The notes beneath the pieces are model-generated. The model saw only the letters and a program-made list of their open reading frames with translations. It searched no databases and was not told the origin of the DNA. The translations under genes were made by a program, and so were the position numbers. Positions 1-64,000 of a stretch of DNA of 64,000 nt are shown here, in pieces. The DNA comes from Phaeobacter sp. 11ANDIMAR09 (GTDB lineage: Bacteria > Pseudomonadota > Alphaproteobacteria > Rhodobacterales > Rhodobacteraceae). The stretch spans positions 1 through 64,000 of the forward strand of contig NZ_LIKT01000016.1 of NCBI RefSeq assembly GCF_001294455.1, in the 5' to 3' direction. How positions within the stretch are numbered: the first letter of the stretch is position 1; every line of letters starts with the position of its first letter.

Positions 1-35
1 TTTCCCTGACATATTTCGCGCAAGGAGGCATCGCC

Positions 36-1000
36 ATAACCACACCAGACGCCAATTCCGCTTGGGCGAAGGACCGCAACCATGTTCTGCATACTTATAC
101 GGATTTTACCACCTTCAAAGATGAAGGCAGCGAGGTGATCGAAACCGCAAAGGGCCCCTATGTCACCGACGGGCGCCGTCTGCTGGACGGGATTGCCAAT
201 CTCTATGCTAAACCGGGGACCATGACCGAAGAGGCCTATTGCGAAGGTCTGGTGCAGGAGTTTGAGAACAGAATTGAACAACATGGCGCAGAAAATGTCG
301 CCGCCTGTATTGCTGAACCCATCATGGGCGAAGGTAGAGTGCTCGTCGGCCCCAAGGGCTATCACCGGCGCATATGGGAAGTCTGCAAACGCCACGACAT
401 GCTCTATATTGCAGATGAGGTGGTCACTGCCTTCGGCCGTCTGGGGGAATGGTTCGGCTCAGAGAGTGTATTTGACTATCAGCCCGATATTCTGGTTTCG
501 GCCAAAGGCATTACCTCAGGCTATATCCCACTGGGGGCGACACTGATTTCGGACGAGATCTATGAGGTCATCAGCCGCCCGCAATGTGACGGCGGAGTCT
601 TCTCGATAGGACTGACCTATTTTGGCCACCCCGTCGCCTGTGCAGCGGCGCTCAAAAACGTCGAGATCATCGAACGTGAGGGCCTACTGACCCTTGCACG
701 GGACACCGGCGCCTACTGCAAGAAACAGCGCAAAGCCTGATGGATCTGCCAATTGTTGGTGATGTGCGCGGGCAAGGGCTGATCACGGCCGTAGATCTGT
801 TGGCTGACAAAACGAGCAAAGCGGGCTTTCCGGTTACTGCTCAGGCCGGGGCCCGGATGTCCAATAAATGTATCGAAAACGGTGTCATCGTCCGGCCTGT
901 GAGAGACAGGCTAGTTCTGTCGCCGCCAATCACCATCAACCGTGAGGAATGTGATTTCCTTTTATCCGCCCTGCGCAGCGCGATATCTGACATCGCCTAG
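36..1000 (+). pseudogene. Decayed class III (omega) aminotransferase
   Basis: Remnant of a PLP-dependent class III aminotransferase (aspartate aminotransferase superfamily, omega-transaminase type). The translation from about base 60 to 740 reads as the family N-terminus (RNHVLHTYTDFTTFKDEGSE) and then jumps from LLDGIANLY directly to a mid-protein segment (GTMTEEAYCEGLVQEFE), so roughly 150 residues of the large domain are missing. The IADEVVTAFGR cofactor aspartate motif and the SAKGITSGYIP Schiff-base lysine motif survive. A frame change near 725-740 puts the C-terminal part (DLPIVGDVRGQGL) in another frame, ending at 1000; the change equals loss of one base. A good ribosome site, AAGGAGG (22-28), is followed at 36-38 by ATA in frame where an ATG is expected. 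Three independent lesions make a functional product very unlikely. The 67 bases to the next gene show nothing clear. Confidence 0.85.
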
Positions 1001-1067
1001 ACCCCGGGGGGGCGCCCGAAAAGGCGCTGCGGTGCGACCCGTACCTGATCGATTTATAAGCCAGCCA

Positions 1068-1982
1068 TCAGCCCGGATGCTCAGCCTCCGAAAAGGTCAT
1101 TTCCTGATAAAGCGATTGCACCCAATTGCAAAACAGCCGGACTTCCTCTTTCAGCTGGGCCCTGTCATTCACAACCAAATAGTGCGACCGCCGCTTTGGC
1201 AGCCGATAGGGAACAGGGGCAATCAACACCCCCTGGTCTAGATACTGCCTGGCAAAGCTCTCAAGCACCATGGTGACACCCTGCCCCGCCGACACCGTTT
1301 GCAGAGCGATCAGCGACGAATCCGCCTTTAACCAATCCGTCGTCACCTTGAGCCCCAGATGATGCAGCTCTGACAGTTTTCCCCAATCGGTCTCGGATCC
1401 GATGATCTGAACCACATCGCCAGCGGCCAGGGATTGGATCGTCAGATTCTCGCCAAAGCTCTGGGCATAGTCCGCCCGGCACACAGGCACGGCGTATTCA
1501 TGGCCAAGATGCGCAATCTGTGCCTCGCCCCAATTTCCCAACCCGTAGCGGATATCAACATCCAGGGCCTCATCATCAAAACGGTCCGCCCAGACCGAAG
1601 TCGTCATCTGCACCAGAATGTCCGGATGCGCCGCCTTGAACGCGGCCAGGCGGGGGCCAATCACCAGCGCTGCGCAGGAAATCGAAGCACGCACCCGCAG
1701 GATTCGGGTGCGCTTTTTGCCAAACAACCCGTTGGTGGCCAGCGCCATATCTTCAAAGGATTTCCCAATCGTCTGCGCATAGGCCTGGCCCACATCCGTC
1801 AGGCTCACCCCGCGTGGCAGGCGTCGGAACAATTGTGCATCCAGATGTTGCTCAAGATGCCTGATCTGCTGGCTGATCGCAGCGGGCGTCAGCCCCAACT
1901 CACTGGCTGCAGCAGTAAAACTGTTGTGGCGGGCGGCGGAATCAAAGGCCTTGAGCCAGATCACATGGGGCAGATCCTTCAT
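1068..1982 (-). CDS. LysR-family transcriptional regulator (GcvA-like)
   Basis: Transcriptional regulator of 304 residues. Residues 1-60 form the LysR winged helix-turn-helix (FDSAARHNSFTAAASELGLTPAAISQQIRHLE), followed by LFRRLPRGVSLTDVGQAY, which is typical of the GcvA/AmpR branch. The remainder is the periplasmic-binding-protein-like effector domain. I chose the ATG at 1982 (MKDLPHVIW) because it matches the usual family start; an in-frame ATG lies six codons upstream. The gene is divergent from the GMC oxidoreductase at 2082 with about 100 bases between them, the classic arrangement for a LysR protein controlling its neighbour. The effector is unknown. The decayed aminotransferase on the other side may have been another former target. 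Confidence 0.9.
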   Translation of the reverse strand: MKDLPHVIWLKAFDSAARHNSFTAAASELGLTPAAISQQIRHLEQHLDAQLFRRLPRGVSLTDVGQAYAQTIGKSFEDMALATNGLFGKKRTRILRVRASISCAALVIGPRLAAFKAAHPDILVQMTTSVWADRFDDEALDVDIRYGLGNWGEAQIAHLGHEYAVPVCRADYAQSFGENLTIQSLAAGDVVQIIGSETDWGKLSELHHLGLKVTTDWLKADSSLIALQTVSAGQGVTMVLESFARQYLDQGVLIAPVPYRLPKRRSHYLVVNDRAQLKEEVRLFCNWVQSLYQEMTFSEAEHPG

Positions 1983-2008
1983 GCCAATACTTAACCTCAA
2001 TGATGCCT

Positions 2009-2024
2009 ATGGGTAAAAACCCAT
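2009..2024. promoter_or_regulatory. Inverted repeat between LysR gene and GMC oxidoreductase
   Basis: ATGGGT-AAAA-ACCCAT is a perfect 6-base inverted repeat midway between the divergent LysR gene and the GMC oxidoreductase gene. LysR proteins usually bind imperfect dyads in such a position. This is a candidate operator only; half-site sequence alone does not prove binding. Confidence 0.35.
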
Positions 2025-2081
2025 TGTTTGATTTATGCCTAATACTGCTTTCATGCTCCGACAAGACATAAGGATGCCGCT

Positions 2082-3743
2082 GTGACGCAGAGATTTGACT
2101 TTATCATCATCGGAGCCGGTTCGGCCGGCTGTGTCTTGGCCGACAAGCTGACCCGCTGTGGTGGACATCAGGTCTTGTTGCTGGAGGCCGGTGGCAGTGA
2201 TCGTCGCGGCTGGATCAAGATCCCGGTCGGCTATGGCTTCACCTTTTCGGACCCGGCGGTGAACTGGTGTTTTTCGGCAGAGCCCGACCCCGGGCTGCAG
2301 AACCGCACAGGCTATTGGCCCCGTGGCAAGGTGATTGGTGGGTCTAGCTCGATCAATGCCATGGCCTATGTGCGCGGCCTGCCCCATGACTTTGACGACT
2401 GGGAGACCGCCGGAGCCCAGGGATGGGGCTGGGACGCCGTGCGGCAAAGCTTTGATGCACTGGAAAGCAACGACGAGCTTGGCCCGGATGGCAACAGGCA
2501 GCGGCGCGGCGGCGGGCCTGTTCGGGTCACCGATCTGCAGGGCCAGATGCACCCCTTCGCGCAGAACTTTCTGGCGGCCGCCAGAGACATGGGCTGGCCC
2601 ACATCCACCAATATGAATGCCCTGCCGTCCGGCAACAGCAACCATGCGCCGGGCGAAGGTCTGAACTATGTCCGCAGCACAGTGCGCAATGGCTTTCGCT
2701 GGTCGGCAGCGGATGCCTTCCTGCGCCCTGCCCTCAAACGCTCAAATCTGACAGTTCTCCGCCAGGCTCAGGTCGAACAGATCATGCTGACGGGCAAGCG
2801 CGCCACCGGCCTGCGCTATCGCCAGGCTGGCCAGATCCACGAGGCCACAGCCAGCCGCGAAGTGATCCTGAGTGCAGGCGCGGTCAGCTCGCCGCAGATC
2901 CTGCAGCTTTCCGGCATTGGCCCGGCAGGGATGTTGAAAACCCACGGCATTGATGTCGCCCATCACCTGCCCGAGGTTGGGCGCGGGCTACAGGACCACC
3001 TGGCACTGTCACATTTCTACTGGTCCAACACGGTGACCCTGAATGCAACGCTGGGCAATCGCTGGGGACAATTCATGGCAGGGCTGCGCTATGTTTTAAC
3101 CCGCCGTGGTCCGCTAAGCGTTCCGGTCAATCAATGCAGCGGCTATGCCCGGACCAAGGGCGCCGATGTTCCCGATGTGCAACTCTATTGCAATCCGGCC
3201 TCCTATGCGACACGGCCTGACGGCAAACCGCAAATCGACCGGGACAACGGCTTTTTGCTCTGTGTCCAACCCAGCCGCCCCACCAGCCGGGGCGAGATCA
3301 CTCTGCGTTCAGCCAATCCCGGTGATGCTCCGCTGATCCAACCGAACTCCCTGGCAACCGAAGAAGACCGCGCGACCGCCATACGCGCCAGCCACCTGCT
3401 GCAGGAACTGGCGCAAACTCCGGCGATGCAGGCCGTCACCCGGGCGCGACGTGAGCCCGACATTTTACCCATGGATGATGCCGCCCTGCTGGAGAATTTC
3501 CGCGCCCGGGCCGGCACCGTGTTCCACCCCAGCTGCACCTGTCGAATGGGCCATGACGCGCAGGATTCGGTACTGGACGCGCGCCTGCGGGTGCATGGCC
3601 TCAGCGGGCTGCGGGTGATTGATGCCTCGGCCTTTCCCAACATCACCTCCGGCAACACCAATGCCCCCACCCTGATGCTGGCCGCCCGCGCCGCAGATCT
3701 GGTTCTGGAAGACAACACACACAGCGCCCAAGCGGCGGAATGA
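2082..3743 (+). CDS. GMC-family FAD-dependent alcohol/choline dehydrogenase-like oxidoreductase
   Basis: Flavoenzyme of 553 residues in the glucose-methanol-choline oxidoreductase family, which oxidises an alcohol to an aldehyde. The N-terminal FAD-binding motif IIIGAGSAGCVLADKL (residues 7-22) is followed by GMC signature 1 (PRGKVIGGSSSINAMAYVRG, about 85-104) and signature 2 (GAVSSPQILQLSGIGP, about 266-281). The C-terminal block has FHPSCTCRMG and VIDASAFPNITSGNTNAPTLM, carrying the active-site histidine and asparagine region. Translation starts at GTG with AAGGATG upstream. It heads a run of same-strand genes (enolase-superfamily enzyme, aldehyde dehydrogenase) with 13-22 base gaps, so an alcohol to aldehyde to acid sequence is plausible. 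The substrate cannot be read from the sequence. The divergent LysR gene is the probable regulator. Confidence 0.88.
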   Translation: MTQRFDFIIIGAGSAGCVLADKLTRCGGHQVLLLEAGGSDRRGWIKIPVGYGFTFSDPAVNWCFSAEPDPGLQNRTGYWPRGKVIGGSSSINAMAYVRGLPHDFDDWETAGAQGWGWDAVRQSFDALESNDELGPDGNRQRRGGGPVRVTDLQGQMHPFAQNFLAAARDMGWPTSTNMNALPSGNSNHAPGEGLNYVRSTVRNGFRWSAADAFLRPALKRSNLTVLRQAQVEQIMLTGKRATGLRYRQAGQIHEATASREVILSAGAVSSPQILQLSGIGPAGMLKTHGIDVAHHLPEVGRGLQDHLALSHFYWSNTVTLNATLGNRWGQFMAGLRYVLTRRGPLSVPVNQCSGYARTKGADVPDVQLYCNPASYATRPDGKPQIDRDNGFLLCVQPSRPTSRGEITLRSANPGDAPLIQPNSLATEEDRATAIRASHLLQELAQTPAMQAVTRARREPDILPMDDAALLENFRARAGTVFHPSCTCRMGHDAQDSVLDARLRVHGLSGLRVIDASAFPNITSGNTNAPTLMLAARAADLVLEDNTHSAQAAE

Positions 3744-3756
3744 CAGGAAATATCTG

Positions 3757-4965
3757 ATGAAACTCGACAAGATCGAAACCTTTGTCTTTGGCAATCCGCC
3801 TCCGCGCCACGGCGGCCGCTATTTCATCTTTGTGCGCCTCACCACCACCTGCGGCATCACCGGGGTGGGCGAGATCTACAACGCCACCTTTGGCCCCGAT
3901 CTGTGCTGCGCCATGGCGGAAGAGATGTTTGAGCGGCAATTCTATGGGGCGGATCCGCACCATATCGAAAAGCTCTGGCGGCAATCCTATGGCGCCGGCT
4001 TCACCCTGCGTCCGGATGTGACCGTGATGGGCGTGCTCAGCGGCTTGGAAATTGCTTGTTGGGACATCATCGGCAAGGCAGCGGGCAAGCCGGTTTATGA
4101 GCTGATGGGTGGCAAGGTGCATGACCGGCTCCGCAGCTATACCTATCTCTACCCGACTGAGGGCGATGTCTATCCCGACCCGGACACACCCAATGTCTAC
4201 AATGACCCGGACATGGCAGCTGAGGTGGCCCTGCAGCGGGTAAATGAAGGCTTTACTGCCATCAAATTCGACCCGGCCGGCCCCTATACCATCTATGACG
4301 GACACCAACCCCGGATGGAGGATCTGGAGCGCAGCGAACAGTTCTGCAAGCGTATCCGCGAGGCCGTGGGCACCCGCGCTGATCTATTGTTTGGCACCCA
4401 TGGTCAATTCACCGTATCAGGTGCCAAACGCATGGCGCGGCGGCTGGAACCCTATGAGCCCCTGTGGTTCGAAGAGCCCACGACGCCGGAAAACCCCGCC
4501 GATATGGCCGAAATCGCCCGCTTCACCTCGGTCCCAATTGCCACTGGCGAGCGGCTGTGTACCAAGCATGAATTTGCCCGGGTTCTGGAAACTGGGGCCG
4601 CCTCGATCCTGCAGCTGGATCTGGGTCGGGTTGGCGGGCTGCTCGAGGCGAAAAAGATCGCAAGTATGGCGGAAACCCGGCAGGCACAGATAGCGCCGCA
4701 TCTCTACTGTGGCCCTGTGGTGGCAGCGGCGAACATCCAGATCGCCACCTGTAGTCCGAACTTTCTGATCCTGGAAAGCATCGGCACCTTTGAGGGAGCT
4801 TACATGTCCTGCTTGAAATCCTCGATCACTTGGGAGGCTGGCTATGTCATCCCCGCAACCGAGCCGGGGCTTGGGATTGAGCTTGATGACGCCGCCATTG
4901 CCGCTAATCCTTATACTGGCACAAAACTCCACCTCGAACTGGCCCATGAGCCCGTTGTTCAGTGA
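3757..4965 (+). CDS. Enolase-superfamily (mandelate racemase/muconate lactonizing type) dehydratase or isomerase
   Basis: Protein of 402 residues with the two-domain architecture of the mandelate racemase/muconate lactonizing enzyme group: a capping domain and a modified TIM barrel. Visible landmarks are LEIACWDIIGKAAGKPVYELMGG, the AIKFDPAG strand with the barrel lysine, the metal-ligand strands (WFEEPTTPEN, PIATGERL) and the APHLYCGPV histidine segment. Family members abstract the alpha proton of a carboxylate, and many dehydrate sugar acids such as galactonate or mannonate. The residue pattern does not let me name the substrate. It sits 13 bases after the GMC gene with AGGAAA before its ATG and probably shares its transcript. 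A sugar-acid dehydratase is the best guess. Confidence 0.85.
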   Translation: MKLDKIETFVFGNPPPRHGGRYFIFVRLTTTCGITGVGEIYNATFGPDLCCAMAEEMFERQFYGADPHHIEKLWRQSYGAGFTLRPDVTVMGVLSGLEIACWDIIGKAAGKPVYELMGGKVHDRLRSYTYLYPTEGDVYPDPDTPNVYNDPDMAAEVALQRVNEGFTAIKFDPAGPYTIYDGHQPRMEDLERSEQFCKRIREAVGTRADLLFGTHGQFTVSGAKRMARRLEPYEPLWFEEPTTPENPADMAEIARFTSVPIATGERLCTKHEFARVLETGAASILQLDLGRVGGLLEAKKIASMAETRQAQIAPHLYCGPVVAAANIQIATCSPNFLILESIGTFEGAYMSCLKSSITWEAGYVIPATEPGLGIELDDAAIAANPYTGTKLHLELAHEPVVQ

Positions 4966-4987
4966 CACCGAGAGAAAAGACAAAAGC

Positions 4988-6448
4988 ATGATCCTTTGTG
5001 ACAAGTTCTATATCGACGGCGCCTGGGTCGATCCGATTGACCCCAGCCCCTTTCCCATCATGAACCCGGCAACCAACAGTCAGATCGGTACGGTCTCGCT
5101 GGGCACCCGTGCCGATGTGGATCGCGCGGTTGCCGCCGCCGCTCGCGCTTTTGAAAGTTTCTCAAAAACCTCCAAAGAAGAGCGCCTGGCCCTGTTGCGG
5201 CGTCTGCGCGACATTCTGGAAGCGCGCAACGAGGAAATGGCCCAGGCCATCAGCCAGGAAATGGGAGCACCGCTCAGCATGGCGCGCGAGGAACAGGCCG
5301 CCTGCGGCATCGCCTATGCCGAAGATTTTGCCAATATCCTGGAGGCCTTGGAAGATCAGGAAGAACTGCCCAATGGCGACGTAGTGTTACGCGAGCCCAT
5401 TGGCGTTTGCGGGCTGATCACGCCCTGGAACTGGCCGATCAATCAGATCGCGCAAAAGGTGATGCCCGCCCTGGCCGTTGGCGCCACCTGCGTGTTGAAA
5501 CCCTCGGAATACACCCCCCTCTCCGCCGCCCTCTTTGCCGAAATCATCCATGAGGCAGGCTATCCTGCAGGCGTGTTCAACCTCGTCTTTGGCAACGGCC
5601 CCTCGGTCGGCTCGGCCCTGTCGACCCATCCCGATATCACCATGATGTCCTTTACCGGATCCACTCGGGCCGGGGTGCAGGTCTCCAAAGACAGCGCCGA
5701 TACCATCAAACGCGTAGCGTTGGAGCTGGGTGGCAAATCGCCCAACCTGCTTTTTGCTGATTGCGATCTCGAAGCCCGTGTCACTGCCTCGGTGCAGGAG
5801 TGTTTTCACAACACCGGTCAGTCCTGCAATGCCCCAACCCGCCTGCTGGTCGAGCGCAGTTGCTATGGGAAAGCGCTGGAAATTGCCAAGCACGCAGCAG
5901 AAACCCAATTATTGGGCGATCCGGCCCAAGAGGGCGCACATATTGGCCCACTGTTTGACCAGATGCAATTTGACCGTGTCCAAGCCATGATCCAGATTGG
6001 CATTGATGAAGGCGCGACGCTCCTGGCTGGCGGATTGGGCAAGCCGGAAGGTTTTGAACAGGGTTGGTACGCGCGGCCGACCATCTTTGCCGATGTCCAC
6101 AATGACATGTGCATCGCCCGCGAAGAGATTTTTGGACCGGTCCTGGTGATGATCCCCTTTGACAGCGAAGAAGACGCCATCGCGATTGCCAATGACAGCG
6201 ACTTTGGCCTCTACGCCTATGTGCAAACCGGCAGCAAATCGCGCGCGTATCGGGTCGCTTCTTCCTTACGCGCCGGAGCCGTGGCCATCAACGGGCATGC
6301 GACGGCCTATGGCTCTCCCTTTGGCGGCTACAAACAATCCGGCAATGGCCGCGAGGGCGGAAAATTCGGCCTCGAGGAATATCTGGAAGTGAAAGTGATG
6401 CCCTCTCTGGACCAGCTTGCAGACGATGGATGTTTCTCTCAGCCTTAA
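4988..6448 (+). CDS. NAD(P)-dependent aldehyde dehydrogenase
   Basis: Aldehyde dehydrogenase of 486 residues that oxidises an aldehyde to a carboxylate. It shows PWNWPINQIAQKV, the glutamate motif ELGGKSPNLLF and the catalytic cysteine segment NTGQSCNAPTRL, followed by EEIFGPVL and PFGGYKQSG, all standard for the superfamily. The longer open frame begins at 4844 inside the preceding gene; I start at ATG 4988 (MILCDKFYIDGAW) because this is where family similarity begins. The gene lies 22 bases after the enolase-superfamily gene and is followed by a strong hairpin, so it is probably last in the GMC-led operon. It is distinct from the hpaE-type dehydrogenase at 7018. Confidence 0.9.
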   Translation: MILCDKFYIDGAWVDPIDPSPFPIMNPATNSQIGTVSLGTRADVDRAVAAAARAFESFSKTSKEERLALLRRLRDILEARNEEMAQAISQEMGAPLSMAREEQAACGIAYAEDFANILEALEDQEELPNGDVVLREPIGVCGLITPWNWPINQIAQKVMPALAVGATCVLKPSEYTPLSAALFAEIIHEAGYPAGVFNLVFGNGPSVGSALSTHPDITMMSFTGSTRAGVQVSKDSADTIKRVALELGGKSPNLLFADCDLEARVTASVQECFHNTGQSCNAPTRLLVERSCYGKALEIAKHAAETQLLGDPAQEGAHIGPLFDQMQFDRVQAMIQIGIDEGATLLAGGLGKPEGFEQGWYARPTIFADVHNDMCIAREEIFGPVLVMIPFDSEEDAIAIANDSDFGLYAYVQTGSKSRAYRVASSLRAGAVAINGHATAYGSPFGGYKQSGNGREGGKFGLEEYLEVKVMPSLDQLADDGCFSQP

Positions 6449-6464
6449 GGCGCAAACAGCCCCA

Positions 6465-6509
6465 CTCTCATCCCAGCACTCTGCCTTCTACACAGCGCTG
6501 GGATGAGAG
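6465..6509 (+). terminator. Hairpin terminator after aldehyde dehydrogenase
   Basis: CTCTCATCCCAGC (6465-6477) pairs perfectly with GCTGGGATGAGAG (6497-6509), a 13-base stem with a 19-base loop. The downstream T-tract is weak. The position just after the aldehyde dehydrogenase stop and before the hpa promoter region supports a transcript end. Confidence 0.6.
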
Positions 6510-6542
6510 AAGTCTGTTTGATTGAAACTCGCATTTACTTGT

Positions 6543-6608
6543 CATGTTAAATATTAGTTGACAGCTTCTGGCGCCAGAAGCTATGGTGCCTTTACTTAAC
6601 ATGTAAAG
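6543..6608 (+). promoter_or_regulatory. Nested palindromes upstream of the hpa operon
   Basis: A perfect 20-base palindrome, AGCTTCTGGCGCCAGAAGCT, lies at 6563-6582. It is bracketed by CATGTTAA (6543-6550) and its complement TTAACATG (6596-6603), and the right arm is part of a second dyad CTTTAC-N7-GTAAAG (6590-6608) that ends nine bases before the hpaF start. This layout suits an operator for a repressor of the homoprotocatechuate genes. In enterobacteria the HpaR/HpcR (MarR-type) repressor does this job, but no such gene is adjacent here. A long stem-loop in the 5' leader is the alternative. Confidence 0.5.
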
Positions 6609-6616
6609 GTTGCGGG

Positions 6617-7021
6617 ATGCCCCATTTTCAGATCGACTATTCGGCCAATCTGGAGCAGCGCGTCGATATTTCGGCGCTTTGTGAAGAAATTCGCGCCACC
6701 GCCGCCGGGATCGACACTTTTCCCCTGGCAGGCATCCGCGTCCGCGCCACTCGCGTTGATCACTACGCCATCGCTGATGGCAATCCCGAACACGGCTTCA
6801 TCGACATCTCCATCCGGCTGCGTGCTGGCCGGTCGGGTGAAGTAAAGCAAGACGCAACGCAGCGCATCTTTGCAGCCGCCCAGGCCTTTCTTGCCCCCGC
6901 CATCGCAAGATACTCTATCGCCCTCTCACTCGAGATGCGCGACATCGATCCTGATCTCTCCCCCAAAACCGGGTCCATCCGCGACCACCTCGGAAACGCA
7001 TCGCAAAAGGTATCCTCATGA
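6617..7021 (+). CDS. hpaF: 5-carboxymethyl-2-hydroxymuconate delta-isomerase
   Basis: Small tautomerase-superfamily enzyme of 134 residues acting in the homoprotocatechuate (3,4-dihydroxyphenylacetate) meta-cleavage pathway, where it shifts the double bond of 5-carboxymethyl-2-hydroxymuconate. The protein begins Met-Pro-His-Phe, so removal of Met exposes the N-terminal proline used as catalytic base in this superfamily. The length matches the family (about 125-130 residues). It is the first gene of the hpa operon, and its TGA overlaps the ATG of hpaE in an ATGA junction, implying translational coupling. Two palindromes sit just upstream. Confidence 0.88.
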   Translation: MPHFQIDYSANLEQRVDISALCEEIRATAAGIDTFPLAGIRVRATRVDHYAIADGNPEHGFIDISIRLRAGRSGEVKQDATQRIFAAAQAFLAPAIARYSIALSLEMRDIDPDLSPKTGSIRDHLGNASQKVSS

Positions 7022-8526
7022 CCGCCCTGACCGACAATATCGCCAAGCTCAGCGGGTTTCTGGCCCGGTTTCAGGACACAGGCGTCCAAAACCGCATCGG
7101 CGGCGAGGATCGCCCCGGTGCCGCAGGCCTGTTCCAGTCCATCTCGCCCGTGGATAAATCGGTGATCTGTGACGTCGCGCGTGGCTCCGATGCCGACATC
7201 GACGCCGCAGCCGCAGCGGCCAAGGCCGCCTTCCCCGCCTGGCGCGATATGCCCGCTACAGAGCGCAAAAAAATCCTGATCCGTGTTGCCGAAGCCATCG
7301 AGGCCCGCGCCGAGGAAATCGCCCTCTGCGAATGCTGGGACACTGGCCAGACTCTGCGCTTCATGTCCAAGGCAGCCCTGCGCGGCGCTGAAAACTTTCG
7401 CTATTTTGCCGATCAGGTGGTACAGGCCCGCGACGGTCAGCACCTGCAATCGCCGACCCTGCTCAATATCACCACCCGTAAACCCATCGGCCCTGTGGGC
7501 GTGATCACCCCCTGGAACACGCCTTTCATGCTGTCCACTTGGAAGATCGCCCCGGCCCTGGCGGCGGGCTGCACCGTGGTTCACAAACCTGCCGAAGACA
7601 GCCCTCTCACCGCCCGCCTGCTGGTCGAGATCGCCGAAGAGGCCGGCCTGCCGCCTGGCGTGCTTAACACCGTCAACGGCTACGGCCATGACGCCGGCAA
7701 ACGCTTGACTGAACACCCCGATATCAAGGCCATCGCCTTTGTCGGCGAAAGCCGCACCGGGTCCATCATCACCAAACAGGGCGCCGACACCCTCAAGCGC
7801 CTGCATCTGGAGCTGGGCGGCAAAAACCCGGTCATCGTCTTTGACGACGCCGATCTTGAGCGAGCGCTGGATGCAGTGATCTTCATGATCTATTCGATCA
7901 ATGGCGAACGCTGCACCTCCTCCTCGCGCCTGCTCATCCAGGACAGCATCCGCGAGGAGTTCGAGGCTAAGCTGGTCGCGCGCGTCAACAACATCAAGGT
8001 TGGCCATCCGCTGGACCCCGCCAGCGAGGTCGGCCCGCTGATCAGCAAGGAACACTACGACAAGGTCACTTCCTATTTTGACATCGCACAGCAAGACGGC
8101 GCCACTGTTGCCGCAGGCGGCACCACTCTGGGAAAGGAGGGCTATTTCGTGCGCCCCACCCTCTTTACTGGGGCCAGCAACCAGATGCGCATCGCTCAAG
8201 AGGAAATCTTCGGCCCGGTCCTCACCTCTATCCCCTTCAGCACCGAGAAAGAAGCGCTGGAGCTGGCCAATGACACCCAATACGGGCTCACCGGCTATCT
8301 CTGGACCAATGACCTCACCCGCGCCCTGCGCTTTACCGATCAGCTCGAGGCCGGGATGATCTGGGTAAACTCGGAAAACGTCCGCCACCTCCCCACCCCC
8401 TTTGGCGGCATCAAGGCCAGCGGCATCGGCCGCGATGGCGGCGACTGGAGCTTTGACTTCTACATGGAGCAAAAACACATCGGCTTTGCCACTGGCCAGC
8501 ACAAGATCATGCGCCTGGGCGCCTGA
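7018..8526 (+). CDS. hpaE: 5-carboxymethyl-2-hydroxymuconate semialdehyde dehydrogenase
   Basis: Aldehyde dehydrogenase of 502 residues that oxidises the semialdehyde produced by ring cleavage of homoprotocatechuate to 5-carboxymethyl-2-hydroxymuconate. Landmarks are TPWNTPFMLSTWKIAPALAAG, ELGGKNPVIVFDDADLE (glutamate), INGERCTSSSRLL (catalytic cysteine), EEIFGPVLTSIPF and PFGGIKASGIGRDGG. The assignment to HpaE rather than a generic dehydrogenase rests on these motifs together with its place between hpaF and hpaD. The start overlaps the end of hpaF by four bases. After it comes a palindromic intergenic repeat before hpaD. Confidence 0.9.
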   Translation: MTALTDNIAKLSGFLARFQDTGVQNRIGGEDRPGAAGLFQSISPVDKSVICDVARGSDADIDAAAAAAKAAFPAWRDMPATERKKILIRVAEAIEARAEEIALCECWDTGQTLRFMSKAALRGAENFRYFADQVVQARDGQHLQSPTLLNITTRKPIGPVGVITPWNTPFMLSTWKIAPALAAGCTVVHKPAEDSPLTARLLVEIAEEAGLPPGVLNTVNGYGHDAGKRLTEHPDIKAIAFVGESRTGSIITKQGADTLKRLHLELGGKNPVIVFDDADLERALDAVIFMIYSINGERCTSSSRLLIQDSIREEFEAKLVARVNNIKVGHPLDPASEVGPLISKEHYDKVTSYFDIAQQDGATVAAGGTTLGKEGYFVRPTLFTGASNQMRIAQEEIFGPVLTSIPFSTEKEALELANDTQYGLTGYLWTNDLTRALRFTDQLEAGMIWVNSENVRHLPTPFGGIKASGIGRDGGDWSFDFYMEQKHIGFATGQHKIMRLGA

Positions 8527-8540
8527 CGCCCTTTTCCGGC

Positions 8541-8608
8541 TTCATTTGGCCAAAAATATCCCGGGGTGAGATTTCAAATCCTATTTGAAATCGAGGGGCT
8601 GGCCCCTC
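8541..8608. repeat. Rhodobacterales-type palindromic intergenic repeat (double hairpin)
   Basis: Between hpaE and hpaD lies a segment beginning with CCAAAAATATCCCGGGG, followed by GATTTCAAAT-CCT-ATTTGAAATC (8570-8592, perfect 10-base arms) and GAGGGGC-TG-GCCCCTC (8593-8608, perfect 7-base arms). I recognise this layout from intergenic regions of other Rhodobacterales genomes. It may stabilise or attenuate the hpa transcript. The recognition is from memory and no copy count was made. Confidence 0.6.
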
Positions 8609-8634
8609 CCCCGCGAGCAACAAGGAGAGACCCC

Positions 8635-9486
8635 ATGGGAGAGATTGTTCTCGCCGCCAAGATGACCCATGTGCCCACCATGCTCATGTCCGAGCAGGAG
8701 GGCCCGATCAAAGGCAAACGCCAATCCGCCATTGACGGCCACGGCGAAATTGCCCGCCGGGCCAAGGCGTTGGGAGCCACCACCGTGGTGATCTGCGACA
8801 CCCATTGGGTGATCAACGCGGGCTTCCACATCAATGCCAACAAAAATTTCGAGGGGCTTTTCACCTCAAATGAATTCCCCCAGTTCATTCAGAACCTGCC
8901 CTATTCTTACGAGGGCAACCCCGAACTGGGTGAAGCTATTGCCAAGGCGGCCACCGACAGGGGTGCCTACACACTCTGTCACCAACTCGACAGTCTCGAG
9001 CTGGAATATGGCACCCTGGTGCCGATGCGTTTCATGGCCCGCGAGCACGAGATGAAGGTGGTTTCCATCGCGGCCTGGGCCACGGTACATGGGCACGATG
9101 AGAGCCGTATTGTCGGCGAAGCCATCCGCAAAGCCATTGAAGCCTCAGATGAAAAGGTCCTCTTGGTGGCCTCTGGTAGCCTTAGCCACAAGATTTGGGC
9201 CAACAAGGACTATGCCGCCAACAATGGCACCTTTACCATCTCCTCCGAGTTCAACCGGCAGATGGACCTGCATGTGCTGGAGATGTGGAAACAGGGCGAT
9301 CACGCCACCTTCCTCAAGATGCTGGGAGACTATGCGCAGTTCTGCTGCGGCGAGGGCTCGATGCATGACACGGCGATGCTCTATGGGGCGCTGGGTTGGG
9401 ACGGATATGCGGGAAAATGCGAGGTGGTGACCGAGTATTTCCCCTCCTCCGGCACCGGACAGACAAATGTGATCTTCCCGGTCTGA
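8635..9486 (+). CDS. hpaD: 3,4-dihydroxyphenylacetate 2,3-dioxygenase (extradiol, LigB-type)
   Basis: Class III extradiol ring-cleavage dioxygenase of 283 residues that opens homoprotocatechuate with a non-haem Fe(II) centre. The N-terminal AAKMTHVPTMLMSEQEGP supplies the first metal histidine; CDTHWVIN, HQLDSLELEYGTLVPMRFM and VASGSLSHKIW are family blocks. The start is ATG 8635 (MGEIVLAAKMTHVP), preceded at six bases by AAGGAGA; the open frame extends upstream only through the intergenic repeat. It follows hpaE and precedes hpaG, as expected for the pathway. This is the LigB-like iron enzyme, not the vicinal-oxygen-chelate type. Confidence 0.88.
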   Translation: MGEIVLAAKMTHVPTMLMSEQEGPIKGKRQSAIDGHGEIARRAKALGATTVVICDTHWVINAGFHINANKNFEGLFTSNEFPQFIQNLPYSYEGNPELGEAIAKAATDRGAYTLCHQLDSLELEYGTLVPMRFMAREHEMKVVSIAAWATVHGHDESRIVGEAIRKAIEASDEKVLLVASGSLSHKIWANKDYAANNGTFTISSEFNRQMDLHVLEMWKQGDHATFLKMLGDYAQFCCGEGSMHDTAMLYGALGWDGYAGKCEVVTEYFPSSGTGQTNVIFPV

Positions 9487-9556
9487 CCGGGCGGCACCGA
9501 TACAAACTACACTTAGGGGGCCGCGCCCACAGGGCCAGCCGCGCAGGAGGAACCAG

Positions 9557-10414
9557 ATGCGTTTTGCAACCTATAAAGCCCAGGGTGAGACTTTCTATGG
9601 GGCCGTCACCGAGGAAGGTATGATCGCCCTCAATGCGCTCTGCCCTCAATGGGCAACGCTCTATGATGTGATTGCCGCAGAGGGTCTCACGGAATTGGCC
9701 AGTCTCGCCGCTGACCGCCCCGTCACCCATCGCGATTTCACCTATGAAATGGTGCTGCCCAATGCGCCGCGCATCCTGTGCGTGGGGGTGAACTTCCCGG
9801 ACCGTAACGCCGAATACAAGGATGGCAGCGCGCAGCCAAAATACATGTCGCTGTTCCCCCGTTTTTCCAGTGGTTTTACCGGTCACGACCAAAACCTGGT
9901 ACGACCGCCGGAGAACCACACCTTGGACTATGAGGGCGAAGTTGCCATTGTCATCGGCAAGGGCGGTCGCCGCATTACCCAGGACGACGCCTATGACCAT
10001 ATCGCCGCCCTGACGCTCTGCAACGAGGGCACCATTCGCGATTGGGTGCGCCACGCCAAATTCAACGTAACACAAGGTAAGAACTGGGACAGATCCGGTG
10101 CCATCGGCCCCTGGCTGGTGCCCTTTACCGATGCCAAACAGCTCGATGACGCCCGCATCATCACCCGGGTCAACGGCGAAGTCCGTCAGGACGATGTGTT
10201 GTCACGGATGATGTTCCCGATCCGCCGCGAGATTGAATATATCTCCACCTTCATGACCCTGCAGCCTGGCGATATCATCATCACCGGCACCCCTACCGGG
10301 GCCGGTGCCCGCTTTGATCCGCCGCGTTATTTGAAACCCGGCGATGTGATCGAGATCGAGGTCGAAGGCATCGGCACCCTGCGCAATGGCGTTGAGGACG
10401 AGGTGCTGTCATGA
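9557..10414 (+). CDS. hpaG: 2-hydroxyhepta-2,4-diene-1,7-dioate isomerase / OPET decarboxylase (FAH family)
   Basis: Fumarylacetoacetate-hydrolase-family protein of 285 residues. In the homoprotocatechuate pathway HpaG decarboxylates 5-oxopent-3-ene-1,2,5-tricarboxylate and isomerises the product. Key family features are ILCVGVNFPDRNAEY, the metal-binding LDYEGEVAIVIGKGGRRI (acidic ligands), LCNEGTIRDWVRHAKFNVTQGKNWD and GDIIITGTPTGAGARFDPPRYLKPGD. Enterobacterial HpaG is a tandem duplication of about 430 residues; here there is a single full-length unit, as in many other bacteria. AGGAGGAA precedes the ATG. Its TGA overlaps the ATG of hpaH. Confidence 0.86.
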   Translation: MRFATYKAQGETFYGAVTEEGMIALNALCPQWATLYDVIAAEGLTELASLAADRPVTHRDFTYEMVLPNAPRILCVGVNFPDRNAEYKDGSAQPKYMSLFPRFSSGFTGHDQNLVRPPENHTLDYEGEVAIVIGKGGRRITQDDAYDHIAALTLCNEGTIRDWVRHAKFNVTQGKNWDRSGAIGPWLVPFTDAKQLDDARIITRVNGEVRQDDVLSRMMFPIRREIEYISTFMTLQPGDIIITGTPTGAGARFDPPRYLKPGDVIEIEVEGIGTLRNGVEDEVLS

Positions 10415-11211
10415 CCCCACAGGATCACGCCCAGGCCGCAGCCGATCTGCTCCAGGCTGAACAGACAGGGGAACAGATTGGTCTGCTGACCAAACGCCAT
10501 CCGGAAATGGACATGGATGATGCCTATGCAGTGCAAAACGCCATCTACCGCGCCAAATCGGCGGCGGGTCAAAAGGTGATCGGTTGGAAAATCGGTCTCA
10601 CCTCCAAGGCGATGCAATATGCGCTCAACATCGACATCCCCGACAGCGGCATCCTGTTTGACGACATGCTGTTTGAAACCGGCGCAACCGTGCCAGCGGG
10701 TCGGTTTATCCAGCCCCGCATTGAGGCCGAGATCGCCTTTGTGATGAAATCCGCCATTGGCGGCGTGGATGTCACCCGCAAAGAGGTCATTGCTGCCACG
10801 GATTACGTGACCCCCTCGATCGAGATCCTGGATACGCGGATCCTGCGCGCCGATCCAGAAACCGGCCAAACGCGTTCTGTCTATGACACCATCAGCGACA
10901 ATGCCGCCAACGCAGGGATCGTTCTGGGACGTGAACGCCACGCGGTGGATGCCCATGATCTGCGCTGGGTCGGGGCGATTACCTCGCGCAATGGCGAGGT
11001 TGAAGAAACCGGCCTGGGTGCCGGTGTGCTGAATGACCCTGTGGAAAGCGTGGTCTGGCTGGCCCGCCGCATGGCGCAGTATGGCCAGAGCATTGCCCCC
11101 GGACAGGTGATCCTTTCGGGCAGCTTTATCCGCCCAGTTGAATGCCCGTCAGGTGCGGATATTCACGCCGATTTTGGCCCCTTTGGGTCAGTTGACATTC
11201 GCTTCGCCTAA
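10411..11211 (+). CDS. hpaH: 2-oxo-hept-4-ene-1,7-dioate hydratase
   Basis: Hydratase of 266 residues adding water to 2-oxohept-4-ene-1,7-dioate, a Mg-dependent member of the HpaH/MhpD/XylJ branch of the FAH superfamily. Visible blocks are QNAIYRAKSAAGQKVIGWKIGLTSKAMQ, IQPRIEAEIAFVMK (metal-binding glutamates), YVTPSIEILDTRI and the C-terminal LSGSFIRPVECPSGADIHADFGPFGSVD. The start codon overlaps hpaG by four bases, so expression is coupled. The product feeds the aldolase encoded 41 bases downstream. Confidence 0.88.
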   Translation: MTPQDHAQAAADLLQAEQTGEQIGLLTKRHPEMDMDDAYAVQNAIYRAKSAAGQKVIGWKIGLTSKAMQYALNIDIPDSGILFDDMLFETGATVPAGRFIQPRIEAEIAFVMKSAIGGVDVTRKEVIAATDYVTPSIEILDTRILRADPETGQTRSVYDTISDNAANAGIVLGRERHAVDAHDLRWVGAITSRNGEVEETGLGAGVLNDPVESVVWLARRMAQYGQSIAPGQVILSGSFIRPVECPSGADIHADFGPFGSVDIRFA

Positions 11212-11252
11212 GGCTCCTCTAACGTCAAACATTCCCGCATAAGGACATCATT

Positions 11253-12311
11253 ATGCCTGCTCCGCACAATCCGTTCAAAGCCGCTTTGAAAGCCGGGAAG
11301 CCACAGATGGGCTGCTGGCTGGGTCTGGCCGACCCCTATGTGTCGCAGATCAGCGCCGGGGCCGGGTTTGACTGGCTGCTGATTGATGCAGAGCATGCGC
11401 CCAATGATCTGCGCTCGATCACCGCGCAGATGCAGGTGCTGGCGGGCTATGACAGCCATGCCATCGTGCGCCCCACCATTGGCGAGACCTGGATGATCAA
11501 ACAATATTTGGATGCTGGCGCCCAGACCCTGCTGATCCCCATGGTCGAAAGCGCTGATCAGGCCCGCGAACTGGTCCGGGCCGTCACCTATCCGCCCCAT
11601 GGCATTCGCGGCGTCGGCTCGGCCTTGGCGCGGGCTTCCAACTTCTCGGCGATTCCGGACTACCTGCAGACCGCAGACGCTGAAATCTGCCTGCTGGTGC
11701 AGGTGGAAAACCGCAAGGGCATGGCGGCACTGGATGAAATCCTAAAGGTCGAGGGCGTCGACGGTGTTTTCATCGGTCCCGCCGATTTGGCCGCCGACAT
11801 GGGCTTTATCGGCAATGCTGGAGCGCCCGAGGTCGAAGCGACAGTTCTGGAGGCCATGGGTAAGATTGTTGCCTCGGGTAAGGCCGGCGGTATCCTGACG
11901 CTGAACCCAAAGATGCAGCGCGCCTGTCTGGATGCCGGGGCCACCTTTGTCGCCACCAATATCGACGTCACACTCTTTGCCGCTGCCATGCGCAACACCG
12001 CCAAGGCCGCGCTGGCGCTGCTGCCCGATCAAATTGCAACCGGCGTGGCCCAAACCGAGAGCGCCAGCCGCTACCTGCAACAGCTGTGCAAGCATTGGTC
12101 GCACAAAGGCACTGCGGAGTTTGACGAAGCCCAAGGCAGCGTGCGTTTCGACAGCGGTAATCGAGTCGAGATGAGTGCCACAGATCATCAGCTGACAATC
12201 ATCGCCACCACGGGGCCACGGGGCGATCTGACGCGCTGGAGAAAAGTAATCAGCGATCACCTGGTGCGTTTCGCCTTCCGCGAAGAGCTGCAGATCATCT
12301 GGGCGGCGTAA
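11253..12311 (+). CDS. hpaI: 4-hydroxy-2-oxoheptanedioate aldolase fused to a DUF2218-like domain
   Basis: Residues 1 to about 260 match HpaI/HpcH class II aldolases, which split 4-hydroxy-2-oxoheptanedioate to pyruvate and succinic semialdehyde. Blocks include GCWLGLADPYVSQISAGAGFD, LIDAEHAPND, the VQVENRKG metal ligand region and VDGVFIGPADLAADMG. E. coli HpaI ends near residue 262, but this protein continues for about 90 residues containing SRYLQQLCKHWSHK, GSVRFDSGNRVEM and SDHLVRFAFREELQIIW. That segment looks like a complete DUF2218 domain, which is normally a free protein of about 100 residues found near siderophore or haem genes. No stop or frameshift separates the parts, so this reads as a genuine fusion. 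It is the last gene of the hpa operon, followed by a terminator. Confidence 0.85.
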   Translation: MPAPHNPFKAALKAGKPQMGCWLGLADPYVSQISAGAGFDWLLIDAEHAPNDLRSITAQMQVLAGYDSHAIVRPTIGETWMIKQYLDAGAQTLLIPMVESADQARELVRAVTYPPHGIRGVGSALARASNFSAIPDYLQTADAEICLLVQVENRKGMAALDEILKVEGVDGVFIGPADLAADMGFIGNAGAPEVEATVLEAMGKIVASGKAGGILTLNPKMQRACLDAGATFVATNIDVTLFAAAMRNTAKAALALLPDQIATGVAQTESASRYLQQLCKHWSHKGTAEFDEAQGSVRFDSGNRVEMSATDHQLTIIATTGPRGDLTRWRKVISDHLVRFAFREELQIIWAA

Positions 12312-12313
12312 AA

Positions 12314-12341
12314 AATGCCCCAGCCTAGGCATTGGGGCATT
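12314..12341. terminator. Bidirectional terminator between hpaI and ugd
   Basis: AATGCCCC (12314-12321) pairs with GGGGCATT (12334-12341) between two convergent genes. On the minus strand the stem runs into a T-run, so it is a good intrinsic terminator for ugd. On the plus strand the T-tract is weaker but the position directly after the hpaI stop fits. Confidence 0.75.
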
Positions 12342-12361
12342 CATTGTTGGCGCGGGCCGAT

Positions 12362-13528
12362 CTAGTCGGTGCCCGACAGATCGCGGGTAAAGATTTTGGC
12401 CTCGACATCGCGAATATCATCGGTCACCCGGTTGGCAACGATGACATCGGACACCTGCTTAAAGGCCTCCAGATCCTGCAATACCGCCGAGCCAAAGAAC
12501 TCATCCTCCTGCAGGACCGGCTCATAGACCACGACCTTGATGCCCTTGGCCTTGATCCGCTTCATGATGCCTTGAATGGAAGAGCGGCGGAAATTATCCG
12601 ACCCCGCCTTCATCACCAGGCGGTAGATGCCCACCACATTGGGCGCCTTGGCAATAATCTGCTCTGCCAAGAAATCTTTGCGTGTATGATTTGCATCAAC
12701 GATGGCACGGATCAGATTCTGCGGCACTTCGGAGTAATTCGCCAAGAGCTGCTTGGTATCCTTAGGCAGACAATAGCCGCCATACCCGAATGAGGGGTTG
12801 TTGTAGTGATTGCCGATCCGCGGATCATAGCCGATGCCTTCGATGATCTGGCGCGCCTCCATGCCACCCGCCATGGCATAGCTGTCCAGTTCGTTGAAAA
12901 AAGCCACCCGCATCGCGAGATAGGTATTGGCAAAGAGCTTGATCGCCTCGGCCTCGCTGGGATCGGTGAAGAGAACCGGCACGTCTTTTTTCACCGCGCC
13001 TTCAATCAGCAAGTCGGCAAATCTGTGGGCCGCTTCGCTTTGTGAGCCGACGATGATCCGCGAGGGATGCAAATTATCATAAAGCGCCTGACCTTCGCGT
13101 AGGAATTCCGGTGAAAACATCAGGTTTTCGATGCCCAGCTCTTCCCGAATACGCTGCACAAATCCCACCGGGATGGTGGATTTGATGACAATTGTGGCCC
13201 GTGGATTGATCTCCAACACCTGAGAAATCACCGCCTCAACGCTCGAGGTGTCAAAGTAGTTATTATCGGTATCGTAATCCGTCGGTGTCGCGATGATCAC
13301 AAATTCGGCATCGCGATAGGCGACATCTGCATCAAGTGTCGCGTCCAGCTGTAGTGGCTTTTCTGCTAGAAAACGCTCTAGTTCAGCATCAACAATGGGA
13401 CATTTGCGGGCATTGATCATTTCGACCCGCGCCTGCGTCACATCAACAGCCGTCACCTGATGGTTCTGCGCCAACAAGACGGCATTCGACAGGCCCACAT
13501 ATCCTATTCCGGCAACGGCAATCTTCAT
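12362..13528 (-). CDS. ugd: UDP-glucose 6-dehydrogenase
   Basis: NAD-dependent enzyme of 388 residues oxidising UDP-glucose to UDP-glucuronate for surface polysaccharide. It starts [21 protein letters not shown] (Rossmann GxGxxG), has [10 protein letters not shown] and the signature region [44 protein letters not shown] carries the lysine and asparagine, and [15 protein letters not shown] holds the catalytic cysteine. I moved the start from an upstream in-frame codon to ATG 13528, where the Rossmann fold begins. The length matches the short Ugd group. It is divergent from another nucleotide-sugar dehydrogenase, and the epimerase at 22528 could use its product. Confidence 0.92.
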
Positions 13529-13728
13529 TCCACACCTACAGTACTCTTCCCCTATGCGAAGTTGTGTGTAGTCGAAACTCCGGACCAAGCCAAACCGGAA
13601 AGGTCACAACCGGGCAGCAGATGAAATCTGACGCGCAGCAGGGCTGGTCCAGAGCTGGGCAAATGACTATATGGGCATCTGCAAAAGCGCGTCAGAAACC
13701 CGACGCCCAATCCCTGCAGGAGCAGAAC

Positions 13729-14988
13729 ATGCCAGATCAGATTTGCATCATTGGCCTTGGTTATGTCGGCCTGCCCTTGGCGGTGGCCTTTGGGCGCAAC
13801 CGCCCTACCCTTGGATTTGACATCGACGAAAAACGCGTCTCCGAGCTGCGCACAGGCAATGATCAGACCGGCGAGATCTCGGAACAAGAGCTGGCCAAGG
13901 CAACCCACCTGACGCTCACCGCGAACCCCACTGAAATCACTGACGCCAAGATCTATATTGTCACCGTCCCTACCCCCGTGGATACCAGCCACCGGCCGGA
14001 CCTGCGCCCGCTACTGGCGGCCTCCAAAACCGTTGGGGCGGTGCTCAAGCCTGGTGATCTAGTGATTTACGAAAGCACCGTCTATCCCGGCGCGACTGAG
14101 GAAGACTGCGTGCCGGTGCTGGAGGCAGAATCCGGTCTGCGCTTCAACCAGGATTTCCATGTTGGCTACTCACCCGAGCGGATCAATCCTGGTGACAAGA
14201 ACCGCCGCCTGGCCAATATCACTAAAGTCACATCAGGCTCGACCCCCGAGGTGGCCGCAGAGGTCGATGCCCTTTACAATGAGGTTGTCACCGCCGGCAC
14301 CCATCTGGCCCCCAGCATCCGCGTGGCCGAGGCCGCCAAGGTGATCGAAAACAGCCAACGCGACATCAATATCGCCCTGGTCAATGAGCTGGCGATGATC
14401 TTTAACCGCATGGGCATCGACACCGAAGCCGTCCTGCAGGCGGCGGGCAGCAAATGGAATTTTCTCCCCTTCCGCCCCGGTCTGGTCGGAGGACACTGCA
14501 TTGGCGTCGATCCCTACTATCTGACGCACAAGGCCGAGAGCCTGGGCTATCACCCGGACATCCTGCTGGCCGGACGCCGCCTGAATGACGGGATGGGCAC
14601 CTATGTCGCCCAACAGATGATCAAGGCACTGGTGAAACGTGGCAAACCAATGCATCGGGTTCTGATCATGGGGCTGACCTTCAAGGAAAACTGCCCTGAC
14701 CTGCGCAACACACGGGTTGTGGATGTGGTCCAAGGTTTGGAAGACTATGGGCTAACTGTCGATGTGCATGACCCCCATGCAGATCCAATCGCCGCGAGGG
14801 CCACCCTGGGCCTAAAGCTGGTGGAGCAGCCGGAACAGCAGGCTTATGATGGCATCATCCTCGCCGTGGCCCACGCCGAGTTCGCAAAGATGCAAGACAG
14901 AGATTTCCGCGCCTTTGGGACCGAAGGCGCCGTGCTCTACGATCTGAAATATATCCTCCCCCCCGAGGCCTCGGATCTGCGCTTGTAG
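13729..14988 (+). CDS. Nucleotide-sugar dehydrogenase (UDP-N-acetylhexosamine 6-dehydrogenase type)
   Basis: UDP-sugar dehydrogenase of 419 residues of the WbpA/TviB/WecC group, which makes UDP-N-acetyl-hexosaminuronates. Features are [17 protein letters not shown] (Rossmann), [54 protein letters not shown] and [18 protein letters not shown] with the catalytic cysteine, which is the distinctive form of this group. The start is ATG 13729 (MPDQICIIG) with AGGAG just upstream; the open frame extends to 13564 without similarity. It probably provides an aminouronic acid for exopolysaccharide. Whether the substrate is the gluco or galacto epimer cannot be read. Confidence 0.88.
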
Positions 14989-15293
14989 AGCTCACCTGTT
15001 GCTCAAACTGCAATCCGATGGAGCTGCCCCCGGGCGCTTTCTTCAGGATGTCTTTGCGATCAGTATACACTTGGACCCTTGCTACGAGCATATCGCAGCC
15101 CTCGCCCTGAGGCCGGACAACAGCCCTTTTTATGAGCTAAGTGCTGCGCCCGGATCCAAACACGACCAACTTCCGTGTCGTGAAAACCAAAAAAAACGAA
15201 TTTATACAACAAAGTGACCCACGACCTTGTTTCGAGCCCCATGCTCCGATACCAAGAAACCAGTGCAACTTCTGTCTCGTTGGGTATCCCCTA
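14989..15293. other. Intergenic region before manC
   Basis: This 305-base stretch has no convincing gene. A small dyad CACGAC-N10-GTCGTG (15161-15182) is followed by an A-rich run, and the manC reading frame stays open back to 15141 without family similarity. A promoter for manC probably lies here, but I see no clear -35/-10 pair. Confidence 0.4.
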
Positions 15294-16730
15294 GTGACTC
15301 AAATTATCCCTATTCTTCTTTGCGGAGGCTCTGGCACCCGATTGTGGCCACTGTCGCGTAAAAGCTATCCAAAGCAATTTGTGCCATTGATGGGCGAAGA
15401 AACCCTGTTTCAGGCTTCCGCCAAACGGCTGACGGATCAGGGCAATGGTGTCGAATTTGCAGCCCCCATGGTCCTGACCAATTCTGACTTTCGGTTTATT
15501 GTCACCGAACAGTTGCAGGCCGTTGGCATTGACCCCGGCGCAATCCTGATCGAGCCTGAAGGGCGCAATACCGCTCCTGCGGTTCTCGCTGCTGCGCAAA
15601 ATGCATATGCACAAGACCCCGAGTCGATTTTGCTGGTTGCCCCTTCTGACCACGTGGTTCCTGATGTTGCAGCCTTCCATGCCGCTCTGACCCAGGGCTT
15701 GCAGGCTGTGGCCGAAGGCCAGCTGGTGACCTTTGGCATCACGCCGACACACGCGGAAACCGCTTACGGCTATCTCGAACTGGCTGAAAAGCCTGCCGAT
15801 ACTGGCCGACCAGTGCGGCTCAAACAGTTTGTCGAGAAACCAAATGTCGCCCGCGCCACAGAAATGTTGGCTGCTGGGAATTTCAAATGGAACGCTGGCA
15901 TTTTTCTGTTTGCCGCCAAAGACATCATAGCCGCCTTCAAGACCCATGCCGCCGATCTGATTGCGCCAGTGCAATCTGCTCTGGACGACGCCCAGGTCGA
16001 TCTTGGCTTTCTGCGCCTAGCCCCCGAGCCTTGGTCAAAAGCGGATGATATCTCTGTTGATTACGCCGTTATGGAACACGCCCAAAACCTTTCAGTGGTG
16101 CCCTTTGATGCGGCCTGGTCCGATCTTGGCGGCTGGGATGCGGTTTGGCGCGAAGCAGGGCCTGACGAAAAAGGTGTCGTGACCAGCGGCGGGGCTACCG
16201 CTATTGACTGCACCGACAGCCTCCTGCGGTCAGACAGTGACCGACTAGAGGTTGTCGGCATTGGTTTGGACGGCATCATGGCCGTCGCAATGAACGACGC
16301 GGTTCTGATCGCAGATAAATCCCGTGCACAGGATGTGAAGCTTGCCGTTTCCGCACTGAAAGAAAAAGGCGCGATTCAGGCCACAGCCTTTCCAAAGGAT
16401 CACCGTCCCTGGGGCTGGTTTGAAAGCCTGGTGGTGGGAGACCGTTTCCAGGTCAAACGGATTATGGTTCACCCCGGCGCCAGCCTATCATTACAAAGCC
16501 ATTTCCACCGCTCGGAACATTGGGTCGTCGTCGAGGGCACCGCAAAAGTGACCATTGACGACGAGGTAAGGCTGGTGACTGAAAACCAGTCGGTCTATCT
16601 ACCGGTCGGCTGCGTACATCGGATGGAAAACCCCGGTAAAGTACCGATGGTTTTGATCGAGGTACAGACTGGCGCCTACGTCGGGGAAGATGACATCGTT
16701 CGCTATGAAGACGTTTATGCGCGATCGTAG
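15294..16730 (+). CDS. manC: Bifunctional mannose-1-phosphate guanylyltransferase / mannose-6-phosphate isomerase
   Basis: Enzyme of 478 residues making GDP-mannose. The N-terminal nucleotidyltransferase begins IIPILLCGGSGTRLWPLSRKSYPKQF, with the pyrophosphorylase signature and lysine, and continues with VAPSDHV, FVEKP and WNAGIFLF. The C-terminal cupin-type isomerase domain has RPWGWFESL, VKRIMVHPGASLSLQSHFHRSEHWVVVEGTA and metal-binding histidines. I chose GTG 15294 because the nucleotidyltransferase fold begins within three residues of it and the length then matches the family; the frame is open further upstream. With ugd, the UDP-aminosugar dehydrogenase and the epimerase at 22528 it indicates a surface polysaccharide, although no glycosyltransferase is in the window. 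Confidence 0.9.
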   Translation: MTQIIPILLCGGSGTRLWPLSRKSYPKQFVPLMGEETLFQASAKRLTDQGNGVEFAAPMVLTNSDFRFIVTEQLQAVGIDPGAILIEPEGRNTAPAVLAAAQNAYAQDPESILLVAPSDHVVPDVAAFHAALTQGLQAVAEGQLVTFGITPTHAETAYGYLELAEKPADTGRPVRLKQFVEKPNVARATEMLAAGNFKWNAGIFLFAAKDIIAAFKTHAADLIAPVQSALDDAQVDLGFLRLAPEPWSKADDISVDYAVMEHAQNLSVVPFDAAWSDLGGWDAVWREAGPDEKGVVTSGGATAIDCTDSLLRSDSDRLEVVGIGLDGIMAVAMNDAVLIADKSRAQDVKLAVSALKEKGAIQATAFPKDHRPWGWFESLVVGDRFQVKRIMVHPGASLSLQSHFHRSEHWVVVEGTAKVTIDDEVRLVTENQSVYLPVGCVHRMENPGKVPMVLIEVQTGAYVGEDDIVRYEDVYARS

Positions 16731-17164
16731 CTTCAGACTGCTCATCAGTACGGCTTCGCGCTGTCACTTATTGCGGATTAAAATACAGCTAGTAAGGCCC
16801 AGTCGGCTGCTTAAACTTCCTGAAGCCCCTTCTTGGATGAAGCCAGTCGTCTGACACTCTGCCGCCATGAGTTCTTATGGCTTCCACGTTTCAGAACCTG
16901 ACAAAGAACTGCAATACGCAACAAGACCATGTCACATTCTGAAAATACTTGACGGCCTGATAGGGCGTAACATTCTCAAAGCTGCAAGATTTTGTTGCCA
17001 TGAGCCTGCCTGCAGAACTATTCACAATTGTACAGGCAGATCTAAGAACCGGTTTTCCGGTTTTGGCCTTAGTCGATCTCAACTGAACCCTCGCTTGGGA
17101 TCAGATTGTTTGAATGTGCCTTCGCAGAGGGCAATCTATTGGTACGAGTGTTACGGGAGCCCCT
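16731..17164. other. Gene-poor stretch between manC and the GAF protein
   Basis: About 430 bases without a supported gene. One open frame (16867-17196, plus) has no recognisable domain and an unusual residue mix, so I treat it as chance. A short repeat AACCGGTTTTCCGGTTTT occurs near 17047. The ribosome site of the GAF gene (GGGAG) lies at its right end. Confidence 0.4.
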
Positions 17165-18166
17165 ATGACCGGCACAGGAAATCAAGACTGGCATAGTCCG
17201 GATAGCTCCGATGAGTTGATGGTTCTTGCCACCTCAACCGGTCAGGACTTCATGCAGATCTTCACCGACACACTTGCGGATTGCTTTGAGATCGATCTGG
17301 TCACAATTGGCGAGCTGATAGTGACGGAGAGCGAGCGGATCAATGTTCTGGCCAGCTGCTTTGATGGCAGGTCACTGGGCGAATTCAGCTACGACGCAAC
17401 CATCACCCCCTGCTTTGACGTGATCAAAAACGAAACGCGGCAGACCTTTCTGTGCAAGGTCCAAGAGGCCTATCCCGAGGACTCATTTTTCATAGAAGAA
17501 AAAATACACAGTTATATCGGCTTTCCGCTCAAAAACCGGGACGGGGAAACAATCGGCCTGATACAGGCCGCGTGGCGGCGTGACGTCGATCAGGAAGAGG
17601 CCGACAACGTTATCGAAACGATCGAGCTTTTTGTGGAACGGTTGGGCGCGGAACTGGCAACCGTTCATGCCATGCAGATGCTGTCGGCTTTGATGCAGCG
17701 GCCAGACCATAGGGGGAACTTGGAGGCGCTGCGACTGCTCTGCCAACAAATGCAAACCATGCTTAAAATCCGGGTCGTCTTTATCGCTGAATGTCTGGCT
17801 GACAACGACAACTGTTTCCGCGTGCTGACATGCTGCCAGGACGGCGCACTGATCGAGGCCTCCGAAGGCAAAATAGTTGCCTATGAGGGCACCCCCTGCG
17901 CACATCTAAAGGATAAGGATGTCTTTCTCGTCCCAACCGTGCTGCAGGAGCAATTTCCTGAACAGGACCAAAACAAACAGCACAACCTAGTCTCCTATCT
18001 TGGTCTCAATATCCGTGATGAAAACGGATCCGTCATTGGCCATTTTGCGCTGCAACACGACAAAGAGCTCATGTATGAAACGCTGGATTCAGACATGTTT
18101 CAGCTCTTTACGTCGCGGGTGAACCTGGAACTTCGCAGATACCAATCCGAGCAACAGAGCTCCTAA
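17165..18166 (+). CDS. Tandem GAF-domain protein without output domain
   Basis: Soluble protein of 333 residues, apparently two GAF-like sensory domains in tandem. The first (about 20-165) contains CFDVIKNETRQTF, SFFIEEKIHSYIGFPLKNRDGETIGLIQAAW, the typical GAF core and last strands. The second (about 175-330) contains IRVVFIAECL and VSYLGLNIRDENGSVIGHFALQHDKEL. No kinase, cyclase or DNA-binding domain is present, so it may act by protein interaction or be a remnant of a larger sensor. The start is ATG 17165 with GGGAG six bases upstream; an in-frame start 17 codons earlier lacks one. It is convergent with rep. Function unknown; ligand not predictable. Confidence 0.7.
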   Translation: MTGTGNQDWHSPDSSDELMVLATSTGQDFMQIFTDTLADCFEIDLVTIGELIVTESERINVLASCFDGRSLGEFSYDATITPCFDVIKNETRQTFLCKVQEAYPEDSFFIEEKIHSYIGFPLKNRDGETIGLIQAAWRRDVDQEEADNVIETIELFVERLGAELATVHAMQMLSALMQRPDHRGNLEALRLLCQQMQTMLKIRVVFIAECLADNDNCFRVLTCCQDGALIEASEGKIVAYEGTPCAHLKDKDVFLVPTVLQEQFPEQDQNKQHNLVSYLGLNIRDENGSVIGHFALQHDKELMYETLDSDMFQLFTSRVNLELRRYQSEQQSS

Positions 18167-18187
18167 TACCCCCTGCCCTTCCAGCTC

Positions 18188-19450
18188 TCAGGTTTCAAAG
18201 GCCTCCGGTTCCAGCTCCTGCCAAAAGGCAATAATCGCGCTGGCATTCAGGGCGGACCGCCAGCCATGGGCGCGAAAGTTTTCGCGTTCCAGATCATCGT
18301 CCAACCCCGCCATGAACAACTGCTTGTCGGCATCCCGCTGAGTGGGGTTTCGCCGCGAAACCAACTCCTCGACCAAATCAAGCCGACGCGCGCGCCCTGC
18401 CCGTTCCGCCTGACGCGCCGCATAATCGGCTTCTTCTTTGGCACGGTCCAGATCTCGCAATCGGGCGGCCTCTCGTGCTTCGGGGCTCGGTTCAGGTTTC
18501 GCCACAGGCTTCTGCGGTTGATAGTCATCGCGCAGCGCCGCGGAAAGATAGCCCACGGAGCTCTTGACCTGCGCCTGTTCGCCCATCAGCGAAAGCTTCT
18601 GCTTTACATAGTCCTCGCCGTGTTCGGTGATCCATTGCCGCGCCAAACGGTCAGAGACCCCCTGCCCGCGCAGCGCCTTATAGGTGGCCAGGTTGCGCAT
18701 CCCGTCGCTGTCATCAATCTGGAACATTGCCATCTGGGGGTTGGATTTGATCAGAAAGCGGATGTCGCTCACGGATCGCCCCTTCTTCTGAAACTCCGGC
18801 GTGATGATGATATCCGAACTCTTATTCACCTCGCCCACCGCCGGTTTAATGATTTTGGCATTCAGGTGTTTGAAGCTCTCGTAATAGCTGGACCCATCTA
18901 CACCCATCAGTTTGCGAAAGGTCTCTAGGCTCCACCAACCTGTCGAGCGGGTGCGCACAAAACGATAGCAATTTTCATAGAGCGCCAGTCCGTGGCCAGA
19001 GCTGAAATTGCGCTGAATATGCACATTGATCAGCGCATAGATTTTGGGGTCATGCAGTTTCTGGGCCAAAGCCGGGGAATAGGCATATTCGCAAACACCA
19101 TTCTTCAGCTTAGCAAAGGACAGCAGCGAGGAGACTCCCCATTCCTGCCGCCCTTTTTCATCCAGCATGTCCCACTCTGCAACGGTTTCGGCCAGCGCTC
19201 GCAGACTGGCACGTAGGGTGTCAAAATCGTTGGAGTTGTACCCAACGATCGTCGCCAGGGTGCGCGCATCAATCGTGTGGCTCTGCGCCGTGGTCAGGGT
19301 GTCATAGGCATTGAGCAAAAGCACATTGGACAGCTTGCGCTGCAACAGGCTGAGCTTGCCGCTGATATGAATCGCGGCCACGTTCTTTTTTACGGTTTCG
19401 CGGCGCAATGCGCCGGATAGGGAATCCATGTCGATCTGGGAATCGCTCAT
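18188..19450 (-). CDS. rep: Rep_3 (RepB-type) plasmid replication initiator
   Basis: Replication initiator of 420 residues with the paired winged-helix layout of the Rep_3 superfamily, whose members bind iterons as monomers and self-repress as dimers. Diagnostic segments are KLSLLQRKLSNVLLLNAYD (first winged helix) and LALYENCYRFVRTRSTGWWSLETFRKLMGV, followed by FKHLNAKIIKPAVGEVNKSSDIIITPEFQKKGRSVSDIRFLI (second winged helix). The C-terminal third is charged and helical (EAREAARLRDLDRAKEEADYAARQAERAGRARRLD). The start is ATG 19450 (MSDSQIDMDSL); earlier in-frame codons lie in the iteron side. A parS-like palindrome sits inside its 3' end. It is transcribed away from the iterons and parAB, and it marks this DNA as an extrachromosomal or integrated plasmid replicon. 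Confidence 0.9.
   Translation of the reverse strand: MSDSQIDMDSLSGALRRETVKKNVAAIHISGKLSLLQRKLSNVLLLNAYDTLTTAQSHTIDARTLATIVGYNSNDFDTLRASLRALAETVAEWDMLDEKGRQEWGVSSLLSFAKLKNGVCEYAYSPALAQKLHDPKIYALINVHIQRNFSSGHGLALYENCYRFVRTRSTGWWSLETFRKLMGVDGSSYYESFKHLNAKIIKPAVGEVNKSSDIIITPEFQKKGRSVSDIRFLIKSNPQMAMFQIDDSDGMRNLATYKALRGQGVSDRLARQWITEHGEDYVKQKLSLMGEQAQVKSSVGYLSAALRDDYQPQKPVAKPEPSPEAREAARLRDLDRAKEEADYAARQAERAGRARRLDLVEELVSRRNPTQRDADKQLFMAGLDDDLERENFRAHGWRSALNASAIIAFWQELEPEAFET
18346..18362. other. parS: parS-like 17-base palindrome inside rep
   Basis: GGTTTCGC-C-GCGAAACC is a perfect dyad around one central base. It is the exact reverse complement of the copy at 19917-19933 and differs at one position from the copy within parB. 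A palindrome repeated three times around rep-parA-parB is the expected ParB-binding centromere. Binding is inferred from sequence and position. Confidence 0.65.
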
Positions 19451-19487
19451 CTCAAATACCTGCTCGATTTTTGCGACATCATGCCAT

Positions 19488-19850
19488 ATAAGGTACCCAT
19501 GTTTCAATCACGCACAGGTTCCCAAAACGTCACCTCAAAGGTACCCAATTACAGGAGAGGTCACAGCCGTCTAGAATCATCACGCCCATCGCCAACGAGG
19601 CTCAGTCGCAAAAACACCCCACACATGGGCACCACCCCAGAGCTCGCGCAGAGTCATTTTAGGGCCTAACACCCCGCTGAAGTGCCTAATATCGCCCCGA
19701 ACACCGTCCCGAGAATCGGCACCTCAAAACCCGAAGCCAGCGACCCATAAACCTGTTGATGGGTACCTTAGATCCCGTAAAATGGTACCCTGTAGCCTGT
19801 TTTCAGGCACCCAAAACAGACTACAGCATTGAAAAACAATGTTTTTTAAG
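19488..19850. other. oriV: Replication origin with iterons
   Basis: A motif close to AAGGTACCCA recurs at 19490-19500, 19516-19527 (AGGTTCCCAAAA), 19538-19548, 19760-19770 (inverted), 19781-19791 and 19805-19816 (AGGCACCCAAAA). Spacing of like-oriented neighbours is 25, 23 and 22 bases, about two helical turns, as usual for Rep_3 initiators. Immediately right lies an A+T-rich, A-tract-laden segment (about 19830-19915) with AAAAACA-ATG-TTTTTT, suitable as unwinding element. The copies nearest rep could also be the autoregulatory operator. Confidence 0.75.
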
Positions 19851-19916
19851 GACCAAAGATTCTAAAAATCCAAAAAAAACTAAACGTTTGTTGTGCAGAT
19901 TTTTCTGTTTTTTGGT

Positions 19917-19933
19917 GGTTTCGCGGCGAAACC
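19917..19933. other. parS: parS-like palindrome upstream of parA
   Basis: GGTTTCGC-G-GCGAAACC, a perfect 8+1+8 dyad, lies 115 bases before parA at the edge of the A+T-rich origin segment. It is the second of three copies. Besides partition, ParB bound here could influence the parAB promoter. Confidence 0.7.
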
Positions 19934-20047
19934 TGTGAATTTGCCACGGTTGAGGCAAAAAAAGCAGACAATGCTGGATTGATCCAAGGATGTCCGTTAA
20001 TTTTCCCAACATACGCCAAAAAGGCGAACATGTTACGAGGCAACAAT

Positions 20048-21433
20048 ATGAGCAAACCCCCCTCACCTTCCCTGCCGCCCTATCTCAATCTTGACCCTGA
20101 GACAGCCGCAAAGAAGCTGCCAGATGCAATCGGCACCGCCCGATTTGCCAAGGCCGCTGCCTTTTGCAGCAAGGGACGTGAAGACCTGGCACGGCGGGGC
20201 TACGCCCCGGATGGCCAGAAACGGCTGCGTAAATTCTCGACCTGGGAGATCACGAAATATCTGATCCCGGTGGCCCCCGCCCATCTGCGTCGGGTGCTCA
20301 AGGCCAATCCTGATCTCCCCCAGGGTGAAGGCGAAGGCGGCTCGAAATGGTTTACCCTCGAAGAGGTTCTGGCGCTGCGCCAACATTTTGCCAGCGAAGG
20401 TGTCAGCACCAAAGAGTACCTGCCTTACAGGCCCGAGGGCCTGCCCGCCAAGGTCGTCTCGGTGGCAAATTTTAAGGGTGGCGTAGGGAAAACTTCGACG
20501 GCTGCGCACCTGGCCATGTCGGCGGCGTTGGATGGGTATAAGGTCCTAGTCATTGATCTCGATAGCCAGGGGTCCATGACCTCAATCATGGGCGGCAAGG
20601 TTGCTGATGAATGGCAGACCGTCTTTCCGCTCATGGCCAAGGATTATGCCAAAGCGGTTCAGGCGGAAAACGAAGTCCGCGCAGCAGCGAGCCAGCCGGA
20701 GATCCCGCTGGACGAAACCCTGCAAGAGGCCCTGAAGACCACACCTCAGGATGTCATCCAGAAAACCCACTGGCCCAATATTGATCTTATCGGCGCGCAA
20801 CTCAATCTCTACTGGGCCGAATTTCAGATCCCGGTCTGGCGCATGGGGCTGCGGAGCTGGCCGCTGTGGGATGGTCTGACCAACTTCTTAGAGGATGAAA
20901 AGATCCTGGATGACTACGATGTCATCTTTCTCGATACGCCTCCGGCGCTTGGCTATCTGACCATCAACGCCTTGGCGGCGGCGGATATCCTGCTGGTTCC
21001 CCTCGGGGCCTCCTACCTCGAGTTTGACTCTACCGGTCGCTTCTTTGACATGCTCTACACCACCTTTGCCTCCATCGAGGATGGTGAAAACACTGCACAG
21101 CGTGCGGCGGGGTTACCGGAAATCAAGTTTGAATGGGATGTTGTACGGGCCATCGTTACGCGTTTTGATGCCAGCCAACAGACCGATATGGCCAATGTGA
21201 TCCAGGCCTATTTTGGTGATTTCATGAATGCCTACCGGCAGGATTATACCGCGCTTGTGGGCCAGGCCGGTGAGCAGGTGAACGGCATCTACGAAGCGGA
21301 TTACCGTGACTTTAACCGCGATACCTATGTGCGTGGGCGGGAAACATTTGATCGCACCTATGCGGAATTCAAGGAACTACTGATCGGGTGCTGGTGGCGC
21401 GATGCCAATATGGGAGATGAGCACAATGGCTAA
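20048..21433 (+). CDS. parA: ParA-type plasmid partition ATPase
   Basis: Partition ATPase of 461 residues. The N-terminal 130 residues include a probable helix-turn-helix region (FAKAAAFCSKGREDLARRGYAPDGQKRLRKFSTWEI), as in long ParA/RepA-type proteins that repress their own operon. The deviant Walker A motif FKGGVGKTSTAAHLA is near residue 145, followed by LVIDLDSQGSMTS and IFLDTPPALGYLTINAL. ParA dimers on the nucleoid move ParB-parS complexes. I start at ATG 20048 (MSKPPSPSLPP) instead of upstream frame extensions in the origin. The stop overlaps the parB start by eight bases, indicating an operon. Confidence 0.92.
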   Translation: MSKPPSPSLPPYLNLDPETAAKKLPDAIGTARFAKAAAFCSKGREDLARRGYAPDGQKRLRKFSTWEITKYLIPVAPAHLRRVLKANPDLPQGEGEGGSKWFTLEEVLALRQHFASEGVSTKEYLPYRPEGLPAKVVSVANFKGGVGKTSTAAHLAMSAALDGYKVLVIDLDSQGSMTSIMGGKVADEWQTVFPLMAKDYAKAVQAENEVRAAASQPEIPLDETLQEALKTTPQDVIQKTHWPNIDLIGAQLNLYWAEFQIPVWRMGLRSWPLWDGLTNFLEDEKILDDYDVIFLDTPPALGYLTINALAAADILLVPLGASYLEFDSTGRFFDMLYTTFASIEDGENTAQRAAGLPEIKFEWDVVRAIVTRFDASQQTDMANVIQAYFGDFMNAYRQDYTALVGQAGEQVNGIYEADYRDFNRDTYVRGRETFDRTYAEFKELLIGCWWRDANMGDEHNG

Positions 21434-22493
21434 ACGCAGAAGATTGATCGCCCCGGATGCCAGCGAGTTGCAAGAGTTGGAGGAAGGTTTCGCGACGAAA
21501 CCCTCGGCCAATCCGTTTGAGACCAAATCAACCGTGCCGCCCATCGCCCAGGTCGCGGCCGAAGCCGCCAGCCTCAATAGTATGGCCGGGGTTACGGATC
21601 GTGTGGCGCTGGCCCGGGATCAGGGCGATGCGGCGCGCTGGCGTGAGGCCGAGCAGGAGGGGCTGGTCGTTCAGATGCTGGCGCTTGCGGATATTGATCA
21701 GGATTTCATCCGCCGCGATCGTCTGATTGAGGACGCCGAGGCCATGGCCGAGCTGCAGGCCTCGATCAAGGAAAACGGGTTGCGTGCCCCCATCGAGGTC
21801 GCCAAGACTGAGGCTGGATACGGGCTTATCTCTGGCTTTCGCCGGCTGCAGGCCTATCGCGCCCTGGCGGCCGACAGCGAGCGCTTTGTCCAGATCCCGG
21901 CCTTTGTCCGTGACGCGGATGCGGGGCAGGCGGCCTATGTGTCGATGGTCGAGGAAAACGAGGTTCGCGCCAACCTCAGCCATTACGAGCGTGGACGCAT
22001 TGCAGTATTGGCCGCGGATCAGTCGGTCTTTTCCTCGGTCGAAGCTGCCGTGGACGCGCTGTTTGGAACGGCGTCCAAGGCCAAGCGTTCCAAGGTGCGC
22101 AGCTTTGCCAAGGTGCACGAAGCCCTGGGCGATCTGCTGCAATTTCCAACTGGGTTGACTGAAAAAGCGGGGCTCGCCCTGGCGACAGCATTGCGGGAAG
22201 GGAGCCAAGGCCAGCTGCGCGCTGCCCTGGCAGAGGCAAGGGCACAGGATGCCAAATCCGAATGGGTTCTGCTGCAAAAAGCCATGAAAAGCGCAAGCGT
22301 TGCGCCTCGTGACAAATCCCGCGGCGGGCGCCCGCAGGAGATCACCCAGATTCCCAGCCGCGACCTGCCCAAAGGTGGCGCGCTAAGCGCTGAGGTTTCA
22401 GTGGATGGGCTGCGGATCGAACTGAAGGGCAGGGTGATCAATGCCGATACCGCCGAGCAGATCCTCAATATGATCGCACATCGGATTGGCTGA
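21426..22493 (+). CDS. parB: ParB-type centromere-binding partition protein
   Basis: ParB of 355 residues. The ParB/Srx CTPase-type N-terminal domain shows IRRDRLIEDAEAMAELQASIKENGLRAPIEVAKTE, LISGFRRLQAYRAL and VSMVEENEVRANLSHYERGRIA, the GxRR-like and ENxxR-like boxes. A central helix-turn-helix region follows (ASKAKRSKVRSFAKVHEALGDLLQFP). The start ATG 21426 lies within the end of parA, preceded by GGGAGATGAG. A parS-like palindrome at 21486-21502 is embedded in its own N-terminal coding region, suggesting local autoregulation or a centromere inside the gene. It is convergent with the epimerase gene, 34 bases away. Confidence 0.92.
   Translation: MAKRRRLIAPDASELQELEEGFATKPSANPFETKSTVPPIAQVAAEAASLNSMAGVTDRVALARDQGDAARWREAEQEGLVVQMLALADIDQDFIRRDRLIEDAEAMAELQASIKENGLRAPIEVAKTEAGYGLISGFRRLQAYRALAADSERFVQIPAFVRDADAGQAAYVSMVEENEVRANLSHYERGRIAVLAADQSVFSSVEAAVDALFGTASKAKRSKVRSFAKVHEALGDLLQFPTGLTEKAGLALATALREGSQGQLRAALAEARAQDAKSEWVLLQKAMKSASVAPRDKSRGGRPQEITQIPSRDLPKGGALSAEVSVDGLRIELKGRVINADTAEQILNMIAHRIG
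21486..21502. other. parS: parS-like palindrome inside parB
   Basis: GGTTTCG-CGA-CGAAACC matches the copies at 18346 and 19917 except for one base near the centre. It encodes Gly-Phe-Ala-Thr-Lys-Pro of ParB. Conservation of the motif in a coding region of a partition gene favours a functional site over chance. Confidence 0.6.
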
Positions 22494-22527
22494 AACGGTC
22501 TTTGGACGCAACAATCGGCTGGGGCTG

Positions 22528-23541
22528 CTATTTCTGATAGTAGTCTCGGAACCAGCGCACAAAGCGGTCAATACCCTCACGAAAATCCGTTTGCGGCTGA
22601 TAGCCCGTCAGGGATTTCAATAGGGTCGCATCGGCCCAGGTCGCAGGCACATCGCCGATCTGCATCTCCATGTAGTTGCGGATGGCTTTTTTGCCGAGGC
22701 TGGTCTCGATTGCATCGATGAAATCCAGCAGCCGTACCTTTTCCGAATTGCCGATATTGACCACCCGATAAGCCGCCACCGGAGACAGGCTATCTCCCTC
22801 TTCAATCTCGTCCTTGCTGGCAGGGCGCTGGGGCACCACGTCGATCAACAGGCGGATACCCCGCACCAGATCATCGACATAGGTGAAATCTCGGTACATC
22901 TCACCGTGGTTGTAGATGTCGATGGGGCGGTCTTCTAGGATGGCATCGGCAAATTTATAGAACGCCAAATCAGGCCGCCCCCAGGGCCCATAGACGGTAA
23001 AAAACCGGAACATGGTGGTCGGTAGATCCCAGAGATGCGCATAGGAATGGCCCATGCTTTCGTTTGCTTTTTTGCTGGCGGCATAGATGGTGAGCGGCGC
23101 ATCGGTGCGGTCCAGCTCGGTAAAGGGCATCACATCGTTGCCGCCATAGACCGAAGAGGAGGAGGCCATCAGCAGATGTTCGACCTTCAGGCGTTTGGCA
23201 GCCTCCATCACATTGAAGGTGCCCATGACATTGGTTTCTAGATACGACCTCGGGTTTTCAAGGCTATAGCGCACGCCTGCCTGACCAGCGAGGTGAATGA
23301 TCACCTGCGGAGCAAAACCATCCGCCATAGTGTCAAATCCTGCGGCATCCTCCAGCATCGCCTCGGTGGCGGTGAAATTGGGGTGCTGCAGCAGCATGGC
23401 ATGGCGACGTCGTTTCAGTGCAACATCATAGTATTCGGTCATGCCGTCAAAGCCATGCACACGAAAACCCTCGTCCAACAGGAGCTTGGCGAGGTGATAG
23501 CCGATGAAGCCGGCGGTGCCGGTAACCAGAACGCGTTTCAT
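22528..23541 (-). CDS. UDP-glucuronate 4-epimerase-like NAD-dependent epimerase
   Basis: Short-chain dehydrogenase-type sugar epimerase of 337 residues, resembling LpsL/WbnF-type enzymes that interconvert UDP-glucuronate and UDP-galacturonate. It has LVTGTAGFIGYHLAKLLLDEGF (NAD site), HLAGQAGVRYSLENPRSYLETNVMGT, SSSVYGGN and the catalytic YAASKKANE, then FRFFTVYGPWGRPDLAFYKF. The insertion and the GRPDMA-like motif are typical of uronate epimerases. Its substrate could come from the ugd gene at 12362, so the two ends of the polysaccharide set flank the replication genes. It reads towards parB from the other side. Confidence 0.87.
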   Translation of the reverse strand: MKRVLVTGTAGFIGYHLAKLLLDEGFRVHGFDGMTEYYDVALKRRRHAMLLQHPNFTATEAMLEDAAGFDTMADGFAPQVIIHLAGQAGVRYSLENPRSYLETNVMGTFNVMEAAKRLKVEHLLMASSSSVYGGNDVMPFTELDRTDAPLTIYAASKKANESMGHSYAHLWDLPTTMFRFFTVYGPWGRPDLAFYKFADAILEDRPIDIYNHGEMYRDFTYVDDLVRGIRLLIDVVPQRPASKDEIEEGDSLSPVAAYRVVNIGNSEKVRLLDFIDAIETSLGKKAIRNYMEMQIGDVPATWADATLLKSLTGYQPQTDFREGIDRFVRWFRDYYQK

Positions 23542-23688
23542 GTGTTGTCTTCTGTCCTGCCGTCGTGATGCGAAAGGGGGCTTTGTCGCATCATGGCCTC
23601 GCGACCGGGGAGGGGCCGCTTGTTGAAATCTGCGCTGCTATAGCACGGGTTGAAACCCGGTGCGAGGGGGCAGGGGTTCTCGATCACA

Positions 23689-24930
23689 CTAGTTTGAAGC
23701 CAATGATTTCATTGAACTATCTGGGAAACAACTTGGCTCTTTACCCATACGTTCTTGCCAGCGGCCGATGGAACGGCGGGTTTTAAACCCCACCAAGCCA
23801 TCGGCGCCGCCAACATCGTGGCCCAGGGCTTCGAGCCCACGCTGCATGGCGGCCACATCTGAGCGGTAAAGCCTGTCCAGCCTCTGCCAGCGGTTGGTGA
23901 AATCGCCCACGCCATATCGAATACGGTCACCGACATGGCCGACAAACAGCGCATAGAGATCGCTTTTGTTGTAGTCCTTCAGCACATAGAAATTGGGCGT
24001 GACAATAAAGGCGGGTCCATAGCGCCCGGCTGGCATCATTAAATATCCCTCTCCGGTGCGCTCTGCTGCGGGGAAGGGCCGGCCAGAGACGCGGGTAATG
24101 CCCAGAGCCTCCCAATCGGCGATGCTGCGGCCCTGATCCGGGCCTTCCAGGCTGCAAGAGACTGCAGCGGGTACTTTGACCTCAAATCCCCAGTCGCGGC
24201 CTTGTTGCCAACCGTGTTCGGCAAGGAAATGTCCGATAGACATCAGTGTGTCCGCTTCAGATCCCCAGATATCGGCGCGGCCATCGCCATCGCCGTCCGT
24301 CGCATATTTCAGGAAATTGCTGGGCATAAACTGGGGCTGGCCTAGCGCCCCGGCCCAGCTGCTTTTCATGCTGTTGGCCTGCACATGGCCCGCCTGTGCA
24401 ATTTGTAATGCGGCGAGCAGCTCCGTGCTGAAATACTCGGCGCGGGTGCTCATAAAGGCCTTGGTGCCCAGTACTCGAAACACATTATGCGGGATCTTGG
24501 CGCGGCCATGGGCGCTTTCACGGCCCCAGATGGCAATGGCGATCCGTCCCGGCACTCCGGTTTCGGCCTCAACCCTTGCCAGGGTGCTGGCATGGCGCTG
24601 CAACATCTTGCGCCCCATGGCGGTGGCCCCGTCCAGCCCGCCTCGGCTAAAATACTTGGCGGGCACGCCAAATTCCGCCTGGCGTTGCTGGCGCGGCACC
24701 TGTGCTGTGGTGCCGGGGGGGACCAGATCGGGCAGATCCCAATTTAGGGTCACACCGGAAAAGGCCGCCTTAAAGGTCTTGCGTTTGACACCTTCCGCTT
24801 TGGCTGTCGGCCAGATTTCCTGCTGCAACCAGTCCTGAAACTGCCGCTCGATCTTGGCGCGGTCCAGAGCCGAGGCGGGCAGGGGCAGCAGCCAAAGAGC
24901 TGCGAGCAAAACAATAAGTCGAGTGAACAT
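23689..24930 (-). CDS. Lytic murein transglycosylase (MltB-like) with peptidoglycan-binding domain
   Basis: Exported peptidoglycan lytic transglycosylase of 413 residues, which cleaves the MurNAc-GlcNAc bond to leave 1,6-anhydroMurNAc. A signal peptide (MFTRLIVLLAALWLLPLPASA) precedes the SLT_2-type catalytic domain, with IAIWGRESAHGR holding the catalytic glutamate, GALGQPQFMPSNFLKYATDGDGDGRADIW and FYVLKDYNKSDLYALFVGHVGDRI. The C-terminal 60 residues (VAAMQRGLEALGHDVGGADGLVGFKTRRSIGRWQ) form a PG_binding_1 domain. There is no lipobox, so it is probably periplasmic. It lies 80 bases after the histidine kinase gene on the same strand and may share its operon. Confidence 0.9.
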   Translation of the reverse strand: MFTRLIVLLAALWLLPLPASALDRAKIERQFQDWLQQEIWPTAKAEGVKRKTFKAAFSGVTLNWDLPDLVPPGTTAQVPRQQRQAEFGVPAKYFSRGGLDGATAMGRKMLQRHASTLARVEAETGVPGRIAIAIWGRESAHGRAKIPHNVFRVLGTKAFMSTRAEYFSTELLAALQIAQAGHVQANSMKSSWAGALGQPQFMPSNFLKYATDGDGDGRADIWGSEADTLMSIGHFLAEHGWQQGRDWGFEVKVPAAVSCSLEGPDQGRSIADWEALGITRVSGRPFPAAERTGEGYLMMPAGRYGPAFIVTPNFYVLKDYNKSDLYALFVGHVGDRIRYGVGDFTNRWQRLDRLYRSDVAAMQRGLEALGHDVGGADGLVGFKTRRSIGRWQERMGKEPSCFPDSSMKSLASN

Positions 24931-25010
24931 AAAGCAGGCTCCGGCGGGCAAAGGGGTGCTTGCCAGCCTAGCGGGGTTTGGCAGAAATGCCAGCCGGGTA
25001 TCGGCGGGAT

Positions 25011-26006
25011 TCAGCGCGAAAAGGTTCCCGGAAAACGGATGACAAAGCAGGCCCCGCTCTCGCTGGGCTGCAGCGCGATCTCGCCGCCATGAACGCTGAG
25101 CATATTTCGCAGGATGGTCAGCCCCATACCCGTGCCCCCCTGGCTGCGCTTGGTGGTGAAAAACGGATCAAAGATCTGTGCCGCATTGCCGGGCGAGATA
25201 CCCTGCCCATCGTCCGTAATGTTCAACGCCAGATCTGCGCCTTGCAGCTCGGCGTCGATCACAACCCGTTGCGCGCCCTGTTCGCGGGCGTTGTTCAACA
25301 GGTGCGTCAGGATCACCCGCAACCCGCTTTCCCCGATAGGCAGCGACAGTTCGATGCCTAAGAAGGAGAGGTCAAGATCGGCAAATCCCTCCCCAAGCCA
25401 GGTGCGCAGGGGGGCGAGCGTGCTGCTGCCGTGATGGGCCATCTCGCGGGCGCGTGCGACCTCGCGTAGGGCTGTGAGCTGCTCTTCGATCTGGTGTGCG
25501 GCACCCTCAATTTGGGCGAGCAGTTTTTGATCTTCAAGGGGCAGGGCGCCGCCGTCCTCGATCAATTCAGCCGCGGCGCGAATGGCGGAGACTGGGGTTT
25601 TGATCTCGTGGCTGACGTGATCGGTGAAACTGCGAATGGTCATTTCCCGGTTGCGCAGGTGTTCGGCCATATCAACGACGTTCTGCGCCATCATGTGCAA
25701 TTCAGCTGTTCCGGATTGTTCAGGTGGGTCAACGGCTTGGCGGGGTTGGCTGCGGGTCTGAGCGGCATAGGCATTGAGTGCGCGAATGGGTGAAAGCAGC
25801 AGCCGAACCAGCAGCCAACCGAGAAATGACGTTGCCAGTAGGATCATTGCCGCCAGCAGGAAGGCGGCATTGCGAAAGCCAATTTCCGGGCCCAGATAGC
25901 GCAGGGCAACCAAGCCAATCAGGGAGAGCACCAGTGTGCCGGCCAGCCCACCCGCCAGAACCAGCGCCAGCGAGGGGCGCCATTTTTGAACCAGTTGCGC
26001 CCGCAT
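25011..26006 (-). CDS. Sensor histidine kinase with minimal periplasmic loop
   Basis: Membrane histidine kinase of 331 residues. Two transmembrane helices (about 12-37 and 47-70) enclose only about nine periplasmic residues, so there is no extracytoplasmic sensor domain. A HAMP-like linker follows, then the HisKA box SFTDHVSHEIKTPVSAIRA with phospho-acceptor His133, and HATPase motifs LTHLLNNAREQGAQ, NITDDGQGISP, FDPFFTTK and GGTGMGLTILRNML. Such a kinase probably senses within the membrane or through a partner; the multispanning protein encoded two genes upstream is the obvious candidate. Its ATG overlaps the response-regulator stop (TAATG). It resembles the CreC group only loosely. Confidence 0.9.
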   Translation of the reverse strand: MRAQLVQKWRPSLALVLAGGLAGTLVLSLIGLVALRYLGPEIGFRNAAFLLAAMILLATSFLGWLLVRLLLSPIRALNAYAAQTRSQPRQAVDPPEQSGTAELHMMAQNVVDMAEHLRNREMTIRSFTDHVSHEIKTPVSAIRAAAELIEDGGALPLEDQKLLAQIEGAAHQIEEQLTALREVARAREMAHHGSSTLAPLRTWLGEGFADLDLSFLGIELSLPIGESGLRVILTHLLNNAREQGAQRVVIDAELQGADLALNITDDGQGISPGNAAQIFDPFFTTKRSQGGTGMGLTILRNMLSVHGGEIALQPSESGACFVIRFPGTFSR

Positions 26007-26680
26007 TAGCTAAATGCCCTCAGGCGAATGCCAACGGCATGCACCGTTTCGATCAGGTCATTGCCCCCGGCTTGCTCCAGTTTGGCGCGCAGATTGCGCA
26101 GATGGCTGTCCAGGGTTCGATCTGAGACCTGACTGCCCGCCCCCCAGATCTGGGTGATTAGCTCGGCGCGGCTGCGAATGCGGGCAGGGTCTTGCAGCAG
26201 CAGGATAAGGATTCCCTGCTCGCGAGCAGTCAGCGCGATTTCCTGCCCGTTGATCTGGCAACGGTGTGCCAGGGTATCCAGGCTCAGGCTGCCATGGAGC
26301 AGCGTTGTTGGTGCCTGGGCCTTTTGGCTGCGTTTCACGATGGTGCGGATGCGGGCCACCAGCTCGCGCGGGCTAAAGGGTTTGGTGACATAGTCATCGG
26401 CGCCCAGTTCAAGTCCCAGAATACAGTCGACCTCATCGTCACGGGCAGTGAGGAATAGGATCGGCACCTCTGAACGCTGACGGATGCGGCGGCAGACCTC
26501 AAACCCGTCCAGTTCCGGCAGACCAATATCCAGCACGATGAAATCCGGGTCTTCGCGGCTGGCGTGCAGCAACGCCTCTTGGCCATCGGCGGCCGTCACC
26601 ACCTGCCAGCCTGCGCGTTCCAGTGCGATGCGGACGAGGTCGCGCAGGCGGGGATCATCATCGACCAGTAGGATTTTCAT
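26006..26680 (-). CDS. OmpR-family response regulator
   Basis: Response regulator of 224 residues. The receiver domain has the acidic pocket VDDDPRLRDLV, phospho-acceptor Asp51 (IVLDIGLPELDGFEV), FLTARDDEVD and DDYVTKPFSPRELVARI. The C-terminal winged helix ends with RAELITQIWG, VSDRTLDSHLRNLRAKLEQAG and TVHAVGIRL. I start at ATG 26680 (MKILLVDDDP), inside the last 23 bases of the preceding membrane-protein gene, implying translational coupling; the kinase start overlaps its stop. Possible targets are its own cluster and the two neighbouring lytic transglycosylases. Confidence 0.92.
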   Translation of the reverse strand: MKILLVDDDPRLRDLVRIALERAGWQVVTAADGQEALLHASREDPDFIVLDIGLPELDGFEVCRRIRQRSEVPILFLTARDDEVDCILGLELGADDYVTKPFSPRELVARIRTIVKRSQKAQAPTTLLHGSLSLDTLAHRCQINGQEIALTAREQGILILLLQDPARIRSRAELITQIWGAGSQVSDRTLDSHLRNLRAKLEQAGGNDLIETVHAVGIRLRAFS

Positions 26681-28271
26681 CGCTCTTTGCCTTATCTGCG
26701 CTTGTGCCGTCAAAATTCAGCCCAGCATAAGAACTTACCCGCCAGGAGCGAAAGCCCCATTCGCGCCAGCTTTTTTGATCAGCAGCGAGTTGCCAGCAGA
26801 AGGCATAATCGGGAGGGATTGCGAGATCGGCATCTGCACGCTGTGCCGCTTGTATACCGCTTGCTGCATTTGGCCCAAGGGTGCAGAGGTAATACCAATC
26901 GGGCGATTGGGCTGAGCTCATGCTGAGGTTCTGAGTAGCTATCACACTGGCAAAATTTACAAAAGCACAGATGTAGAGCGTGCCCAGCCCCAAGCCGACA
27001 CACCGTAGCAACAACCACCGGTTTGAACGCACTTTGAGAATTTGCCAAGCAGTCATCATCAGGCCGACTACCACCAAACCGATCCAGATCATCGCGTAGA
27101 GCCGCAGGTAGGTAAGGCCAAAGCTGGCGACATAGAGATCAAGCCGCAGCACGGAGCTGAGCCCGAGCAGGGCGTTCTGGCCAAGCCAGAGCATCATCAG
27201 CGGTTTCAGGCTGGCATGGCTGTTCAGATAGGGGCGGGCAGCAAGGGCAAAGCTTCCGGCCAGCATGGCCGTGATCAGCAATGGGTAGGCGCCGCGATGG
27301 GCATAGTTAGCCAGGGTCATGCCCCGGGGCAGTTCCGCCCCGCCAAAGAGGATGGAAAGATCCAGCCCGCTCTGCACAGTCAGGATCAGATTGAACACTA
27401 CCAGGGCGCGCAGCACTGAGCCGCCATTGAGACCAAAGCTGGGCCGCTTGCGCTTTGCACTGCTGGCGGGATCTGGCGCGCGGGAGGATTTGGTCTGCAC
27501 TGGCACAAGCAGGGGCCAGATCATCAGAGCGGTGCCGCTCCAAAACATCAGGCGCTGCAGCAGGGCGACGACATCTAGATCAAAATCCAACAGGTCCAAC
27601 AGACCCTGCTCCAGCAGGGGGTTGGCCTGCAGCATGAGGGTGATCAGCACCAGAGCACCGCCCACAGGGAAGCTCCAGTTGCGCGCGTGGCGCGACAGGG
27701 CGGCGGCTCGTTTGCTCTTTTGCGAGTCCTTTGTGCCCCTCTCAGTGGGACTGGAGAACAGGGCCTTCAGAAAAGCCCGCAGGCCGGAGAGCGGCAGGGT
27801 GCGCAGCAAATGCAGGGCTGCCGCTGGCAGCTCCTCAATCTGGGCCTTGGCTGGCAGGTGACCCCAGGCGATGGCGGTAACAAGCCCTAAGAGTTGAAAG
27901 CCCATTGATAGAGCCTGATAGTGCTCGATAACCGGCAGACTGGTCAGCAGCAACAGCAACAGGGCAGGCTTGGTCCGGTCTTTGAACTGCGCGCCGTCAG
28001 GCCGGTTCAGCAGTATGGTCACGCCAAAAAGTGCCCAGCTGAACAGAGCGATGGAAATCCCCGGCGCATAACCCCAGAACAGCCAGTCGGCCAAGGCAAC
28101 CAACACCACCAGCGCCAGCAGAGCGCCACTGCTCTTGCGGCTCAGATCTGCCCAGTTACTTTGCCGGGGAGGGCTAGCGGTGGGAGAGTCTTCTGCGCTG
28201 TCACAGGAAAGCCACCAGCCATCCTGGGCAATAGATGCGGGCAAGCCGCGCACGATATAGTCACCTGTCAT
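26658..28271 (-). CDS. Multispanning membrane protein, DUF4173/DUF4153-like
   Basis: Integral membrane protein of 537 residues. The cytoplasmic N-terminus is followed by about ten or more hydrophobic helices, e.g. ALLALVVLVALADWLFWGY, VGGALVLITLMLQANPL, AYPLLITAMLAGSFALAA and LYAMIWIGLVVVGLMMTAW. The segment MTLANYAHRGAYPLLITAM is the type of motif I associate with DUF4173 proteins. The soluble C-terminus ends with SWREWGFRSWRVSSYAGLNF. It starts at ATG 28271 with GAGGA upstream and overlaps the response-regulator gene. In position it is analogous to the inner-membrane CreD of CreBC systems, but I see no sequence basis for homology. A sensing or envelope role is inferred from its operon only. 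Confidence 0.75.
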   Translation of the reverse strand: MTGDYIVRGLPASIAQDGWWLSCDSAEDSPTASPPRQSNWADLSRKSSGALLALVVLVALADWLFWGYAPGISIALFSWALFGVTILLNRPDGAQFKDRTKPALLLLLLTSLPVIEHYQALSMGFQLLGLVTAIAWGHLPAKAQIEELPAAALHLLRTLPLSGLRAFLKALFSSPTERGTKDSQKSKRAAALSRHARNWSFPVGGALVLITLMLQANPLLEQGLLDLLDFDLDVVALLQRLMFWSGTALMIWPLLVPVQTKSSRAPDPASSAKRKRPSFGLNGGSVLRALVVFNLILTVQSGLDLSILFGGAELPRGMTLANYAHRGAYPLLITAMLAGSFALAARPYLNSHASLKPLMMLWLGQNALLGLSSVLRLDLYVASFGLTYLRLYAMIWIGLVVVGLMMTAWQILKVRSNRWLLLRCVGLGLGTLYICAFVNFASVIATQNLSMSSAQSPDWYYLCTLGPNAASGIQAAQRADADLAIPPDYAFCWQLAADQKSWREWGFRSWRVSSYAGLNFDGTSADKAKSDENPTGR

Positions 28272-28510
28272 CTTCTGTTCCTCGGTTTTGTTTTTGTCGC
28301 AAGCGCTGTTCAATACGCTGCCAGAATGTCTTGCGAGAGGAATGCCACAGGCCCTGCGCAGCTCTTGCGCATGAAATGTGCAGGAGTTGTGCAGAGTGGA
28401 TATGCTGGGCGGTGATCTGTGCTTCGGCGGGGAGACGCCAACCGCAGTTGCGCATAGATTGCAAGCCGGGCGAGATGCGCTAGGGTGAAAGAAAACAGCG
28501 AGCAGTGATC
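28272..28510. promoter_or_regulatory. Divergent promoter region of the envelope gene cluster
   Basis: This 239-base gap separates the membrane-protein/two-component operon (minus) from the second lytic transglycosylase (plus). It contains two direct copies of TTGCGCAT (28365-28372 and 28448-28455), which could be a shared regulator site. No clear sigma-70 boxes are seen. Confidence 0.35.
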
Positions 28511-29695
28511 ATGAGTTTTTCCAAGAGTAAGACAACGCAGGTGTCGCGACGGTGCTTTGGCCTGGGGTTTGCCGCCTTTGGGCTGGTGGCCTGTGGCAAT
28601 GTCACCTCGGCCAATCAGCGGGTGAATTCGGGGGGGAGCCCCGTGATCCAACCCGGGCTGCCCGCGGATCTGCAGCCCACGCCCAATGCGGGCTATGATA
28701 AATGGGTTGAAGGCTTTTACCCCCGTGCCCAGGCCAAAGGCATCACTGAGGCGACGCTGCGCGCGGGCTTTCGCAATGCCGGCTATCTGCCGGGGGTGGT
28801 GAAACGCGACCGCAACCAGACCGAATTCAAACGCACGCTTGAGGATTATCTGTCGATTGCCGTCTCGGATCAGCGCGTCAGCAAGGGTCGCGCCGCCTAT
28901 CAGCGGCATCAACGTACCCTGCTGGCCTTGGAGGCAAAATACGGCGTGGATGCCTCGATCATTGCTGCGATTTGGGGGCTGGAGAGCTTTTATGGTGAAC
29001 GGCGTGGCGATGTGCCCGTGGTTTCGGCGACCTCAACGCTGGCCTATGACGGACGGCGCGGCGCGTTTTTTGAAAAGCAGCTGATCGCGGCGCTGAAGAT
29101 CCTGCAAAATGGCGATATTTCGGCGAACCGGATGACCGGCAGCTGGGCCGGAGCCATGGGCCATACCCAGTTTATCCCAACCTCCTACCAGGCCTTTGCG
29201 GTGGATTTCACCGGTGATGGACGCCGCGATATCTGGTCTGAGGATCCGACGGATGCCCTGGCCTCTACCGCCGCTTATCTGGCGCGCAATGGCTGGACCC
29301 GGGGACAAAGCTGGGGACGTGAAGTGACAGGCGCAGCCGCTGCGGGGGCCCTGCAGCCGCAGGCGGGCGGACCTAGCTTTGCTGTCACCAGCAATTTCCG
29401 GGCGATCAAGCGCTATAACAATTCGGATGCCTATGCGATTGGGGTGGGCCATCTGGCCGACCGGATCGCAGGCGGCCCTCCGCTGCGCGGCAAGTTCCCG
29501 CCCGATGCCAATGGGCTGACCAAGGATGACCGGGTCGCGCTGCAAAAGCGCCTGACGGCCAAGGGGTTTGATACTGGCGGTGCAGATGGAGTTTTGGGCC
29601 CCAAAAGCCAGGCGGCGATCAGCGCCTATCAAGCTAGCGTCGGGCAGCCTGCGACTGGTACACCGTCGATCGAGCTGTTGCGGGCTCTGAAATAG
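28511..29695 (+). CDS. Lytic murein transglycosylase, predicted lipoprotein (MltB-like)
   Basis: Second MltB-type transglycosylase of 394 residues. The N-terminus has an Arg-Arg-containing signal (TTQVSRRCFGLGFAAFGLVACG) ending in a lipobox-like LVAC, so outer-membrane anchoring is likely. The SLT_2 domain shows IAAIWGLESFYGERRGD with the catalytic glutamate, GSWAGAMGHTQFIPTSYQAFAVDFTGDGRRDIW and FRAIKRYNNSDAYAIGVGHLADRI. A C-terminal peptidoglycan-binding domain follows (RVALQKRLTAKGFDTGGADGVLGPKSQAAISAYQASVG). I start at ATG 28511; a GTG two codons earlier is an alternative. It has the same architecture as the enzyme at 23689 and is divergent from the two-component operon. Confidence 0.9.
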   Translation: MSFSKSKTTQVSRRCFGLGFAAFGLVACGNVTSANQRVNSGGSPVIQPGLPADLQPTPNAGYDKWVEGFYPRAQAKGITEATLRAGFRNAGYLPGVVKRDRNQTEFKRTLEDYLSIAVSDQRVSKGRAAYQRHQRTLLALEAKYGVDASIIAAIWGLESFYGERRGDVPVVSATSTLAYDGRRGAFFEKQLIAALKILQNGDISANRMTGSWAGAMGHTQFIPTSYQAFAVDFTGDGRRDIWSEDPTDALASTAAYLARNGWTRGQSWGREVTGAAAAGALQPQAGGPSFAVTSNFRAIKRYNNSDAYAIGVGHLADRIAGGPPLRGKFPPDANGLTKDDRVALQKRLTAKGFDTGGADGVLGPKSQAAISAYQASVGQPATGTPSIELLRALK

Positions 29696-29738
29696 CCACT
29701 CGACCGTCTTCGACCTGCCAATCACCCTGTTCTTCAGA

Positions 29739-29775
29739 CCCGCCCGCTGTGATCTGACAGCAGGCGGGCCTTTCT
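29739..29775 (+). terminator. Hairpin terminator after second transglycosylase
   Basis: CCCGCCCGCTGT (29739-29750) pairs with ACAGCAGGCGGG (29757-29768) with one mismatch and is followed by CCTTTCT. It is located about 45 bases after the transglycosylase stop. Confidence 0.7.
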
Positions 29776-29834
29776 GTGACGCGTGATCTCTTCAGTGAAC
29801 AAAATCCGTTACGTAATTTCACTATGGGGATAGC

Positions 29835-29853
29835 AATTCCACATATTGAAATT
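29835..29853. promoter_or_regulatory. Candidate IclR operator upstream of the ligase gene
   Basis: AATTC-CACATATTG-AAATT has the same 5-9-5 layout as the perfect dyad upstream of the iclR-family gene and the site upstream of dctP, with one mismatch in the right half. It lies 130 bases before the ligase start. Confidence 0.5.
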
Positions 29854-29982
29854 ATTCTACTCTCACGCTATACCCGGAGAAACAACGCTCTTCTTGCTGC
29901 AGGGCAGCAGAGAGGCACCCTTTTGGCGCGATAAAGAGGGAAAGCGTTGAGTTTCAGTAGGATTCACAGGGAGGGGACCTGC

Positions 29983-31509
29983 GTGCAGACCCGAATTCAC
30001 GACACGTTACAGGCGGCAGCTGCTGCCAAACCCAGCGCATTGGCGATGATCGACTATGCGGATGGCAGGTTTACCTGGGCGGATCTGGCGGCCGCCACGG
30101 CCGATGCCAAAGAGCTTTTGCAGGCGCAGGGGGTCAAACCCGGGGATCGCGTGGTCATGGTGTTTGAAAACTGCCTTGCGGTTTGCGCCTTTATCTTTGC
30201 CACCAGCGAGCTGGAGGCCATTTCGGTTCCACTGAATGCGCGTCTCACCCATGCCGAGCTTGATCGCCTCATCACCCATAGCGATCCAAGTATGGTGGTG
30301 TTTTGCAACGATGCCTCTGAGACAGCGGTGATCCACGGCAAGGCCTTCTCTGCCAAACCCTCCATGGGGCGCTACGGCACTGTTGGCGTGTTTCAGCGCA
30401 ATGGCAGCCAACCTGAGCCCTGTTTCGAGGCCGCAACCGAACAGGTGGCGCTGCTGCTCTATACCTCGGGGACAACAGGCGTGCCCAAGGCGGCGATGCT
30501 GACCCATCACAACCTGCTTTGTGCTGCCGCGGCAGCAGCCAAGGTGCGCGGTATGCAGGCGGATGACATGACCTTCCTGGCTCTGCCCCTGTCGCATATC
30601 TTTGGCTTTGTCACCTTCTTGTCGATCTGTGGGGCCCAGGGCTCTATGCGGTTGGAAGCACGTTTTTCTGTCGAGCGGCTGTATAAGGCGCTGCAAACTG
30701 ATGTGACCCTGCTGCCGGCAGTGCCACAGATGCATGCGCATCTGTTCCACTATGCCCGGGCACAGAACAAACCGCAGTATGACACCGGGCTATTGCGCTT
30801 TGTCTCCTCTGGCGGTGCACCACTGGACCCCACCTGGAAACGTGAGGCCGAAGCCTTTTATGGTATTCCACTGCAAAACGGCTATGGGCTGACAGAAGGC
30901 GCTGCCGGCGTCTGTGCCACGGCGAGCCCGCTGGGCGACCCGGATGTGAGTGTTGGCTACCCGATGCAGGACAGCCTGTTCCGGCTGGATTTTGAGGCCG
31001 AAGGCGCCACAGCGGATGAGGGCATCGGGGAGATCCTGGTGGGCGGGCCACAGATCATGAAAGGCTACTTCCGCGACCCCGAACAAAGCGCCAAGGTGCT
31101 GACCGAGGATGGCTTTTTCCGCACCGGTGACCTGGGACGTTTTGATGACGAGGGCCGTTTGCATATTGCTGGGCGCTCCAAAGAGTTGATCATCCGCTCA
31201 GGCTTCAATGTCTACCCGGTTGAGGTCGAAGGCGCGTTGACGGACCACCCGGAGGTGATCATGGCAGGCGTCGTGGGAAGACAGGTGTCGGGCAACGAAG
31301 AGGTCCTGGCCTTTGTCAAAGTTGCGGTGGGTTGCACCCTGAGCGAGGCGGATCTCTCCGCCTTTGTGAAGGACAAGCTTGCGCCTTACAAACGGCCGAC
31401 CCGGATCATCTTGGCCCAGGATCTGCCTGCGGCCCCAACGGGAAAAATCCTCAAGGCGAAACTGATCAGCAGCTTTTCGGACGAGCTGAACGGAGAAACC
31501 GTTAGCTGA
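29983..31509 (+). CDS. Acyl-CoA synthetase (4-coumarate-CoA ligase-like, AMP-forming)
   Basis: ANL-superfamily enzyme of 508 residues that adenylates a carboxylic acid and probably transfers it to CoA. Motifs are LLYTSGTTGVPKAAMLTHHNL (P-loop, A3), NGYGLTEGAAG (A5), FFRTGDLGRFDDEGRLHIAGRSKELIIRSGFNVYPVEVE (A7-A8) and the C-terminal catalytic lysine in PTGKILKAKL. The start is GTG 29983, five to seven bases after a GGAGGGG site; the frame is open upstream to a TTG without similarity. It is followed by a TRAP transporter and an IclR regulator, so the imported carboxylate is probably its substrate. Aromatic or phenylpropenoid acids are likely but not proven. Confidence 0.87.
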   Translation: MQTRIHDTLQAAAAAKPSALAMIDYADGRFTWADLAAATADAKELLQAQGVKPGDRVVMVFENCLAVCAFIFATSELEAISVPLNARLTHAELDRLITHSDPSMVVFCNDASETAVIHGKAFSAKPSMGRYGTVGVFQRNGSQPEPCFEAATEQVALLLYTSGTTGVPKAAMLTHHNLLCAAAAAAKVRGMQADDMTFLALPLSHIFGFVTFLSICGAQGSMRLEARFSVERLYKALQTDVTLLPAVPQMHAHLFHYARAQNKPQYDTGLLRFVSSGGAPLDPTWKREAEAFYGIPLQNGYGLTEGAAGVCATASPLGDPDVSVGYPMQDSLFRLDFEAEGATADEGIGEILVGGPQIMKGYFRDPEQSAKVLTEDGFFRTGDLGRFDDEGRLHIAGRSKELIIRSGFNVYPVEVEGALTDHPEVIMAGVVGRQVSGNEEVLAFVKVAVGCTLSEADLSAFVKDKLAPYKRPTRIILAQDLPAAPTGKILKAKLISSFSDELNGETVS

Positions 31510-31514
31510 ACAAA

Positions 31515-31533
31515 AATTCTACTATACGGAATA
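31515..31533. promoter_or_regulatory. Candidate IclR operator upstream of dctP
   Basis: AATTC-TACTATACG-GAATA repeats the AATTC-N9-GAATT layout with a mismatch in the last base. It lies between the ligase stop and dctP, about 55 bases before the dctP ribosome site GGAGGAG. Confidence 0.55.
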
Positions 31534-31586
31534 AGATTCTGTATGTTAGCCATATAAGATATAATCTCGGGGAGGAGATTTTGACC

Positions 31587-32651
31587 ATGCGTTTTGTGAA
31601 ATCCACATTGGGGGCCGCAGCTGTTGCCCTGTCTTTTGGCACCGTTGCGGCGGCGCAGACCACCATCTTTTATGGCCACAGTGGTCCGGCGCGCGGCACG
31701 GTTCCTGCGGCGCTGAAATGGTTTGATGGCCGCATTGGTGAGCTGTCGGATGGTGATCTGAAGCTGGATGTGCAATGGGGCGGAGCCCTGTTCAAAGCCT
31801 CGGCTTCTGTGCAGTCGATTGGCGATGGTGTGGCCGACGCAGGCTCGATCATCTCGGCCTATTTCCAAAAAGAAATGGCGGCCTATTCCCTGGCGGACCT
31901 GCCTCTGGGCGGTCCTAACCCCTGGGTTGGCCTGCGTGCCACTGATCACTTGATGCGCACCATGCCAGAAATCACCGAAAACCTGGCACGACAGAACCTG
32001 GTCTATATCGGCACCTTCACCGCGTCTGATGTGAACGTGGCCTGCAAGGGCGCCGAGATCAATTCGATCAAAGACATCGCGGGCATGAAGGTGCGCGGCG
32101 CCGGCGTCTATGGCAAGGTCTTTGGCGAGCTGGGCGCCACCATGGTGAACCTCAGCGTTTACGAGGCCTATCAGGGGCTGGATACTGGGCTGATCGATTG
32201 TTCCCAGGGCTATTCCTACATCATTCCAGCCCTGAAATGGCATGAAGTCATCGACAGCTACACCGTGCTGAACTGGGGCCAGATCGGCGGCTATGGCATG
32301 TTCATGAACAAACAAAGCTATGACGCGCTGAGTGATGCGCAGAAAGAGGTTCTGACTCAGGCGGGCACAGAGCTGGCGGATAAGTTTGCCCAGATCGTGA
32401 TTGGTGCCAATGCCAAGGCGCTGAACGCGATGCGCGAGGGCCAATATGAGCGTCCGGTCAAGGTGATTGAGGTCTCCGCCGAAGAGCAGGCTGAGCTCAA
32501 CGCGGCGACCGAGCCTTTCCTGGCGGATTGGAAAGAAAACGCTGCCAGCGTGGGGCTGAACCCGGATGCGATGATTGAGGTCTATACGCAGGCGGTTGCG
32601 GATTACACCGCAGAGTTTGAAGCCGAGGGTTACCCCTGGGAGCGCAACTAA
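31587..32651 (+). CDS. dctP: TRAP transporter substrate-binding protein
   Basis: Periplasmic solute receptor of 354 residues of the DctP family, which captures an organic acid for sodium-driven uptake. The signal peptide MRFVKSTLGAAAVALSFGTVAAAQ is followed by TTIFYGHSGPARGTVPAALKWF, VQWGGALFKASASVQSIGDGVADAG, MKVRGAGVYGKVFGELGATMVNLSVYEAYQGLDTGLIDC and the usual C-terminal helix region. An in-frame TTG two codons upstream is possible, but ATG 31587 is better spaced from GGAGGAG. The ligand cannot be read; the neighbouring ligase suggests a carboxylate. Confidence 0.9.
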   Translation: MRFVKSTLGAAAVALSFGTVAAAQTTIFYGHSGPARGTVPAALKWFDGRIGELSDGDLKLDVQWGGALFKASASVQSIGDGVADAGSIISAYFQKEMAAYSLADLPLGGPNPWVGLRATDHLMRTMPEITENLARQNLVYIGTFTASDVNVACKGAEINSIKDIAGMKVRGAGVYGKVFGELGATMVNLSVYEAYQGLDTGLIDCSQGYSYIIPALKWHEVIDSYTVLNWGQIGGYGMFMNKQSYDALSDAQKEVLTQAGTELADKFAQIVIGANAKALNAMREGQYERPVKVIEVSAEEQAELNAATEPFLADWKENAASVGLNPDAMIEVYTQAVADYTAEFEAEGYPWERN

Positions 32652-32735
32652 CCGGCGCTACTGATCTGCGACCCCGGGGCAGGGAATAGATTGCCCCGGG
32701 GTCGCAATAATCCAATACTTGCAGGGAGGGGCGAG

Positions 32736-33233
32736 ATGCTGGACCGGATCGAAAGACTTTGTATCGACGTGGCGACGGCTTCGATCATTTTGCTGGCGTT
32801 GATGATCTTTGCCGATGTGATTGCGCTAAATCTGTTCAAATCTTCAGTGCCGGATGCGGTGATCATCGTGCGCGAGCTAATGGTTCTGGCGATCATCATG
32901 CCCCTGGCAGCGGCGACGACCCAACGGGCGCATATCTCGGTAGAGTTTCTCACCAATATGTTGCCACCCCGTGTGGTCAATCACTTCGTGATCTTTGGCA
33001 CCCTGTTTGGGATCTTTGCCCTCAGCCCGCTAATCTATTCGGGCGGCAAAGAGTTGATGCATCAGATCAACACAGGCAGCGCCTTTTACGGAGATCTCAA
33101 CCTGCCGCAATGGCCGGGTAGGTTGGCCTTTGTCATTGGCATTTCCCTGTGCTGGCTGCGGTTGGTGGTCATGGCCATTGGCGATATCGTCACCGTCTGG
33201 CGTGGCGGCACCATCGAGACCTCACCACATTAA
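32736..33233 (+). CDS. dctQ: TRAP transporter small membrane subunit
   Basis: DctQ-type subunit of 165 residues with four predicted transmembrane helices (about 10-33, 45-63, 85-107 and 128-150). Typical segments are ASIILLALMIFADVIALNLF, RELMVLAIIMPLAAATTQRAHISVEFL and LAFVIGISLCWLRLVVMAIGDI. It partners the DctM channel in the inner membrane. The start is ATG 32736 with GGGAGGGG upstream; the frame begins a little earlier without similarity. It lies between dctP and dctM in the same operon. Confidence 0.88.
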   Translation: MLDRIERLCIDVATASIILLALMIFADVIALNLFKSSVPDAVIIVRELMVLAIIMPLAAATTQRAHISVEFLTNMLPPRVVNHFVIFGTLFGIFALSPLIYSGGKELMHQINTGSAFYGDLNLPQWPGRLAFVIGISLCWLRLVVMAIGDIVTVWRGGTIETSPH

Positions 33234-33281
33234 GGGCATGCGCCCTTTCTCAAGAATACTTCAATTTCGGGAATAGACTTC

Positions 33282-34622
33282 ATGGATCCGGCAACGATTG
33301 GATTACTGGCCTTTGGCCTGATGCTGGTGCTTTTGGCGATGCGGGTGCCGATTGCCTTTGCGCTGATCGGCGTGGCGACACTGGCGGCCTTTACTATTTT
33401 TGCCTTCAGAACCGGCACCTTTATGCCGGAACGAGCGATCCGGGCGACCTCGTCTTTGGTGTTTTCCAATTCCTTTGATCTGGTTCACAGCTTTGATCTG
33501 TCGATGATCCCGCTGTTTGTGGCGCTTGGCAATATTGCCTATCGCGCGGGCATTACCACGGCGGTCTACAATTCCGCCAAGGTCTGGCTGGTGCGACAGC
33601 GCGGTGGTTTGGCTGTGGCCTCGGTCGTGGGGTGCGGGGGATTTTCCGCCATCACCGGGTCGAGCCTTGCCTGTGCTTCGACCATGGGAAAGATCTGCAC
33701 GCCGGAAATGTTGCGACTGGGTTATGATCCGCGTCTAGCGACGGCAAGCGTGGCGGCGGGCGGCACATTGGGGTCGCTGATCCCGCCAAGCATCCTGTTC
33801 ATCATCTATGCCATTTTCACAGAAACCTCGGTCAGCAAGCTATTCCTGGCAGGGGTTTTGCCGGGGCTGTTGACGCTGGCAGGCTTTGTACTGGTGATCT
33901 GGGTCTGGATCCGGGTCAATCCCAAACTGGTCCCCGAACAGGGCGTAGCTGCCAGCTGGGCCGAGAAGATGGCCGCCGTGCGCGAGGCCTGGCCTGCGGC
34001 GCTGATCTTTGTGATCATCGTGGTTGGCATCTATGGCGGCTTTTTCACCGCCACAGCGGCGGCGGCGGTCAGCGTGGTTGTCACCACTCTGATCGGTTTT
34101 GGCCAGAAACGCCTGACCCTGCAGGGGCTATGGGAGGCGGTGCGCGAAACCTGCGTGCAGACCTCGGCGATCTTTGTGGTGGCGGCGGGTGCCAAGATCT
34201 TTGTCGCGGCGATTGCTCTGACTGGCATGGCACCGGCGCTGGTGCAGTGGGTGGCGGATGCACAGCTGACACCCATGATGCTGCTCATTTGCATCTGTGT
34301 GGTCTATCTGATGCTGGGGATGTTTCTGGACCCCATCGGCATCATGGTGCTGACCCTGCCGCTGGTGGTGCCGCTGGTTGAATCCTATGGCATGAACCTG
34401 ATCTGGTTTGGGGTTGTGGTGGTCAAGCTGCTGGAGATCGGGTTGATCACCCCGCCGGTTGGGCTGAATGTCTTTGTCCTGGCCAATGTTGTCGGACGTG
34501 AGGCGCCGATCGGCACTGTCTTTGCAGGTATTTGGAGGTTCTTGTGCGTCGATGTGGTGGTGCTTGCGCTGATTGTAGGCTTTCCCTCGATTTCATTGCT
34601 GCTGTCGATGACGGCGAGATGA
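33282..34622 (+). CDS. dctM: TRAP transporter large permease subunit
   Basis: DctM-type permease of 446 residues with about 12 transmembrane helices, the sodium-coupled translocation channel of the TRAP system. Characteristic segments are LLAMRVPIAFALIGVATLAAF, FVALGNIAYRAGITTAVYNSAKVW, GCGGFSAITGSSLACASTMGKI, AAGGTLGSLIPPSILFIIYAI and EIGLITPPVGLNVFVLANVVG. It ends the transport operon; the regulator gene follows after its own operator. Confidence 0.92.
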   Translation: MDPATIGLLAFGLMLVLLAMRVPIAFALIGVATLAAFTIFAFRTGTFMPERAIRATSSLVFSNSFDLVHSFDLSMIPLFVALGNIAYRAGITTAVYNSAKVWLVRQRGGLAVASVVGCGGFSAITGSSLACASTMGKICTPEMLRLGYDPRLATASVAAGGTLGSLIPPSILFIIYAIFTETSVSKLFLAGVLPGLLTLAGFVLVIWVWIRVNPKLVPEQGVAASWAEKMAAVREAWPAALIFVIIVVGIYGGFFTATAAAAVSVVVTTLIGFGQKRLTLQGLWEAVRETCVQTSAIFVVAAGAKIFVAAIALTGMAPALVQWVADAQLTPMMLLICICVVYLMLGMFLDPIGIMVLTLPLVVPLVESYGMNLIWFGVVVVKLLEIGLITPPVGLNVFVLANVVGREAPIGTVFAGIWRFLCVDVVVLALIVGFPSISLLLSMTAR

Positions 34623-34639
34623 ACAGGCTTTTTCAACAG

Positions 34640-34668
34640 TAGGAAATTCTATAAGTTGGAATTTCCTA
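34640..34668. promoter_or_regulatory. Perfect inverted repeat upstream of iclR-family gene
   Basis: TAGGAAATTC (34640-34649) and GAATTTCCTA (34659-34668) are perfect 10-base arms with a nine-base spacer, 22 bases before the regulator start. The core AATTC-N9-GAATT recurs upstream of dctP and the ligase. IclR proteins bind such dyads and are commonly autoregulated, so this is the likely primary operator. Confidence 0.72.
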
Positions 34669-34689
34669 CCATAAAGGGAACATGCGGCC

Positions 34690-35484
34690 ATGCCAGATCT
34701 GAAAGACGACAAGCGATTTGCCAATACTCTGGCGCGCGGCCTGAATGTGCTGCGTGCTTTTGGGCCCAATGATGATGGCCTTGGCAATCTGGAGATTTCA
34801 GAGCGCACCGGCCTGCCGCGTTCAACTGTGTCGCGGCTGACCTTTACTCTTTGTGCATTGGGGTATCTGACCCATGGCCACCATCATGACAAATATCGCC
34901 TGGGGCCTGCGGCCCTGGCGCTTGGCAATATTGCCGGCGCGTCCTTTGGCTTTGTGGAAACTGCCGGGCCGATCATGCAAAAACTGGCTGATGCCACCAA
35001 GACTTTGATTGGTGTGGCAATCCAGGACGATGGCAAGATGCTGATCGTCAAAACCTGGCGGCCCCGCAATTCGACCACCACCTGGTTGAATGTTGGCTAT
35101 CGGATGCCAATGCTGCAGTCCTCTTCGGGGGCGGCCTTTCTGGGGGCCTTGGGGCGCAGCGAGCTTGAGAAACTGACCCAGGGCATGACGCCGGAGGATC
35201 AGGCCCAGTACGCGGAGTTTGCTGGTCAGGCGCAGTCCAGTCTGCTGAGCGATGGCTATGCCTTTGTGCGTGGAGAACAACGGTTCAACGCCACTATTAA
35301 CGCTATTGCCACCCCCTATCGACCCTCGGAATTTGGCGAGCCAGTGGCGTTCCTAAGCGGTGCGCGCAAAGCGGATCTGGCGGATGAGCAGGTCACGGAA
35401 ACCGTCGGGCCAGCTTTGGTGACAGCGGTGCAGGAGCTTTTGCATATCACCGGGCGGCGCTTTCCCATCATGCTCGAGGACTGA
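34690..35484 (+). CDS. IclR-family transcriptional regulator
   Basis: Regulator of 264 residues. The N-terminal winged helix (RGLNVLRAFGPNDDGLGNLEISERTGLPRSTVSRLTFTLCALGYLTH) is followed by the IclR effector domain, containing PIMQKLADATKTLIGVAIQDDGKMLIV, GYRMPMLQSSSGAAFLGAL and a C-terminal IAVPF-like block (NAIATPYRPSEFGEPVAFLS). A perfect inverted repeat sits directly upstream, and matching sites precede the TRAP and ligase genes, so it probably controls all three units. IclR proteins of this kind respond to aromatic or aliphatic acids. After it lies a short gap to a convergent CBS gene. Confidence 0.92.
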   Translation: MPDLKDDKRFANTLARGLNVLRAFGPNDDGLGNLEISERTGLPRSTVSRLTFTLCALGYLTHGHHHDKYRLGPAALALGNIAGASFGFVETAGPIMQKLADATKTLIGVAIQDDGKMLIVKTWRPRNSTTTWLNVGYRMPMLQSSSGAAFLGALGRSELEKLTQGMTPEDQAQYAEFAGQAQSSLLSDGYAFVRGEQRFNATINAIATPYRPSEFGEPVAFLSGARKADLADEQVTETVGPALVTAVQELLHITGRRFPIMLED

Positions 35485-35531
35485 GGGACAGTGTTTGCCC
35501 TCCTGCCGCTCTGTGGCAGAAGGGCAGGGGG

Positions 35532-36053
35532 TTAGCCGACGATCATCTGCTTGAGCTGAAGCGCTTCATATTCCAATGCGTTCAGGCGGTAGTTCACCAC
35601 ATCGCCGATGGTCAACATACCGCAGAGCGTTCCGTTGCTCACCACTGGCATGTGACGAAACCGGCCTTCATTCATGCGACGCAACACCGTGACCAAAGGA
35701 TCACCAGGGGCGCAGGTCTCGACCTTGGTGGTCATGTTCTCGCCCACCGTCTGCGGCAGGGTTTGCCCAGGAGTCTCGGCCAGTTTGCGCACGATGTCGC
35801 GCTCGGACAGGATGCCTTCCAATGTGCCATCAATCCCGGTGACCAGCAGCGCCCCGATGCGGCGATCCCGCAGGACGGTAACAGCGGTGCTGAGCGTATC
35901 GCTGGACGAGATGGTATAGGTGGTTCCGCCCTTTTTGCTGATCAACTGTTCGACCGTTGTTTGCTCCTGCGAGAGATTGCTCTGGGCAGACTGGCTGTGC
36001 GTGGTCTTTTTGGCCTGATCCCCGCGGCTGGGGGCCTGATAAGAACTTGGCAT
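35532..36053 (-). CDS. Tandem CBS-domain protein
   Basis: Cytoplasmic protein of 173 residues. A Gln/Ser-rich N-terminal tail of about 45 residues precedes two CBS domains: TYTISSSDTLSTAVTVLRDRRIGALLVTGIDGTLEGILSERDIVRKL and VETCAPGDPLVTVLRRMNEGRFRHMPVVSNGTLCGMLTIGDVVNYRL. The helical end (EYEALQLKQMIVG) is typical of single-gene CBS proteins that bind adenosine nucleotides. ATG 36053 is preceded by GGGAG; upstream in-frame codons lack one. It is divergent from a small membrane-protein gene across a repeat-containing spacer. Role unknown; energy-status sensing is usual for the family. Confidence 0.85.
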   Translation of the reverse strand: MPSSYQAPSRGDQAKKTTHSQSAQSNLSQEQTTVEQLISKKGGTTYTISSSDTLSTAVTVLRDRRIGALLVTGIDGTLEGILSERDIVRKLAETPGQTLPQTVGENMTTKVETCAPGDPLVTVLRRMNEGRFRHMPVVSNGTLCGMLTIGDVVNYRLNALEYEALQLKQMIVG

Positions 36054-36085
36054 GTTGAAATGCTCCCTGTTGTTGGCGGCGTGTG

Positions 36086-36168
36086 GTTGTCTAAGTATCC
36101 CGTGCTGTGTCATTCAGTTTAGACAACTTGGTGCCTTAGGGTAGCTTAGACGACAAAATGCCTTAGGG
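36086..36168. repeat. Repeated TTAGAC-type motif between CBS and small membrane protein genes
   Basis: Two 23-base direct copies, TTAGAC(A/G)AC then GCCTTAGGG, lie at 36119-36141 and 36146-36168 with a 27-base period. A partial inverted copy GTTGTCTAA is at 36086-36094. Their position between divergent genes suggests binding sites for a common regulator. Confidence 0.5.
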
Positions 36169-36176
36169 GGAATAGC

Positions 36177-36365
36177 TTGCTTGCCTCGCAGATCACACTG
36201 ACGCCGCTTATCGCCACGATTTTGATTTTTCTAGCAGTGCTGGCGGGCAACCGGTATCGCCGGGTCTGGAAAGCCGAAGGGCCGCGTTGGCAGCTCTGGC
36301 TCTTTGGCTTGATTGCGGCTCTGGCCCTGCTGATATTAGCCTTTGTGCCGATGCAGGGGATTTAG
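36177..36365 (+). CDS. Small two-helix membrane protein
   Basis: Predicted inner-membrane protein of 62 residues with two hydrophobic helices, LTPLIATILIFLAVLAG (8-24) and LWLFGLIAALALLILAFVPM (40-59), joined by a basic loop (NRYRRVWKAEGPRWQ). It begins with TTG, six bases after AGGGGG. No family is recognised. It is divergent from the CBS gene and the shared spacer carries direct repeats, so joint control is possible. Confidence 0.6.
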   Translation: MLASQITLTPLIATILIFLAVLAGNRYRRVWKAEGPRWQLWLFGLIAALALLILAFVPMQGI

Positions 36366-36434
36366 GTCGAGCAGCCAAAATCAAAGGCCCGCCCGTGTTC
36401 CGGGGGCTTTTGGAAAGACAAGGGCGCGCACGGT

Positions 36435-36794
36435 CTAGGCGTCAGCGCTGATCACAAATAATTTGCGCATGTGTTCGTGAATGGTCCATTCGCCGACCCA
36501 GCCCTGTGGCAATACTAACAGATCTCCGGGGCCAATTTCGCGGGTGTTTGACCCATCGACATGGCTCACCGATGCGCGCCCCGAAATGATGTGGCAGTAT
36601 TCACCCGCTGCGGTGCGGTCCGCGGTGAACCGTCCAGGGGTGCATTCCCAAACCCCAATCGAAGTGCCGCCATTCGGCGCTTCCCACAATACATTGGCAG
36701 CCTCGGTCTGACCCTCGGTGCGGCTGGTGGGTTTGAGCTTGAACTCTCCTACCGGAGTGTCCGCCAGGTTCTTGAAACTGTCGAGTGAGATCAT
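36435..36794 (-). CDS. Cupin-domain protein (DUF861/EutQ-like)
   Basis: Small cupin of 119 residues. The single beta-barrel is visible in TSIGVWECTPGRFTADRTAAGEYCHIISGRASVSHVDG and IGPGDLLVLPQGWVGEWTIHEHMRKLFVIS, matching the (S)-ureidoglycine aminohydrolase/EutQ-like cupin_3 group. Start ATG 36794 (MISLDSFKNLADTP). It follows the FAD oxidoreductase gene on the same strand with a 39-base gap. Similar pairs occur in proteobacterial amine-utilisation loci, but the reaction is unknown. Confidence 0.82.
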   Translation of the reverse strand: MISLDSFKNLADTPVGEFKLKPTSRTEGQTEAANVLWEAPNGGTSIGVWECTPGRFTADRTAAGEYCHIISGRASVSHVDGSNTREIGPGDLLVLPQGWVGEWTIHEHMRKLFVISADA

Positions 36795-36833
36795 GATCGT
36801 CTTTCGCATTCTGCTCTGAGTGAGAAGGGAGGT

Positions 36834-38165
36834 TTACCGGCTGCGCGCGGCCTGGCGCAGTTCGAACTGGTCTTGCCAGCGGTACCAGGTGACGGCGGCG
36901 GGCAGGAACCAGGGGGTGCCGCGATAAAAGGGCCGGGTCGGGAACTTTAATCCGTCAAGTGCGGTTGCGCCTTCGCTGAGGCCGAGGATCTTTTGCCCGA
37001 CCCGCATGCCAAAATAGCTGGCCAGCGACACGCCAGTGCCGCAGTAACCGGTGGAATAATACATGCCTTGGTGCATGCCCACATGGGGTAGCCCGTCAAA
37101 GGTATAGCCGACTTGCCCGGTCCAGGAATGGGAGATACCATAGTCGCGCAACTGCGGGAAAATTCGGCACATGTCCTGGTGCAGTTTGGGGCCGCTGACA
37201 GATGGGTCGGTTTCCTTGGCCGAGACCCGCCCCCCAAACAGAACCCGGCTGCGATCCGGTGAGGGGCGAAAATAGTAGACCACCTTGCAGGTGTCATTGA
37301 TGATCCGGTTGCTCGGAAACAACTCATCCATCAGCCCGGGCGGGATGGGATCAGTGGCGATCACATAGCTGCCAATGGGGATGATGCGCCGTTGCAGCCA
37401 GGGAGACAGCGGGCCGCTATAGCCTCCGGTTGCGATCATCACTTCCCGGGCTTGAACCATGCCTTTGGCGGTTTTGAGCCTAAACCCATTTGCCTCTTTG
37501 CTGACCTCTTCAACGGGGCAGTTACCGGTGACATGCACCCCGGCCTCAAGTGCCCGCTGCAGCAGGGCGCGGTGGTATTTTGCCGGATCAAGCGAGGCAT
37601 GATGAGGAAAAACCATGCCGCCAAAATAACTGTCCGACCCCAGCTCGCTGTGCTGCTGGTGCCTTGGAACCGCATAGGCCTCGGCGCCCTCGGTCCTGTT
37701 CAATACATCGGCCGAGCGCTGAAGCGCGTCAAAATGTTTGGGGCTATGGGCGGCGTGATACCGGCCACAACGGGTGAAATCGCAGTCCAGCTGCTCGGAC
37801 TGGACGAATTGTTCCAGCCAGTTCAGGGCATCAAAGCCTTCCTGCCGAATGGCGCGGGCCTTTGCGGCATCATAGCGGGCGGTCAGTTTTTCCAGACTGG
37901 GCTTGATGCTGGTGCTGATCTGGCCGCCGTTTCTGGTGCTACAACCCCAGCCGGGATTGCCAGCCTCCAGAACCATTGTTGATCGACCGGCGCGCGCCGT
38001 GACCAGAGCAGCGTTCAAGCCAGTGTAGCCAGACCCCAAAATGGCCACATCCACCTGAGGCAAGGGGTCAGACGGCGTATCTGGCGCAACTGGCAGACTC
38101 TCCAACCAATAGACCTCTCGGCTGTCTTGTGGGGCAGGGGAGGCAGAGCGGTGGTTTGTTGTCAT
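36834..38165 (-). CDS. FAD-dependent amine/amino-acid oxidase (PuuB/DadA-like)
   Basis: Flavoprotein of 443 residues of the D-amino-acid-oxidase fold, close to gamma-glutamylputrescine oxidoreductase-type proteins. After a short leader it shows VDVAILGSGYTGLNAALVTARAGRSTMVLEAGNPGWGCSTRNGGQISTS (FAD binding). The middle includes HASLDPAKYHRALLQRALEAGVHV and REVMIATGGYSGPLSPWL, and the end has HSWTGQVGYTFDGLPHVG and MYYSTGYCGTGVSLASYFGMRVGQKI. Start ATG 38165 with AGGA upstream. It probably forms an operon with the following cupin gene. The amine substrate cannot be told. Confidence 0.86.
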   Translation of the reverse strand: MTTNHRSASPAPQDSREVYWLESLPVAPDTPSDPLPQVDVAILGSGYTGLNAALVTARAGRSTMVLEAGNPGWGCSTRNGGQISTSIKPSLEKLTARYDAAKARAIRQEGFDALNWLEQFVQSEQLDCDFTRCGRYHAAHSPKHFDALQRSADVLNRTEGAEAYAVPRHQQHSELGSDSYFGGMVFPHHASLDPAKYHRALLQRALEAGVHVTGNCPVEEVSKEANGFRLKTAKGMVQAREVMIATGGYSGPLSPWLQRRIIPIGSYVIATDPIPPGLMDELFPSNRIINDTCKVVYYFRPSPDRSRVLFGGRVSAKETDPSVSGPKLHQDMCRIFPQLRDYGISHSWTGQVGYTFDGLPHVGMHQGMYYSTGYCGTGVSLASYFGMRVGQKILGLSEGATALDGLKFPTRPFYRGTPWFLPAAVTWYRWQDQFELRQAARSR

Positions 38166-38322
38166 TTGGGTTGATCCTGGGGCACGTCTGAATTCCATAA
38201 GTCCCAGGCTATTTTGTTGCCGGGTCGAGAGGAAGAGACGAGAGAAGCTGGGGTGTTTCTAGCCCCGTTGCGACACCGAGACAAAAAGTCATGGTTCTGC
38301 CTAGTTTATTGACCCAGAATAG

Positions 38323-38348
38323 AAAAAGGCGACCGCTGGGGCCGCCTT
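38323..38348 (-). terminator. Intrinsic terminator of the apbE-nqrM operon
   Basis: On the minus strand AAGGCG and CGCCTT close a GC-rich stem (with GCCCC/GCGGT internal pairs) followed by TTTTTC. It sits 30 bases after the nqrM stop. Confidence 0.75.
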
Positions 38349-38378
38349 GCAAAAAGCTGGATAGGGCAAAACCTGTTG

Positions 38379-38627
38379 TCAGGTGTCGGCGCGCATCTCG
38401 GCTTCCATTTGTTCGACCATCTTGCGGGCCCGCTTGCACTGCAGCTTGTCGCGCAAGGGGCTGTCGGGGTCGATGTCCTTGCTGCACACCACACATTTGT
38501 CGGCGCCAGAAATGGCATTCAGCCCACCGCAGCTGCCCTTGATGGTCTTACCCATCAGCAAAACGCCCAGCGACATGCCCAGCATGACAAGTGCCAAAAG
38601 CCCAAAGGTGAGAAGGAAGGTTGCCAT
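38379..38627 (-). CDS. nqrM: Na+-NQR maturation protein NqrM
   Basis: Protein of 82 residues of the NqrM (DUF539) family, needed to deliver iron for assembly of the Na+-NQR complex. One N-terminal transmembrane helix (about 4-26) is followed by GSCGGLNAISG and CVVC. The four family cysteines are at 33, 45, 48 and 64. The length matches the family. It lies 11 bases after apbE and is divergent from nqrABCDEF, as in many Nqr loci. Confidence 0.92.
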   Translation of the reverse strand: MATFLLTFGLLALVMLGMSLGVLLMGKTIKGSCGGLNAISGADKCVVCSKDIDPDSPLRDKLQCKRARKMVEQMEAEMRADT

Positions 38628-38638
38628 GGGGTCTGTCC

Positions 38639-39664
38639 TTACGGCTTGGCTTGCAGTTTGGAGAACTGCGAGCTGGTGGTGGTTTCAAAGCCTGTTGCAC
38701 CGGAATCGGGGCTGCGTGCAATGAACAAAACCGCGAGCCCTTCAGATTCGGCAATTCTGAGCCCACGCTCCTGGCCCAAGGCCAGCAAGGCGGTGGCCCA
38801 ACCATCGGCCATCATGGCGTTTTCCGCCAGAACGGTCACCGAAGCCGTGCCATGGGTGATGGGGCGGCCCGTCACCCCGTCGATGATATGCGAATAGCGG
38901 ATGCCATTCTGTTCGAAGTAATTGCGATAGTCCCCCGAGGTGGCCATGCCGAGACCCGAGACATCAACCACTTCTTCGATTGTCTGGCTGGCGGCATCGG
39001 GGCGTTCAATTCCAATGCGCCAGGCTTCGCCCTGTGGGTTGTGGCCTGCCGTAACCAGATCACCGCCAATTTCGACCATGTAGTCGCGGATCCCAGCCTC
39101 GGCCAGAACCGCAGCGACCTGATCAACGCCATATCCTTTGGCGATGGCCGCCAGATAGACCGAGGTCTCGGGCAGATGTTTGGCCAGGGTGGCGGCGCCG
39201 CTGTCCAGGGTCAGAACCTTGCTCTGGCCCACAACATCAAGTGCGGCGGCGATTTTCTCATCTGCGGGCACCGGGCTGTCGGGGGTCCGGGCGCCAAAGC
39301 CCCAAATTTCGATCAGTGGCCCCAGGGTCACATCAAACAGGCCTTCGCTCTTGTCATGGATCGCATTTGCAGCAGTCATGACAGAGGTCAGCTCGGGCGA
39401 GATCTTGATCGGATCAGAGGAGGTCGCGCTGTTGAACCGCGAGATTTCGGAGTTCGGATCCCAGTTCGACATCTGGCTGTTCACTTTGGCCAGGGTCGCA
39501 GTGATTGCCGCTTCCAGGGCATCCGATGACAGATCCGCCGTTTTGTCGATGGCGACGATATTGTAACTCGTTCCCATGGTCTCGCCGCTGAACTTCAGCG
39601 TGACGGGATCTGATTTACAGGCTGCTAAGAAAAACATCAAAGCGACAAGAAAGAGACGTGCCAT
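38639..39664 (-). CDS. apbE: FAD:protein FMN transferase ApbE
   Basis: Lipoprotein of 341 residues that attaches FMN covalently to threonines of NqrB and NqrC. The signal peptide MARLFLVALMFFLAAC ends in a lipobox, LAAC, placing the enzyme on the periplasmic side. Family blocks are KFSGETMGTSYNIVA, YLAAIAKGYGVDQVA, MVEIGGDLVTAGHNPQGEAWRIGIE, GLGMATSGDYRNYFEQNG and YSHIIDGVTGRPI, which carries metal-binding residues. ATG 39664 is chosen because the signal peptide begins there. It shares a divergent intergenic region with nqrA. Confidence 0.93.
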   Translation of the reverse strand: MARLFLVALMFFLAACKSDPVTLKFSGETMGTSYNIVAIDKTADLSSDALEAAITATLAKVNSQMSNWDPNSEISRFNSATSSDPIKISPELTSVMTAANAIHDKSEGLFDVTLGPLIEIWGFGARTPDSPVPADEKIAAALDVVGQSKVLTLDSGAATLAKHLPETSVYLAAIAKGYGVDQVAAVLAEAGIRDYMVEIGGDLVTAGHNPQGEAWRIGIERPDAASQTIEEVVDVSGLGMATSGDYRNYFEQNGIRYSHIIDGVTGRPITHGTASVTVLAENAMMADGWATALLALGQERGLRIAESEGLAVLFIARSPDSGATGFETTTSSQFSKLQAKP

Positions 39665-39874
39665 TTGTTCACCTACCCTTGAAACGCCCTTGTATTGTAC
39701 GCTATTCGCGGCCCTGTCAATCAAGGGCGGATTCAGTCGGAAATGGCACGGTAACGGGCTTTTTCGTTTTTCCCTGTGGGAAAATGGTCCGGATCAGACT
39801 ATTTGCAGGCCGAATCCGAACGACGGCCCAGACATGTTGGTTCAGACCCAACAGCAAAAGAAGAAGAGATAGAG
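39665..39874. promoter_or_regulatory. Divergent promoter region apbE / nqrA
   Basis: The 210 bases between the maturation operon and nqrA hold the promoters for both units. I see no convincing operator; a GCACGGTAACGGGCTTTTTCG stretch near 39745 is simply GC/T rich. The nqrA frame extends into this region without similarity. Confidence 0.35.
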
Positions 39875-41212
39875 TTGCGGCAATATAAGCTACGAAAAGG
39901 ACTCGAGCTTCCGGTTGCGGGTACCCCCGCGCAGGAAATTCATGATGGTCCCGCAGTCAGGACCGTTGCCCTGCTGGGCAGCGACTACCTGGGTTTGAAA
40001 CCCCGTCTTGCGGTGCAGGAGGGCGATGTCATCGCCGCCGGTGCCCCGGTCTTTGCCCATAAGGACACGCCTGATGTCCAGGTGGTCGCGCCGATCTCCG
40101 GTCGCGTCAAAGCGGTGAACCGCGGCGCACGCCGGGTGCTGATCAGCGTCGAGATCGAAGTGGACGCTGCCGCAGCAGAGCCCGTCGATTTCTCCGGCGT
40201 CGGCGATGTTGCCACGTCTGAGGGCCTGGTAGAGCGCCTGTGTGCCGCGGGTCTGTGGACCTCTTTCCGCACGCGCCCCTATTCCAAGGTGCCCGCCTCC
40301 GATACGCGCCCTGCCGCGATTTATGTGACGGCGATGGACTCCGAGCCCCTCTCGGCAGATGCCAGCGTCATCATCAACGCAGCGGCGGATGATTTTGCGG
40401 CGGGTCTCAAGGCCATTGCGGGTCTGAGCGAAGGCAAAACCTATCTGTGTCAGTCCAGCACAGCCTCCATCCCCAGCGCTGAGGGTGTTGAGGTTGTCGG
40501 CTTTGATGGGCCGCATCCTGCTGGCCTTGCCGGCACCCATATGCATTTCATCGAGCCCCCCACCGGCACCAAGACCGTTTGGTCCATCGGCTATCAGGAC
40601 GTGATCGCCATTGGTCGCCTGCTGGCGACCGGCGTAATCAACCCTGAACGCATCGTGGCGCTTTCAGGTCCTCTGGTTAACAGCCCTCGTCTGCTGCGCA
40701 CTGTTGAAGGCGCCTCCATGGCAGATTTGACTGCGGGTGAAGTTGACGCTTCGGTTGCGGCGCGGATGATTTCCGGCTCGATCCTTTCGGGTCGTGCGGG
40801 CGAAGGCGGTGATGGCTATATGGGCCGCTATGCGCGTCAGATCACCGTGATCGAAGAAGATCACAAGCAAATCCCCATGGGCTGGATTCGCCCGATGGCG
40901 AGCAAATATGCGGTGCAGCCGGTGCTTGGCTCGCTGTTTTCCAAAAAGCTCTATGCGCTGACATCCAACCTCAACGGTGGTCGCCGCGCCATGGTGCCCA
41001 CTGGTACGTTTGAGCAGCTGATGCCGCAGGACTATCTGCCAACGCAGCTTTTGCGTGCGTTGCTGGTCATGGATACCGATCAGGCTCAGGCGCTGGGGGC
41101 GCTGGAACTGGACGAAGAAGATCTCGGGCTGGTCGGCTTTGCCTGCCCGGCAAAATACGAATACGGACTGGCGCTGCGCGACAGTCTGACGAAGATCGAA
41201 AAGGAGGGATAG
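39875..41212 (+). CDS. nqrA: Na+-translocating NADH:quinone reductase subunit A
   Basis: Peripheral cytoplasmic subunit of the sodium pump, 445 residues, which is the usual length. It begins LRQYKLRKGLELPVAGTPAQ, matching the KIKKGLDLPIAG start of other NqrA proteins, so I take TTG 39875 (preceded by AAGAAGAGA) over an upstream frame extension starting at 39776. Other blocks are LLGSDYLGLKPRLAVQEGD, VVAPISGRVKAVNRGARRVL, GTHMHFIEPPTG and SGSILSGRAGEGGDGYMGRYARQITVI. It is the first gene of nqrABCDEF. Confidence 0.93.
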   Translation: MRQYKLRKGLELPVAGTPAQEIHDGPAVRTVALLGSDYLGLKPRLAVQEGDVIAAGAPVFAHKDTPDVQVVAPISGRVKAVNRGARRVLISVEIEVDAAAAEPVDFSGVGDVATSEGLVERLCAAGLWTSFRTRPYSKVPASDTRPAAIYVTAMDSEPLSADASVIINAAADDFAAGLKAIAGLSEGKTYLCQSSTASIPSAEGVEVVGFDGPHPAGLAGTHMHFIEPPTGTKTVWSIGYQDVIAIGRLLATGVINPERIVALSGPLVNSPRLLRTVEGASMADLTAGEVDASVAARMISGSILSGRAGEGGDGYMGRYARQITVIEEDHKQIPMGWIRPMASKYAVQPVLGSLFSKKLYALTSNLNGGRRAMVPTGTFEQLMPQDYLPTQLLRALLVMDTDQAQALGALELDEEDLGLVGFACPAKYEYGLALRDSLTKIEKEG

Positions 41213-41216
41213 TCTC

Positions 41217-42416
41217 TTGGGTCTCCGTAACTTTTTTGACCGCATTGAGCCGAATTTTACCAAAGGCGGCAAGTGGGAGAAACTGTTCCCCATCTATGAG
41301 ATGGTGGAAAGCTTCCTCTACACACCTAAGACGGTCACCACCGTTGCACCTCATGCGCGGTCCTATATCGATATGAAGCGGATCATGACCTATGTGGTCA
41401 TCGCGACGATCCCATGTATTCTGTTTGGCCTGTATAACACGGGCCTGCAGGTCAATACCGCCATTGGCACCTATGGGGCCTCGGGTTGGCGCGCTGCGCT
41501 GATCGAGTTCTTTGGCATTGGCTTCAACCCGGAAAACCCGCTGGGCAATATGCTGCACGGGCTTTTGTATTTCCTGCCGATCTATATCACCACGCTGGTG
41601 GTGGGTGGTATTTTTGAGGTGATCTTTGCCACCGTGCGCGGCCACGAGGTCAACGAAGGCTTCCTGGTGACTTCGATGCTTTATGCACTGATCGTCCCTG
41701 TGAGCATTCCATTGTGGCAGGTTGGCCTTGGCATTGCCTTTGGCGTCGTCATCGGCAAAGAAGTCTTTGGCGGTACAGGCAAGAACTTCCTGAACCCCGC
41801 GTTGACCGGTCGTGCTTTCCTCTATTTTGCCTATCCAGCCTATATGTCTGGTGACAGCATCTGGACGCCTGTTGACGGTTTCTCCGGCGCCACGGCTCTG
41901 TCGGTTTCTGCCTCGGCTGGTTTTGATCAGCTGGCGGCCAACGGGATCGAGTGGATGGATGCCTTTGTCGGCACGATCCAGGGCTCCTTTGGCGAGACCT
42001 CTACGATTGCCTGCCTGATCGGTCTGGCCTTTCTGTTGATAACCAAGATTGCCAACTGGCGTCTGATCGTCGGCTGCATGGCAGGCATGGTGGGTTTCTC
42101 GCTGCTGCTCAACACCATTGGGTCTGACAGCAACCCGATGTTTGCGATGCCCTGGTATTGGCATTTGGTAACCGGTGGTTTTGCCTTTGGCATGGTCTTT
42201 ATGGTCACTGAGCCGGTGTCTGCCAGCCATACCAATATGGGCCGCTACATCTACGGCGCGCTGATTGGCTTCATGGTGGTGATGATCCGGGTGATCAACC
42301 CGGCCTTCCCCGAAGGCATGATGCTGGCCATCCTATTCGGCAACGTCTTTGCGCCGCTGATCGACTATTTTGTTGTGCAGGCCAATATCAAACGGAGAGC
42401 GAAGCGTCATGTCTGA
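41217..42416 (+). CDS. nqrB: Na+-NQR subunit B (FMN- and riboflavin-binding membrane subunit)
   Basis: Membrane subunit of 399 residues with about ten helices, involved in sodium translocation. The start is TTG (GLRNFFDRIEPNF, the normal NqrB N-terminus), eight bases after AGGAGGG. The FMN attachment motif SGATALS lies in TPVDGFSGATALSVSA; its threonine is the covalent FMN site installed by ApbE. Also visible are GKNFLNPALTGRAFLYFAYPAYMSGD and VTEPVSASHTNMGRYIYG. The 3' end overlaps nqrC by eight bases. Confidence 0.93.
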   Translation: MGLRNFFDRIEPNFTKGGKWEKLFPIYEMVESFLYTPKTVTTVAPHARSYIDMKRIMTYVVIATIPCILFGLYNTGLQVNTAIGTYGASGWRAALIEFFGIGFNPENPLGNMLHGLLYFLPIYITTLVVGGIFEVIFATVRGHEVNEGFLVTSMLYALIVPVSIPLWQVGLGIAFGVVIGKEVFGGTGKNFLNPALTGRAFLYFAYPAYMSGDSIWTPVDGFSGATALSVSASAGFDQLAANGIEWMDAFVGTIQGSFGETSTIACLIGLAFLLITKIANWRLIVGCMAGMVGFSLLLNTIGSDSNPMFAMPWYWHLVTGGFAFGMVFMVTEPVSASHTNMGRYIYGALIGFMVVMIRVINPAFPEGMMLAILFGNVFAPLIDYFVVQANIKRRAKRHV

Positions 42417-43215
42417 GCAAACCAACAAAGGCGCGATTCAGCGCTTCCTTGAGGCCTCACCAGATTCCACCGGCAAAACTCTGTTTGTCGCCGTGGCGCT
42501 CTGCCTCTTTGCTTCGATGGTTGTCTCCGCAGCTGCGGTGGCCCTGCGTCCAACGCAGGAAGCCAACAAGCTGAAAGACAAGCAGATCAACATTCTGCAG
42601 GTCGCAGGTCTTTATGAGCCCGGCGTCGATATCACCGAGGCCTTTAGCGCTTCGTTTGAACCAAAGGTGCTGGAGCTGGCCACCGGTCGCTTTACCGATG
42701 CGTTCGACGTTGCCACCTTTGACGATCGCGCTTCTGCGGATGATCCGGCGACCTCCACCGCTTTGGAAGATGACCCGGCCTCGATTGGCCGTCAGTCGAA
42801 ATACATGACCGTCTATCTGCTGAAAGATGACGCGGGCGAGATCGACAAGGTGATTCTGCCGCTGCATGGCTATGGTCTGTGGTCGACGCTCTATGGCTTT
42901 ATCGCTGTGGAAGAAAACGCCAATGACATCTTTGGCCTGCAGTTCTACAGCCATGCCGAGACCCCCGGTCTGGGTGCCGAGGTGGACAACCCCCGCTGGA
43001 AGGCGCTGTGGAACGGCAAGCGCCTGGCGGATGACAATGGCGAATTGCAGATCACCGTGGCCAAAACCGCACCTGCCGCTGGCAAAGACTTCCATGTGGA
43101 TGCGCTCTCCGGTGCGACGCTGACCTCGGTCGGTGTCGACAATCTGGTGCGCTTCTGGATGGGTGAAACCGGCTATGCCCCCTTCCTTGCCAATCTCAAA
43201 GCAGGAGATTTCTGA
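42409..43215 (+). CDS. nqrC: Na+-NQR subunit C (periplasmic FMN subunit)
   Basis: Subunit of 268 residues anchored by one N-terminal helix ([23 protein letters not shown]), with the rest periplasmic. The covalent FMN motif is SGATLTS in [18 protein letters not shown]. Other family blocks are [33 protein letters not shown] and [26 protein letters not shown]. Start ATG 42409 lies inside the end of nqrB. The stop overlaps the nqrD start. Confidence 0.93.
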
Positions 43216-43868
43216 TGGCCCAGACACGTAGGGAAATGCTGCTCGACCCATTGGTCGACAACAACCCGATTACCCTGCAGGTGCTTGGCATCTGTTCCGC
43301 CCTGGCGGTGACCTCCTCGCTCAAGGTGGCGCTGGTGATGACCCTCGCGGTAACCCTGGTGACGGCGTTCTCGTCGATGTTCATCTCGATCCTGCGCAAC
43401 CAAATCCCCAGCTCGATCCGGATCATCGTACAGATGGTGATCATCGCCTCCTTGGTGATCCTGGTCGATCAGGTGCTCAAGGCCTATGCCTTTGAGATCT
43501 CAAAAACCCTGTCGGTTTTTGTCGGTCTGATCATCACCAACTGTATCGTCATGGGCCGCGCCGAAGCTTTTGCCATGAAGAATCCGCCCATGGCTTCCTT
43601 CATCGACGGCATCGGCAATGGTCTGGGCTATGGCCTGATCCTGATGCTGGTTGGCTTCTTCCGCGAGCTCTTTGGCTCTGGCTCGCTCTTTGGCGTGACC
43701 ATTCTGGAAACCGTGAACAACGGTGGCTGGTATGTCCCCAATGGCCTGCTGCTGCTGCCGCCCTCTGCTTTCTTTGTCATCGGTCTTTTGATCTGGGCCT
43801 TCCGCACATGGAAACCAGGACAGGTAGAAGAGCGTGAATATAAAATCCAAGTCGTAGAGGCCCACTGA
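43215..43868 (+). CDS. nqrD: Na+-NQR subunit D
   Basis: Membrane subunit of 217 residues with six predicted helices, related to RnfE. Blocks include [82 protein letters not shown] and [21 protein letters not shown]. With NqrE it holds the intramembrane iron-sulfur centre. Start and stop overlap its neighbours by one base each, giving tight coupling. Confidence 0.93.
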
Positions 43869-44476
43869 TGGAAGCGCTCCTCTCTCTTGCGGTCAAGGCA
43901 ATCTTTGTTGAGAACCTGGCCCTCTCCTTCTTCCTCGGCATGTGTACCTTCATTGCCGTGTCCAAGAAAATCTCAACCGCGATTGGTCTGGGGATTTCGG
44001 TGATGATCGTGCAGGCCATCACCGTGCCCGCCAACAACCTGATCCTGACCTATCTGCTGGCGCCCGGCGCGCTGGCCTGGGCCGGGTTCCCGGATGTGGA
44101 TCTGACCTTCCTTGGTCTGATCTCTTACATCGGCGTGATTGCTGCACTGGTGCAGATCCTCGAGATGGTTTTGGATAAATACTTTCCGCCGCTCTACAAC
44201 GCACTAGGTATCTTTCTGCCGCTGATCACCGTGAACTGCGCCATCCTCGGGGGCTCGCTCTTTATGGTGGAACGCGACTACGGCTTTGCCGAGGCGGCGA
44301 CCTATGGTCTGTCTTCGGGCTTTGGCTGGGCGCTGGCGATTACCGCCATGGCCGGTGTACGCGAAAAGCTTAAATACTCTGACATCCCGGATGGTTTGCA
44401 GGGTCTTGGCATCACCTTCATCACTGCAGGACTTATGGCCATGGCCTTCATGTCCTTCAGTGGCGTGAAACTGTAA
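43868..44476 (+). CDS. nqrE: Na+-NQR subunit E
   Basis: Membrane subunit of 202 residues, six helices, paralogous to NqrD and RnfA. It has [30 protein letters not shown] with the conserved cysteine, [44 protein letters not shown] with the second conserved cysteine, and [22 protein letters not shown]. These cysteines are family ligands of the NqrD/E iron-sulfur cluster. nqrF follows after 14 bases. Confidence 0.93.
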
Positions 44477-44490
44477 GGGGGGCTGACACA

Positions 44491-45714
44491 ATGGCTACTT
44501 TTGGACTTGGCATTGTCCTCTTCACCCTGATCGTTCTGGCGCTAGTCAGCATCATCATCGCGGCCCGTTCCAAGCTGGTGTCGACCGGCAATGTGAACAT
44601 CACCATCAACGGCGAGAAAACCATCTCAGTTCCCGCTGGGGGCAAACTGCTGCAGACGCTGGCAGCTGAAAAGCTGTTTGTGCCTTCAGCCTGTGGCGGC
44701 GGCGGCACCTGTGCCCAGTGTCGCGTGCGGGTGCATTCCGGCGGCGGGTCTATCCTGCCGACCGAAGAAGGCCATATCACCAAGCGTGAAGCCGGTTGCG
44801 GTGACCGTCTGTCCTGTCAGGTTGCGGTCAAACAGGACATGGAAGTGGAGGTGCCCGAAGAGGTGTTTGGCGTGAAAAAGTGGGAATGCACCGTGCGTTC
44901 CAACGAAAACGTCGCCACCTTCATCAAGGCGCTGGTTCTCGATCTGCCCGAAGGCGAAGACGTGAACTTCCGCGCGGGTGGTTACATCCAGATCGAAGCT
45001 CCGGCCCATGCGCTGAAATACACCGATTTTGACATCGAAGAAGAGTACCGCGAGGACTGGGACCGCTTTAACCTCTGGCAGTATGAGTCGGTGGTGAATG
45101 AGCCAGTTGAACGCGCGTATTCCATGGCCAACTACCCGGATGAGAAGGGCATGATCATGCTCAACGTGCGGGTGGCCTCTCCGCCCCCCGGCTCAGAGGG
45201 CATCCCTGCCGGCCTGATGTCGAGCTACATCTTCAACCTGAAGCCCGGTGACAAGGTAACGATCTCTGGTCCCTTTGGTGAGTTCTTTGCCCGCGACACC
45301 CAAAAAGAGATGGTTTTCATTGGTGGTGGTGCTGGCATGGCTCCGATGCGCAGCCATATCTTTGACCAGCTCAAGCGACTTGAAAATCGCGATCGCAAGA
45401 TCTCCTTCTGGTACGGTGCGCGCTCCAAGAAAGAGATGTTCTTTGTCGAAGATTTCGACACGCTGGCAGAGGAGTTTGACAACTTTGACTGGCACGTGGC
45501 CCTGTCGGATGCGATGCCCGAGGACGAGTGGGAAGGCTATACCGGCTTTATCCATAACGTGCTGTTCGAAGAGTATCTGAAGAACCATCCCGCACCCGAA
45601 GACTGCGAGTTCTACATGTGTGGCCCGCCGATCATGAACCAGTCGGTGATCAACATGTTGCTCGACCTTGGGGTCGACCGCGAAGACATCATGCTGGACG
45701 ACTTCGGCGGCTAA
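44491..45714 (+). CDS. nqrF: Na+-NQR subunit F (NADH dehydrogenase, 2Fe-2S and FAD)
   Basis: Electron-input subunit of 407 residues. An N-terminal helix (about 5-25) anchors it. The [2Fe-2S] domain uses Cys68, Cys74, Cys77 and Cys109 ([17 protein letters not shown]). The FAD-binding domain has [11 protein letters not shown] and the NADH domain has [35 protein letters not shown] and [18 protein letters not shown]. It oxidises NADH and passes electrons through the complex to quinone. It is the last gene of the operon, followed by a terminator. Confidence 0.94.
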
Positions 45715-45737
45715 GCCACTCCAATAAAACCAATAAA

Positions 45738-45770
45738 AGGGCGGCTCCTGTTTCAGAGGCCGCCTTTTTA
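45738..45770 (+). terminator. Intrinsic terminator after nqrF
   Basis: GGCGGC (45740-45745) pairs with GCCGCC (45759-45764) and is followed directly by TTTTTATT. Preceded by A-rich sequence, it could also serve the convergent marR-family gene. Confidence 0.85.
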
Positions 45771-45824
45771 TTGTTTGATTGGTGTTTGAGCGAGCGCCGT
45801 CTTTTGTTCTAGAAAGGCCGCTGC

Positions 45825-46265
45825 TCAGTCCGTTTCCTGGGGCGCGGATTTGCCCAGGGCTTTGCGGCTCAGATCCAGAAAGATCCTGCGTTCCTGCGGC
45901 GTCAGCTCTTGCAGCATTTCATCTTGCATCCGTTCCACCTTTGGCAGGATCTCCTGAAACAGAGCGCGGCCTGTTTCTGTAAGCCGGACCTCGCGGGCGC
46001 GCCGATCCTTTTCGCTGACGGTGCGGGTGACATGTCCCTTTTGAACCAGCCGGTCGATCACCCCGCCAATGGTGGCGCGGTCATAGGCGATCTTGGCGGC
46101 GACCCCAGCCTGGTCAATGCCTGGGTTCGAGGCGATAGTGTCCATGGCCGCAAACTGGACAGGGGTAAGATCCACGCCATCTTCCTGCATCTGTTTGGCA
46201 AAGATATGGGTCGATGTCTGGTTCAGGCGCCTGATCAGGTGACCTGCCATTTCCTGAACTTTCAT
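45825..46265 (-). CDS. MarR-family transcriptional regulator
   Basis: Winged-helix regulator of 146 residues. Family blocks are LTPVQFAAMDTIASNPGIDQAGVAAKIAYDRATIGGVIDRLVQKGHVTRTVSEKDRRAREVRLTETG and the C-terminal dimer helix LPKVERMQDEMLQEL. MarR proteins commonly repress aromatic-degradation genes and release DNA on binding the aromatic. It is divergent from an aromatic flavin monooxygenase, with direct repeats in the promoter between, so it probably controls that gene and itself. It might also control the hpa operon, but that is speculation. Confidence 0.9.
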   Translation of the reverse strand: MKVQEMAGHLIRRLNQTSTHIFAKQMQEDGVDLTPVQFAAMDTIASNPGIDQAGVAAKIAYDRATIGGVIDRLVQKGHVTRTVSEKDRRAREVRLTETGRALFQEILPKVERMQDEMLQELTPQERRIFLDLSRKALGKSAPQETD

Positions 46266-46349
46266 CGGTCTCTTTCTCCCACATTTCCGTACCCTATGTG
46301 CTGTTTATTACAGGCTGGGCGACGATGATAGCAGGGGCTGGATTGTTTC

Positions 46350-46379
46350 TTGACTCAATATAGTAAGTATAGTTATTAA
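46350..46379 (+). promoter_or_regulatory. Promoter with TATAGT direct repeats upstream of the monooxygenase
   Basis: TTGACT (46350-46355) and TATTAA (46374-46379) are an 18-base-spaced sigma-70-like pair. The spacer holds TATAGT at 46359-46364 and 46368-46373, a nine-base period. A MarR-type repressor bound there would block the promoter. Confidence 0.5.
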
Positions 46380-46432
46380 AATGAGAGCTAGGTGATCCGC
46401 GAGGATCTGGTCTAAAAATGGGGGATGCGGTG

Positions 46433-48349
46433 ATGCAGTTTTACAAGGACGGTTTTCGAGGAGGCGATCCTGATGTGAAACCCGCGGCACCTTCAGTCCG
46501 GAGCTATGAGACCTTCGCGCCCCTGCCGGATAAAGTGGATGTGCTGATTGCAGGCTGTGGTCCTGCTGGCCTGTGTCTGGCGGCTCAGCTGGCCCAGTTT
46601 CCTGAGATCACGACCATGATTGTTGACCCAAAACCGGGTCCGATCGAAAAGGGACAGGCCGATGGGGTCAACACCCGCAGTATGGAGATGTTCCAGGCCT
46701 TTGGCTTTGGCGAGACGGTTAAACGCGAAAGTTATTGGGTGAACCAGACGGCCTTTTGGTCGCCTGACCCTGACAATGCAGCGCATATCCGCCGCATTGG
46801 GAGGGTGCAGGATGTGCCCGAGGGCTCTTCGGAAATGCCGCATACGCTGATCAACCAGGCGCGGGTGCATGAGCTGTTTCTGAATGTGATGAATAATGCC
46901 CCAAGCCGGTTACAGCCGGATTACTCTTGGGCGGTGCAGGGCGTAGAGGTCGATCCCGGCAGGGCGGATCATCCGGTAACTGTGACGCTGGAGCAGACTG
47001 GCGTCAACCTGGGTGAAATCAGGACAGTGCGGGCCAATTATGTGGTGGGCTGTGATGGGGCGCGCTCAACGGTGCGGCAGGCCATTGGCGGCGAGCTGCA
47101 CGGCGATGCAGCGCATCAGGCCTGGGGTGTGATGGATATCCTGGCCAATACGGATTTCCCCGATGTGCGGCAGAAATGTCTGATCACTTCGGCCGAGGAG
47201 GGCAATATTCTGATCCTCCCCCGCGAGGGTGGTTATTTGTTTCGGATGTATGTGGAACTGGACAAGCTGAACCCGGATGAACGGGTCTCGGCGCGAAAGT
47301 TTTCCGCCGAAGATATGATTGCGGCGGCCAATCGTATCCTCACCCCCTATACCCTGGAGGTGAAAGAGGTGGTCTGGTGGTCCATTTATGAGATTGGCCA
47401 TCGCCTGACCGATCGTTTTGACAATACTCCGAAGGGGTCAACCGAAAAACCGCGGGTCTTTACCGCTGGAGACGCCTGCCACACCCATAGTCCAAAGGCC
47501 GGGCAGGGGATGAATGTCTCGATGCAGGACAGTTTCAATCTGGGCTGGAAACTGGCGCAGGTTCTCAAAGGGCGCTCTGATCCGGATTTGTTGTGCACCT
47601 ATTCTGCGGAACGCTGGGTCGAGGCGAAGCGACTGATTGAGACCGACCACAAATGGGCGCGGATCATGTCTGCCCCCCCTGGAGAATCCGAACTGGATGA
47701 CGGTGGTATGCCGCGTTTCCAAAAGCAGTTTATCGAAAATTTGGAGTTCACCGGCGGGTTGGCGGTGAAATATGACCGCTCGCGACTGACAGGCGGAAGC
47801 AGCCACCAGGGTTTGGCTCCCGGGTTTGAGATTGGCCGCCGCTTTCACTCGGCGCCGGTTGTCCGGGTGAGCGATGCCATGCAGATGCAGCTGGGCCATG
47901 TCGCAGAAGCGGATGGTCGTTGGCGGATCTATGCCTTTGCCGGAGAGACCTGCCAAGCGGGGTCAGGTCTCTACGGGCTTTGCGACTGGCTGATGAAGGA
48001 TTCTCATTCGGTTGTGCAGAAATATCGCCATAAGGAAGAGGACATCGATGCTGTGATCGACCTGCGCGCCATCTTTCAGCAGGATTTTGAGGCGATACTG
48101 GATTTGAAGCTGGCCGAGATCCTGAAACCGCACAGGGGTGAGATGGGGCTACAGGACCACGAAAAGGTGTTTTGCGTCGATCACAAGGGGGCAGGGGATA
48201 TCTACCAGATGCGCGGAATTGACCGCCAGGCGGGCTGCATGGTTGTGGTGCGGCCGGATCAATATATTGCCCATGTTTTGCCGCTTGAAGCCCATGACCA
48301 GCTGAGCGATTTTTTCGCCGGGATTTTCCTGCCGCTGGCCCCGAGCTGA
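46433..48349 (+). CDS. FAD-dependent aromatic monooxygenase (3-hydroxybenzoate/phenol hydroxylase type)
   Basis: Flavoprotein hydroxylase of 638 residues. It has the FAD motif VDVLIAGCGPAGLCLAAQLAQ, the NTRSMEMFQAFG segment, the DG motif VVGCDGARSTVRQ and the GD motif VFTAGDACHTHSPKAGQGMNVSMQDSFNLGWKL. A C-terminal thioredoxin-like domain holds dimer contacts and the terminal VVRPDQYIAHVLPL. This is the phenol 2-monooxygenase/3-hydroxybenzoate 4-hydroxylase architecture. I start at ATG 46433 (MQFYKDGFRGGDPD), which resembles known 3-hydroxybenzoate hydroxylase N-termini and follows GGGGGA. No ring-cleavage gene is adjacent, so its product must be used elsewhere. The divergent MarR gene is the probable regulator. 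Confidence 0.87.
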   Translation: MQFYKDGFRGGDPDVKPAAPSVRSYETFAPLPDKVDVLIAGCGPAGLCLAAQLAQFPEITTMIVDPKPGPIEKGQADGVNTRSMEMFQAFGFGETVKRESYWVNQTAFWSPDPDNAAHIRRIGRVQDVPEGSSEMPHTLINQARVHELFLNVMNNAPSRLQPDYSWAVQGVEVDPGRADHPVTVTLEQTGVNLGEIRTVRANYVVGCDGARSTVRQAIGGELHGDAAHQAWGVMDILANTDFPDVRQKCLITSAEEGNILILPREGGYLFRMYVELDKLNPDERVSARKFSAEDMIAAANRILTPYTLEVKEVVWWSIYEIGHRLTDRFDNTPKGSTEKPRVFTAGDACHTHSPKAGQGMNVSMQDSFNLGWKLAQVLKGRSDPDLLCTYSAERWVEAKRLIETDHKWARIMSAPPGESELDDGGMPRFQKQFIENLEFTGGLAVKYDRSRLTGGSSHQGLAPGFEIGRRFHSAPVVRVSDAMQMQLGHVAEADGRWRIYAFAGETCQAGSGLYGLCDWLMKDSHSVVQKYRHKEEDIDAVIDLRAIFQQDFEAILDLKLAEILKPHRGEMGLQDHEKVFCVDHKGAGDIYQMRGIDRQAGCMVVVRPDQYIAHVLPLEAHDQLSDFFAGIFLPLAPS

Positions 48350-48379
48350 CAGTTGCCTTTGGTCTGTTTCCAAAGCGGG

Positions 48380-49399
48380 TCACTGGCCAAAGAAATCAGG
48401 CAGCTCCAGACTGTCCCCACGCGCGACGGCCTTGGCGTAGACATAACTCGCCAGGGCCACATCCAGGACCCCCATGCCAAAGGGCGAATAGATCACTGGC
48501 TTGCGATCCGTGAGGGTCACATTGCCCTCAATCACCTGGGTGAGAGAGCCGGCAACAAAATCGCGCCCACCAGATAGGGTCTCGGCAAGATGGGGAGAGG
48601 TCTGCGCCTTGAGGCAATGGTCCACATCGTCAAAGACATTCTGTGCCGCTAGGATTTGCTGCGGTGCGATATCGCGTAAAGATACGTTTAAAATGGTCTG
48701 TCCAGGGGAAAACTGAAACGTTTCAGGTAGGTAGGGCGTTACCGCGTTGGTGGCAAAGACCACGAGTTCCGCATCCAACGCCTGCTCCAAGCCGACAGAT
48801 TGCGCTGCAAGGCCGCAGCCCTCTGCGGCATGGTCAACCAGCGATGCGGCGGTGTCTGGATTGAGGTCGTGGCAATAGACCTTACCGATGTGCCAACCCC
48901 GGGCGCAAAACTGGTACAGAATATTGCGGGAAATCAGCCCCCCGCCGACAAAGGCGATGGATTTTACCCGACGTCCCAGGTTTGAACAATGATCCGCCCC
49001 CAGCACGGCGGAGGCTGCCGTGCGCATGGCGCTGATCTGTGCCCCTTCCAGAACCGCAAAGGGGTAGCCGGTTTCAGCGTCGTTGAGGATGATCACGGCT
49101 GAGGCGCGGTCCAGTCCTTTGCTCAGATTGGCGGGGTAGCTGGCGATCCACTTGATGCCCGAGACCTGGAGGTCCTTGGTGGCGATGGCGGCGGGCAGGG
49201 CAATGATACGGTTGCGGTCGCTGTCGGGAAAGCGCAGAAAATAGCTGTCAGGATTGACCGTTTCTTGCTGGTGATGCGCCTGATAGGCACGCGCCACCAA
49301 TTGTTCGATCTCCTCGGCATTGCCCTGCAGCACCTTGCGGATTGCATCCGCTTTGATCAGCTGCAGGCCAGGCTTTGGGGGTTGGGGTTCGGTTTCCAT
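48380..49399 (-). CDS. sbnB: SbnB-like N-(1-amino-1-carboxyethyl)glutamate dehydrogenase (2,3-diaminopropionate synthesis)
   Basis: Ornithine-cyclodeaminase/mu-crystallin-fold enzyme of 339 residues. SbnB oxidatively splits N-(1-amino-1-carboxy-2-ethyl)-glutamate to L-2,3-diaminopropionate, 2-oxoglutarate and NADH. Blocks include SYFLRFPDSDRNRIIALPAAI, GIKWIASYPANLSKGLDRASAVIILNDAETGYPFAVLEGAQISAMRTAASAVLGADH and KSIAFVGGGLISRNILYQF for NAD binding. Its ATG is one base after the sbnA stop, so the pair is an operon. The Staphylococcus aureus siderophore genes sbnC-F are absent; the diaminopropionate presumably serves the nearby peptide synthetase cluster. Confidence 0.88.
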   Translation of the reverse strand: METEPQPPKPGLQLIKADAIRKVLQGNAEEIEQLVARAYQAHHQQETVNPDSYFLRFPDSDRNRIIALPAAIATKDLQVSGIKWIASYPANLSKGLDRASAVIILNDAETGYPFAVLEGAQISAMRTAASAVLGADHCSNLGRRVKSIAFVGGGLISRNILYQFCARGWHIGKVYCHDLNPDTAASLVDHAAEGCGLAAQSVGLEQALDAELVVFATNAVTPYLPETFQFSPGQTILNVSLRDIAPQQILAAQNVFDDVDHCLKAQTSPHLAETLSGGRDFVAGSLTQVIEGNVTLTDRKPVIYSPFGMGVLDVALASYVYAKAVARGDSLELPDFFGQ

Positions 49400-49400
49400 G

Positions 49401-50399
49401 TCAGCTGACCTCGCTTGCCGCCTCTTCCAATCGTTGCCGGGGACGGTCGGCGCTTAGATCCAGCGCGGGTAGGGCGCCATAGACCTCCTGCACCCAGGCG
49501 TCGTTGTAGACCGTGTCCAGGTATTTTTCGCCGCCATCCGGCGAGAGCGCGACGACTTTGGTCCCTTTGGAAAATAGATCTGCACGGGCCCGAATGCCGG
49601 CCAGAACCGACCCGGTGGAGCCCCCTGCCAGATAGCCATGGCTGGTGGCCAGCCAGCGACACAGGCGTATGGCTTCTGGTTCGGGAACCAGGACGCTATG
49701 GCGCAGCTTGTCGGCCTGATAGATTTCCGGGATGCGGCTGGTGCCGAGACCGGGAATGAAACGCGGGCCAGCTTGGCCGCCAAAGGTGATGGAGCCGGTT
49801 GAATCTACCGCCAAAACCTGGGCCGGATGACGGATACCGTCGAAATAGTCGAGAAACCCCATGAGAGTGCCGGTGGTGCCAGCTCCAACAACGACCCAAT
49901 CGGCCTCCGGGTGAGCCATAGCGATCTCGACCGCTGTAAGCCGCGCATGGGCCGCCGGGTTGGCTGGATTTGCATATTGGTTGGTCCAATAAAGGGTAGG
50001 ATCGGCCGCTAGCATTTCTTTGATTAAGGCAATGCGGGTTCCCAGATATCCCCCCTGTGCATCGCGGGCGGTGACTTGGATAACCTTACCGCCAAAGGCA
50101 TGGATCATGGCCACGCTTTGGGCGGAAACATTCGGATCTACCACACTGGTAAAACCATAGCCGCGTTTTGCACAGAGAGCGGCCAGTGAAATGCCTAGAT
50201 TGCCGGAGGTGGATTCAATAACCGTGCCACCGGGTTGCAACCTACCCGAGCGTTCAGCCGCATCAATCAGGCTGATAGCCGTTTTGTGTTTGATGGATCC
50301 CGAAGGGTTTACGGATTCTATTTTCAGAAACAACTCCGCCTCAATCAGACCGGATAATTTCATAAAGAAGGCATCTGGTAATTCATCTCTAGCGGGCAT
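49401..50399 (-). CDS. sbnA: SbnA-like N-(2-amino-2-carboxyethyl)-glutamate synthase
   Basis: PLP enzyme of 332 residues of the cysteine-synthase fold. SbnA joins O-phospho-L-serine and L-glutamate by beta-replacement, the first step to 2,3-diaminopropionate. It has NPSGSIKHKTAISLIDAAERSG with the PLP lysine, ESTSGNLGISLAALCA, the phosphate-binding GAGTTGTLMGFLDYF and AGGSTGSVLAGI. GGAGG stands five bases before the ATG. It is divergent from a phosphopantetheinyl transferase gene with a 55-base gap. The need for O-phosphoserine makes the small kinase encoded at 54612 a possible partner. Confidence 0.88.
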   Translation of the reverse strand: MPARDELPDAFFMKLSGLIEAELFLKIESVNPSGSIKHKTAISLIDAAERSGRLQPGGTVIESTSGNLGISLAALCAKRGYGFTSVVDPNVSAQSVAMIHAFGGKVIQVTARDAQGGYLGTRIALIKEMLAADPTLYWTNQYANPANPAAHARLTAVEIAMAHPEADWVVVGAGTTGTLMGFLDYFDGIRHPAQVLAVDSTGSITFGGQAGPRFIPGLGTSRIPEIYQADKLRHSVLVPEPEAIRLCRWLATSHGYLAGGSTGSVLAGIRARADLFSKGTKVVALSPDGGEKYLDTVYNDAWVQEVYGALPALDLSADRPRQRLEEAASEVS

Positions 50400-50454
50400 T
50401 TAACCTCCAAGCAGCTTTCTAAAGTTTGAAAACCACTATAACGAGTAATAATGT
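50400..50454. promoter_or_regulatory. Compact divergent promoter of sbnAB and the phosphopantetheinyl transferase
   Basis: Only 55 bases separate the two divergent starts. The segment is relatively A+T rich (ACCACTATAACGAGTAATAATG) and contains TATAAC, usable as a -10 for the plus-strand gene. No strong ribosome site precedes the plus-strand ATG. Confidence 0.35.
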
Positions 50455-51198
50455 ATGATGATTCAGTCAATAGGGGCGTTTGTCTTGGAAAGGCCATATC
50501 TCCGGTCAAATACAATAAAATCAGGCATTTCGCTCTTTCTTTGTTTGGTGAATGCGCCAGGTAGCAGTTTGGTTTCGGCCCTGTTGCCTGGGTTGACGGA
50601 TCAAGAACGCCAAAGAGCTGCGCGCTTTGTCTGCCCTGAGGCGCTGCATCTGTTTGTTCTGTCTCATGCCGCTTTGCACTGGGCCCTGCGGGGCGCCGGA
50701 ATTTGTAGCTACAGCTTTGCCTGCACTGCGCAGGGCAAACCCTATCTGGCCGATCACCCTGCGTTGCATTTTAATTTGTCGCATACAAAGGGGTTGATTG
50801 CTGTGGCGCTGAGCGCGGGCCATCCGGTTGGTGTGGATGTCGAACGGCTGACGACCCCACAAACCTACCGTGAACTAGCCCCGCGTGTCATGACCCCAGC
50901 GGAGTGTACCTATATGGCGGCGCAACAAAGGCCAGAGGATCGCTTTACCCAGCTCTGGTCTGCCAAAGAGGCGCTGATGAAGGCGACCGGGCTTGGTTTT
51001 ACCCTGCCGCCGCAGGACATCGAATTTGCGGGACCAAAGCCCACCCTGACCCGTCTGCCCACCACTCAGGGTCCGGTCGCAACATGGCAGCTGCGTACCC
51101 AACGTTTGCCGGGGCATTGGCTCGCCCTGGCTGCGCAGGCTCCAGCGCTGGCGTTTGATCCGATCCACCTCAGTCCGCAGGATCTTGTGGCGCCATGA
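50455..51198 (+). CDS. 4'-phosphopantetheinyl transferase (Sfp type)
   Basis: Enzyme of 247 residues that transfers phosphopantetheine from CoA to carrier-protein serines. Hallmarks are GKPYLADHPALHFNLSHTKGLIAVALS, the metal-binding GVDVERL and FTQLWSAKEALMKATGLGF. It should activate the free carrier protein at 53481, the ACP of the fusion protein at 59294 and the synthetase that begins at 63253. There are two adjacent ATG codons; the first is used here. Its 3' end overlaps the convergent ligase gene by 29 bases. Confidence 0.92.
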   Translation: MMIQSIGAFVLERPYLRSNTIKSGISLFLCLVNAPGSSLVSALLPGLTDQERQRAARFVCPEALHLFVLSHAALHWALRGAGICSYSFACTAQGKPYLADHPALHFNLSHTKGLIAVALSAGHPVGVDVERLTTPQTYRELAPRVMTPAECTYMAAQQRPEDRFTQLWSAKEALMKATGLGFTLPPQDIEFAGPKPTLTRLPTTQGPVATWQLRTQRLPGHWLALAAQAPALAFDPIHLSPQDLVAP

Positions 51199-52345
51199 CA
51201 GCTCTGCGCACAGGATCGGGCCAGCCCGAAGGATCCAGGCCCTTTTGACGCACAAAGGCATAGAGCCAGCGCTCCAACCCAAAACCCATACAGGCACTTT
51301 CGGCCCTGGTTCCGTCGGCAAAAGCAATGTCATAGGTGCTGGTGTAGAAATCACGGTGCAGGTTGAAGCTGGAGGCCGCTAGGGGGGCGTCCCGGTCTGA
51401 TATGTGAAACAGCAGCTCGTATTTCACCTCTCCCATTCGCTGATAGACCACCTTGTCTCGGCTGCTATCCACAAAAAAAGGATCATTCGCCAGCTCGAGA
51501 CTGACCTGCATCCCCAGGGTCTCGCAAAAGGCAAACACCCGCTCCATCACCTCGGCACGCAGCCGGGTCAGTTCCGCTCCGGAGCCAAAAAATACAATGT
51601 CGCGCACTGAAAAATCCCAGCCGCGCGACAGGGGTTGAAACCGGTTAGCCTCGTAGCGGAACACATGGTTTTGCATGGTCAGCCGTCGCACTTCGCCTCT
51701 GGCCAGCCGCAGACCTGCGTGTTGAGAGTAGCAGGGCAGGCAGACCGCGGGGGTCAGCACGTGCTCGGGTCCTTCCATGACGGCGCCCAGCTCGGCTGCG
51801 CGGGCTTTGGAGAGCGGTTCCTTGGCCATCTGTGCCACCTGTTCTAGAACTGGCAACTGGTCGGGGAAATGACTGCACAGGGTAACATGCTGGGGAAAAT
51901 TGCTTGTATAGCCAACCTCTTGCAGCAGTTTGGCAGGCATCATAACCGGATAGTGCTGATCCAGTGCGGCGTAGTCGTCGGCCAGATCCGCAAAGGTGGC
52001 CTCAAAGTACCGAAACAGCTTGAGCAACTGTCCAGAGATCCCGGTCAGCCCATCAGCAAAGAAATGCAGATCTTCGCTGGCCGCCAGATCTTCATCCGAG
52101 CACCCCTGCGCGCTAGGCGCGGAGGTTTCCCGCAGCACGCGGCGGGCCACCAAACGGTGGGTTTTGCGCATCGCTTCGGCAAATCCCAGGGCTTCGCCCA
52201 TCTTGGCTTCTCCGGTCGCGGAGATCTGCGCTATGCCGTCGGGCTGCAGCTCTACCGTCACCCCAATCGCCAGTAACCCGTCAACAATGGCAAGCCGGCT
52301 TTCTGGAGTCAGCGCCGTGAGGTCAAAATCACAGGTCCGGGTCAT
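51170..52345 (-). CDS. Class II aminoacyl-tRNA-synthetase-like amino acid:[carrier protein] ligase
   Basis: Protein of 391 residues with the catalytic core of atypical seryl-tRNA synthetases but no tRNA-binding coiled coil. Motif 2 is FRYE with a downstream arginine (Arg230-Glu232, Arg248 in GWDFSVRDIVFF) and motif 3 is GFGLERW (354-360). Cys202 (PAVCLPC), Glu232 and Cys352 (ESACMGFG) match the zinc-binding Cys-Glu-Cys set of the amino acid:carrier-protein ligases described from Bradyrhizobium and Agrobacterium, which load glycine or alanine on carrier proteins. The N-terminal 90 residues are an unrecognised extension. Start ATG 52345 overlaps the acyl-CoA dehydrogenase stop (ATGA). It is last in a seven-gene operon with a free carrier protein three genes upstream, making that protein the likely acceptor. 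The amino acid is unknown; serine fits the neighbours best. Confidence 0.82.
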   Translation of the reverse strand: MTRTCDFDLTALTPESRLAIVDGLLAIGVTVELQPDGIAQISATGEAKMGEALGFAEAMRKTHRLVARRVLRETSAPSAQGCSDEDLAASEDLHFFADGLTGISGQLLKLFRYFEATFADLADDYAALDQHYPVMMPAKLLQEVGYTSNFPQHVTLCSHFPDQLPVLEQVAQMAKEPLSKARAAELGAVMEGPEHVLTPAVCLPCYSQHAGLRLARGEVRRLTMQNHVFRYEANRFQPLSRGWDFSVRDIVFFGSGAELTRLRAEVMERVFAFCETLGMQVSLELANDPFFVDSSRDKVVYQRMGEVKYELLFHISDRDAPLAASSFNLHRDFYTSTYDIAFADGTRAESACMGFGLERWLYAFVRQKGLDPSGWPDPVRRAVMAPQDPAD

Positions 52346-53484
52346 GAGAGATGCACCTCTGAGAGGGACAGCCGGGCGATCATGCTTTCCAGCACCTGGG
52401 TGGTGCCCTCGATCACCTCCATGATCCGTGAGTCGCGATGGAATAGCGCCATGGGGGTGTTGGGGCCGATGCCTTCGGCGCCAAAGATCTGCTGCGCATC
52501 GCGGGTGACGCGTCCGACCATCTGCGAGGCAAAGTATTTGGCCATGGTTGCCTGTTTCGCCGCATCCATCTGGCGCAGGGCGCGCGCGGTGGCGGCCGAT
52601 TGGCACATCAGCCTGGCGGCGTGGATGTCCGTTGCCATACGGGCCAGCATTTGCTGCACCAGTTGGAAGTCACCAATTGGCTTGCCAAATTGCTGGCGGG
52701 TCTTGGCCCGCCGCAGCGCCAATGTGCAGGCGGCATCTGCCAGGCCGACACAGCCCCAGGCGAGGTTAAGCCGCCCGGCCTCCAGCCCAGTGACCGCGAC
52801 ATGCGACGCTCCAAAACCGGGGCGGCCCAACAGGTGATCCTCGGGCAGATAGGCCGCCTCTAGGTGCAGATTGGCCATCATATAACCGCGGCACCCCAAC
52901 AGGCCCTCGATAGGGGCAATGCGCAGGCCCTTGGTCTGTTTTGGCAGCAAAAAGGCCGTTGGTCCGGCTTCCGTTTTGGCGATCAAAACAAAGAGGTCTG
53001 CAAAATCTCCACAGGTAATCCAGGCTTTTTGACCGGTGAGCTCATAGCCGCCTGAAACGGGTCTGGCCTGGGTCTGCACCGCCGAGATGTCGCTGCCAAC
53101 TTCGGGCTCGGTCATGGCAATCGCGCAGCAGATCTCGCCGCTGAGCACCCGTGGCATCCACTGGGATCTTTGTGCTTTGCTGCTCCATTTTGCCAGCGCG
53201 CTGCCCCCCATGTGGTGGACATTCAGCACCCCCTGAACCGAGGCGCTGGCCGCGCCCAGGGCCTGATGCATCTGGCCATGGTCCAGGCTTGCAGAAAGTG
53301 CCTCCGCCTGATCTGTTGCGGGCCCGCCAGGAAAGCCACTGGCAAAGGCCCCAGCCTGGCGTAGCGCCATAATCACCTGTTGCGGCACCCGGGCGTCCTG
53401 ATCAATCTGGGCGGCCAAGGGCGCTATGACCTCCTGCGCCAGGCTGTCCCATCGGGTATGGTCCGGAGTGGTCTGGACAGTCAC
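52342..53484 (-). CDS. Acyl-CoA-dehydrogenase-family oxidase acting on a carrier-bound substrate
   Basis: Flavoprotein of 380 residues of the acyl-CoA dehydrogenase fold. Blocks are CCAIAMTEPEVGSDISAVQTQA (FAD/substrate loop), YELTGQKAWITCGDFADLFVLIAKT, GCVGLADAACTLALRRAKTRQQFGKPIGDFQLVQQMLARMATDIHAARLM and AQQIFGAEGIGPNTPMALFHRDSRIMEVIEGTTQVLESMIA, with a glutamate in the usual catalytic region. The start is GTG, overlapping the carrier-protein stop (GTGA), and the stop overlaps the ligase start. Its place directly beside a carrier protein suggests an acyl- or aminoacyl-S-carrier substrate. In zwittermicin-type extender pathways such an enzyme performs the second oxidation to the malonyl level. 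Confidence 0.85.
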   Translation of the reverse strand: MTVQTTPDHTRWDSLAQEVIAPLAAQIDQDARVPQQVIMALRQAGAFASGFPGGPATDQAEALSASLDHGQMHQALGAASASVQGVLNVHHMGGSALAKWSSKAQRSQWMPRVLSGEICCAIAMTEPEVGSDISAVQTQARPVSGGYELTGQKAWITCGDFADLFVLIAKTEAGPTAFLLPKQTKGLRIAPIEGLLGCRGYMMANLHLEAAYLPEDHLLGRPGFGASHVAVTGLEAGRLNLAWGCVGLADAACTLALRRAKTRQQFGKPIGDFQLVQQMLARMATDIHAARLMCQSAATARALRQMDAAKQATMAKYFASQMVGRVTRDAQQIFGAEGIGPNTPMALFHRDSRIMEVIEGTTQVLESMIARLSLSEVHLS

Positions 53485-53741
53485 GCGGCGGCCATGGCTT
53501 GCTTGCGGGCAACCAGGGCGGCAACGCGATTGATCGAACGAAAATTGTCGATCTCCAGATCTTCTGCTTCAATGTCCAGGCCAAAATGTGATTCAACAAA
53601 AGCAACCAGCTGCATGGCAAACATGGAATTGCCATAGCCGGCTTCAAAGATATCCTGATCGGGTTCGATCTTTGCGCCGTCAAAGGAGCGCGTCATGAAT
53701 GCGGCGATGGCGCCCTGGGGATTGGTCTTGGTGTCAGTCAT
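53481..53741 (-). CDS. Free-standing acyl/aminoacyl carrier protein
   Basis: Carrier protein of 86 residues. The phosphopantetheine attachment site is Ser39 in FEAGYGNSMFAMQLVAFVESHFGLDIEAEDL, with Asn in place of the more usual Asp before the serine. The rest is acidic and helical, ending SINRVAALVARKQ. The start is ATG 53741 with GAGGT five bases upstream; the larger open frame lies inside the preceding gene. It is flanked by two dehydrogenase genes and followed by the ligase, so it is the probable platform on which an amino acid is held and oxidised. Confidence 0.88.
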   Translation of the reverse strand: MTDTKTNPQGAIAAFMTRSFDGAKIEPDQDIFEAGYGNSMFAMQLVAFVESHFGLDIEAEDLEIDNFRSINRVAALVARKQAMAAA

Positions 53742-53754
53742 GGGAACCTCTTTG

Positions 53755-54609
53755 TTATTGATCATAGGTGTGAAAGCCGCGCCCGGCCTTGCGTCCGGTT
53801 TGCCCGGCATAGACAAGCCGTTTGAGCAGGGGGCAGGGGCGGTACTTGGGGTCGTTGAATTCGTCATAGAGAATATCCAAAGACAGTTTTACGGTATCTA
53901 GCCCGATCAGATCAGCGGTCTCTAGCGGACCCATTTTGTGGCCAAAGCAGGTCTTGAACAGCCGGTCCACGCCCTGAACATCGGCCACGCCCTCATGGAC
54001 TAGAAACATGGCCTCATTGACCATCAGCATCATCACCCGATTGGTGACAAACCCCGGGCTGTCGTTGACCAGAATCGACTGTTTGTTGGCAGCCGCGACC
54101 AGATCCGCTGCCGCCTGCAACGCCTGCGGCGTGCTATGGGTGGCACGAATGATTTCGACCATGGGCATGATTGGCGGCGGGTTCATAAAATGCATGCCAA
54201 TGACGCGGTTAGGATGGCGCGAGAAGCTGGCAATGCGGGTGATCGGGATGGCGGATGTATTGGCGGCGACCGGCGTCTCGGGGGGCAGAATGTGATCAAT
54301 CTCGTGGTGGACTGCCGTTTTCAGAGCCACGTTTTCGGTGATATTCTCAATCACGAAACCAGTCCCCGACAGAGCTTCCATATCCGTTGTAAATGTCAGC
54401 CTGTTCAGGACGCCGGCAGGGGCGGGTAGGGATTTGTGCACCATGCCATAGAGGCGGGCGTTCTTGGTGATGTTTTTGCAGGCGGTTTCCAGCTGCTCGG
54501 CGACGCTGTCCACCAGCACCACCTGCAACCCGGATTGAGCAAAAAGTTGGGCAACACCTGATCCAATAGTCCCGGCGCCAACAACGCCGATGGTTCCAAA
54601 GTCTCTCAT
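53755..54609 (-). CDS. 3-hydroxyacyl-CoA-dehydrogenase-family enzyme
   Basis: NAD-dependent dehydrogenase of 284 residues, the usual length for short 3-hydroxybutyryl-CoA dehydrogenases. The Rossmann motif GVVGAGTIGSGVAQLF (8-23) is followed by FVIENITENVALK, ANTSAIPITRIA and catalytic His140 in IGMHFMNPPPIMPMVEI. The C-terminal domain has NDSPGFVTNRVMMLMVNEAM and ETADLIGLDTVKLSLDILY. It lies 13 bases before the carrier-protein gene. Acting on seryl-S-carrier it would oxidise the hydroxymethyl group to an aldehyde, the role of ZmaG in zwittermicin biosynthesis. A fatty-acid role is the alternative. Confidence 0.88.
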   Translation of the reverse strand: MRDFGTIGVVGAGTIGSGVAQLFAQSGLQVVLVDSVAEQLETACKNITKNARLYGMVHKSLPAPAGVLNRLTFTTDMEALSGTGFVIENITENVALKTAVHHEIDHILPPETPVAANTSAIPITRIASFSRHPNRVIGMHFMNPPPIMPMVEIIRATHSTPQALQAAADLVAAANKQSILVNDSPGFVTNRVMMLMVNEAMFLVHEGVADVQGVDRLFKTCFGHKMGPLETADLIGLDTVKLSLDILYDEFNDPKYRPCPLLKRLVYAGQTGRKAGRGFHTYDQ

Positions 54610-54611
54610 GG

Positions 54612-55268
54612 CTACTCCTTGGTTTGTGACCTGTTTCTAGGGGCCTTTGCGGCTGCGGGGTGCAGCGCGGCGATGGCCTGCTGTGCCTGGGCTGCCAGTT
54701 CCGGCAGCGTGTACATCCCGTCAAGAATCCTGTCGGCCTGCGCTCTGGCCTGCGCCTCTGCCAGGCGATAGGCCTGCCGTTGTGGCCCCAGATATGCCTG
54801 AAACTGGGCAGCAAGATCCTCCAGGGCTTCTGCGTGCCAATGCGCATGCGCCGGGTCCGGTTGTGCCTGGGCGCGGCGCAGCGAGCGACGGGCCAGCGCA
54901 ATGTCCGGGGGTAATTCTAGGTGCAGCGCCAGATCGATCAGCGGCGCAAGGGCGCTGCGGGCGCGGCCAAAGGGATCTTCCAGCAGGATCAGCTCGGCCG
55001 GAGCGACTGGCGCGCGACCTCCCGAGGGATGGATGGTTTGATTAGACTGTAGGGCCAGCAGATCATCCGTGAGCCCTGGTGTCTTGATGGCATCCGCAGG
55101 GGCACCCTCCGCGACCCATTGCTGGATCTCATCCACATCGGTGCCCAGCTCGACATAGTCATCAAAAAACAACAGGGCCGCGCCGCCCTGCAGTGCCGCG
55201 AGGTGGCGCATCAGAGAGCTTTTGCCCGCACCTGAGGTGCCCGAGACAACAACGGTGATGGCCATCAT
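54612..55268 (-). CDS. P-loop small-molecule kinase (uridine-kinase-like fold)
   Basis: Protein of 218 residues with Walker A GTSGAGKSS (10-18), FFDDYVELG (about 34-42) resembling the acidic DDFY region of uridine/pantothenate/glycerate kinases, and LLEDPFGRA as a Walker-B-like strand. A LID-type arginine cluster follows (ALARRSLRRAQ), then an Ala/Gln-rich helical tail. The exact substrate is not recognisable. It overlaps the amidotransferase stop by four bases and lies two bases before the dehydrogenase gene, so it belongs to the pathway operon. A free serine or threonine kinase supplying O-phospho-amino acid to SbnA is an attractive inference; a nucleoside or glycerate kinase is the alternative. 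Confidence 0.72.
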   Translation of the reverse strand: MMAITVVVSGTSGAGKSSLMRHLAALQGGAALLFFDDYVELGTDVDEIQQWVAEGAPADAIKTPGLTDDLLALQSNQTIHPSGGRAPVAPAELILLEDPFGRARSALAPLIDLALHLELPPDIALARRSLRRAQAQPDPAHAHWHAEALEDLAAQFQAYLGPQRQAYRLAEAQARAQADRILDGMYTLPELAAQAQQAIAALHPAAAKAPRNRSQTKE

Positions 55269-57130
55269 ATCCCTCCCGGCCCCAAGCGGGGCATGTCAAA
55301 GCATTCCAGGAAAATTCCAAAGCTGAGCACCGTCAAAAGCGCGTCATCCGGCGCCCCGCCGGAAGGCAGCGCAGGCCCTCTCAGTGCAGCGCGTTTGAGC
55401 GCTTCCACGGAATCGACGTTAAAGAAGCCCTGGGCGCGGATTGTTGCGGGGGACAAGAGGTCAGCAATCCAGGGGCAGTTCTGCAAGAGCAAAAAGGCGC
55501 TGCCCGGGGCGCCAAAGGCAAATTTCTCCCGGTTGATGATTTCTGCGGGGACATGCGGTTTGGCCGCCTGTTTCAGGACATGTTTTTCCTCAAAGCCATG
55601 CAGCAATTGGTCCGGTGGGATTTGCGTCACCAGCTGCACGAGATCGCGATCCAAGAAGGGAAAGCGCCCCTCGACTGAATTGGCCATCAGCATCCGGTCC
55701 CCGTGATCGCCAAGCAGGTGATCCCCAAGGCGCAGTTTGAAATCCAGGTAGGAGCGTTGGTGAATCACATGCCGATCCTTGACTTTGCTTGGGTCCACCA
55801 GCGCAGTATTGGAAAAGCAAAACTGCTGTAGTTGGTCCGCCAGCGGGGCCGAATAAAGCCAGCGGCGCTGTGCTTCGTGGGCAAGGAGGTCTTTTTCATA
55901 GAACAGATCCGCTGCCCCAAAGGCTCTGGCGCGCAGTTCAGCCTCGGCGGCGGGTGGATCGACCTGGCCACGTAGGGCCCGAAAGGCATCATAACGATAG
56001 CCCAGGTAGCCCGCGAACAGCTCGTCTGCGCCTTCACCCGACAGCACAACCGGCACCCCGGCGTCACGGGTGGCAGCCGAGAGCGCCAGCGACGCGGTGT
56101 TGTAGCTTTCTTTGATTGGGCATTCGGCGTGCCAGATGGATTGCCGCAGAGCGGCGGCGATATCTTCGGCGGGATGCAGTGAGCTGCGGTGAATGGTTCC
56201 GCATTCTTTGGCAACGAGGCTTTGGTAGCTGTCTTCGTCAAACATCGGTTGATCGAAGGTGATTGAGAAGCTGTTCAGCGCCTCGCAGCCTTGGTCGGCC
56301 ATCAGAGCGGTGATAAAGGCGCTGTCCAGCCCGCCGCTCAGGTAGCTGCCAACCGGGACATCCGCCATCAATCTGCGCTCGACCGATGCAGCCAAGGAGG
56401 CGCAGACCTGCCTGTCATGCTGGGCAGTGCTGTCGGGGGCCTCTGCCGTTGTCGGATAGTTTAGATCCCAATAGGCTGTGCACCGCGTCCCGGCCCCATC
56501 CACCACCAGTTTGCATCCGGGCGGCAAGCTGTGAATGCCTTTGAACATGGTTCTGGGGCTGACCAGGCCGGGCAGGGACAGCACTTGATCCAAACCAGTC
56601 AGATCCACTTCTCGTTTGATGCCGGGATAGGTCAAGATCGCCTTTATTTCCGAGGCAAAGATCAGGGCATTGCCGTGTTCCGTGTAAAAGAAAGGGGCCA
56701 CTCCAAAGGGGTCGCGGGCGCAAAACAGACGCTTGTTGTCACTGTCATAGAGGGCAAAGGCGAATTGGCCGTTGAGCTGATCCAACAGTGCCTCACCATG
56801 GTCCTCATAGAGGTGGAGGAGGACCTCCACGTCCGAGCCGGTGGCAAAGCGATGGCCCCGTGCCATCAGCCGTTTGCGCAGCTGCGGCGCATTAAAAATC
56901 TCGCCATTGCAGATCAGGTGCAGGCTGCCATCCTCGTTGGCGATGGGCTGGTTGCCGCCTTCCAGATCCACAATGGCAAGGCGGCGAAACCCGAGCGCTG
57001 CCCTGTCATCCAGAAACATGCCCTCATCATCCGGGCCGCGATGGGCCAGTTGTGCCTGCATTCGGGCCACCACCTGTGGCGAAGCCGGAGGCGGGCCAGA
57101 TGCGGAAAAAGCGCCACATATTCCGCACAT
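55265..57130 (-). CDS. asnB: Asparagine-synthetase-like glutamine amidotransferase
   Basis: Class II glutamine amidotransferase of 621 residues. The protein starts MCGICGAFS, exposing the catalytic cysteine after Met removal, which fixes the start at ATG 57130 (an upstream extension would bury it). The glutaminase domain has RGPDDEGMFLDDRAALGFRRLAIVDLEGGNQPI. The synthetase domain shows the pyrophosphate loop VGSYLSGGLDSAFITALMA and VVLSGEGADELFAGYLGYRY. In primary metabolism such enzymes make asparagine; in biosynthetic clusters relatives amidate other carboxylates. The gene starts two bases after the threonine-synthase-like gene, so a pathway amidation or a supply of asparagine is likely. 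Confidence 0.9.
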   Translation of the reverse strand: MCGICGAFSASGPPPASPQVVARMQAQLAHRGPDDEGMFLDDRAALGFRRLAIVDLEGGNQPIANEDGSLHLICNGEIFNAPQLRKRLMARGHRFATGSDVEVLLHLYEDHGEALLDQLNGQFAFALYDSDNKRLFCARDPFGVAPFFYTEHGNALIFASEIKAILTYPGIKREVDLTGLDQVLSLPGLVSPRTMFKGIHSLPPGCKLVVDGAGTRCTAYWDLNYPTTAEAPDSTAQHDRQVCASLAASVERRLMADVPVGSYLSGGLDSAFITALMADQGCEALNSFSITFDQPMFDEDSYQSLVAKECGTIHRSSLHPAEDIAAALRQSIWHAECPIKESYNTASLALSAATRDAGVPVVLSGEGADELFAGYLGYRYDAFRALRGQVDPPAAEAELRARAFGAADLFYEKDLLAHEAQRRWLYSAPLADQLQQFCFSNTALVDPSKVKDRHVIHQRSYLDFKLRLGDHLLGDHGDRMLMANSVEGRFPFLDRDLVQLVTQIPPDQLLHGFEEKHVLKQAAKPHVPAEIINREKFAFGAPGSAFLLLQNCPWIADLLSPATIRAQGFFNVDSVEALKRAALRGPALPSGGAPDDALLTVLSFGIFLECFDMPRLGPGGI

Positions 57131-57132
57131 GG

Positions 57133-58371
57133 CTAGTGCTCCTGCCAGGTGGGCGGGGCCACCAGGGTGTGCCAATCCTCGGGATGCAGGCAGGGGGCGG
57201 TCTGGGCCTCAGCGGCGGCAATGGCAACGCGCAGATCCTTGAGCCCGGTTCCGGTGCCCAACAGGACCACCCGCTCATCCGTGGCAAAACCGCCCTGTTG
57301 TTGTAGTTTTTCAAACCCGGCATATCCGGCGGCTGAAGAGGGTTCCAGAAAGATGCCAAATCTAGAGGCCATAGCCATGACCGCCTTGGAGATTTCTGCA
57401 TCATCCACCACCACCGCGCGGCCATTGCTGTGGCGTAGCGCCCGGACGGCGGCGCGTTCATCCATCGGCGCCGGGACATGGATGCTATCGGCGCAGGTGG
57501 TCTGCGCCCCGCCTTGTAGACGAGGGTCAAAGGCCTGGGCAATAGGGCAGGCGGCGGCGGTTTGCACTGCCAGCAACCGGGGCAGATGCGGGATCAATCC
57601 GCAGGCTTTGAGATCGGAAAACCCTTTGGCCATGGCGCTGAGGATATTGCCATCTCCGGTTGGAACCACCACCCAATCGGGGGGCTGCCAGTCCAATTGT
57701 GCCGCTATCTCCAGCGCGCAGGTCTTTTTCCCTTCGCGGGTAAAGGGATTGAGGCCGGTTGTTCGGTTCAGGGCACCGCGCGCCCGTGCCAGGTTGCCAG
57801 CAACGGTGCAGGCAGCGGCATAGGGGCCTTCAATTCTGTGCACCTCAGCGCCAAAGGCTTGAATCTGGGCCAGTTTGGCTACCGGAATGTCCCGCGGCAC
57901 AATCACAGTCACCCGGGTTTTCTGTGCGGCACCTACGGCCGCCAGCGAGGCCGCCGCATTGCCCGTAGAGGCCATGATGACTTCGTCGATCTCAAAGGCC
58001 GCCGCCACTGCGAGGACCAGCTCGCTGGCGCGATCCTTGAGCGAGCCGGAGGGGTTTCTGGTCTCATCCTTGAGCCAGAGCCTGGGGCCCTGATGGGGGC
58101 CGAGATCCAGCAAGGGGGTGCCGCCAACCTGCAAATGCGAGCCCCAGCCAGCCCTGAGGGGTAAAAAATCTTCAAATTGCCACATGCCAGACTGCGGCGA
58201 CGTCTGAACCCCATGTCGCAGCCTGTCTGGAGAAGCCGCGAGGGGCTGTGTCAGTTCAAGATTGCCGCCGCAGGCGCAGGCCAGGCTGCGCGCAGTGATG
58301 GCGTGCTGGCGCCCACAGTCCAGGCAAGCGCCCGAAATACGATGGAATTGGGATAGATCGGATAGCTCCAC
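57133..58371 (-). CDS. Threonine-synthase-like PLP enzyme
   Basis: PLP-dependent fold type II enzyme of 412 residues. The N-terminus has a zinc-ribbon-like CLDCGRQ...CACGG (Cys16, 19, 32, 34), as in one threonine synthase subgroup. Then come LKDETRNPSGSLKDRASELVLAVAAAFE with the PLP lysine, MASTGNAAASLAAVGA, VVVPTGDGNILSAMAKGF for phosphate binding and EPSSAAGYAGFEKL. Threonine synthase converts O-phosphohomoserine to threonine. As first gene of the cluster operon it may supply threonine or perform a related replacement on a phosphorylated amino acid. The start is GTG 58371 with GGGAGGG upstream. Confidence 0.82.
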   Translation of the reverse strand: MELSDLSQFHRISGACLDCGRQHAITARSLACACGGNLELTQPLAASPDRLRHGVQTSPQSGMWQFEDFLPLRAGWGSHLQVGGTPLLDLGPHQGPRLWLKDETRNPSGSLKDRASELVLAVAAAFEIDEVIMASTGNAAASLAAVGAAQKTRVTVIVPRDIPVAKLAQIQAFGAEVHRIEGPYAAACTVAGNLARARGALNRTTGLNPFTREGKKTCALEIAAQLDWQPPDWVVVPTGDGNILSAMAKGFSDLKACGLIPHLPRLLAVQTAAACPIAQAFDPRLQGGAQTTCADSIHVPAPMDERAAVRALRHSNGRAVVVDDAEISKAVMAMASRFGIFLEPSSAAGYAGFEKLQQQGGFATDERVVLLGTGTGLKDLRVAIAAAEAQTAPCLHPEDWHTLVAPPTWQEH

Positions 58372-58502
58372 GTTCCCTCCCTGTGTTGGTCAAAACAACC
58401 GTCCACACCGTCACAGAGGCCTTGGATGGCCCTGACTGAACGGTCCGAAGCGTTGCGGGTCGCCAAATTCATCGTCGGGCGATCGGTGTAGTGATAGGCG
58501 AT

Positions 58503-58532
58503 GGGCACCCAGCGCAGGGCGCAAGGGTGCCC
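58503..58532 (-). terminator. Hairpin downstream of the Lys/Ala-rich protein gene
   Basis: GGGCACCC (58503-58510) and GGGTGCCC (58525-58532) are perfect 8-base arms with a 14-base loop. It follows the stop of the small minus-strand gene by about 20 bases. No T-run follows, so it may be an attenuating or RNA-stabilising stem. The remaining bases to 58372 hold the promoter of the seven-gene operon, not otherwise resolved. Confidence 0.45.
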
Positions 58533-58551
58533 AATGGTGCTGGCGCAGGGA

Positions 58552-58770
58552 TCAGCCGGCCATGGCTTCGGCTTTTTTCTCGCCTTTAATTGATTTGGCA
58601 GAGGCTTTAGCGGAATCTTTTCCTGCTTTCTCCTTTGCCTTCATATCCTTGGCCTTTGCTTTTCTCTCGTCTTTCTGGGCTTTGCCCTCGGCTTTTCCTT
58701 TTGCCTTATGTTTGGCTTTCATCTCGGCTTTCATGGAGTCTTTTTTGGCTTTGGCTTCCGCTTTTTCCAC
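58552..58770 (-). CDS. Small Lys/Ala-rich helical protein
   Basis: Predicted protein of 72 residues composed almost only of Lys, Ala, Glu, Asp, Gly, Ser and Met, with irregular repeats of the KAK/KAE type (EKAEAKAKKDSMKAEMKAKH...). There are no aromatic residues and no cysteine. It should form a long, highly charged single helix, reminiscent of the tails of bacterial histone-H1-like proteins. GAGGAG lies seven bases before GTG 58770, which I prefer to the ATG five codons upstream that is itself part of the GAGGAG. It stands alone between the two divergent parts of the biosynthetic cluster. No family or function is recognised. The consistent frame and ribosome site argue for a real gene, but low complexity lowers certainty. 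Confidence 0.6.
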   Translation of the reverse strand: MEKAEAKAKKDSMKAEMKAKHKAKGKAEGKAQKDERKAKAKDMKAKEKAGKDSAKASAKSIKGEKKAEAMAG

Positions 58771-59293
58771 GGGGATTCTCCTCATGTTAGATAGATCGGG
58801 ATGTCAGTACCGGTGCTGTCAGTCGAAAAACAAAAACAACCTAAGCAGGAATAAAGCAGTAACATGAAATTTTTCAAACATCCATATACTGTTTTGAGTT
58901 GTGTAATACATATTTAAGTTGTGTTGATAATTATTTTGTGGTTTCAAATATATGGCGATCTCTTGCCTGTGGATTTGAAGTTTTAAAATCTAGCTTGCCA
59001 GGTTTGAGAAAGTCGTAGCGGTTTCTGTCTGGAGTTTTATTTGACCAAAAATCTCCAAAGGTTTGAATCATAATTAAAAAACCAAGGCAGATGCAACGGC
59101 CTTCGCGCGCTCCGGGCCTCGTAGGAATCAGTCCAGTGTGGCCTGACACGAGGGGTGGTCTTGGTTGAAGCGCAGGGGTTTGAAATCCGCAGACTGCTGG
59201 GCCCTGACTCGGGGCCGCGTAGAGCGTGGATAGGATGAGTGGTGTTGCGACATGCGCGGCCTGCGCCAAAGGGAGAAGAGAGGGAGAGAAAGA
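58771..59293. promoter_or_regulatory. A+T-rich divergent control region of the biosynthetic cluster
   Basis: About 520 bases without a gene between the minus-strand genes and the large acyl-AMP ligase fusion. The left part (about 58840-58960) is much more A+T rich than the rest of the window. It carries two direct copies of AGTTGTGT at 58897-58904 and 58917-58924, a 20-base period that would place a dimeric regulator on one face of the helix. The right part (59080-59250) is GC rich and featureless to me. No regulator gene is adjacent. Confidence 0.5.
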
Positions 59294-62200
59294 ATGGGGT
59301 TCGACACAGGATTGATCAGAAGTTTGCAAGACCGCGCAACCGAAGGAAAACAGGTCGCATTTTCGTTCCTAGTGTCACCCGATCAGCCCCCGGAAACCTT
59401 GACCTATCAGGGCTTGGATGGCACTGCCAAAACCCTGGCTCTTGCCCTGCAGGCCGAGGCTAAGACCCTGCAGTTTACGTTACGACAGGCTCCTGTGCTT
59501 ATCGCGCTACCTGCCGGGTTGGCCTTTTTGCAGTGTTATTTTGGCTGTCTCTATGCCGGGGCAATTGCTGTGCCAATCAAGTATCCGCAGCGAAATAAGC
59601 CGATGGATCACACAGAAAATGTCGCGGCTGATTGCGGCGCCCGTCTGGTGATCGCGACTCGGGAGATGAAGGTGCGGTTGAGCGAGGCTTTGCCGGATCT
59701 ACGGGTGCTTGCTATTGAGGATCTGTTGTCCCGCCCCGCCCCGGCGGGTGCGATCTGGACCGACCCGGATCCCAAGGGCACTGATATCGCGCATCTGCAA
59801 TATACCTCGGGTTCGACGTCAGCGCCCAAAGGGGTAGCGATCAGCCATAACAATATTGCGCAGAATGCAGCGGATGTTTGCAGCAGTTTTACAATTGATG
59901 AGACCAGCCGCCTGTTGTGCTGGTTGCCGCATTACCACGACCTGGGGCTGATCTTTGGCTGTATCGTACCGGTGTTTTCAGGCAGTCACAGCCTTTTGAT
60001 GCCGCCGGCCCATTTTGCACAACGTCCCGTGCGGTGGTTGCAGGTGATGCAGGCGCATCAGGTCACCCATTCGGCTGCGCCAAATTTTGCCTTTGATGCC
60101 TGTCTGGCGGTGCCTCGCAGTGTGACCGCAAATCTGGATTTGTCCTGTGTGCAGGCTCTGTTGAATGGGGCAGAACCCGTCCGGGCGCAGACCGTGCAGC
60201 GTTTTGTCAGCCGTTTTGCTGAAAACGGGCTGGGAGCGGATGTGCAATGCCCCTCTTACGGGATGGCTGAGAACACCTTGGTCATTAGTGTCAACGGTCC
60301 GGCCAATCCGCTGACATGGGCGCGGTTTGATAGCGAGGCTCTGCGGCAGCGCCGGTTGGTACCTGTGGAAGAGTCGCATCTGCGGCACCGCGCATTGGTG
60401 GTTTGCAGCGGAGCAGAGTTGGGTTGTGAAATTCGCATTGTAGAGCCGCAAAGCCTGCAGGCCTGCGCGCCGGGTGAGATTGGCGAGATTTGGGTGCAGG
60501 GGCCTTCTGTTGCGGCGGGCTACTGGCAGCGCGATGCGCTGACGCAAGAGAAGTTTCAGGCCCGGCTTAAGGGGGAAACTGGCCTGTGGCTGCGCACCGG
60601 AGATCTGGGTGGGTTCTGCGACGCTGGCCTGATCGTTATTGGCCGGTTGGATGATGTAATGGTTCTGCGCGGCATCAATTACAGCCCCGAAGATATCGAA
60701 CTCTCCGTTGAGGCCTGCGACCCGGCGTTGGAGCCGGGTGGGGCTGTAGTTTTTGCCAGTGAAATCACAGCGCAAGCCATGGGGCAGGTTGATGGTGAAA
60801 ATGGCGCTGAAAATAGCGGTACCCAGCGGTTGGTTGTGGTGCATGAGGTTACGCGGAGCGCGCTTCGGACGCTGCGGCGTGGTGGCGCGGCCTCGGAGGA
60901 TCTAATGCAGCATCTTGTGGCCATCATTCGGGCACAGGTGGCAGAGCAGCATGACCTTGATCTGGGCGCTTTGGTCCTGTTGCCGCCCAAAGGGGTGCCC
61001 AAGACCCATACCGGCAAAAAGAAGCGGCATGCCTGCCGGAGCGGATTTGCTGATGGCACCTTGACGGGCGAGGCGCGCTGGTTTTCGTCGCGCTATACCC
61101 GCGCAGTTTCGACTACTCTATCAGGTGATACCCCCTCTCAGACCTGCGGCCAGCAAGAGCCCTCACCGGATGCAGAGGCGCTGTCCAGCACCACGAGGGA
61201 TCTGATCGACTGGCTGCGGCACTACGGCGAAACACGTCTGAACTCTCGCCAAATGGATGAGCGGCGCACGATGCCGCCCTATGTGGTGATGGATTTTGCC
61301 AGGCAGGGGCTTTGGGGCATGGTTGCGCCACAGCACTATGGTGGGCTGGGTCTGCGCAACAGTGATTTTGTGGATGTCGTACAGCAGATGGCGGCAATCG
61401 ACACCACTTTGGCCTCATTCACGGTTGTCAATAATGCCTTGGGCCTGCGCCCCATTCTGCGCCACGCTCAGCCGGATCTAGTGGAGCGGCTGATGCCCGA
61501 GCTGGCCAGCGGGCGCAGGCTTGCCTCCTTTGCCATGACCGAGGCTGGAGCGGGCTCGAATATTCGCAATCTCTCAGCCAGAGGGGTGCCGAATGGCCGC
61601 GGGGGCTGGCAGCTGCAGGGGCGTAAACTCTGGTCAGGCTCAGCGGCCTGGGCAGGGGTGATCAATACCTTTGTCAGGATCGAAGATCCCCGGGGCGGCC
61701 AGGCGGTCAGTGGCTTTGTGGTGGAGGCTGAGACCGCAGGGCTGCGCCAGGGCCCCGAGGCCTTGACTCTGGGGCTGCGAGCCATGGTGCAAAATGAGGT
61801 GCTGCTGGAGGGGGCAGAGGTCACTGCGGATCAGCGTCTGGGGGAAATCGGACAGGGCATGGTCGCGGCCTCGGATGCGATGGAATACGGGCGTTTTGCC
61901 ATCGCTGCGATGTCACTGGGCGTGGTGAAGCGCTGTCTGCAACTGATGCTGCGTCACGGCAGCCGTCGTATGATTGCCACGGGCGCTTTGCTGGACAACC
62001 CGGCAACCAGCCTGCGGGTTTCTGAACTGGCAAGCGCCGCTACTGGCATCGACGCCCTGGTGCGGACGGTAGCCGCGCAGCTGGATGCCGGTCAACCGCC
62101 CCCGGCCGAGATGTTTTGCGCCTGTAAATCTCTGGCGCCTGAATATGCCTGGAAGGCCGCGGATGGGCTGATCCAGCAAATGGCGGGTCGGGGCTATATC

Positions 62201-63256
62201 GAGACAAACATCGCCCCTCAGATCCTGCGGGATGCACGGGTGTTGCGAATCTTTGAGGGGCCAACAGAGCCGATGAATGCGCATATCGGCGCGCGTCTGG
62301 CGCAATTCCCGCAGGCGCTGGAGGACTATGTCGGCACCCGGTTGCAGCAACCGGAGCTGGGCACAGAGTTGGCTCTGAGCGCCCAGCAGATCTGGCGACA
62401 TCACCTGGACCATCAGATCCTTTGGGGCGGATATGCTGCGGCCAAGGCCCAGGCGCATCTGGCGATTGGCGAAGCCGCAAGCCATGGCTTGATGCTGGCA
62501 TGCCTGGTTCATCAGGGCGAGACAGGGGCTGCAAACCCAGATGGGGCCAACAGGCGGGCGCAGGATTGGGCGCGACGTCAGTTTGACAGGGCCTGGGCCA
62601 AGGCCCTGACCATGTCTCCTGCACAGGCGGTGCGGTTGGATCAAATGGAGATGGAGGCTCTGCGCGACAGTTGCGCCGCCGCGATTGGTGATGTCGAACA
62701 GCAGATGGCGGGATCAGATCATGAGCTCGACGGGTTGCTGAGGCGACAAAAACCGCAGCCAAAGCAAGAAGTGGCGCCTGCACAGCAAGGCGGGGCACAG
62801 GTCTCCTCTGGCCAGGGTGATGCGTTGCAGTCGGGTGATGGGGAGACATCGAAAACGGCTGAGGTCCGCGCGCTTAGCGCCTGGATCAAACGCTGGATGG
62901 CTTCAGAATTTCAGATCGAAATTGCTGCGATCGACGAGGCGGCCCGGTTTTCAAGCTTTGGCATGGATTCGGTGGCGGCCATGTTGCTGACAGGGGCGCT
63001 GGAGGACTGGACTGGCGTGGACCTCCCTGCCTCGCTGGTCTGGGAACATCGCAGCATCCGGGCTCTTGCCAGCCATGTTGCGGGTCTTGCTGGGGTGACA
63101 ATTCCAGGACTGAAAACTGTTGCTGCAACAGATCCTCAGGCGGAGGTCGAGGCGGTGGATTTGATGTCCTTGTTGGCCGGTGCGGATGATCTGTCCGAGA
63201 CAGAATTGGCGGCGCTGATTGCGCGTCTTGAACAGACAACACCGGAGGTCACATGA
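59294..63256 (+). CDS. Fatty acyl-AMP ligase / acyl-CoA dehydrogenase / ACP fusion
   Basis: Protein of 1320 residues with three parts. Residues 1 to about 590 are a fatty acyl-AMP ligase: LQYTSGSTSAPKGVAISHNNI (near 170-188), PHYHDLGLIFG, YGMAENTLVIS, RTGDLGGF and DDVMVLRGINYSPEDIE match this ligase class. Residues about 640-1020 are an acyl-CoA dehydrogenase: FAMTEAGAGSNIRNLSARG (near 745), GRKLWSGSAAWAG, ARVLRIFEGPTEPM. After a Gln/Lys-rich linker, residues about 1190-1265 form an ACP with phosphopantetheine Ser1226 (FSSFGMDSVAAMLLTGAL). It should activate a fatty acid, load it on the ACP and introduce an alpha,beta double bond. ATG 59294 follows GGGAGAG. Its stop overlaps the synthetase start (ATGA), so the acyl-ACP probably feeds that condensation domain. 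Confidence 0.88.
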   Translation: MGFDTGLIRSLQDRATEGKQVAFSFLVSPDQPPETLTYQGLDGTAKTLALALQAEAKTLQFTLRQAPVLIALPAGLAFLQCYFGCLYAGAIAVPIKYPQRNKPMDHTENVAADCGARLVIATREMKVRLSEALPDLRVLAIEDLLSRPAPAGAIWTDPDPKGTDIAHLQYTSGSTSAPKGVAISHNNIAQNAADVCSSFTIDETSRLLCWLPHYHDLGLIFGCIVPVFSGSHSLLMPPAHFAQRPVRWLQVMQAHQVTHSAAPNFAFDACLAVPRSVTANLDLSCVQALLNGAEPVRAQTVQRFVSRFAENGLGADVQCPSYGMAENTLVISVNGPANPLTWARFDSEALRQRRLVPVEESHLRHRALVVCSGAELGCEIRIVEPQSLQACAPGEIGEIWVQGPSVAAGYWQRDALTQEKFQARLKGETGLWLRTGDLGGFCDAGLIVIGRLDDVMVLRGINYSPEDIELSVEACDPALEPGGAVVFASEITAQAMGQVDGENGAENSGTQRLVVVHEVTRSALRTLRRGGAASEDLMQHLVAIIRAQVAEQHDLDLGALVLLPPKGVPKTHTGKKKRHACRSGFADGTLTGEARWFSSRYTRAVSTTLSGDTPSQTCGQQEPSPDAEALSSTTRDLIDWLRHYGETRLNSRQMDERRTMPPYVVMDFARQGLWGMVAPQHYGGLGLRNSDFVDVVQQMAAIDTTLASFTVVNNALGLRPILRHAQPDLVERLMPELASGRRLASFAMTEAGAGSNIRNLSARGVPNGRGGWQLQGRKLWSGSAAWAGVINTFVRIEDPRGGQAVSGFVVEAETAGLRQGPEALTLGLRAMVQNEVLLEGAEVTADQRLGEIGQGMVAASDAMEYGRFAIAAMSLGVVKRCLQLMLRHGSRRMIATGALLDNPATSLRVSELASAATGIDALVRTVAAQLDAGQPPPAEMFCACKSLAPEYAWKAADGLIQQMAGRGYIETNIAPQILRDARVLRIFEGPTEPMNAHIGARLAQFPQALEDYVGTRLQQPELGTELALSAQQIWRHHLDHQILWGGYAAAKAQAHLAIGEAASHGLMLACLVHQGETGAANPDGANRRAQDWARRQFDRAWAKALTMSPAQAVRLDQMEMEALRDSCAAAIGDVEQQMAGSDHELDGLLRRQKPQPKQEVAPAQQGGAQVSSGQGDALQSGDGETSKTAEVRALSAWIKRWMASEFQIEIAAIDEAARFSSFGMDSVAAMLLTGALEDWTGVDLPASLVWEHRSIRALASHVAGLAGVTIPGLKTVAATDPQAEVEAVDLMSLLAGADDLSETELAALIARLEQTTPEVT

Positions 63257-64000
63257 CACAGAAACTCCCCCCAAAGGACCTCAGCAAAGACGCGTTAAAA
63301 GCCCAGTTGAAAAATCTTGTGCGCCGTAAAATGGGTGCCTCGAGCAAGGGGCACCCGCTGAGCCACGGGCAGCAATCCCTGTGGTTCTTATGGCAGATGG
63401 CACCGGATAGCGCCGCCTTTACTATGGCATTTCCGATGCAAATCACCGGAGCCTTGGATCGGGGCGCTCTGGACCGCGCCTTTGCAGCTTTGGTGGATCG
63501 GCACGCCTGTCTGCACAGTGCCTTTTCCGAAGAAGGTGGCAGTCTACGTCAGGTCAGACACGATGGGCCAGAGCCGCACATTCAGCATCAAGACGCCAGA
63601 GGATGGAGTGAGGAGGCGCTGCGCACGAAGCTGGAAGAAACAGCGCGCCAGCCCTTTGACCTGCGCCGGGATGCCTGCCTGCGGGCCCATTTGTGGCAAT
63701 GCGGGGCAGAGCGGCATGTCTTTTGTCTGGCGATGCATCATATTACTGGGGATCTGTGGTCCCTGGTGGTGCTGATGGATGAGCTGCGCCAACTTTATAG
63801 GGCGGAGCAGCAGGCCCGTGGTGCGGCGCCTGCCGCGGGTGTATTGCCGGAGATTGCGGTCACTTATGGGGATTGTGTGCGGGCGATGCAGCTGGAGCAC
63901 GCGCGTGGCAAGCATCAAACCGCATTGGCCTATTGGGCGCAGGAACTGGCCGGAGATTTGCCGGTGTTGGATCTGCCCACGGATTTTCCGCGCCCGGCCC
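63253..64000 (+). CDS. Nonribosomal peptide synthetase, N-terminal condensation domain (partial)
   Basis: The reading frame is open to the window edge (249 codons), so the gene continues beyond it. After about 30 residues the condensation domain begins with LSHGQQSLWFLWQMAPDSAAFTM (core C1), followed by RHACLHSAFSEEGG (C2) and the catalytic MHHITGDLWSLVVLMDEL, in which His162, His163 and Asp167 fit HHxxxD; the usual glycine after Asp is leucine. The end LPVLDLPTDFPRP is the normal mid-domain block. An initial condensation domain directly after an acyl-ACP loading protein suggests N-acylation of the first residue. Adenylation specificity is not visible here. Confidence 0.9.
   Translation, partial: MTQKLPPKDLSKDALKAQLKNLVRRKMGASSKGHPLSHGQQSLWFLWQMAPDSAAFTMAFPMQITGALDRGALDRAFAALVDRHACLHSAFSEEGGSLRQVRHDGPEPHIQHQDARGWSEEALRTKLEETARQPFDLRRDACLRAHLWQCGAERHVFCLAMHHITGDLWSLVVLMDELRQLYRAEQQARGAAPAAGVLPEIAVTYGDCVRAMQLEHARGKHQTALAYWAQELAGDLPVLDLPTDFPRPA

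Follow-up and report, generated by a model that had tools for sequence, protein, structure and literature searches.

Synthetase-like amino acid:carrier-protein ligases are, to our knowledge, without an established pathway role so far, and the work of Mocibob on such enzymes is said to know only Gly and Ala as substrates. In colibactin biosynthesis, the aminomalonyl-ACP genes work by the oxidation of carrier-bound serine by two dehydrogenases, the serine being loaded by an NRPS adenylation domain. In the zwittermicin pathway (ZmaJ, ZmaH, ZmaG, ZmaI, ZmaF), carrier-bound serine is oxidised by a 3-hydroxyacyl dehydrogenase (HADH) and an acyl-CoA dehydrogenase (ACAD) in the presence of a free carrier protein, and an acyltransferase (AT) with a GYSxG motif takes the ACP-bound extender (PMC6395733, PMC4207774). 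A review (PMC9437257) tabulates ligases that charge carrier proteins with Ser (citing Mocibob 2010), or with Gly or Ala (citing Mocibob 2013). The FkbH-FkbI-FkbJ-FkbK operons for methoxy/hydroxymalonyl-ACP, finally, possess FkbH as a HAD-type, glycerate-derived loader.

The locus of Phaeobacter sp. 11ANDIMAR09 considered here, located within a window of 64000 nucleotides, combines elements of these systems. It shares with colibactin the logic of two dehydrogenases, but a ligase stands in place of the NRPS adenylation domain. With zwittermicin it has HADH, free carrier protein, ACAD and GYSxG AT in common, while the loader is a class II tRNA-synthetase-like ligase and not an adenylation-type seryl-AMP synthetase such as ZmaJ. 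Gene order and the HADH and ACAD groups are those of the FkbH operons, but as the ligase replaces FkbH, an amino and not a hydroxy substituent is expected. The cassette and its neighbours are:

48380-49399, minus strand: SbnB, 2,3-diaminopropionate biosynthesis (above the NCBIfam cut-off)
49401-50399, minus strand: SbnA, 2,3-diaminopropionate biosynthesis (above the NCBIfam cut-off)
50455-51198, plus strand: Sfp-type phosphopantetheinyl transferase, likely activator of carrier proteins (Pfam, NCBIfam)
51170-52345, minus strand: putative amino acid:carrier-protein ligase of 391 aa, class II synthetase-like (PDB sequence match, fold)
52342-53484, minus strand: FkbI-type ACAD, 380 aa, with Glu359 at the usual place of the catalytic base (Pfam, trees)
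53481-53741, minus strand: free-standing carrier protein (PP-binding), 86 aa (Pfam, NCBIfam)
53755-54609, minus strand: FkbK-type HADH, 284 aa (Pfam, tree)
54612-55268, minus strand: P-loop kinase resembling AAA_18 and PRK08233, with both scores under the curated cut-offs; its gene is coupled to the cassette
55265-57130, minus strand: asparagine synthetase-like amidotransferase, ATG at 57130 (Pfam, NCBIfam)
57133-58371, minus strand: threonine synthase-like PLP enzyme, with which the run begins (Pfam, NCBIfam)

The four genes from HADH to ligase (51170-54609) form a tightly packed operon with spacings of 13, -4 and -4 bases, and the Sfp-type transferase gene is convergent with the ligase gene, the end of which it overlaps by 29 bases. 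All open reading frames of the coupled set and the adjacent transferase claimed by the first-pass annotation are in place. We regard it as probable that these four genes make an aminomalonyl-carrier protein, and so supply the rare building block aminomalonate as extender to the one PKS module in the adjacent NRPS/PKS line; the earlier aminomalonyl-ACP reading is well supported by genomics.

The ligase and its substrate

A Pfam search gives no match for the ligase. By sequence its best PDB match, and closest solved relative, is the glycine ligase Bll0957 (3mey, E 2e-25), followed by atypical seryl-tRNA synthetases (SerRS; 3w3s, 2cim), while the fold search (Foldseek) has the M. kandleri SerRS as its top hit by E-value (17% identity), with Bll0957 next (24%, TM by target 0.88). 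Given a SerRS at the top by fold, the enzyme might still charge tRNA; this is unlikely, as the operon and its neighbours argue against such a function. The residues Cys202, Glu232 and Cys352, already noted in the first-pass annotation and predicted here to be zinc ligands, are identical in all 78 ligases tabulated, the window included.

The assignment to the known Gly/Ala-type carrier-protein ligases needs correction. The class II core related to atypical SerRS, with its Cys-Glu-Cys site, is present as in the NF005479/Bll0957 family, but the identity as a classical Gly/Ala ligase was rejected by score, tree and gene context. The ligase reaches 148 bits against NF005479 with its curated cut-off of 357 bits, for which reason it is treated as a related group and not as a family member, and it falls outside the classical clade in the ligase tree. 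An extra N-terminal region of about 90 residues (about residues 1-90, predicted alpha/beta) precedes the catalytic core, where the family has no such domain. With Bll0957 and its kin the locus has in common the fold, the Cys-Glu-Cys site and a nearby carrier protein gene, here two genes from the ligase gene, and differs in the type of ACAD, the presence of a HADH, the lack of DUF1839, the N-terminal residues and Trp-Asp at positions 243-244, the former position being Gln in 28/29 classical ligases.

Window-type ligases carry Asp249, where the other seven ligase groups have Glu, so that the substrate could differ; the motif table holds further group-specific residues, none of them tied to serine in a comparison of the pocket by alignment. 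This peculiar residue would fit a ligase that loads 2,3-diaminopropionate or another non-serine amino acid, with the dehydrogenases yielding something else than aminomalonate, and SbnA/SbnB do adjoin the cassette and recur in five window-type relatives (L027-L031). They were, however, not found in the flanks of up to 10 kb of the window-type cassettes L032-L035, and diaminopropionate is without the CH2OH group on which the FkbK/FkbI and ZmaG/ZmaI pairs act, which makes this reading improbable.

Lineage and recurrence of the oxidation cassette

Loading of serine with subsequent oxidation, the reading we prefer, is consistent with the ancestry of the two dehydrogenases. The window ACAD lies in one clade with the FkbI-type ACADs of FkbH loci (98 SH-aLRT; 100/99 in a second tree), apart from 20 other ACADs of its own genome, and Cys294, Ile358 and Gln363 are found in 22/22 clade members versus 0/20 of the own-genome ACADs. 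The HADHs of the cassettes and of the FkbH loci form one group (94/99), again apart from other copies in the own genome; as both enzymes group away from these copies, an assignment to beta-oxidation was rejected. A lone HADH on a Xenorhabdus plasmid, the only cassette gene in that match, also belongs to the HADH group. By PDB match the window ACAD is closest to the generic ACAD 2dvl (180 bits), with FkbI (1r2j) in 27th place at 136 bits.

We compared 43 classical-clade loci with 45 loci, the window itself excluded, whose ligases fall on the same side of the tree as that of the window. Of these 45, 25 loci from six phyla have both a HADH and an extender-type ACAD no farther than 3.5 kb from the ligase, and 17 of the 25 also have a KS or AT within 10 kb. 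The classical loci have neither HADH nor extender-type ACAD (0/43), but DUF1839 in 31/43 and another ACAD in 35/43; with the window ACAD as query, the ACADs of two of them (L006, L007) were not found at E 1e-3. The genome search that had been proposed for the four-gene set next to PKS modules therefore had a positive outcome, with sets recurring beside PKS/NRPS modules in other phyla. The other 20/45 window-side loci miss a HADH within 3.5 kb; some of them are truncated, and others have a genuinely different context, examples being L051, L053 and L058 of Paenibacillus, and also L043 and L044. In L031, L041 and L042, which have ligase and ACAD but no near HADH, a HADH 51-60% identical to that of the window is encoded elsewhere in the genome.

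These counts bear on the quite improbable alternative that glycine or alanine is loaded, with the dehydrogenases working on a different substrate or for a different carrier protein. It can draw on Bll0957 as the closest solved relative, but is at odds with the tree position and family score of the ligase, with the distinct gene content of the classical loci and with the 4-base overlaps that tie the carrier protein, ACAD and ligase genes together; neither Gly nor Ala, moreover, has a CH2OH to oxidise.

The proposed aminomalonyl route also fits the position of the ligase gene. Seven plasmid loci show the order HADH-ACP-ACAD-'HAD-IIIC family phosphatase', the last gene taken as FkbH, and in the window as well as on the Streptomyces plasmids NBC_00984 and NBC_00557 the order is HADH-CP-ACAD-ligase, with the ligase, annotated 'hypothetical protein' on both plasmids, in the slot of FkbH. 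The two plasmid cassettes are preceded by genes for an alpha/beta hydrolase and a KS protein and followed by a discrete AT. Within the FkbI clade, a single exchange between FkbH and ligase is compatible with the data (p-AU 0.148). The ACADs of the actinobacterial discrete-AT cassettes fall in a different clade, in which 13/13 have Ala/Gly instead of the catalytic Glu, so that the chemistry of these cassettes may differ. As window-group ligases go with two separate ACAD lineages, the ligase-cassette arrangement probably arose more than once.

Hydroxymalonyl-ACP as the product was rejected, since a search of the own genome at E 0.001 found no FkbH homologue. Among seven genomes searched, that of Granulicella has one FkbH-like gene, 32% identical and located elsewhere in the genome.

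The assembly line and the proposed pathway

A hybrid NRPS/PKS assembly line with a single PKS module spans 59252 to 79734 of the contig, whose numbering is that of the window:

59252-63256, plus strand: starter protein, AMP-binding (probably fatty acyl-AMP ligase)-ACAD-PCP (Pfam)
63253-66690, plus strand: NRPS C-A-PCP, running across the window end at 64000
66687-70979 of the contig: NRPS C-A-(methyltransferase)-PCP
70976-75595 of the contig: PKS KS-AT-KR-ACP
75592-79734 of the contig: C-A-PCP-TE

A PKS module, on the presence of which (or of another extender-using module) beyond the window the first-pass annotation had made its reading depend, is thus found at 70976-75595. All AMP-binding and A domains of the cluster are inside assembly-line proteins or modules, with no separate serine-activating adenylation enzyme among them; together with the lack of an FkbH homologue, this leaves no loader other than the ligase in sight.

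The AT is placed inside the PKS module, whereas ZmaF of zwittermicin is a free-standing AT. It carries a GYSIG motif, and its best PDB match is ZmaA-AT (4qbu), the one Zma sequence in our comparison. In a table of PMC4207774, ZmaA-AT and ZmaF, which use hydroxymalonyl- and aminomalonyl-ACP, have GYSFG and GYSLG, and the CoA-using ATs have GHSxG. Among the loci compared, GYSxG occurs in 5/8 window-type ATs, in 11/11 pattern-caught cassettes with the actinobacterial ACAD type and in 1/21 background AT loci, with GHSxG in the other window-type ATs (L031, L032, L035) and in those caught at L019, L038, L040, L041 and L042. The motif would fit a module AT that accepts extenders bound to an ACP. Where the RXR motif is expected, the window AT has, by eye, Ser-Cys-Gln without positive charge; as the ATs of FkbH loci keep Arg, this motif was left unused as evidence.

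A KS-AT-KR module accompanies the cassette in 8/9 window-type relatives, represented by AT-KR ends in L033 and L035, by broken frames in L027 and by a separate short contig for L030, and is missing from the flank of Polyangium L034. This recurrence, as well as Glu359 and the FkbI-clade residues of the window ACAD, argues against an oxidation of seryl-carrier protein that stops at the aldehyde (aminomalonate semialdehyde), or a product destined for the NRPS instead of PKS extension. Such an outcome could be read from the missing catalytic Glu in the actinobacterial ACADs and from L034, L037, L057 and L064, where the search out to 10 kb yielded no AT; we consider it very improbable.

For the aminomalonyl-carrier protein route, all the reactions, serine as the amino acid and aminomalonyl-ACP as the product are inferred. 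The Sfp-type enzyme would add phosphopantetheine onto the carrier protein, while the ligase would turn L-serine into seryl-AMP in its presumably Zn-dependent class II active site and hand the seryl group to the thiol of the carrier protein. The HADH would then convert the CH2OH of the seryl-carrier protein to the aldehyde with NAD+, and the FkbI-type ACAD the aldehyde to the carboxylate with FAD, giving aminomalonyl-carrier protein. From this free carrier protein the AT of the KS-AT-KR-ACP module would draw the aminomalonyl group; the peptidyl chain would be extended with decarboxylation and then ketoreduced, leading to an alpha-amino-beta-hydroxy unit.

The cassette would be a new variant, by its loader, of an already known extender pathway. 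In the open-licence literature, no report of a synthetase-like ligase as aminomalonate loader was found and none joining 'aminomalonyl' with 'tRNA synthetase', and a search on the serine pocket of atypical SerRS yielded nothing of use; the excerpts on foxicin, Pseudovibrio, solanimycin, DPO, sulfonyladenosines and chalkophomycin likewise hold nothing on such a loader. The evidence leans towards a second, phylum-spanning route to aminomalonyl-ACP, in which a serine:carrier-protein ligase, Zn-dependent, SerRS-like and with an N-terminal domain of its own, replaces the adenylation domain, and in which HADH and ACAD constitute a shared module with an exchangeable loader, FkbH leading to hydroxymalonyl and the ligase to aminomalonyl. 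One group of the synthetase-like ligases would thereby be placed in polyketide extender-unit supply, with the ligase gene as a marker by which genomes could be searched for amino-substituted polyketides, and with the ligase as a loader that may be swapped with FkbH in a defined oxidation cassette.

Upstream of the HADH gene, the kinase, asparagine synthetase-like and threonine synthase-like genes continue the same run, and the P-loop kinase is a possible source of O-phosphoserine for SbnA.

Gene order and the FkbH slot

The four coupled genes that the first-pass annotation had described were found as open reading frames where it had placed them, all on the minus strand:

53755-54609, minus, 3-hydroxyacyl-CoA dehydrogenase (HADH)
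53481-53741, minus, free carrier protein (CP)
52342-53484, minus, acyl-CoA dehydrogenase (ACAD)
51170-52345, minus, class II tRNA-synthetase-like ligase

They are the last four of a seven-gene run that begins with threonine synthase-like, asparagine synthetase-like and kinase genes and has gaps of -4 to 13 bases, with the asparagine synthetase start set at 57130. Modules of HADH, acyl carrier protein (ACP) and ACAD with varying loaders, FkbH-type and ZmaJ, are known (PMC6395733, available sections). Seven plasmid loci (Streptomyces, Chroococcidiopsis, Gloeocapsopsis, Alkalihalophilus) show the order HADH-ACP-ACAD-HAD-IIIC phosphatase, which we read as FkbK-J-I-H, while in the window the FkbH slot is occupied by the ligase; no FkbH homologue was found in the genome of the strain. 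A synthetase-like ligase in such a module was not found described in the open-licence literature searched, and an earlier description is possible. The order HADH-CP-ACAD-ligase is also present on the Streptomyces plasmids NBC_00984 and NBC_00557, where a discrete acyltransferase (AT) comes after it and an alpha/beta hydrolase and a ketosynthase (KS) protein come before it; the order is variable in other actinobacteria, for example AT-ACAD-ligase-HADH-CP in loci L047 and L056.

Directly upstream of HADH, the FkbH locus of Alkalihalophilus pseudofirmus (L019) also carries genes for a distant ligase homologue (L019:6527-7660, 78 bits), a second carrier protein and a BtrH-like protein. In the window, SbnA and SbnB (2,3-diaminopropionate; 48380-50399) lie on the opposite flank from the assembly line; together with the coupled P-loop kinase (54612-55268), which may supply O-phosphoserine for SbnA, they accompany the cassette again in the loci L027-L031 of Pseudophaeobacter leonis, a Rhodobacteraceae MAG, Azospirillum, Methylobacterium and Granulicella.

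The ligase and the recurrence of the cassette

By sequence the ligase is closest to the glycine:carrier-protein ligase Bll0957 of Bradyrhizobium (E 2e-25), followed by atypical seryl-tRNA synthetases (SerRS). For its predicted structure (mean pLDDT 90, 30 sequences) the top Foldseek match by E-value is M. kandleri SerRS, with Bll0957 next (TM scores by target length 0.56 and 0.88, respectively). The triad Cys202, Glu232 and Cys352 noticed in the first pass proved identical in 78/78 tabulated ligases. Residues 1 to about 90 form an additional alpha/beta region in the predicted structure, which is missing from both classical ligases aligned (n=2) and as a sequence query matched solely four near relatives; the N-terminal region of a Streptomyces ligase retrieved actinobacterial and several other ligases, and the two regions did not match each other in sequence search.

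When the genome collection was scanned once with an alignment of three ligases, 89 relatives were confirmed, and 80 of these were retained. The nearest ligases are those of P. leonis (79%), the Rhodobacteraceae MAG (62%), Azospirillum (56%), Methylobacterium crusticola (55%), Granulicella (54%), Acanthopleuribacter (53%), Polyangium (51%), an alphaproteobacterial MAG (50%) and a Binatia MAG (50%). Once plasmid and own-family loci are added, the midpoint-rooted tree separates the classical Gly/Ala:carrier-protein ligases from the window's side (100 SH-aLRT each). On the window's side, HADH and an extender-type ACAD stand within 3.5 kb in 25 of 45 loci and an extender-type ACAD in 28, whereas the classical loci have neither (0/43 each), with another ACAD in 35/43 and DUF1839 in 31/43. 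These counts keep the Alkalihalophilus FkbH locus apart, assign the short L026, L069 and L079, absent from the tree, by neighbours or by default, and include loci with a flank below 3.5 kb on one side (9/45 and 7/43).

Three loci that have the ACAD without an HADH close by were checked, and all three genomes contain an HADH 51-60% identical to that of the window, located about 20 kb away on the same contig in Granulicella, on another contig in the genome of L042 and possibly on the same contig in that of L041. In L023-L026, four of the 45, longer DNA still gave no HADH; one of them has KS, condensation (C) and AT domains nearby. Cassettes occur in Pseudomonadota, Acidobacteriota, Binatota, Myxococcota, Actinomycetota and Chloroflexota. 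As any ligase match is found in just 5/394 genomes of the family and 1/2 of the genus, the cluster was probably acquired.

A third context, diiron oxygenase-carrier protein-ligase-nitronate monooxygenase, is seen in L011, L012, L013 (where the monooxygenase is lacking), L083 and L106, from Tistrella and actinobacteria; these ligases form a separate group (100 SH-aLRT) on the window's side, counted separately, with HADH or extender-type ACAD in 0/5. Within the family, a distant ligase and carrier protein in L178 (G064:C99) adjoin a KS-C-AT protein without HADH.

The oxidation pair and the proposed chemistry

The window ACAD groups with FkbI-type ACADs (98 SH-aLRT, n=69; 100/99 in a careful tree, n=25), and C294, I358 and Q363 are present in 22/22 clade members versus 0/20 ACADs of the strain's own genome. 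It matches 898 plasmid records; among the best 25, the top 11 come from six records viewed as FkbH-type loci and five others (four more Streptomyces canus plasmids and NBC_01296), the FkbH context having been viewed in the six only. FkbI itself (1r2j) ranks just 27th among PDB matches. Cassette and FkbH-locus HADHs, together with one lone Xenorhabdus HADH, form one group against the other HADHs of the genome (94/99).

On these results and by analogy with the zwittermicin and FK520-type pathways, the ligase would load serine on the carrier protein, HADH would convert carrier-bound serine to the aldehyde and ACAD the aldehyde to aminomalonyl-CP, from which the AT of the PKS module would take the aminomalonyl unit. 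The first-pass annotation had likewise proposed serine loading and oxidation to aminomalonyl-ACP. We infer serine as the substrate because the oxidation pair requires a CH2OH group next to the alpha carbon, although no ligase residue could be tied to serine specificity. A review table lists such ligases as adding Ser to carrier proteins, the available passages giving no pathway (PMC9437257).

Glu359, at the position of the usual catalytic base, is retained in the window ACAD. In the ACAD clade of actinobacterial cassettes Ala/Gly replaces this Glu in 13/13 (L008, L014, L045, L047, L048, L050, L052, L054, L056, L057, L059, L060, L064), and their chemistry may differ from that of the FkbI type.

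The assembly line and its acyltransferase

The contig extends to 103,008 and carries an assembly line at 59252-79734, in which AMP-binding/ACAD/PCP is followed by C-A-PCP, a second C-A-PCP that weakly matches a methyltransferase, KS-AT-KR-ACP and finally C-A-PCP-TE. The PKS module thus lies past the window end, which removes the third ground on which the first-pass annotation would have given up its proposal, the absence of a PKS or extender-using module. Every A domain seen in the cluster is within an assembly-line protein. That of the second NRPS module (66687-70979), where the weak methyltransferase match is in line, has the code DASTVAAVC, read by eye, which we take to be tyrosine-type; the PKS module may therefore extend an N-methyl-tyrosyl chain.

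The AT has the motif GYSIG and its best PDB match is ZmaA-AT (214 bits). In the available sections of PMC4207774, ZmaA-AT has GYSFG, the aminomalonyl-ACP AT ZmaF GYSLG and the tabulated CoA-using ATs GHSxG. GYSIG is shared by 5/8 window-type ATs, those of the window, P. leonis, the Rhodobacteraceae MAG and Azospirillum (the latter three on the contig of their cassette) and Methylobacterium (on a separate 6.5-kb contig); the other three, of Granulicella, L032 and L035, lack GYS and have GHS, as do the ATs of L038, L040, L041 and L042. GYS occurs in 11/11 ATs caught by pattern from cassettes with the actinobacterial ACAD type (L014 was not caught) and in 6/7 FkbH loci. The comparison ATs, 30 loci from nine genomes, comprise 5 window-type, 21 pattern-matching (GYS in 1/21) and 4 non-matching ATs. 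The P. leonis PKS reading (L162/L167, contig of about 137 kb) is broken by a stop and divided over frames, which may reflect sequencing error or decay.
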